DNA of 29,487 bases from positions 1 through 29,487 of IMG/VR virus record IMGVR_UViG_3300031886_000026; one strand, given 5' to 3'. Source of the stretch: a virus. The position numbers and the translations under genes are program-made. Position 1 is the first letter of the stretch, and each line of letters begins with the position of its first letter. Of this stretch, positions 1-29,487 are shown piece after piece. Below the pieces are notes generated by a model that saw only the letters and a list, made by a program, of their open reading frames with translations, made no database searches and had not been told where the DNA came from.

Positions 1-3000
1 TAATTGACTCAAGAATACCAGTGGTAACATCGTCAATCGCTTTTTCCCAATCCAGCGCAAAACCAACCTCCTGAACGACAGACCCAAAGTCTCCTGAATT
101 TTTTGACAGATCGACTGCAAATGCATTAAACGCTATCGTATCCCTAAACCCTTCGTCAAAAAACGATTGTGTCGGTTCGGAGAATACTGAGTATTTACCT
201 ATTCCGCTTTTGTAAATTTTCGATGCAGGAGATGGGGTATTTTTAAGATTAGGGTCTGTTTCGGCAAGACCGGAACATATTACAATTGTCTCGCAGTCTT
301 CTTCGGGAGGAGCATCCCAAGTAAACACAAGATCATCAAATACCTGTTTAACTTTAAAATTTTCTATAGCGGCGGGAGGGGTTCCATCTGTTACCGCAAT
401 GACAAACTGGGTCGGAGCTATGGATATATAACTAAAATCTTCCGCCTGTACTGAAAGTTCTATTTTATACTCTTTTCCCGGAATGGCTTCATAAGTGAAT
501 TCTGGACCAATCCCGGTTTCATTAATAAATTTTGTTTCCAGCAATCTATTGTTATTATTGTTATCGTATATTTGAACTCGATATCGCAAGAAATTCGGAT
601 CATCCTGTATAGAAGGAAGGACTGAGGAAATATCTCCAGAGATATAAGACTTTTCTTCCGTTGAATTATATTCCTCATATAGAGTCAACTCGAGGTTTCT
701 CAAGGCCGGCGTTGTACCATCAAGGGGGTCATCCCCAATTCTGGATACCTCGATAACATCACTTACAATGCCCGTATTGTCTGAAAAATCTACGGCGACT
801 GCATAAAATTCCGAACCGATTACGGGAAGGTCGGCTATTTTTCCAGCGTCATTAACGTGGAATAAAATTTCTTCATTGGTAGGTTCGAATCTTTCAAGAA
901 GTAAATTGGCAGAGATGGGATCATTTCCATTAGGCAACCCAGTATAAAGTTGTATTTTCTCTATGTCCGTATCGCTTGGCTTGGGCCAATTGAATTTATA
1001 CCATTCATTAAATATTACCCTGCCTTTAAAGGGATGAATTTTACTGGGGCCTGTTTCGTCAGCAGGAAGGGTTACGTCTAAATCTGACTTGCATATATAA
1101 TTTCCATCTTTTGTATGTACGCAGAAATCAATCTTGTATTCTTTCCCGGGGATGCCCTCATACCTAATGTCTTCTCCTGCCTGGGCATTATCTAAATATT
1201 GGGTGTCTACCGGGAAAGTACTATCGCTATTCTTATCCCAAATTCTTATTCTATACTCCTCGAAACTGGGGTCTCCTTCGATAACCGGCTCATCTGGTTT
1301 TATATTGCCGGTAATAAAAGACGGATGATGGGGCAAGTCCACTCCAGCTTCAAATTCTAAATTTTGAAAGTTTGGACTATTTTCTTCAAGCCTTAAAATT
1401 TCAATCGTATTATTTGCTTCCCCAGTATTGTTTGAAAAATCTACAGCAACTGCATAAAATTCCGAACCGGTTACGGGAAGGTCGGCTATTTTTCCGGCGT
1501 CATTAACGTGAAATTGAATTTCTTGATGGGTCGGTTCGAATCTTTCGAGGAGTAAATTGTCGGGGATGGCATAACTTCCATCAGGCGACCCAGTATATAA
1601 TTGTATTTTTTCTATGTCCGTATCGTCTGGTTTATCCCAATTGAATTTATATAATTCATTATATATTATCCTGCCTTCGAAATTTACTAATTCAGCAGGA
1701 GGGTTGGGATCCTCGGCGGCTGGCACGGTTTTTGTTGTTTTGCTATTGAATGTGGAATCACATAAATATTGACCACCTATGGTATGGACGCACAATTCTA
1801 CCGTATAGGTTTTTCCCGGTGTTACCTTAAATTCAATATCCAGACTTGCCTCATCCTTAGCTTTAGTTATGTATGCTGTATCTAAGGGTAATAGGTTGGA
1901 AGTATCTGTTGCATCCCAAAGTCTTATTCTGTATTCTTTGAAATTAGGGTCTGCTTCGATATCTGGGGGATGATTATCTCCAAATATGTTCCCAAAAATA
2001 AACGACTCATTGTCCACTATTTCTGTCGCCACACCGAGCTCTAACTGGCCAAAGGAAGTAGTGCCATCACCAAGTCTAGATATCAGTTTCGTATCACTTG
2101 CAATGCCCGTATTGTTTGAAAAATCTACTGCCGTGGCATAAAATGTTTCCGACACCCCAATCTTGTTTTCCCATTCTTCAACCCCGAACAGAATTTCTTG
2201 ACTCGTCGGTTCGAATCTTTCAAGAAGGAAATTAGCGGGATTAGCCTTATTATCCGTGAGAGGTTCTCCGGTATACAATTGTATTTTTTCTATATCACCT
2301 TCGGGGGGCTTGTCCCATTTGAGTCTATAAAGTCCATTAAACCATATTTCTCCATCAAAACCTTGCAGTTTGCCCGGGGGTATCTCGTCGTCCAATACCT
2401 GAGTTGGGGTCTTGCTTGACCATTGAACGTCTCCCGTTTTTCTTTTCGCTATCAGCCTGAATTTCAATGGCTTGCCGGGAATGGCAACGTAATGTCCCGT
2501 ATGATCGACGGGATCCATATCAACCGTAGTTAAGAAATTATTATTTTCGGCATTATATACCCACGCTTGGAAACTCTCAAAATCAGGATCAAGAAGAGAG
2601 GGTTGAACTGCATGCTCATAATGCCCGGAGAACTCCCAATTGCTATGTGCCCCAGTAAGAATATAACTATCGGTATTCCAATTCGTGCTGTAGCTGGACT
2701 TAAAGCCTGGCCCAACCGTGTCGTACCCCATGAAGTGAATCGTTCCGGAAGTGATTGGCCCCGCCTTATCCGAATAATCTATTGGTCTTCCCGCGAAATG
2801 AATAGCCTGATTAGTCGTTGTTTCCAATTCCGCCCTTAGGCTATCAGTAAGATATTGGGTTTCATATGATCTGGAACGGGGAACTTCATCCACTTTCGCC
2901 CAAGTGGACGGCCAGGGATCCGTATTAGGTTCAAGTTCTCCTATCCCCGAACCCGAATAAATTTCAACATATTCTATATCGTTTACATTTGCAGGGTACG

Positions 3001-3740
3001 TCCATTCTATCTCGACCCTATTCCCAAAATGTAAATCTACTTCGAAATCCTCCAGACCCTCGGGGATGGAGTCATCTCCAGAAGCTAAAATACCACTTCT
3101 TTTACCGAAAATATAATCCCCGCCTTTTGTGACTACATCTAGCCGGGCCTCGTATTTTTTTCCACCTATGGAATTATAAGTAACCTCATGTTCATCTTTT
3201 AATTCCTCAACTATATCATAAGTGCTTAATATATTTTCAGTTCCGGATTCATATATGGTAACTTGATACTTTTCAAAATTAGGATCATTATCCGCCCCGG
3301 GATTGGAAAGGCTGTGCCCGGGATTCGTATTAAAATTCCCGCTATCTATATCAACCCTTACGTAAGATTGCCTCTCTATAGAATCAAAATTAGACGAAAC
3401 GTCAATTATCGGAACACTTGAAGAATCCCCTATTCTAGAAACAATCACGCTTGCGGAATCGATAGATTCATTTCCGGCAAGGTCAACGGAAGTTATATAG
3501 AAATCCTGGTTTATATCATTCTTTAATTTTGGATGATTCCCTATAAAAAACGTATGAAATTGATTGGTTAAGGGGTTCGCCTGTAGCTCATAAATAGGAT
3601 TTCCAATCCTTGCAGTCCCGTCTCCTGTATATAATCTAACTAAATCTAAATCCGCATCGGCAGTATTCTCCCAATTGAATTCATATAAATTGTTAAATAG
3701 TATTTTACCCTCAAAACCCGAAGGCTTTGCTGGCGGAGTA
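1..3740 (-). repeat. Tandem array of six two-domain FN3-like units in J
   Basis: From about residue 1082 of J, a two-domain unit of roughly 217-228 residues recurs six times, beginning near 3735, 3060, 2385, 1705, 1047 and 387. Half A follows the pattern PPA-x-L-x-x-F-x-G, then N-x-L-Y-x-F-x-W, then D-I-E-K-I-Q-L-Y-T-G and F-Y-A-V-A-V-D-F-S-x-N-T-G. Half B follows Y-R-I-R-I-W-D, then P-G-K-x-Y-x-I-x-x-C-V-H-T. The W at strand B and the Y-A-V-A-V-D strand suit FN3 or a similar Ig-like fold. Units starting at 2385, 1705 and 1047 are the most alike. The first and last are diverged, and the last is followed by sequence running off the window. Such arrays in phage tips usually act as spacers or surface adhesion modules; that role is inferred here. 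Confidence 0.85.
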
Positions 3741-6700
3741 ATGTCGGCGCTAGATCTAAAGAAAGCAACCTTTTCTTCCGACGAAGCATCGCTAATAGTA
3801 TGCTTGCGGCTGGCCTTCCACCTTATTTCATGCCAAGTTTCCTCCTTAAGTGCCCCAACTTCAGTTTTTACCCCTGAATATAAATGCAATGAAGGTGTGC
3901 TATTAGATTCGGCGCATTTCTCTATTCCGGAAAACTCTATCTTCTCAATGCCAACCCCAACTTCACTAATAACCTTATCAGTAAAATCCGACCTAAAATT
4001 TGGAATGGTTGGGTCGTAAAATTCAGATCCTTTTGACCCAGTTAAAAATGATATTTCCCCGAAATCTCCGCATTTGTCATTCTTGACGTATGAGCCGTCC
4101 TTTAATGAATGATAAAGTCCAGTAGCCTGCTCTACGCTTCCGGCATCCTTTAGTTTTTCATAATAAACATTTGATATTTCTTGAATCTTATAATCAAAAT
4201 GAGTGACGTTCTGCCCTTCATTCCCATAATCATTAAAGAAATATAATTCAATCTTAGGATTAAAGGTTCCGTCGTTTTGATCTAAATCTCCGGTTCTATT
4301 TATAGAAAGGGAAACATTATTGTCAGGAATACCTCCTATTATAGTTGGAGTAAAGATTTCGCTTTCTGGCGTAGGAGGCGGAACTCCTTGTCGGTCATTA
4401 GGCTGGGCGTCACCATGACTTGGTGTGACGGATATAAGCTGGGTGCTTGACTTGTATATGGTAGACAAACTATCCACGTCCTTGAACTTGTCCCTGTTAT
4501 ATTCTAGGGCTGCTATAGTGAACGTTGCGTCATCCTCTTCGGCCACGGCAAGAACTCTGAATTCCTTGGTTTGCTGTCTCGCATCTCCACTAGCCTCAAC
4601 AATGTAAACGGCCCCTTCGGTTATCTTCTGTTGGTTATTATTGGCTCTGTCCTGATGATTAACGAATCCGCCATTTACTTGAAAGACTCCGGATTCAAGA
4701 AAATAATCATTAAGCGTTCCTGGGTGCAGCGCGCCCCCCTGCATAAATTCATCATTTTTATTGGGGCTTTCCTGGATCATGTCCAGAAATATGGTTGTCT
4801 TAATCTTCGTTCCTTCGAGAGTATCTTCGAAATAATTATGTAAATCAACACCCCCGTCGATATTCTCACTTGTTTGTGAATTTAGAGGAATCAAGGGTCG
4901 CCCTCTGTCATTCCCTAAGTCTAGGCTCCCCACTGCTCGCCCATCTCTATGTATAAAAGTTTTGAATTGTTTTTCCGCAACAACCTCATCTCCATATTCC
5001 TCAGACAACTTTCCGGAATTAGGAATAATAAAACTTATTTTCAAATATTTAAAATTCGCCTCGTCAATATCCAGTGTTTGATCTAGTAAAATATGGTTTT
5101 CATCCACCGAAATAGCATTATCCCCAACAACTTTGGCGACCCTGCCTCCGGATTTGAAATTTGTTCTATTATCGTCGGAAATCCCTATGACATCCCCGGG
5201 GCGAAGGTACCCGCCCTGCTTGTCCGTGGAAAATCTAACAACTTCTTGTTCGTTATTGGAGGTGAGAAGGATCCATCTTCCAAGTCTTAATGCTTGATCC
5301 CTTGAGGTACAACCAAGGGCGGCACTTTCTTTCTCTATTAAGCCGTGTCGAATAATACCCTCTGGGTCCTCAATGTATTCATACTTAGGAAGAAAATTAT
5401 CATCCTTGTCTTTGTATGCGACCTTTACGGCTGTAAACCTCGTGTTCTTCGAGGATCCATGGTAAGTAAAGTTGCCCTCAAGAACATTCGAATTTGTAAA
5501 ATTAAGTACTGGCTCGCTAAGAGAATCTTGAGATACGTATACTTCAGAGCCGTTGTAAAAGGCCATTCCCTTAAATACCGAAGCAATTTCCGAGAGAGCC
5601 TTGTAGGCCTCCATTTTATTATTAAGAAAAAGATTGCAACTAAATCTTCTCTCTTGTACATACATTTTGTCTGCGGTATCTAAGGCACTATTGTAATCTG
5701 GGTTATCCCTCGAAGTGGGAACGGGCTCATCGCAGTATTTGGCTATCTTGAACAATTGCCATTTATCTATATTCTCTTCCTTGACGTATTCCCCTAGCCC
5801 ATATCTTTCATTTGTTGCTATATCATAGAATATCCATGCGGGATTATCCGTCCATTCCAATTCGTCCTTAAACGTTCCGTCCCACGTTCCTGGATGCCTT
5901 GACTGTGAAGCATCATCATTCTCTACATAAATACTAGGTACTTTTACTTTTTTAAGTTTTAGGTGGAAAGTTCTTTCCGGGGCGCGAGGGAGATAGTTCG
6001 CCCTAATCAAGGAGCCTACTTGAGCACTCCCTGGGTAACTCATGTTACTTTTGATTATTTCCGTTACGCTTTCAAGTTTAACCGAATGAACTCTACTGAA
6101 ATTTTCCGGAAGAGACGTTAAGTTGCGAACAGATATCCTTCTGTTGGTTCTCCTTTTTCCGTCTTCATCCCTGCCATCAACTAATTTAAATAAAATATCT
6201 TCCTGGTATGGAGAGGTTGCGATTCCATTAATTGTGAGGTCTGTAGTACAGGTCCCAGTAACCGGATCAAGCAGTTTCCCATCTACCTGATTTTCCCAAT
6301 CCCCTAGATTAGTGTCATCAACCATTGTATGGTGAAGAACTCCGGTATAATCCCCCTCAATACGGAGCTTTAAACTATTCGGTACGATTTCCCCATCATC
6401 ACTTTTTAGATTAATGGCATTAAGCCTGCCGATATTAAAGGTCAAAGCCACCCAGTCTACGTCGCTGTCCTGGATAGTATGATGCCCATCGAAACTAGCC
6501 GTGGGTTCTCCACCAAATGAGGATGCAGAAGGAAGTATTATTCCTTTTGATTTTGTCTGAGAAACATAGGAAAAGTCCTCCATCCATTGGAATGCTCCGG
6601 TTTGGCCGGTGTATATTGCATCTTGCCCTGTCGTTCCGTGCATCAAGACCGTAGAAACATCCCGATAATTTATTGTATCATTTTCATTTAGTATCGGGGT

Positions 6701-6979
6701 GTTGTCAAGATATATGCCTTTTAGAATACCGGAGCCACTCACCAAATTCCCGGCAGGATCACAAAAACCTTCAATGGGGCCTTCGGATATAAGATCAAGA
6801 GCCTTGAAGTAACTTATTGACTCAAGCTCCTCCCACTCATTTATCTTTTTATCGTTTGTTGTATCTTGTTTTTTTACAAGAGGTTCAAATCCGGAAATAT
6901 CCCTAAACCCAAGCTTAGGGCGAGCCTTAGGCTGATTAGGGGCGTCAAAAGTAATATATGTACGATGTTCGTCTGACAT
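1..6979 (-). CDS. J: Central tail tip / host-specificity protein J (3' end beyond window)
   Basis: This frame is open from an ATG at 6979 to the left edge, giving at least 2326 residues. Residues 1 to about 870 are a lambda J-type core. Near the N-terminus it reads ALDLISEGPIEGF followed by GIYLDNTPI, and at about residues 360-400 it has GTWDGTF and NPAWIFYDIATNERYGLG. These are hallmarks of the ring-forming central tip protein that closes the tube and contacts the receptor. From about residue 1080 on, the protein is a tandem array of fibronectin-III-like pairs (separate entry), making it about twice the length of lambda J (1132 residues). The start lies 5 nt after the stop of gene I and shows no obvious Shine-Dalgarno, so translational coupling is likely. 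The receptor-binding C-terminus is outside the window. The J identity is firm; the host is unknown. Confidence 0.93.
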   Translation of the reverse strand, partial: MSDEHRTYITFDAPNQPKARPKLGFRDISGFEPLVKKQDTTNDKKINEWEELESISYFKALDLISEGPIEGFCDPAGNLVSGSGILKGIYLDNTPILNENDTINYRDVSTVLMHGTTGQDAIYTGQTGAFQWMEDFSYVSQTKSKGIILPSASSFGGEPTASFDGHHTIQDSDVDWVALTFNIGRLNAINLKSDDGEIVPNSLKLRIEGDYTGVLHHTMVDDTNLGDWENQVDGKLLDPVTGTCTTDLTINGIATSPYQEDILFKLVDGRDEDGKRRTNRRISVRNLTSLPENFSRVHSVKLESVTEIIKSNMSYPGSAQVGSLIRANYLPRAPERTFHLKLKKVKVPSIYVENDDASQSRHPGTWDGTFKDELEWTDNPAWIFYDIATNERYGLGEYVKEENIDKWQLFKIAKYCDEPVPTSRDNPDYNSALDTADKMYVQERRFSCNLFLNNKMEAYKALSEIASVFKGMAFYNGSEVYVSQDSLSEPVLNFTNSNVLEGNFTYHGSSKNTRFTAVKVAYKDKDDNFLPKYEYIEDPEGIIRHGLIEKESAALGCTSRDQALRLGRWILLTSNNEQEVVRFSTDKQGGYLRPGDVIGISDDNRTNFKSGGRVAKVVGDNAISVDENHILLDQTLDIDEANFKYLKISFIIPNSGKLSEEYGDEVVAEKQFKTFIHRDGRAVGSLDLGNDRGRPLIPLNSQTSENIDGGVDLHNYFEDTLEGTKIKTTIFLDMIQESPNKNDEFMQGGALHPGTLNDYFLESGVFQVNGGFVNHQDRANNNQQKITEGAVYIVEASGDARQQTKEFRVLAVAEEDDATFTIAALEYNRDKFKDVDSLSTIYKSSTQLISVTPSHGDAQPNDRQGVPPPTPESEIFTPTIIGGIPDNNVSLSINRTGDLDQNDGTFNPKIELYFFNDYGNEGQNVTHFDYKIQEISNVYYEKLKDAGSVEQATGLYHSLKDGSYVKNDKCGDFGEISFLTGSKGSEFYDPTIPNFRSDFTDKVISEVGVGIEKIEFSGIEKCAESNSTPSLHLYSGVKTEVGALKEETWHEIRWKASRKHTISDASSEEKVAFFRSSADITPPAKPSGFEGKILFNNLYEFNWENTADADLDLVRLYTGDGTARIGNPIYELQANPLTNQFHTFFIGNHPKLKNDINQDFYITSVDLAGNESIDSASVIVSRIGDSSSVPIIDVSSNFDSIERQSYVRVDIDSGNFNTNPGHSLSNPGADNDPNFEKYQVTIYESGTENILSTYDIVEELKDEHEVTYNSIGGKKYEARLDVVTKGGDYIFGKRSGILASGDDSIPEGLEDFEVDLHFGNRVEIEWTYPANVNDIEYVEIYSGSGIGELEPNTDPWPSTWAKVDEVPRSRSYETQYLTDSLRAELETTTNQAIHFAGRPIDYSDKAGPITSGTIHFMGYDTVGPGFKSSYSTNWNTDSYILTGAHSNWEFSGHYEHAVQPSLLDPDFESFQAWVYNAENNNFLTTVDMDPVDHTGHYVAIPGKPLKFRLIAKRKTGDVQWSSKTPTQVLDDEIPPGKLQGFDGEIWFNGLYRLKWDKPPEGDIEKIQLYTGEPLTDNKANPANFLLERFEPTSQEILFGVEEWENKIGVSETFYATAVDFSNNTGIASDTKLISRLGDGTTSFGQLELGVATEIVDNESFIFGNIFGDNHPPDIEADPNFKEYRIRLWDATDTSNLLPLDTAYITKAKDEASLDIEFKVTPGKTYTVELCVHTIGGQYLCDSTFNSKTTKTVPAAEDPNPPAELVNFEGRIIYNELYKFNWDKPDDTDIEKIQLYTGSPDGSYAIPDNLLLERFEPTHQEIQFHVNDAGKIADLPVTGSEFYAVAVDFSNNTGEANNTIEILRLEENSPNFQNLEFEAGVDLPHHPSFITGNIKPDEPVIEGDPSFEEYRIRIWDKNSDSTFPVDTQYLDNAQAGEDIRYEGIPGKEYKIDFCVHTKDGNYICKSDLDVTLPADETGPSKIHPFKGRVIFNEWYKFNWPKPSDTDIEKIQLYTGLPNGNDPISANLLLERFEPTNEEILFHVNDAGKIADLPVIGSEFYAVAVDFSDNTGIVSDVIEVSRIGDDPLDGTTPALRNLELTLYEEYNSTEEKSYISGDISSVLPSIQDDPNFLRYRVQIYDNNNNNRLLETKFINETGIGPEFTYEAIPGKEYKIELSVQAEDFSYISIAPTQFVIAVTDGTPPAAIENFKVKQVFDDLVFTWDAPPEEDCETIVICSGLAETDPNLKNTPSPASKIYKSGIGKYSVFSEPTQSFFDEGFRDTIAFNAFAVDLSKNSGDFGSVVQEVGFALDWEKAIDDVTTGILESI
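765..1651 (-). repeat. Near-identical DNA repeat inside the J array
   Basis: Bases 780-861 and 1431-1512 align with 6 mismatches in 82 positions at a separation of exactly 651 bp (217 codons). The similarity continues more loosely to about 1000 and 1651. A third, more diverged copy begins at 2115, 684 bp (228 codons) further on. Both separations are multiples of three, so the reading frame is kept. This points to recent in-frame duplication or recombination between units. Confidence 0.85.
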
Positions 6980-6984
6980 TGCAC

Positions 6985-7725
6985 TTACGTAAGTTTGGTA
7001 TAACTAATGGAATCTTCTCCCGAATTTATTCTTTCTTTCACTTGATCATCAAATTTAACGTTTCTGATGTTCAAGATGGACGAACTAATAACCGACGAAC
7101 CAACCCTGAGTCTTCCATATCCAACAGGAACGACAGATCCTTGAACCATATGATTGGTGGGCCTTTGATATATAAATGAACTAGTAGATTTTAATGTTGA
7201 CGTATTATCTTCTTCATCCGGGCCGTCAGGCTCTCCAATTACTGCTTCTATAATCCCTTGAATAACCAAGGCCGTTCCCACTTCATAAGAAATAGCAGAT
7301 AAGCCTTCGGCAATCATAACCGGATTATACCAAGCGTCTCCTCCCCAACCCATATCATCCATCCATCCTGCCGCTTGACCCAGGAGCCAGCCCGCCGCTA
7401 TACCATACATTCCATATTGAAAGGAATCATTTTTCCATAACTTTTCAAATACGTTGTTCTCTCCCATTCCCTCCATGGCTGGAGCAATATGTATTTCGGA
7501 ATCCTCAGCTAACTCTATCGACAACTCATCATGGTGCCCAACCCCATGTTTATCTACAATAATATTATACTCAACGCCTTCCCGTTCTCTCTGGAAAAGA
7601 TATTTATAGAATACGCCGGTGTTTGCTTCTATGGCTCGCAGAGCTTCCTTGGGGCTTTTAATACTAAAGTCCCATTCCTCCCCGAATTCCCTTCCGAGGC
7701 TACCATATAAAAATACCTTTGCCAT
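6985..7725 (-). CDS. I: Tail assembly protein I (TAP-I)
   Basis: This 246-residue protein has the two-part layout of lambda gpI. The N-terminus (about 1-80) looks like a ubiquitin-like beta-grasp domain that starts MAKVFLYGSLGREFG. The middle is rich in Gly, Ala and Trp (about 100-165) and is hydrophobic enough to suggest helix packing rather than export. The C-terminal segment VVPVGYGRLRVGSSVIS matches the G-x-x-VPVGYGR-x-R-x-GS signature of the family. It sits between the K-like peptidase and J, as in lambda. In lambda, gpI is needed for tip assembly but is not kept in the virion. An AGGAG lies directly against the ATG with no spacer, which is unusually close, but the N-terminus fits the family so I keep this start. 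The gap to the upstream gene is 21 nt. Confidence 0.88.
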   Translation of the reverse strand: MAKVFLYGSLGREFGEEWDFSIKSPKEALRAIEANTGVFYKYLFQREREGVEYNIIVDKHGVGHHDELSIELAEDSEIHIAPAMEGMGENNVFEKLWKNDSFQYGMYGIAAGWLLGQAAGWMDDMGWGGDAWYNPVMIAEGLSAISYEVGTALVIQGIIEAVIGEPDGPDEEDNTSTLKSTSSFIYQRPTNHMVQGSVVPVGYGRLRVGSSVISSSILNIRNVKFDDQVKERINSGEDSISYTKLT

Positions 7726-7746
7726 CTCCTTAAACCTACAATATAA

Positions 7747-8118
7747 TTACACTTTGTATTCCTCTTTGATTTTTTTAAGAAAATTTAAGAATTTCCTAGA
7801 CTTCGGAGCTGTTTTCGGAATATACGCACCATGCTTGTTGTCCACTAAGCTAAAAACAAAAAAAGGTAGACCCCATTCCTCTGAAAATGTTAGGTCTTTT
7901 TCCGAAAATTCCGAATCACAATCCACATGAGAATGGAAAATACCCATCAAACCTTTCGCTTTTATCACCTCTCTAGGTTTTATACTAAAAAGATGCTTTT
8001 TATCCTCCGCCACATTCTGAATTGATTTAATATCTATCTTTCCTTTATTATAAAGAACAAACCCGCAAATTTCCTCATTAGGTTTTTCCTTTGCTATTGA
8101 TTCTATTCTCTTTTTCAT
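7747..8118 (-). CDS. K: JAMM/MPN-domain metallopeptidase, short form of tail protein K
   Basis: This is a 123-residue JAB1/MPN (JAMM) peptidase domain. The complete zinc-binding signature is visible: E16 in NEEICGF, then H62-S-H64, seven residues, S72, two residues and D75. That equals the H-x-H-x7-S-x2-D motif. Lambda K joins this domain to a C-terminal NlpC/P60 cell-wall peptidase; here the protein ends after the JAMM part, with a basic tail. I choose the ATG at 8118 over a TTG one codon upstream. The ATG overlaps the TGA of gene L by one base (TGATG) and has an AGGA seven bases upstream. The JAMM domain in K proteins is thought to act in tip maturation; its substrate is unknown. Confidence 0.87.
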   Translation of the reverse strand: MKKRIESIAKEKPNEEICGFVLYNKGKIDIKSIQNVAEDKKHLFSIKPREVIKAKGLMGIFHSHVDCDSEFSEKDLTFSEEWGLPFFVFSLVDNKHGAYIPKTAPKSRKFLNFLKKIKEEYKV

Positions 8119-9050
8119 CAATATATCCTACTGCCCGGAAAACCTCCGAATGGCAAAGGCTCCTCCGCATCGCCCTCGAATCTCATCTTGCAAGCCCTAA
8201 GGCATTTAGAGCATTGATCCGCCATCCAGGAATCAGTACTTACGGAAGGCTTGTTGGTGATGTCAGCAGTATTATCATCAATACATACGTAGACTACCTT
8301 TCTCGGATGGAGTTCCTTTTCTATGATTACATGAACATAGTCGCCTTTTGCATAAGCTTCGCCAGGTTCCCACAGCCCTTTATCTGTGGATGGACCATTT
8401 ATTTGAAGGTCATTAGCATCCGCAACAGGAGGACCATCATAACCACAAACAGGCCCTCTGTATTTCCAAAAGCAATAATTATTGATTACTTTTCTTCGGG
8501 GGATTGAAACGTTCTCCAAATCGACGGGAGAAGTTAATTCGTATTCAACAAAAAATCTATTTTCATTTATCTTTCTGCCGATAATCCATTCTTCATTATC
8601 AATCAATGCATTAGGATCAGGATCAATTCCCTTCTCAACCCACTCCTGCTTCAATGCGGCATCATCATTATATCCAAGAAAATTTTCTGCATCTAGAAAC
8701 CTGAGGAAGGTTTTCATTCTTTTTACCTTCGCCCCTATTAAGTCATTTTTATCCTGAGCGTAAGTAGAAACAAACCCATCAATATTTATGATCTTTAGAG
8801 AAGGCCTTGTGACACTCCCATCCGCCTTAGAGCCAAATCCGGAAGATTCATATGGGATGTAATAATATTCCTGACCTCCGAAAGTTACCGGGGTTCTTAA
8901 TTCATTTATTCCTCCGTGGAACCTTATTTTCCTGGCGGAGTCCTCATTCTCAATACTATGGATCGTATATAGCTCTATAGGTTCCACTGCCACCGCCCCA
9001 AATAATTCGGAGGTGATCTTTTGCGACTTTATGGCTGATTTGTTTGGCAT
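8118..9050 (-). CDS. L: Tail tip protein L with Fe-S cysteines and an inserted CBM-like domain
   Basis: This 310-residue protein matches lambda gpL. The N-terminal half (LYTIHS, then FGGQEYYYIPYESSGF, then KTFLRFLDAENFLG) is the usual beta-rich domain. The C-terminal half carries the cysteine set C193 and C202 (spacing 9) and C280 and C287 (spacing 7), ending FGGFPGSRIY. Those two spacings equal those I recall for the four [4Fe-4S] ligands of lambda gpL. C283 and C256 are extra. Between C202 and C280 there are about 55 more residues than in lambda. They contain W-x-P-G-x-A-Y-x-x-G-D-Y-V, later V-Y-V-C and W275, the pattern of a CBM5/12-type carbohydrate-binding module. The start lies one base after the stop of M, with no clear Shine-Dalgarno. 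Confidence 0.87.
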   Translation of the reverse strand: MPNKSAIKSQKITSELFGAVAVEPIELYTIHSIENEDSARKIRFHGGINELRTPVTFGGQEYYYIPYESSGFGSKADGSVTRPSLKIINIDGFVSTYAQDKNDLIGAKVKRMKTFLRFLDAENFLGYNDDAALKQEWVEKGIDPDPNALIDNEEWIIGRKINENRFFVEYELTSPVDLENVSIPRRKVINNYCFWKYRGPVCGYDGPPVADANDLQINGPSTDKGLWEPGEAYAKGDYVHVIIEKELHPRKVVYVCIDDNTADITNKPSVSTDSWMADQCSKCLRACKMRFEGDAEEPLPFGGFPGSRIY

Positions 9051-9051
9051 T

Positions 9052-9975
9052 TTAGAAAGAGATTGTTTCTGCTATCCTACATCTTACGGAGAATACATTA
9101 TTATAAGTATAACTCTGTGAAATTTCATTACAAATAAACTTTTTGCGACTAGATTCTTTCCCATCCGGGCTAAAATAAAACCAAGTTCCGGCCTTCGACA
9201 TCATAAACGCAAGAATTAAAGTCATCTTTTCCAGATCTATGGGATCAAAAAGAAGATCGTATGTCAGGGTCTTGTCATTTATTCTTTCTTTACCAGCAAA
9301 CGGCCTAGACTTAGTTGATCCAAATTTCTTGACCCTAAACAAAGACGTCTCGTTCAAGCTCTGATCAGGAATATGCTCAAACGTATCCTTTTTGATTTCC
9401 GCCTTTATTTTATCGTAAAAATTCGTAGGCATTGAGGGTATGGCAAAAATATAGTCTTTAGAAAATAATGATATGTTTTTATTCCCAAAAACTAAATCTA
9501 CGTTTTGATACTCTCCCCTGCTGTAATTCCTTTCTATTCCCTCGCATTGAAATTCTTGTTGAAAATATGGAGGCACCGAATAAAGGGCTTTGTATTTTTC
9601 ATTTGGCTCCAAGTCGTCGTACTTTACGGTTTGAAACGGAAACGGAGAACCAATATGTTTTTCTACGTGTTCTATTATCTGTTCTATCTCCGACGCTTCT
9701 CTCTCATAGAAGGGAAGGTTCATCTGCATGCTGACATTATTCAACCCTTGAGATGAAAGAGAGGAGTACCCATCTCCAAATTGAATAAAATTATTATTAA
9801 AATTAAGAGACGTCGTGGCCCCGTAAGAAGGAATAAAGTTAAATGGATCCTCATACTCGAAACTATTAATTGTAGTTCCCGTCAGAACATCCTTTTTGAA
9901 TTGTTCATGAGATGCGGGAGAAGCCAGGTAGCCCCTCTCTATTCCCCAGAAACCGGTAATAGGGTCAGCCTTCAT
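9052..9975 (-). CDS. M: Tail tip protein M, with two M-like domains
   Basis: This 307-residue protein is about three times the length of lambda gpM (109 residues). Residues about 47-165 carry the M-family pattern: FIQFGDGYSS, then a helix EREASEIEQIIEHVEKHIGSPFPF, then F-Q-C-E-G near 142-146 and a final beta strand. Residues about 211-305 repeat the layout: a beta strand (LTYDLLFDPI), a helix DLEKMTLILAFMMSKAGTWF, then FSPDGK, KFICNEI and a terminal strand. The protein therefore looks like two M domains joined by a linker (166-210). M proteins form a ring joining the tube to the tip. The ATG overlaps the upstream stop (ATGA), and a perfect AAGGAGGT lies 6 nt upstream. Confidence 0.78.
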   Translation of the reverse strand: MKADPITGFWGIERGYLASPASHEQFKKDVLTGTTINSFEYEDPFNFIPSYGATTSLNFNNNFIQFGDGYSSLSSQGLNNVSMQMNLPFYEREASEIEQIIEHVEKHIGSPFPFQTVKYDDLEPNEKYKALYSVPPYFQQEFQCEGIERNYSRGEYQNVDLVFGNKNISLFSKDYIFAIPSMPTNFYDKIKAEIKKDTFEHIPDQSLNETSLFRVKKFGSTKSRPFAGKERINDKTLTYDLLFDPIDLEKMTLILAFMMSKAGTWFYFSPDGKESSRKKFICNEISQSYTYNNVFSVRCRIAETISF

Positions 9976-10736
9976 CTAATGACCTCCTTTATAGATACCT
10001 GCCCGTTAAGAGTTCCTCCTGCAGAAACATCCAACCTTTGGTTTTCAATAGCCCCTGAACAAAATAAAGTTTGACCCCTAGATCTTCCCAATTCATCAGA
10101 AGCCTTTATGCTAATTTCAGCTATATCTCTTTCTTGATAATTGATAACGTCTCCAATATCATCTCCATTTATGTCTAAATACTTCTCAACTGCTCCTAGG
10201 TTTACATGTCGAGGGTAGGAACTGCCTATTACGAAACTAGGTATTCTCTCGCAGGCAACTTCATAAGTTATCTCCACAGGATTATCCATCCCTATGTTTA
10301 GATAATTCATATTGGTCAATTCCACATTAGCTCCATTTGCTACCGTATAATCATTTTCCGAAAAAGAACTTTCTTGTATATTGTTATTAAATCCTGATAG
10401 AACAACAAATCTTGCCGACATCTCTACGGGGGCATACGGCTTTATGCCTATGTGATAGTTAGTCAAGTAAGCTCCTGAGAATTCTATTCCACCAAATGAT
10501 CCGGAACAAGAATTTTTTCCTGTTAGATTCGCTATTGGGTCATTCTCCCCAGTAACAAAATACTGCATGAAAAACTCAGACCTCTCTGGTCCAATGCCTG
10601 TTGATATACCAACCTTGCCGCCGAACTCTATAGGAGTTGTTGCAGAAGCCTGCGCCCCGATAGAAGCTCTTTTTGCCAAATAGAAATCCTCGTTAATCTT
10701 AACGGGGCATTCGGTATATCTTATAAATTTAGACAT
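9972..10736 (-). CDS. Tail tube-like structural protein, paralogue 2
   Basis: This 254-residue protein has no lambda counterpart at this position. Its architecture parallels the 277-residue gene just upstream. The N-terminal domain begins with E-D-F-Y-L-A and continues with a G-A-Y-L-T-N-Y strand. The C-terminal domain has F-V-I-G-S-S-Y-P-R-H-V-N-L, then I-S-I-K-A-S-D, and a closing strand with CSGAIENQRLDVSAGG. The 277-residue gene has the matching G-I-G-S-K-F-P-K-Q-V-N-L and I-N-I-K-I-S-D. The C-terminal half of the probable tube protein (27225-28682) has R-I-G-S-R-F-A-F-S-R-V-V. I infer a gpV/distal-tail-type fold and a place in or just below the tube. The start overlaps the upstream gene by 8 nt and has no clear SD. 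An exact role cannot be given. Confidence 0.65.
   Translation of the reverse strand: MSKFIRYTECPVKINEDFYLAKRASIGAQASATTPIEFGGKVGISTGIGPERSEFFMQYFVTGENDPIANLTGKNSCSGSFGGIEFSGAYLTNYHIGIKPYAPVEMSARFVVLSGFNNNIQESSFSENDYTVANGANVELTNMNYLNIGMDNPVEITYEVACERIPSFVIGSSYPRHVNLGAVEKYLDINGDDIGDVINYQERDIAEISIKASDELGRSRGQTLFCSGAIENQRLDVSAGGTLNGQVSIKEVIR
9982..9989 (-). promoter_or_regulatory. Strong Shine-Dalgarno of the M gene
   Basis: The minus strand reads AAGGAGGT followed by a six-base spacer and the ATG at 9975. This is a complete anti-SD match, embedded in the 3' end of the preceding gene. It fixes the M start and shows that the host ribosome uses canonical SD pairing, although several neighbouring genes lack one. 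Confidence 0.85.
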
Positions 10737-11562
10737 TGTAATTTATTTCAGGAACATTCATTGAGAAAGCTTTGTATTGAAGGCTCACCGTTACTTGATC
10801 GTTATAGTTTCCTGCTATTGATTCAGAAACAATACTAGCATCCTCTATCTTATATTCGATATTTTTAGAAGAATCGCACTTGTCTGAAATCTTTATATTA
10901 ATGCCTGTTAAATCTATACCATCTCTAATCGTCGTATAAACGTTCTCTGATTCGTAATCGTCTACTTCTAGCGTTAAATTGAGAGATATTTCGTAAGGCA
11001 GTGTGAGGTTTACTTGTTTGGGGAATTTCGAACCTATCCCGTAATGAGCATCCCTGATTACCCTTACTCCATATTGAAAATTAGTAACTCTATTAGTTTC
11101 TCTCCCCTTACATTCTATTTCTATTCCGCTGGAAGATGGAATAAATTTAGTTTCATTTTTGCTTTTTAATTCTCCAACGGAAAAATCCCCGCCCATTTCT
11201 CCGAATACGGAGAGGGCAAATTGCTCTTGCGGCAAATCATCAGGAGAGAAAGAAGCTCTATATTCAGTCATGAAACCACTTTGAAACGCCAAGCTTTTTT
11301 CTCCGTATTTGAATAACCCGCTAAAGCCTTCTTCTCCTAACCATTTAGTTATCCCTGATGGTTGGGACGTCATATCCTTGGAAACCGAAAACTGCCCTAT
11401 TGAGGGCGAAGTTTGAAAGGGCATAACCCTTCCCTTGTTCCCTAGAAAAGTCGACTGATCAGATTGTACCGAATAACCCCCATCCAGGCTTTGAACTCCT
11501 GAAATCGCGTAACCATCTAAATAAAAATCTTGATCAAATCCATTTATATTGCCTTGTGCCAT
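10729..11562 (-). CDS. Tail tube-like structural protein, paralogue 1
   Basis: This 277-residue protein follows the tape measure directly. Its start shares one base with the tape-measure stop (TAATG), with an AGGGG a few bases upstream. The N-terminal domain (1 to about 135) opens D-Q-D-F-Y-L-D-G-Y-A-I-S-G-V-Q-S and ends in F-A-L-S-V-F-G-E-M-G. The C-terminal domain has G-I-G-S-K-F-P-K-Q-V-N-L, I-N-I-K-I-S-D-K-C and a final strand S-I-V-S-E-S. It is similar to the next gene (254 residues) and to the C-terminal half of the tube protein. A distal-tail or tube-end ring is the most likely role. Alternatively it could be a minor tube protein that adapts tube symmetry to the M ring. Confidence 0.65.
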   Translation of the reverse strand: MAQGNINGFDQDFYLDGYAISGVQSLDGGYSVQSDQSTFLGNKGRVMPFQTSPSIGQFSVSKDMTSQPSGITKWLGEEGFSGLFKYGEKSLAFQSGFMTEYRASFSPDDLPQEQFALSVFGEMGGDFSVGELKSKNETKFIPSSSGIEIECKGRETNRVTNFQYGVRVIRDAHYGIGSKFPKQVNLTLPYEISLNLTLEVDDYESENVYTTIRDGIDLTGINIKISDKCDSSKNIEYKIEDASIVSESIAGNYNDQVTVSLQYKAFSMNVPEINYNV

Positions 11563-14500
11563 TATCCCCTAAGTGATCCACCAACCCTTCGTTGGTCGTT
11601 AATTACATCCAAAACTGCAGTCTTGATCTTTTTAGCCAAAATCTTTTCCTCGTTTGCGGAATTTCCTGCGACTTCAGTATCTTGAGTTCCTCCTGATTTG
11701 TCAACGTTTACAGTGATATTAATATCATTGTTGGTATTACTGGCGGAGCCCCCTGAAGATCCGACGAGACCCCCTTCGGAATGTCTTGAAACTGATCCTG
11801 AGTTGAGCCTACTCATAAACCCGGTTCCGTATTTATTTACGGCTGAAGATCCCATTACGAATTCCCCACCGGTCAAGAGGGAATTGGCTTGGGATGGGAT
11901 AGCTCCACCGCTATTCCGCTTTAACGTGACCTGTTGATGAAACGGGGGGCGTTCTCGCGTCAAGGGATTCTGCATAGCCCCCCTACTATAGTCCATTCCT
12001 ATTCCATTCCTTTGAGCATACCTAAGCATTTCATGCTCGCCCCTTCCGTTGTCATAAAGTTTCTCAAGATGTGCTCTTTCGTCAGTCCTGGCTTTTTTGT
12101 CGGGGTGTCTATATGTTTGACCGTTCCCCTCTATCTTAACACCCCTTCCCGCATCCAATTCCCTCCTGGCTCTCCTCTCAAACTTCCTTCCTGACCATTT
12201 TTTATAGGTCTTTGTTTTCTGCGCCCAGGCCGTGACCTTCTTCACGGTATAGGCTATCCCGGCAGCAGCGGCGAGTTGAAGTAGCATATGTTTTCTATTC
12301 TTCTTCGCTTGTTTTTTAGCCTTCTCTCTGTCCTTCAACATTTCCTTAGTCCGAAGATCTTCTCCGAATTGAGACTCCTGATCCTTGAACATCTTGGCAA
12401 TCAATGGATCATTATCAATTGCGAAACCGGACATTCTTCTATCTATCGCCCTTCCTTTTTTAATAGTCTTATACTTGGTTACGTCTCCGTATTTCTTATT
12501 TTCATCCGTATATTCTTCTCTTTCGGCAGCTCTCCCTGCGGTTATGTTCATGTTCACAGCCCCGCCGCGAGCAAACCCTTGGGCTTCTCCCCTGTTCAGT
12601 TTTTCCAGAAAACCATAACCATACATTTGAGCGGAACGACGATTAATGACGTATTCGCCACCAGTCAATACAGCGGGTACGTCGTCCTTTACTCCAGACC
12701 CGCCTACTACTTTTCCTCCGCTATTAAGCCCTAATGCCCCTACTACTCTTGAAGCAGCGCTTTCTAGGAATGCCCTTTGAATAATCTTTAAGAAACCAGT
12801 TCCTATTTCTTTTAGCCTATCGCCTAGTTCGTCAGCCCCTTCAACTGCGAGCATCATTGCGTCAGTCAAGCCGTCTCTTAATGCGGTTGGGAGTTGTATC
12901 CCAAGCCTCGTATAAATTTCCTCTGCCTGATTCTGAACCTCTGCGAATCCAATTCCTAAGCCCCGGCTCATATTCGTCATGAATTCCGTTCCGAACCCTT
13001 TATCTCTTGGAGTATTTCTTTCTAGAGATTGATTTAATTTTTGCATTATTTCATTCAAATAAGCCACCTCTTCGTCTAGCTTCTTCAAGCCTGCTGCCTC
13101 ACCTTTTCTTTCATAGATATCTGCATCTGAAACATTTCTCTTCGCAAGGCCCTCTTGCTGGACTTCAATTGCCTGTTTGGCTTTTGTTATCTGCGACGAT
13201 AGAAATCCCGAATTTTCTTTATTCCACTTCTCAGCCTCTTCGAAAGTTTTTAATTCTACAGGTTTGTCTAGAGTATCGAGGTTGAAGGAGAAAGGGGTGT
13301 ATTGGGCATCTTTGGCGGCTTGCTTGGCTTCTTCTTCTGCCCGACCAATAGCAGCCTTATATTTGGCATCATCTAATTCATTTTTGACTACAGTTCCGCC
13401 AAATAGTCCTGCGGCTGTAGTAGTCTTCATATACGGGTCTTTAGAAGGGGCCTTATAGAATCCTCTCCAAGCATCCGGGCCCATATCAATTGGTTTCCCT
13501 TTGGTGCTCTCCATACTTGCTCCCACAGAAATAGTAAATCTTTTGGCTTCGCTTTCGAGTTGCTTTTTTTCAAGATTTGTCGTCAAGTCGGATCTTTTGG
13601 CTACTTCAGCCGCCTTCGATGCCTGCCCCCATTTCGCAAGAATTCCCACATCTTTACCAACTGCTCCCGCCTCAAAAGATTCCTGGATTTTATCTTTATT
13701 AAAATCTTTTCCTCTGGATGCATCGAACACATTAATCGCTTCTTGCATTTGTTTTCCCCATAAAGCAGCCGGAGATTGAAAATATTTGAATTTTTTCACG
13801 CTAGTCATAAGCTCGCGTATATCTCTTTGGTGATCTTGCTCCATGGTTTCCCTTGCTGATGATAAAACCGATTGAAGATTTTTAATTGAATTGACTTGAA
13901 AAACCTTAAGTCCTTTGTTTTGCGTTAGAATATTTTGCAAATGTTGTTCTAAATCTTCTGAGCTCTGCATAGATTGCATTTCTGAAATCGCAGTCTCAAA
14001 GTTTGCTACAGAAAAGCCTTCCGTCATTACCGCAGTGTTAATATTCTTCATGAAGTTTGCTCGCTTAGCTTCTTCTTGTTGGGCAACTGTGGCATCTTCA
14101 TAGGCTTTGAGTCCTTGCCCGCCGCCCCATCTTGGAGGAGAGCCTGTAGCACTGGGGGCTACGGGGAACCCAACTGCCGCTCCCGCTGGCCTGCCAGGTA
14201 TAGACGCGGGATTCAGAAGTTTCAGCCCTGCGGCAACTCTGGACCTGTTGATAGTCTCAAAAATCTTAATAGCCTGTTCGCCCATTTTCTGATTGTGCAA
14301 TAGTATTGCAGCACTCAAATCTTTCTTTAGGCCCGACTCATTAAGATTTGTGCCCGAAAGCAGGTTGGCCAATAGGTCCGGGCTATATCCTTGGCCAGTA
14401 CCCAAATCCGACTTCTTCAAATCTCCCGTATGGCTCGGCTTCAATATATCCCTTATTGCTCCCTTGAGTTTCGGCTCGTTCATTGCTTGTACGGCTTGCT

Positions 14501-17500
14501 TGTCCAAGGTAGTCCGGTTTTCAAGATCCCCCCCGAATGTTTTTTCCCAATTTGTCAAAAAGTTTGCCAAATCCACATTCCCCTTGTGGGCTCCTTTCGT
14601 AAGATAAGCTTTAATATTATGATTTTTCTCTAAGTTTTGAAAAGCCCTCCCAAGACTTTCGAATACCCTATATTGTTCCTTTTCTTCTCCACTTAACGGT
14701 GCGCCGCCTTGCAGTTTCGCCTTCGCATGAGCTTCAGCCCCTTTTCCAGCCTGCTCGAGCAAATATTTTAGGTTTAATTCTTTATGGCCTTTCTCATTGA
14801 GCAGGGCCCTCGACTCGAATATAGAAACCCCCGAATCTGCATAGGTTTTATTTGTTCCCGTACTAGTGCGCCGCGCCCTTTTCGTTTTTCGGGAAGCACC
14901 TATCGTTTTTGCGGAATATGGCCCATAATCCTCTCTAAAATCTCCCCAGTTTTGGGGATCAATGCTCTCTGGGACCCTAGGACTAAAATTATATCCTGAA
15001 AATTCACTTGCAAGGGTTTTTGCGAATTCTTCCGTAATTAAATTATTAATACCACGGCCTTTACCCCCTTGGGATTTAAAGCCGCTTAGGAACCTGTGCC
15101 CCGAACTTGGCGCTTTATTATACTGATTACGAATGTTGTTTTCCCAATATTGTTGAAACTTGAGGCCTCCGGGGTCCTTAAATTGGTTCGTATGCCCTAA
15201 GGGGTTTTTATTATTGCCAAAATAGGCATGCGCCACGGATCCGGCCTCAGGTATTTTTGTCTTCGCCTGCCAATCCGTCTGCCCACTTAAAGTAGGGAAA
15301 ATTTGACCCACTTTTGCGATAGCATCTCTCGATGCTTTTAATTGTTTATCATATTTTGCCCCTTCGCCCTTTTGTCCTTTTAGATACTCGTCAATTATCT
15401 TAAAGCTCTCCAGCTTTTTTTCTGCTTTTGTTACGATCCCGGATGATGTCAATTTTTTCGACTGTTTTAGAGCTCCCGCTTTGGCCTTTATGCGATCTTC
15501 GGGAGACAACTGAAATGCCAAAGATCCTGCTTGAGACGAAGACGCACCACCCATCTGTACTACTAGTTTATCCACTTGATCTCGAAGGTTGTCCAGTGAA
15601 AAAATTAATTTTTCATTTGAAAGCAATCTTTGGATTTCTTCTTTCGCCTTAATAACCCCTTCTTTTTTTCTTATATCTTGTCCCTCGTATAGTATGTCTC
15701 TTTTTAATAAAGTGTCCGACTCAAATTGCTCCGTTTTATTAAGAAATGCATAAGGCTCTTCCTGAAATAACGCTTTTCTTTGCATTAAGTCCTGTACTCC
15801 GCCCTTTTGCTTTTGTATTTCACCGGAACCCTGAGTTAAGTGAAGTTGAAATTGAGAATTAACTTTATTTATGTTATCAAGCATGTGGGCTCTGGCCGAA
15901 TTTACTCCCTCCTGCAGCTGTAACTCTTTAAATTGATTATTTTGTAAAGTTTTCAGTTGATCCAAATGAGTATCCATTAAATGTTTTTTAAACTCTAAAT
16001 TTTGTTTATTTTTTTCATTCAATTTGATCTCCTTTGTGAATATTGCTTGGCCGGGAGCAATCGTTTGGTCTTCAGGTAGGCTATCAATCTGAGTTTTTAA
16101 TGCCTTGATAGTTTTATGGTATTCATCAAATCCAATACCTTTTAGACCCTTAAAAGCATCGGCTTCCTGGAATGCCTTATTTTGCTCAAATTGATCTTTC
16201 TCCTTTATCTTATCTAATGCTGCCAATTGATTATTGATTTCTCTCTCTTGGTTTTTCCTGTCCAAACCTTCTAACAAATCAAAGTCATAAGTAAAATTAT
16301 TTAAAAAATAATCCGTAAGACCCGTAATCGATTTCAGTTCCGGTCTTTGGGGTTTGTCAATCTCCTTCAGGAAACCTTCTTGATCTGCCCCGGACAATTT
16401 CTTCAATGCTCCGGTTTTCATAAAATCAAGCAATTGAAGCCTAAGGTCAATTTGAGTACTGTTCTCTGTCGCAGATTGAGATTTCTGGAGTTTTTTAAAT
16501 GCGAATTCTTTTCTTGTATTAGCCTTCGTTCCCTCTAGGACATCATAAGACCCAATGGCTTGACCCGACATTCCGATCATTTGTGCGCGATGCCTGCCTT
16601 CTTCTTTAATATCCTTGGATTGCCTCCTGAGATTTGCAAATAGTTTATCATATGCCAAAGTTACATTAAAAACCCTTTCTGCTTGTAATTGCAGTTGCTC
16701 ATCTATTTTTTCATATTTATCAATAGCCTTATTAATAGCCTCGCTTAACTCTAAGCCACTTATGGAACTATTCATATAAGCCGTAGTTAAAAACTGTGAA
16801 TGCTCTTCTGTTATGGCTCCAATATCCTTTAGTTTACTTATCACATCGAACATTTCCTGGGTTGCTCCCATTGTGGCCAAGCTATTCTCAGCCATTGACT
16901 GATCAAAATTCGCTCCAAGATACCCCCCTATACCAGTCCCCGCCAATACCGCTGCCGTCATACCCGTCCCGACAAGTGCGGTTCCTGTTCCTGCTGCCGC
17001 AGTTCCTGCTGCCGCAGTTGTTGCTGATGCTGTCATTGCTGTTGCCGCCCCAAACGCTCCGGTTCCTGTTGCGGCCCCGGTGGCACCAATTGCGCCGAGG
17101 ACGGGGGCGGCGGTACCGACACTAGCAATAAGCAATCCTATCCCGGCTACAATAGCAGCTGCTGTTAGCGCACCCGCAACCATGCCGCCTATGCCGGACT
17201 TAGTTCCTACATTCGCCATTCCGGGCATGTCCGTTCCGTGGCCGGCTCTCCTTCTTAAGTCTTTTATTTCTGAACTTGATAATCCGGAAGAACTTCTCTC
17301 TGCCGACTCAATGGAAAGTGCCTTCAGGTCTGCCAACATTGATTTTTTGGTTTGGGCAACACCAAACTCATTTGTAATGGAAAGAAGACCTTTATCCATG
17401 TCCTCCATTCTTTGGAAAATAATTCCCCCTATTTGAGAAGCCGCCCTATCCAAGCCTCTTTCCCCTCCTTCGCTTAAGGACAACATTGCTCCTGACAAAT

Positions 17501-20500
17501 TTTGGCGAAGTGCCAATTCTTGAGAATTTTTCTGAAGGATCTTGGAGAATGCTTCGGGACTAGAAATACTGCCAATCATTTCCGATTGAATAGAAGGATC
17601 CGTTATCTTCATCAACGCATTCCTTATTTCTCCTGCGATCCTATCAGATGCGACTGAATCTCCCATTCTGGCGGCTTTTGCCCTTTTCTCCACCATCGGC
17701 AACAAGGCTTCACCACTTTGCACTCCGGCAGATATTCTTTGGATTTCTTTCTCCATTCCTTCTGCAATTTCTTTAACGGATAAAGTAAGATCATTCAACC
17801 CCTGCACCAAACCTAAGCCTGCACCCACGATCAAACCGGGCACACCAGCAATCATAGCTCCCATCCCAGCCGCCGTAAGTGTCGGTCCCAACACTTGCCT
17901 TCCTACGTCTCTTTCCACCTGAAAGCTTCCAGAGGATGGGTCGTAATCGGATCTTTCATATTTACCTTCGTCTGAAGCCATGTAACCAGCCACCATAGGC
18001 AGCGCGAAACCCAACCCCATTGCTCCCATGCTTGGACTGGCGTTAAACAACGATCCCCCAACTCTTTTTGCTGTGTTTTTAAGGCCCTCTGGAGCTCTTG
18101 ATGCCGCAGCTCCCATAGCCCCAGTCATTCCGTACATTTGTCTTACTTCTCCGAGGGTTTTACTCCCCATTCCCTCATACCTACCTCCGACCCATTTAGC
18201 TTGAGTATTACTTAAATTTCTTCCTTCCATTTTCGTCATATAAGCCTGTTGTTTTGCTTGGGACGACACGACTGCTCTTGATTCGGCAGCAGCCGCCGCT
18301 TGCGCGGCCAAACCCATTCCCAGGTTATCGGCTGTTCTTATACTACCTGATGTTAATGCGGTTTTAATTCCCTCGGCCCTCGCCTTTCTTACTTCATGAG
18401 CTTGCCCGGTTCCTCTGAGTTTCCCTACCGGCAAATGAGCTCTAATTTTATCGATAACAGTAGCCCCTTTTACTGCTTTATTAAAGTTAGTCAACGCCTT
18501 AGAATGATTCTCAAGAGCTTTGCTGTGTACTTGTGCCAATTTTTTCTCTCTGGCGAGATTAGCGCGGCTCTCTAGAGCCTTGACTGGATTCTTGCCCGTG
18601 TATTCCTTCACTCCCCCATACAAAGCCGACCCTCCCGATTTTATATTAGATCCTGGAGTGGTATCGTAAAACCCTCCCTTTAAAAAACCCGCAGAAGCCA
18701 AATGAGCTTTAGATGATTTAAGCCCTTGATCTTGAACCGTTTTCATGAAATCCCTAGCCAGCGCTCTTTGTGTTTTGGTTGTGGGATCTACGCCGCCATG
18801 CTGAGAACCCATTAAAAACCGGGTGTCGCTTAATCCATGTTGAGCCCCAAATGCACCGGCCATATTACTTAGGAGTTTTTGCGTTGCTTTTTTACCTAAT
18901 CCAGGCCCCCCGAATCCAGAGTGTTGGCTCATCACCCTTAGGCTTTTATCAATGGATGCCTGCCGGGCCATATTGTTAAGTGTCGCTTTATCTTGCTTTC
19001 GAAGTTGCTTCTGAATCTTGTCTCTTCTTTCTTGTTTTTTCTCGGGGTCTGATTTTACGCTCTTGGCATATTCCTTGTCCACAGCGGCAGTTAAATTCTT
19101 TAACGCCGGCACCATTGTTCGGGCTATATCTCGCCTTATCGGGCTGCTATGTATATTAGTTGGGTCAGCCCATTGGGTCAACGTAGTTTTTAAATTTGCT
19201 ATGCCCCTATCAGTTAAGTCTCCCTTCAGGGCAGTCGTCATCGCCTTTCCACCTTCTATCTTCCCAAGGGTTTTCTTGATGGCCTCTTCACGAAAGAAAC
19301 CTTGGAATTGTGGACCGGCGGCCCTTAATCTTTCCGCACCACCGGCTTTGGCAATAGCCTTGGAAGTGTTCTCAAGACTTCCCTTCGCAAAGCTCATAAA
19401 TTTTTTATATTCTCTCCAAGCTTGCCTTGCATCGTCTGTTCGGCCAGCTCTGGCAACAGATTTTTGGAGGCCCGCTCCTTTCCACCATTCGCTTCCAATA
19501 TCCTTCATCCAAGGACCTACCCCCATTTTCCCTCCTGGGTAAGGCGCCGTTGCTTGATGTTGAGGGGGGGGAGCCCCAACAGCCGCTGCAGCTGCCGTAG
19601 CTATATTATCAAGTCTTTGAACAACTTGGTCCATGGTGAGGGGCGATCCCGGCCCAAAGGTAGCGTAATTAGGAACGTGACCCTCGGCCATGCCTTGACG
19701 AGGATTCAATCCTCCATGAAGTTTTCTTGCTTTCGCCAATGAGCCGGCCTCTTGCTCCTTATTCACCACCGCCAAACCGGGATTCGTTCCGCTTCTCAAT
19801 TGTGGGGCCGCCACAACCTGTGGGGTTACCCCGAATGCAGATTCCCTTTTTATCGAATCAACCGTAGCCTGAGTAAAGCTTGGGTTTGCTCGAAGGATAT
19901 TGCTGGCGCCGGGGCTTATCATGGCATAATTTGGAACATGACCTCCAGAATATAATAAAGTATCCGAAGGAAAAACACCACTTCCAGAAGGAGCCCACAC
20001 CCAATCCTTCGTAGCTGGATCCCACTTCCAATGCTCCCCCTTGGGCCGCAGGCCATAGTTGCCTTTATAGGCATTGGCATGTTCCTGAGTCCATGCCCCA
20101 AGCCCTTGTCCAGGCTTAGGCTTTCCAGAATGGTGCACGAAATCCCCTACCTTCATTGGTTTCGGCTTATAGACATAATTTGGAACAAAACCAGAATGAG
20201 ACCAATCTGCCTTTAATCCTTTTGTTATCGGTTTCCCCTTGAAAAGATTAGATAACATCGGCAACCCGTATTTCCCTCCCATTTCGATGACCCACATACT
20301 GAGGTCCATCATTGCGGCATTTCCTAATGAGAGTGAGTTGCCTGCTTGAGCCATGGCCTCCAGCATTTCAGGTCTTCCACCAGTAAGTTTTAAAAGAGTT
20401 GACGTCGCCTTGTCTGACAATCCACCCATGTTGGGCATGTCTGCACTTGTTGTTGCAGGTTTTAAATTTAGATTTCTTCTGTTAACAAGGCCATAATTCG

Positions 20501-23500
20501 GAACGAAGCCTTCCGAAGATTTTCCATGATACCTATTGCTCGCTTTCCCTAGCGGAGAAAATGGAAGGTGGTCCGGTACTGAAATTGGATCCCAACCCCT
20601 ATCCCAAAGCTTCTCTGCTTTGGCTGGATCGCCAAAGGACGAATAGATCTTCTTTAGGCTGGTCCTCATAATTTCGCTGGACCGTTTGGCAAGTTCTTTT
20701 TGCAGAATTTTAATTTCTTGGGATCTTACCGAAGCTAAACGATCCATTTCTCGCCAGAGATCCATATCAGAACCGGTTAATTTGGCTCTTTTGTTTGCCT
20801 TTTTTATCTTTTTGTATACTTGTCCCTGTGGACTTTTCTTCCAGAGATGTTCGGTTATTTTATCTAATTTTCCAGTTCTATCTAATGCTGAAAAAATATC
20901 ACCGGCAGGACGATCCCTTGAAGATTTTTGCTTTGCCAAGGAGATTTTAAGCCCTTCACCTACTCCTGAGCCAGACATAAAAAGATGTTTCAAATCTGTC
21001 GAGGTAGGCGCAGTCATGTCTGATATCCTAAACCCCATGCCTGGTCGATCATATCCATGAGGAGCTCCGCTCAAAGGGGCTAAATTCATCGGGATTGATT
21101 CAAACCCAGGTTTTTGCTTAATATGAGATATTAAAGTTTTGTAAGATACTCCAGAAAGCATCTTTTGCACTGCTTCGCTTTTTGTATCCAGACCAGCCAA
21201 TGAGCCCTTTGAACTTTTAAGGTTTTTATCATTGAGTGTTAACCTCATGCCGGTTGCACCGGCATTAGAGCTATCGACGGCCCCCAAAAGAAATTTATGA
21301 GTAGCCGCTTGCAATTGATTAGGACTTAAGAATTTAGTTGCAACACTAAAGGAATCAAGTATGCTCTGATCAAAAGCACCGTATTTACTATATTTATCCA
21401 ACATGCCGGGACCAAGGGTTTTCTCCCAATGAGCTAAAGATGATCTTTCCGCAAAAGGCCTATCTCTATCTACCCTGGCTTGATGCTCTTTTAATAATCT
21501 TTCGGCTATAACTTTTTCTCCCTCTGCGGCATTGGCCTCAGGACGCAGCTTTGCCTTTATCCCCTCTACTTGAGAAGAACTAAAAGGATTTCCTGAAACT
21601 TTGCTCCCTCTTAATTTTTCTTTGTAAATAATATTATGAACTAAGTCCATAAATTCAGGTGTTCTAATATTTTCGGCTGCAGCTAGGGAGCTACTCCAGT
21701 TTTTATATTCCGTGGTCCCCATGATTTCATTCTTCATGGCGTCAGTCATTTTCCAATCTTTGCCCAATTGAAGTTTGCTGGCTATTTTAGCTTCAAAATC
21801 AGTATTTTTCCATGAATGAGGTTCCTTGCGGAATATATTAGGCTGCAAAGGTTTTGGTCGAGCCATGAAGTTGGGAACAAAACCTCTGTTGGCGACAGGG
21901 AGGCCATGAACCTTAAGCATGTTCCAATCTAAACTATGAGAAGCGAAAGAAGAATAGCCCTTGGGGGGAGATCCTCCTTGAAGGTACTTTTTTACTCCTC
22001 CACGGGCCTGATCGTACCCCATGTCGTAATCATCAAGGGTCCGATATTTGCGAAGGCTTGTAAATTTTCCACCTTTTATAATGGAAAGAAATTCTTGCAA
22101 GGGCAAATTAATTTTTCCTTTCTTTATGTGATCCATCCAGCCGAGAACCGATTCTTCTCCCGTGATGCCCTTAAATCCTTTCCCACGACCCCAGGGCATG
22201 ATGCTTTGAAGGATCCTATCGTATGAAACATCTTCAAATCCAGGTCGACCCATCTTTCCTTTGTTTACCACCTGATGAAACTTAAGTCCTTCCATTTCTG
22301 CAATGTTCCGAATAATCGTATCCTGATCTACTGCGGAACGAAGGAATTCATCATCGGGATTAATCTTGAATTTCCTTCCGCCATATCGCAATCGGGCATT
22401 TTCTAGTCCAGAATATTTTATACTTGTGTATCTTTTTCCTCCTAAAGAACCACCTCCTGAAGGACCGCCGCCTGAAGAACCGCCGCCAAAAACAGACCCG
22501 AATCCTTTGCCCGGTGGTGGGCCGGGGACGTTTATTCTCATTCCATAATTCGGAACATGGCCTTTGGACCTTGGAATCGATATTAAACTATTGGGATCCA
22601 TCTTCATCCCGTGTTGGGATTTCATTAGAACCCTCCAATCATCATAGGATATATTCTTCAAGAGCTCTGGATTTTCATAAACATGACCAAGTAATCCCCC
22701 GGCCTTTTGCCCAACTCTAGACCCTCTTCCGTGTCTCCAGATAGAAGCCTGGAACTGAAGTCCCGTTTGACCACCTTCTTGGGCTACGTTAATATAAGAC
22801 TTCTCGATTTTTTTGTATTCTTTTGGGCTTATGCCTCCCAATCTACCGATATCCTTTGTGGAAAATGGCTTATTTACCGCTTGGCCCGCAGCCCTAAAAT
22901 CCACGGTAACCCTTTTAGAGGAAAACGGATCTCTGATGTTTTCATAAAATGAATTAGTTTTCATTGCCTTTTTATATTCAGACAATTTCGCTCCTCCCAT
23001 TATATCTAATGCCTTTCTACGATTTTCTGGCCAACTGCTTGCAGTGAAACTCCCCATTTTTTCTCTATGAGCCAAAGAGGCTGAAATTACATCAAGCCCG
23101 GCTTGCTCCATCGGAACTCCGGGGGAAAGAGCAGAAGATGCTAGCGCGTATTTATCAAAGGAAATGCCCAACGGACCCTTTATCTTTTGGCCAATATTGT
23201 GATAATCTTCATATGACCTTCCCCAATGTTTTAAATTTTCTGGAGAAATTTGATCTCTTAATCTCCTTAAGTTTCCCTCCATGTTCCTTTGCGAAACTTT
23301 TGGAAATCCTGCATAATTCGGAACATGGCCTTTGGCGTTCCAAAAGGCAGGGTGATTCGGTGACATATGACCGTAAGGATCCAAGGCTTTTTTCAAGACC
23401 GGGCCATGAATCATACCCAAAATATTCTTTTGATTTACGAAATGAGAAGGAAATCCTGATGGAGTATTTTTTTTGTCTAAGATTGTAGGAATAGTTAATT

Positions 23501-26500
23501 TATCATGCTTGCCATGAGGATATGCTTCTGGAACTGCAGAAGTATCCCCATATTGCTTGCGTTCAATAAGTCGTTTTAAAATAGTAGAAAAATCTCCTTT
23601 TTGTAAATCCTTAAGAGCTGTTTCATATCCGAACATCTTAGACCCACCAGTAGGCATTACCCATCCATAAGCATCATCAATTCCCATTTTAAAACTGTGG
23701 GCTTCTGCATCCGTCAAACCGTATGCTTTTTTGGCATGATTTAATAATTTCGTTTTTGGGCTGTAAAGTTCTGGGTTACCTTTGGGGTCAAACTGCGGAC
23801 CAAATTTGTATTTCGTATGAGTAATTGGTTTAATGCCGCCGGAAAGCTGTTGGAACCATTTTTCCTTAGCCATTAATTTGGTAAAACCTAAATTCCCGGG
23901 TTGGCCCACATAATTCGGAACATGGCCTTGATGCCACATTGGAAACGGGGTGCCCTTATGCGCCAAGACTTCCGATAATGTCTCAAAGGGGATATTTTCC
24001 CGTCGAGCATTGCTCCTTAAACGGTAACGCGATATGTCCTCGGCAAAAATACCGAAGGTCTTATCGGAAACAATGGGCTCCTGTCCTCTTCGGGCTCCGC
24101 TCCCAGTCCTAAGTAAATTCCCGCCTCCAGATCCGGCATCAACAATTTTTACCATTCCTTTTTTAACCATTTCCTTGGAGACCCTGCCAGTAATATCCCT
24201 TATTTTATCTCGATAATCACTTAAAGAGCCTGGACTTGCCTCGTTCAATGAAGTCCAACCCCCGGGATTGCGTGGAAGCCAATCAGAAAACTTTCTAGTT
24301 TTGTCTCCGAATGTGAAAGTTTTGGGGAGGGATTGAACTGCTTTTGTTATTTTTTCATAAGAAGATTTCGAATACATTATATTTTCGAGATTCTTGTCCC
24401 AATTGGATAATCCTGAACTAGAAACTTTACCCTGAAGACGACCAAGAACTGCGTCATTAAGTACATTGGTAAAGTTCCTAGTTTCTCCATCAGAACCTCT
24501 CCGGCGAAAAAATCTAGGCATAATCTCGCCTATATCTCGCATGTTTTTACCACTCACGAACTCTTTCCTCATCCGGCCATGCATTACAGCTTCTTTTAAA
24601 CTACTGCCAAGGCCTGTAATATTTTGTGGCATTTTCCCCGCAAGAACATCTAACCTAACCCATTCTTCAATTATTTCCTTAAAAGCATTACTTCGATGGG
24701 TTTCGTTTTCCAGAGGCCATCTTGCTCTTTTTTCTATTTCGGCAAGTGAAATCCGACTGACGGAACCATAGTTTCCAGAACCAATAAACCTTCCTTTTTT
24801 AGAAAATCCGGAGCCATGTATTCCAGAAGGATAAGCCATAGAATAATCCGATCTTTCTGGGTCTGGCATTCCTGATTTACCGGCTGGGATCTTTCTCCCT
24901 CCAATTTCTTGAGGCCCCAAAGGCTTCTTGAAGTCTACATTTCTAGGAAATCTACGAGAAGGAGAAGAAATCGGTGATAAGGAGGCATAATTCGGAACAT
25001 GACCTTTCCCAAAAAATCTTGTTTCTCCAGAAGAGTTTCTTCTGCCGAAATTCTCCCTAGCCAGTCTCTCTGCATACAATTCACTCCAAGGGGCGTTTAC
25101 ATCCAACACCCCTTCTCCTCCAGATTTTGCAAAATGTTCGGCTAATTTCTTTTTGGCAATATTTATTTCATTGGGAGTTGCTCCGCTTCCCGGTCTTAAT
25201 TTAGCCCTAAGTCCCGCTATCATATTGGGAGTAAGAGCGTAATTCGGAACAAAGCCTGTACTATATGGATTAAATCCATGAGTCTTTTCAAATGCCTTTC
25301 TATGTTGCCTCCCCGCAGGACTAGCTTTTGGAGGTCTAATTTCAGGTTGAGCCATGCCCGGATAGCGCACTACTTTTTCGGCAGTATTCATCACCGACCT
25401 ACCTTCTCCGGGGATATTAATGGCTTTTACTTTCCCAGGTCTATATCCACCCGCATATGCCCCCATCTTTTCTGCGATTTTCTCTTGAGGCAATACATAA
25501 TTAGGAACATGCCCTTCGCTTTTTCCTGGCCTAAGTGTCGGGCCAAAACCTCCTCTAACTACTGCTGGGGCAACACTCTTGGAAACAGCAGCCACTCTTG
25601 CCGCCGCCGCCGCTTGTTGCTGAAGCAATGTTAAAATAACCCTTTCTTGAGCAGCCTTATTCCCGGAAAGAGCCAGCAACTTTTGTTGCAGCCCCATATT
25701 TTGACTCAATAATTGATTAATGCTAGCTTGAACGGTTTTTTGTTTTTGGGTTTGACTGGTCAATTTCATCATTTCCAAAACGCTGCCCCCAAGGAACTTC
25801 ATCGTCATGCCCGCCAATTTCCCTAAGATGCCCACAAACAATACTAGTCCCGGACCAGTAAGAACTTTCCCCAATCCCTTCAGGAAACCCTTGGCTGCTT
25901 TTGAACCCCAATCGTCAGAATCTTTGCTTAAAGCGCTATTAAGCCATTCCGATGAATTTTTAACAACGTCGAAAACGTCTCTTATGCCGGGAGCTAAGGA
26001 AAGTTGCCCAATTGTATTGGCTAATTCCTTTACAGATATTATCGTTTCTTTTCCAAGAGAATGTAATGTTTTTTGCAGTAATATGTTTTTTCTGTGAGCT
26101 TCCCCGGAAGCATTCGACGAAACCTTTGTCGCTCTCGAAAGAAGATCAGTTTCGTTTCTTTGGTCTTTTATTAATGCTTTTAAAATATTAATCTGAAATA
26201 CTCCACCTACTTTTTCCGCAATAGAAGCTTTTGCTGCATCCCCTACTTGATCGTAAGTATCCGATAGATTCTTTAATGCCTGTATAGCAGGCAAGGTATT
26301 GCCTTGGACATCTCTAACTGCGATACCTAAATCCTCGAGTGCATTTATTGTACTACCTCTTTGTATCCTCGTAAATATTGTCTTTAAACTATTCCCGATG
26401 ACCTTACCTCCCCGAGCAGTCATTTGTTGGGCTGCGGTTACAGTCCCCAACAGTTGATCGAAATTTACCCCCGCATCTTGAGCCACTGCACCCGCTCTTG

Positions 26501-27128
26501 ATACTGCGTCAATAAGATCTTCAGTGCTAACGGCGAACCTAACGTCCACAGCAGCCATTTTGTCCAATATCTGAGTAGAAGTGAGGGAAGCGTCTGAGAA
26601 CGTATTGATAGCCGCAGTCAAGCCCTTAACCGCCTCTGCTGCATCCATCCCTGTTAGTCTTACAAGAATCAGGGCATCATTCGTTCTTTTTAGAGTCTCC
26701 TCCATGGTAAGACCCTGTCTCGCGAATTCAGTTGCGGCTTTTGATACTTCATTAAAACTTTGGGCCGTATTCTTAGCTACTCTAAATAAACCTTGGCTGA
26801 AGTCCTCAAGTTTACTAGAGCTTAATCCCATGACTACATTAATGTCAGCCATCGCCTTTTCCACTTCAACTACAGTTTTTGCTAACTCCGTGAATGCTCT
26901 TTGCACTCCGTAAATTATTCCTACCGAAGCACCGAAAGCCAATACGCGAGCATTTGAAGCCTCAAGGGATTTGTTGAACTCGCTTACCTGCCCAGTAATC
27001 TTGCCAAGGGGCCTAGAGAATTGCTTGCCATTTAGATTTACGCGCAAGCCCCGCCTATTAACGGAATTGACGGTCTTTTCAATAGACCGACGGAGCCCTC
27101 TCTCGTGAACCTGTACCTTAATCGCCAT
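11562..27128 (-). CDS. H: Giant tail tape measure protein (5188 aa)
   Basis: Residues about 60-330 form a TP901/PhageMin-type tape-measure domain, with EFARQGLTMEETLKRTNDAL, LTAAINTFSDASLT and AAQQMTARGGKVIGNSLKTI. A hydrophobic stretch lies near 420-450. Residues 539-2488 hold eleven G-[HF]-V-P-N-[YF] motifs with long inserts (separate entries). Residues about 2490-3010 are helical and Gln/Lys/Ala-rich. Hydrophobic segments occur near 3030, 3080-3110 and 3310-3400, the last Ala/Thr/Gly-rich. Residues about 3420-4750 are charged and helix-rich, as expected of the ruler. The C-terminus carries the common T-G-G-E-[YF]-V-[IM] motif twice (about 4810-4847 and 5082-5110). No lysozyme, NlpC/P60 or zinc-endopeptidase motif was seen. 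The length slightly exceeds that recalled for P74-26 (about 5000), among the longest known tails. The start has GGAAAAAGGAAT before the ATG. Confidence 0.95.
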   Translation of the reverse strand: MAIKVQVHERGLRRSIEKTVNSVNRRGLRVNLNGKQFSRPLGKITGQVSEFNKSLEASNARVLAFGASVGIIYGVQRAFTELAKTVVEVEKAMADINVVMGLSSSKLEDFSQGLFRVAKNTAQSFNEVSKAATEFARQGLTMEETLKRTNDALILVRLTGMDAAEAVKGLTAAINTFSDASLTSTQILDKMAAVDVRFAVSTEDLIDAVSRAGAVAQDAGVNFDQLLGTVTAAQQMTARGGKVIGNSLKTIFTRIQRGSTINALEDLGIAVRDVQGNTLPAIQALKNLSDTYDQVGDAAKASIAEKVGGVFQINILKALIKDQRNETDLLSRATKVSSNASGEAHRKNILLQKTLHSLGKETIISVKELANTIGQLSLAPGIRDVFDVVKNSSEWLNSALSKDSDDWGSKAAKGFLKGLGKVLTGPGLVLFVGILGKLAGMTMKFLGGSVLEMMKLTSQTQKQKTVQASINQLLSQNMGLQQKLLALSGNKAAQERVILTLLQQQAAAAARVAAVSKSVAPAVVRGGFGPTLRPGKSEGHVPNYVLPQEKIAEKMGAYAGGYRPGKVKAINIPGEGRSVMNTAEKVVRYPGMAQPEIRPPKASPAGRQHRKAFEKTHGFNPYSTGFVPNYALTPNMIAGLRAKLRPGSGATPNEINIAKKKLAEHFAKSGGEGVLDVNAPWSELYAERLARENFGRRNSSGETRFFGKGHVPNYASLSPISSPSRRFPRNVDFKKPLGPQEIGGRKIPAGKSGMPDPERSDYSMAYPSGIHGSGFSKKGRFIGSGNYGSVSRISLAEIEKRARWPLENETHRSNAFKEIIEEWVRLDVLAGKMPQNITGLGSSLKEAVMHGRMRKEFVSGKNMRDIGEIMPRFFRRRGSDGETRNFTNVLNDAVLGRLQGKVSSSGLSNWDKNLENIMYSKSSYEKITKAVQSLPKTFTFGDKTRKFSDWLPRNPGGWTSLNEASPGSLSDYRDKIRDITGRVSKEMVKKGMVKIVDAGSGGGNLLRTGSGARRGQEPIVSDKTFGIFAEDISRYRLRSNARRENIPFETLSEVLAHKGTPFPMWHQGHVPNYVGQPGNLGFTKLMAKEKWFQQLSGGIKPITHTKYKFGPQFDPKGNPELYSPKTKLLNHAKKAYGLTDAEAHSFKMGIDDAYGWVMPTGGSKMFGYETALKDLQKGDFSTILKRLIERKQYGDTSAVPEAYPHGKHDKLTIPTILDKKNTPSGFPSHFVNQKNILGMIHGPVLKKALDPYGHMSPNHPAFWNAKGHVPNYAGFPKVSQRNMEGNLRRLRDQISPENLKHWGRSYEDYHNIGQKIKGPLGISFDKYALASSALSPGVPMEQAGLDVISASLAHREKMGSFTASSWPENRRKALDIMGGAKLSEYKKAMKTNSFYENIRDPFSSKRVTVDFRAAGQAVNKPFSTKDIGRLGGISPKEYKKIEKSYINVAQEGGQTGLQFQASIWRHGRGSRVGQKAGGLLGHVYENPELLKNISYDDWRVLMKSQHGMKMDPNSLISIPRSKGHVPNYGMRINVPGPPPGKGFGSVFGGGSSGGGPSGGGSLGGKRYTSIKYSGLENARLRYGGRKFKINPDDEFLRSAVDQDTIIRNIAEMEGLKFHQVVNKGKMGRPGFEDVSYDRILQSIMPWGRGKGFKGITGEESVLGWMDHIKKGKINLPLQEFLSIIKGGKFTSLRKYRTLDDYDMGYDQARGGVKKYLQGGSPPKGYSSFASHSLDWNMLKVHGLPVANRGFVPNFMARPKPLQPNIFRKEPHSWKNTDFEAKIASKLQLGKDWKMTDAMKNEIMGTTEYKNWSSSLAAAENIRTPEFMDLVHNIIYKEKLRGSKVSGNPFSSSQVEGIKAKLRPEANAAEGEKVIAERLLKEHQARVDRDRPFAERSSLAHWEKTLGPGMLDKYSKYGAFDQSILDSFSVATKFLSPNQLQAATHKFLLGAVDSSNAGATGMRLTLNDKNLKSSKGSLAGLDTKSEAVQKMLSGVSYKTLISHIKQKPGFESIPMNLAPLSGAPHGYDRPGMGFRISDMTAPTSTDLKHLFMSGSGVGEGLKISLAKQKSSRDRPAGDIFSALDRTGKLDKITEHLWKKSPQGQVYKKIKKANKRAKLTGSDMDLWREMDRLASVRSQEIKILQKELAKRSSEIMRTSLKKIYSSFGDPAKAEKLWDRGWDPISVPDHLPFSPLGKASNRYHGKSSEGFVPNYGLVNRRNLNLKPATTSADMPNMGGLSDKATSTLLKLTGGRPEMLEAMAQAGNSLSLGNAAMMDLSMWVIEMGGKYGLPMLSNLFKGKPITKGLKADWSHSGFVPNYVYKPKPMKVGDFVHHSGKPKPGQGLGAWTQEHANAYKGNYGLRPKGEHWKWDPATKDWVWAPSGSGVFPSDTLLYSGGHVPNYAMISPGASNILRANPSFTQATVDSIKRESAFGVTPQVVAAPQLRSGTNPGLAVVNKEQEAGSLAKARKLHGGLNPRQGMAEGHVPNYATFGPGSPLTMDQVVQRLDNIATAAAAAVGAPPPQHQATAPYPGGKMGVGPWMKDIGSEWWKGAGLQKSVARAGRTDDARQAWREYKKFMSFAKGSLENTSKAIAKAGGAERLRAAGPQFQGFFREEAIKKTLGKIEGGKAMTTALKGDLTDRGIANLKTTLTQWADPTNIHSSPIRRDIARTMVPALKNLTAAVDKEYAKSVKSDPEKKQERRDKIQKQLRKQDKATLNNMARQASIDKSLRVMSQHSGFGGPGLGKKATQKLLSNMAGAFGAQHGLSDTRFLMGSQHGGVDPTTKTQRALARDFMKTVQDQGLKSSKAHLASAGFLKGGFYDTTPGSNIKSGGSALYGGVKEYTGKNPVKALESRANLAREKKLAQVHSKALENHSKALTNFNKAVKGATVIDKIRAHLPVGKLRGTGQAHEVRKARAEGIKTALTSGSIRTADNLGMGLAAQAAAAAESRAVVSSQAKQQAYMTKMEGRNLSNTQAKWVGGRYEGMGSKTLGEVRQMYGMTGAMGAAASRAPEGLKNTAKRVGGSLFNASPSMGAMGLGFALPMVAGYMASDEGKYERSDYDPSSGSFQVERDVGRQVLGPTLTAAGMGAMIAGVPGLIVGAGLGLVQGLNDLTLSVKEIAEGMEKEIQRISAGVQSGEALLPMVEKRAKAARMGDSVASDRIAGEIRNALMKITDPSIQSEMIGSISSPEAFSKILQKNSQELALRQNLSGAMLSLSEGGERGLDRAASQIGGIIFQRMEDMDKGLLSITNEFGVAQTKKSMLADLKALSIESAERSSSGLSSSEIKDLRRRAGHGTDMPGMANVGTKSGIGGMVAGALTAAAIVAGIGLLIASVGTAAPVLGAIGATGAATGTGAFGAATAMTASATTAAAGTAAAGTGTALVGTGMTAAVLAGTGIGGYLGANFDQSMAENSLATMGATQEMFDVISKLKDIGAITEEHSQFLTTAYMNSSISGLELSEAINKAIDKYEKIDEQLQLQAERVFNVTLAYDKLFANLRRQSKDIKEEGRHRAQMIGMSGQAIGSYDVLEGTKANTRKEFAFKKLQKSQSATENSTQIDLRLQLLDFMKTGALKKLSGADQEGFLKEIDKPQRPELKSITGLTDYFLNNFTYDFDLLEGLDRKNQEREINNQLAALDKIKEKDQFEQNKAFQEADAFKGLKGIGFDEYHKTIKALKTQIDSLPEDQTIAPGQAIFTKEIKLNEKNKQNLEFKKHLMDTHLDQLKTLQNNQFKELQLQEGVNSARAHMLDNINKVNSQFQLHLTQGSGEIQKQKGGVQDLMQRKALFQEEPYAFLNKTEQFESDTLLKRDILYEGQDIRKKEGVIKAKEEIQRLLSNEKLIFSLDNLRDQVDKLVVQMGGASSSQAGSLAFQLSPEDRIKAKAGALKQSKKLTSSGIVTKAEKKLESFKIIDEYLKGQKGEGAKYDKQLKASRDAIAKVGQIFPTLSGQTDWQAKTKIPEAGSVAHAYFGNNKNPLGHTNQFKDPGGLKFQQYWENNIRNQYNKAPSSGHRFLSGFKSQGGKGRGINNLITEEFAKTLASEFSGYNFSPRVPESIDPQNWGDFREDYGPYSAKTIGASRKTKRARRTSTGTNKTYADSGVSIFESRALLNEKGHKELNLKYLLEQAGKGAEAHAKAKLQGGAPLSGEEKEQYRVFESLGRAFQNLEKNHNIKAYLTKGAHKGNVDLANFLTNWEKTFGGDLENRTTLDKQAVQAMNEPKLKGAIRDILKPSHTGDLKKSDLGTGQGYSPDLLANLLSGTNLNESGLKKDLSAAILLHNQKMGEQAIKIFETINRSRVAAGLKLLNPASIPGRPAGAAVGFPVAPSATGSPPRWGGGQGLKAYEDATVAQQEEAKRANFMKNINTAVMTEGFSVANFETAISEMQSMQSSEDLEQHLQNILTQNKGLKVFQVNSIKNLQSVLSSARETMEQDHQRDIRELMTSVKKFKYFQSPAALWGKQMQEAINVFDASRGKDFNKDKIQESFEAGAVGKDVGILAKWGQASKAAEVAKRSDLTTNLEKKQLESEAKRFTISVGASMESTKGKPIDMGPDAWRGFYKAPSKDPYMKTTTAAGLFGGTVVKNELDDAKYKAAIGRAEEEAKQAAKDAQYTPFSFNLDTLDKPVELKTFEEAEKWNKENSGFLSSQITKAKQAIEVQQEGLAKRNVSDADIYERKGEAAGLKKLDEEVAYLNEIMQKLNQSLERNTPRDKGFGTEFMTNMSRGLGIGFAEVQNQAEEIYTRLGIQLPTALRDGLTDAMMLAVEGADELGDRLKEIGTGFLKIIQRAFLESAASRVVGALGLNSGGKVVGGSGVKDDVPAVLTGGEYVINRRSAQMYGYGFLEKLNRGEAQGFARGGAVNMNITAGRAAEREEYTDENKKYGDVTKYKTIKKGRAIDRRMSGFAIDNDPLIAKMFKDQESQFGEDLRTKEMLKDREKAKKQAKKNRKHMLLQLAAAAGIAYTVKKVTAWAQKTKTYKKWSGRKFERRARRELDAGRGVKIEGNGQTYRHPDKKARTDERAHLEKLYDNGRGEHEMLRYAQRNGIGMDYSRGAMQNPLTRERPPFHQQVTLKRNSGGAIPSQANSLLTGGEFVMGSSAVNKYGTGFMSRLNSGSVSRHSEGGLVGSSGGSASNTNNDINITVNVDKSGGTQDTEVAGNSANEEKILAKKIKTAVLDVINDQRRVGGSLRG
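16910..17200 (-). repeat. Ala/Thr/Gly-rich low-complexity hydrophobic region
   Basis: Tape-measure residues about 3310-3405 begin with a strongly hydrophobic stretch (MVAGALTAAAIVAGIGLLIA) and continue as repeated A-A-A-G-T units. The DNA contains a perfect tandem duplication of GTTCCTGCTGCCGCA at 16987-17001 and 17002-17016. Together with hydrophobic segments near residues 3030 and 3080-3110, it could insert into a membrane when the tape measure leaves the tail, as proposed for other tape measures. Confidence 0.75.
22437..22535 (-). repeat. Glycine/serine-rich linker in the tape measure
   Basis: Residues about 1532-1564 are almost entirely Gly, Ser and Pro (PGPPPGKGFG, then SGGGPSGGGSLGG), written with a repeated plus-strand CCGCCTGAAGAA-like unit. 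It lies just after VPNY motif 6 and precedes an unassigned insert (about 1565-1748). It looks like a flexible tether for that insert. Confidence 0.8.
22719..23231 (-). other. Embedded domain resembling a standalone phage protein family (residues 1300-1470)
   Basis: The interval between motifs 5 and 6 contains, in order: Y-x-x-Y-H-N-I-G (about 1306-1313), A-L-S-P (1333-1336), R-K-A-L-D-I-M-G-G (1371-1379), K-x-x-S-F-Y-E-N-I (about 1390-1398), V-T-V-D-F (1407-1411), Y-K-K-I-E-K-S-Y-I-N-V-A (1438-1449) and Q-F-Q-A-S-I-W (1458-1464). I associate this ordered set with small standalone phage and bacterial proteins of unknown function, annotated I believe as DUF7178; the name is from memory. The presence of the whole pattern suggests an intact inserted domain rather than ruler helix. 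Confidence 0.5.
24114..24797 (-). other. Protein-kinase-like region within the tape measure (residues 778-1005)
   Basis: Between VPNY motifs 3 and 4 the order of elements suits a kinase-like fold. A glycine-rich loop reads GRFIGSGNYGSV (G783, G785, G788, V790). A helix follows with FKEIIEEWVRL (816-826). A hinge-like segment reads KEFVSGKNMRDI (855-866). Then V-K-I-V-D-A-G (993-999) stands where the kinase D-F-G is expected. I cannot find a clear H-R-D-type catalytic loop or an unambiguous VAIK lysine. It may be degenerate, metal-binding only, or a chance resemblance. If real, it would be a passenger rather than part of the length ruler. Confidence 0.4.
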
Positions 27129-27156
27129 ATTCCTTTTTCCTTATATCTATATACAC

Positions 27157-27186
27157 AAAAAACCCCCGAATACTCAGGGGTTTTTT
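27157..27186 (-). terminator. Hairpin terminator between tube protein and tape measure
   Basis: A 10-bp perfect stem (AAAAAACCCC paired with GGGGTTTTTT) encloses a 10-base loop. On the minus strand the stem is followed by T-rich sequence, as in an intrinsic terminator. Because both flanks are A/T tracts it could act in either direction. It lies 38 bases beyond the tube stop and 28 bases before the tape-measure ATG. It would reduce read-through and so keep the tape measure scarce relative to the tube subunit. Confidence 0.8.
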
Positions 27187-27224
27187 GAAGCTAATTTCTT
27201 AGCTCTTTATAAATCGCTCAATTA

Positions 27225-28682
27225 CTAGCAACTTGAACTAGCTACCCAAGTAGGCATTGGGTCATCACTAGAAGGAGCAAGCCCGGAAATATAAATTCCG
27301 TGTTCGTCATCCTCTGGCCCGCCAATTTGAGTACTAAAGGTAAGATCTACCGACTTATTGCTTCCAATATCGGATGTGATATTTTCGCTATCGATTCTAG
27401 CTCCCTTGAAGTCAAAAATCAACGAATCTTTAGCTTCTCCAGCGGTGCAAGACTCATTGTATTTCATTTGGACCTTAACGTTATGCTCTTCGCAATCGTC
27501 AAGCATGTTCGCAAGATTCCCGGTATTCAACTCTGAAACTAGAGCATTAACGGTCATCGAAGCCGTCACTGGGAAATCAACTACCCTAGAGAATGCGAAC
27601 CTGGATCCGATTCTGTCAATTGGTGTTCTAGACAGAGGGATAGAAAGGTTGAAGCTCTGAATATTGATTTCATCAACATCATTGAACAGGGACAGATCGG
27701 AAGGAATCGTTAGCTTTATGTCCCCCGGCCTAAGAGCGGTTGCGTGAACATTTCCACTATCCGCAGGAGGAAGAGAAAATTCCGTAGGTGTTATTGGAGA
27801 TCCCTTTTCCAGATCAACAGAAGGAACGCCAAGTTCTTTGGTTCCCTTATCGGATTTAGCGTTATACAACTCAACTGTTGCAGAAGCAGAAGGGATAGCT
27901 CCGACAGAAGCTTCGATGCTCCAGTCACTGAGATATCCGTTACCAAGGGCAATTGTTCCCTTGTTATCGTCCCCGCCTGAATAATTCACAGCATCCGTGC
28001 CTTCCGGAGAAGTCATGATGAAGAAGTTCTGTCCTTTGCCTGCGTCCTTCAAGTGAAGGCCGGCTGCGTTTTCAACGGTACTCCCGTTGATACCTTGAAC
28101 ATGAAGGTTCAAAAGACTTTCGTTTCTACCGTCTGTTGGGTAGTAATTGAAGTCCAAGTTAACTGTGGGTGGCTCCAGAACAAGAGAATCGATTCTAGCC
28201 AATTGGCCAAATTCATTAACATCTGTTCTATTGATAGTAAAACTATAATTAGCACTTTGAACTCTATGGATTTGTTGAACCAGATTTTCTACGGAACCTT
28301 CTGATTGTTCGCCGGGAATAATAAGATAACCGGTAGAGTTTACGTTATTTCCCTTGAAAGTTTCGTAATCGGCTTTCTTGTTATATAAAACGTGCTTTCC
28401 AGCCGAAGGGTTAGGATTGTTAAGAATTCCATAATCGGCTGCAGCGACTCCAAGATCTCCCGAGATAAAAGCCTGAAGGCAATTCGCGCTAGACCCCGGT
28501 GTCGCCCATTCGGTGGCAGTTGGATTCAGTTGATCGATACCGACGTCGGTAATATTGACGTCGCTCTCAGTACTGCTGCTTCCGTCGTAGCTCTTGATCT
28601 TCTTTAAAACGTAGTGAGCTCCGGTAGCGTTAGGACTAACGAAAAGGGCTTCACTTTGATAAATTACTCTGTTTCTGGCCAT
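27225..28682 (-). CDS. V: Probable major tail tube protein (gpV-like)
   Basis: This 485-residue protein lies directly upstream of the tape measure, where the tube subunit is expected. It looks beta-rich with two related halves. The first half has S-F-T-I-N-R-T-D-V, then L-E-P-P-T-V-N-L-D-F-N-Y. The second has I-Q-S-F-N-L-S-I-P-L-S, then R-I-G-S-R-F-A-F-S-R-V-V-D-F-P and V-D-L-T-F-S-T-Q-I. The second half is similar to the C-terminal domains of both genes downstream of the tape measure. Its length is about twice that of lambda gpV (246), consistent with a doubled tube domain or an added surface domain. A TATAAT box lies 17 bases before the ATG, no Shine-Dalgarno is visible, and a terminator follows, which suits a separately and strongly expressed gene. 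The tube role rests on position and paralogy. Confidence 0.72.
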   Translation of the reverse strand: MARNRVIYQSEALFVSPNATGAHYVLKKIKSYDGSSSTESDVNITDVGIDQLNPTATEWATPGSSANCLQAFISGDLGVAAADYGILNNPNPSAGKHVLYNKKADYETFKGNNVNSTGYLIIPGEQSEGSVENLVQQIHRVQSANYSFTINRTDVNEFGQLARIDSLVLEPPTVNLDFNYYPTDGRNESLLNLHVQGINGSTVENAAGLHLKDAGKGQNFFIMTSPEGTDAVNYSGGDDNKGTIALGNGYLSDWSIEASVGAIPSASATVELYNAKSDKGTKELGVPSVDLEKGSPITPTEFSLPPADSGNVHATALRPGDIKLTIPSDLSLFNDVDEINIQSFNLSIPLSRTPIDRIGSRFAFSRVVDFPVTASMTVNALVSELNTGNLANMLDDCEEHNVKVQMKYNESCTAGEAKDSLIFDFKGARIDSENITSDIGSNKSVDLTFSTQIGGPEDDEHGIYISGLAPSSDDPMPTWVASSSC

Positions 28683-28699
28683 GGTTTTATTTTGGTTGT

Positions 28700-28705
28700 A
28701 TTATA
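28700..28705 (-). promoter_or_regulatory. Candidate -10 box for the tube gene
   Basis: A perfect TATAAT on the minus strand sits in the 72-base gap upstream of the tube gene, 17 bases before its ATG. No good -35 match lies 16-18 bases upstream and there is no extended -10. If used, the leader would be only about 10 bases. A chance match in AT-rich DNA is possible. Confidence 0.35.
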
Positions 28706-28754
28706 GGCGTTCACGTACTATTACATTAGCTATATCATATTGTGAAGAAAAATA

Positions 28755-29487
28755 TTAACTTTGTTGCAAAAATCTCACAGAAATAACCTCGAAATCCAAG
28801 AATCCTAAATAAATAGATGGTGAAATTTGCTGTCGGACTCCCTCTCCCACCTTCGCAGTAACAACTCTATCTATCATGAAGAATGGCGATTTCTCGGCTA
28901 ATTTAGACTGATATGAAAAGGATTCGTCCTTTAAGTCCCCTTTTTCATTAATAGGATGATCGTCGAATCCGATAAGAGGGAAATGAACTGTGTGAGTATC
29001 TGCAAATATAGATGAAATTCCATCGAGTTGGTACATATTCTCCGCCATAACCACAGATTTAAACATAATAGTGGTCTCGGATTGACCCCCAAATGCAAAC
29101 CCTTTGTTTTCTATTGTTTCGCTATTTATAAATACAGCAGGCAAAACCTGATCATATGGAGATATCGCCTGCAATGTTTGATTGAACCTGCTATTCGTTT
29201 CGAATTTTTTCTCTACAATTAAATCATCTTCGTATAAATTAGTATTATATACGTTAAAGTCTTTTACTTTATATTTTGCCGTAATATTTAAATTATTGGA
29301 AGCAGAAGATCCGAAAAATACGATTCCTCCGTTTTCGTAGTCAATCCAATATCCGTAATCTGGATCATTTTTATTTAATAAAATTTCAGATTTATATATT
29401 TCAGGGATTCCATAACCGTATACCCACTGCTTATATGGGCTTGAGTATCTAAACACTCCATCTGGCAGTCGGTTGTCTTCGACGTAA
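28755..29487 (-). CDS. Virion structural protein upstream of the tube gene (5' end beyond window)
   Basis: The frame stays open to the right edge (…NRLPDGVFRYSSPYKQWVYG), so the GTG at 29456 is probably internal and about 243 residues of a longer protein are visible. The segment Y-W-I-D-Y-E-N-G-G-I-V-F-F-G followed by N-L-N-I-T-A-K-Y-K-V-K-D-F-N-V-Y resembles a D-Y-x-x-G-x-I-x-F strand pair that recurs in structural proteins near tail genes of aquatic phages (from memory). The rest is beta-rich with no recognised enzyme motif. Its place just before the tube gene suggests a neck, tail-completion or connector protein, but I cannot assign it further. It is separated from the tube gene by 72 bases. 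Confidence 0.6.
   Translation of the reverse strand, partial: YVEDNRLPDGVFRYSSPYKQWVYGYGIPEIYKSEILLNKNDPDYGYWIDYENGGIVFFGSSASNNLNITAKYKVKDFNVYNTNLYEDDLIVEKKFETNSRFNQTLQAISPYDQVLPAVFINSETIENKGFAFGGQSETTIMFKSVVMAENMYQLDGISSIFADTHTVHFPLIGFDDHPINEKGDLKDESFSYQSKLAEKSPFFMIDRVVTAKVGEGVRQQISPSIYLGFLDFEVISVRFLQQS

Follow-up and report, generated by a model that had tools for sequence, protein, structure and literature searches.

A variable array of FN3-like domain pairs in a lambda J-like tail-tip protein, probably remodelled by out-of-register recombination

The window, that is the whole 29,487-base IMG/VR virus record analysed here, carries a J-like tail-tip gene whose product, from residue 1082 onward, is a tandem array of five whole units and the first domain of a sixth. 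We think it probable that this array is an expanded FN3 string in a lambda-type J protein, that its domain pairs are gained, lost and exchanged by out-of-register recombination, and that the string serves as a spacer. All of the J sequences compared come from metagenome or MAG assemblies.

The surrounding gene order is lambda-like, with a very long tape-measure-like gene followed by two small genes, an M-like gene, L, K, I and J (Table 1). J shows N-terminal hub homology to phrog_31, the best stretch being 51-627, and to Pfam Phage-tail_3 (E 2e-20). Because its NCBIfam scores fall under the curated cut-offs (198.5 against 1950 bits for lambda_TipJ, 44.5 against 140 bits for attach_TipJ_rel), we regard the protein as a divergent J-like relative and not as lambda TipJ itself. 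Its N-terminus matches 1,534 of 50,697 phage records, each at <60% identity (best rows ~33%); in the same 50,697 records, blastn with window positions 1-8000 found no match, and tblastn gave 0 matches both for the window array and for that of the relative L021. The C-terminal part of J is absent from the window, where the contig ends, and the relative L006 has ~1,000 more residues past its array. The stretch between hub domains and array has a best hhalign probability of 7, a B-domain profile match in L012 (E 0.001) and an AlphaFold2 pLDDT of 44, and is possibly an FN3 domain at the position of lambda FNIII-1 with an insertion.

Table 1. The J-like gene, the units of its array and neighbouring tail genes, in window positions.
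Feature	Positions	Strand	Basis or remark
J-like tail-tip / central fibre protein, 2326 aa	2..6979	-	phrog_31 E 7.5e-132; 3' end cut by contig end
Lambda I-like tail assembly protein	6985..7725	-	phrog_32 E 3.3e-33; Pfam Lambda_tail_I just under cut-off
Lambda K-like JAB-domain tail protein	7747..8121	-	Pfam and PHROG profile matches
Lambda L-like minor tail protein	8118..9050	-	Pfam and PHROG profile matches
Pre-array stretch, J residues 876-1081	3737..4354	-	between hub domains and array; weak profile matches and alignment only
Unit 1, 224 aa, domains A+B	3065..3736	-	starts J residue 1082; unit alignment, profile match
Unit 2, 228 aa, A+B	2381..3064	-	starts J residue 1306; unit alignment, profile match
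Unit 3, 226 aa, A+B	1703..2380	-	starts J residue 1534; unit alignment, profile match
Unit 4, 217 aa, chimeric extra unit	1052..1702	-	starts J residue 1760; trees, breakpoint tests
Unit 5, 224 aa	380..1051	-	starts J residue 1977; 98.7% nt identity to L004 unit 4, dS 0.010
Unit 6, A domain only, 126 aa	2..379	-	starts J residue 2201; cut by contig end
Copy 1 of 86% match, unit 5 A domain	771..1026	-	DNA self-match
Copy 2 of 86% match, unit 4 A domain	1422..1677	-	DNA self-match

An earlier sequence-only reading had proposed six FN3-like pairs of 217-228 residues. The lengths hold for all five whole units, and the FN3-like pairing is reproduced by a structure model; the count becomes five pairs and the opening domain of a sixth. 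The AlphaFold2 model, of unit 4 aligned with eight other units from the window and its relatives, has two FN3 domains (pLDDT 85). Foldseek against the PDB returned E values down to 3.5e-8, with mostly tandem FN3 chains at the top and the Ur-lambda tail tip chain Ja at rank 13 among the PDB matches of the model. VIA-align gave Z 9.7-12.1 among the 50 matches listed (highest 12.1) and, for the T5 central-fibre protein pb4, Z 10.0 and rmsd 4.1 over 182 aligned residues. A Pfam search of J found no fn3 family at E<=0.1. The modelled fold supports the assignment of the units as FN3 domain pairs, and the window would then hold at least 11 FN3-like domains, the full unit total being hidden by the contig end.

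The plan of the array appears to be one of alternating A and B domains with a single A last, each A-B pair making one unit. The A and B profiles do not match each other (hhalign probability 0.4), and the two alternate in the nine proteins profiled (matches E < 1e-4), with no half-unit forms. Identity between whole units is only 17-49% aa across all window pairs, units 4 and 5 included, and blastp of the whole J against itself listed no off-diagonal match, so the units are defined by DNA matches, unit alignment and profile searches.

At the DNA level, the A domains of units 4 and 5 share 256 bases at 86% identity (E=1.25e-84). Inside this match lies the agreement of 76 out of 82 bases between 780-861 and 1431-1512 that the sequence-only reading had reported, which is exact; at offsets of 600-709 no 82-base match exceeds 77/82, and the maximum in 20 codon shuffles of the array was 44/82. 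Within the patch, five of 27 frame-aligned codons differ, with three synonymous changes. The close match does not extend beyond the A domain, where dS is 0.34-0.42 for units 4 and 5 and 1.1-1.6 for units 3 and 4 and units 3 and 5. That the array has grown or been homogenised is borne out by the chimeric unit 4 described below, the duplicated A domain and the variable unit counts. The qualification that this happened recently is not supported as worded: the A-domain dS exceeds that between the J N-termini of the window and the relative L004 (0.13-0.21), two phages one unit apart. A simple recent tandem duplication was rejected on the same comparison, and on B domains that do not share that history.

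Scans of IMG/VR recovered L002, L003/L004, L005/L006 and more distant J genes. In L002, which comes from a different metagenome, the J DNA is identical to that of the window to residue 1696, covering units 1, 2 and most of 3, and ends before unit 4. The J N-termini of L003/L004 and L005/L006 are ~95% identical to that of the window in DNA. In comparison with L004, where N-terminal dS is as given above, unit 1 has a dS of 0.18, unit 2 one of 1.87, and unit 3 ranges from 1.08 to saturated; the values for unit 5 and for the A domain of the sixth unit are 0.010 and 0.25. Identity to L004 drops from ~95% to 53-80% inside unit 2, from the A domain onward. The N-terminus is 92-97% identical to that of L006 in DNA, the units 48-66%. 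Divergence is thus uneven, with dS running from 0.01 to saturation, and it follows that the array has been exchanged or replaced more than the backbone. The window differs from L004 by a segment that has been replaced and was already diverged, not by a fresh copy made in place. Elsewhere in J, L005 carries a small replaced patch at the gene start (9059-9115), where 11 of J codons 5-19 differ from L006 and the rest of the shared J is identical.

Unit 4 has no counterpart in L003/L004 or L006. Its A domain groups with window unit 5 and L004 unit 4 (99/92 in the tree), its B domain groups with L004 unit 3 (99/95), and over its last 71 codons it shares 97.2% DNA identity with L004 unit 3. For window unit 4 and L004 unit 3 alike, 0/20,000 permutations equalled the maximum chi-square breakpoint. 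In constrained-tree tests, run on a 10-row subset with groups named after the first tree had been seen, four of five constraints were rejected: unit 4 A with L004 unit 3 (p-AU 0.002), unit 4 A with both unit 3s (p 0.0003), unit 4 B with unit 5 (p 0.023) and L004 unit 3 B with window unit 3 (p 4e-5); placing L004 unit 3 B with both other unit 3s was borderline (p 0.059). Trees, breakpoints and constrained trees together rule out whole-unit orthology of window unit 4 with any unit of a relative. In L004 unit 3, the A domain is of unit-3 type and the B domain of unit-4 type; the unit looks like A3 joined to B4, resembling the product of a one-unit deletion. A gain in the window and a loss in L004 would fit equally well, and both would need out-of-register crossing-over; a mosaic recombination mechanism is supported by these sequence comparisons. 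L004 also has a stop codon at 11920-11922, 30 bases before its contig end, that is missing in the near-identical L003 and is probably an end-of-contig error.

Across the family the number of units is not fixed, so that neither condition named as a refutation of the sequence-only reading, a constant count in relatives and even divergence, holds. A unit-profile search of 11 complete J proteins gives 2, 3, 4 or 6 pairs and then a single terminal A: two pairs in L012, L014, L015 and L028, three in L021, L029, L022, L050 and L056, four in L019 and six in L006, whose terminal A is weak (E 0.002 and 0.007 in two profile searches). The last match in L015, scored as terminal A, extends past A into a weak B match (E 4e-7, with a profile that included L015). 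L019/L020/L027 (99.5-99.9% aa) and L022/L023/L025 (identical) each enter the tally as one, whereas both members of the pairs L014/L028 (86% aa) and L021/L029 (94% aa) are included. L004 was omitted in spite of the stop in its frame, because that stop lies so near the contig end and is missing in L003. The survey comprised 49 loci, 24 of them with recognisable unit arrays, which with the window make 25 records (L026 is the same record as L006); in the remaining 25 loci, without a unit match, several frames are short or begin in the upstream gene, so that these are not negatives.

An assembly artefact, with unit 4 a chimeric join of two co-occurring strains, strikes us as improbable, even though all contigs are metagenomic and contig ends are in excess in the array: 10 of the 25 array-bearing records end there, and one of the 15 others in the rest of J (Fisher one-sided p 0.023, from a hand count that ignores kinship between records). 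L002 argues against such a join by its identity to the window in a separate assembly, though only as far as its end before unit 4, and the longest exact repeat within the window J, at 25 bases, is short for a misjoin within one genome. Moreover, the same kind of change is seen in a second lineage, that of L011 and L018, whose N-termini are 67% identical: in each, a middle unit is present in duplicate, with matches of 85-86% nt over 821 and 741 bases at an offset of 729. L011 begins a third unit copy where L018 holds another unit type; its last 100 bases are an exact repeat of sequence 729 bases upstream, and this third copy is either real or an assembly cycle.

Unit number may nonetheless change slowly, because the near-identical relatives that can be compared, L019/L020/L027, L022/L023/L025 and L021/L029, have equal counts; L016, L017, L005 and L002 are cut too early for this comparison. 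Trees bring together the terminal A domains and the last pairs of the whole family, with middle units multiplying and several branches being long. Both this conservation of the last pair and terminal domain and the count common to close relatives would also fit neutral drift, in which recombination changes unit number without effect on fitness, within the limits of tip folding. We consider drift unlikely; the lack of half-unit forms in nine proteins speaks against it, if weakly, since purifying selection on folding would have the same result.

As to origins, 30 of 80 genome loci on bacterial contigs were scanned with the unit profile and yielded one array, L056, with three pairs and an A. Among the 29 array-less J genes on these contigs, 11 have one match, 2 a weak partial match and 16 none; because those 11 single matches are to the A domain, the profile searches suggest that the array grew from a lambda-like FN3 pair. 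L056 sits on a MAG contig labelled Candidatus Neomarinimicrobiota; the label either points to the host or comes from a binning error. The unit profile also matches the hub at J residues ~95-330 in L011-L020, L022, L024, L027 and L028 (E to 2e-20), near the position of the inserted FNIII-A described for lambda in PMC10721106, and this could be profile drift; no such hub match occurs in the J proteins of the window, L002-L006, L021, L029 or L050.

The spacer reading that we prefer would place the array between tube-closing hub domains and a receptor-binding fibre, where the string may fix the distance from tail mouth to receptor-binding end and, by analogy with lambda and T5, may splay and fold back on receptor binding. 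FN3 domains are of a length at which each pair would add ~7-8 nm. J genes of related phages would recombine out of register at similar unit positions, presumably in co-infected cells, and units would so be gained, lost or swapped in frame. As unit number differs between relatives, the distance from tail mouth to receptor-binding end may itself be an evolving trait. The suggestion of the sequence-only reading that changes in unit number would alter the reach of the tip fits the place of FN3 strings in lambda and T5 (PMC11101478, PMC10038345). More tentatively, it is possible that the array is a phage 'periscope', in which the number of FN3 pairs is an evolving dial of hub-to-receptor distance, shuffled between coexisting phages by recombination and perhaps tracking the thickness of the host surface layer.

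A different function, which we hold to be unlikely, is that of a binding array and not a spacer, each FN3 pair being adhesive (for example to surface glycans) and pair number or sequence altering avidity or specificity. The array does differ most between phages with ~95% identical J N-termini, its units are strongly unlike one another, and Ig-like domains of tails may bind cell-wall carbohydrates weakly, according to PMC10721106. However, the lambda receptor is described as bound by a C-terminal domain beyond the fibre (PMC11101478), and divergence between neighbours may serve only folding, <50% identity being reported as usual between adjacent domains (PMC8201768). In lambda and T5, the trigger for DNA ejection includes the FN3 string that lies between hub and fibre. 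The natural series of 2, 3, 4 and 6 pairs, which includes phages with ~95% identical J N-termini one unit apart, would make the role of that distance directly testable, and the family offers a clear example of units exchanged in frame at the tip of a phage tail.

The tape-measure-like protein (5,188 aa, window 11562-27128, minus strand) is variable as well. Its last ~490 residues and the genes down to J residue ~1,119 are 95.6% identical to L006, and its residues ~3,200-4,700 (window ~13000-17500, minus strand) match L006 only in short pieces (70-79%); this second variable region flanks the conserved block on the side away from the array. The first half of the protein holds 11 copies of the motif G[HF]VPN[YF], spaced 83-458 residues apart.

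Judged by position and fold, the array is a known element of lambda and T5 tails, lengthened. In the titles and opening lines of abstracts surveyed, FN3 copy-number variation in a J protein is not reported. With lambda gpJ it shares hub homology, the L-K-I-J order and an FN3 string between hub and fibre (PMC11101478, PMC10721106). In the account of PMC11101478, each lambda chain has two FN3 domains that close the tube above the fibre, and receptor binding shifts the position of the strings, whereas the family described here has two to six pairs and one further domain there, in variable number. T5 pb3/pb4 likewise has consecutive FN3 domains per chain, followed by a beta-helix spike, and the unit model matches pb4; as described in PMC10038345, T5 splits its five FN3 domains per chain, within a 310 A fibre, over two proteins, whereas here they lie in one. 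Periscope Proteins, as presented in PMC8201768, resemble the array in having a tandem-domain stalk whose domain number differs between close relatives, as the window has a unit without counterpart in L003/L004. They differ in having long, highly similar DNA repeats, the best in the window being 86% over 256 bases, and, unlike theirs, change in this array appears to proceed through mosaic recombination.
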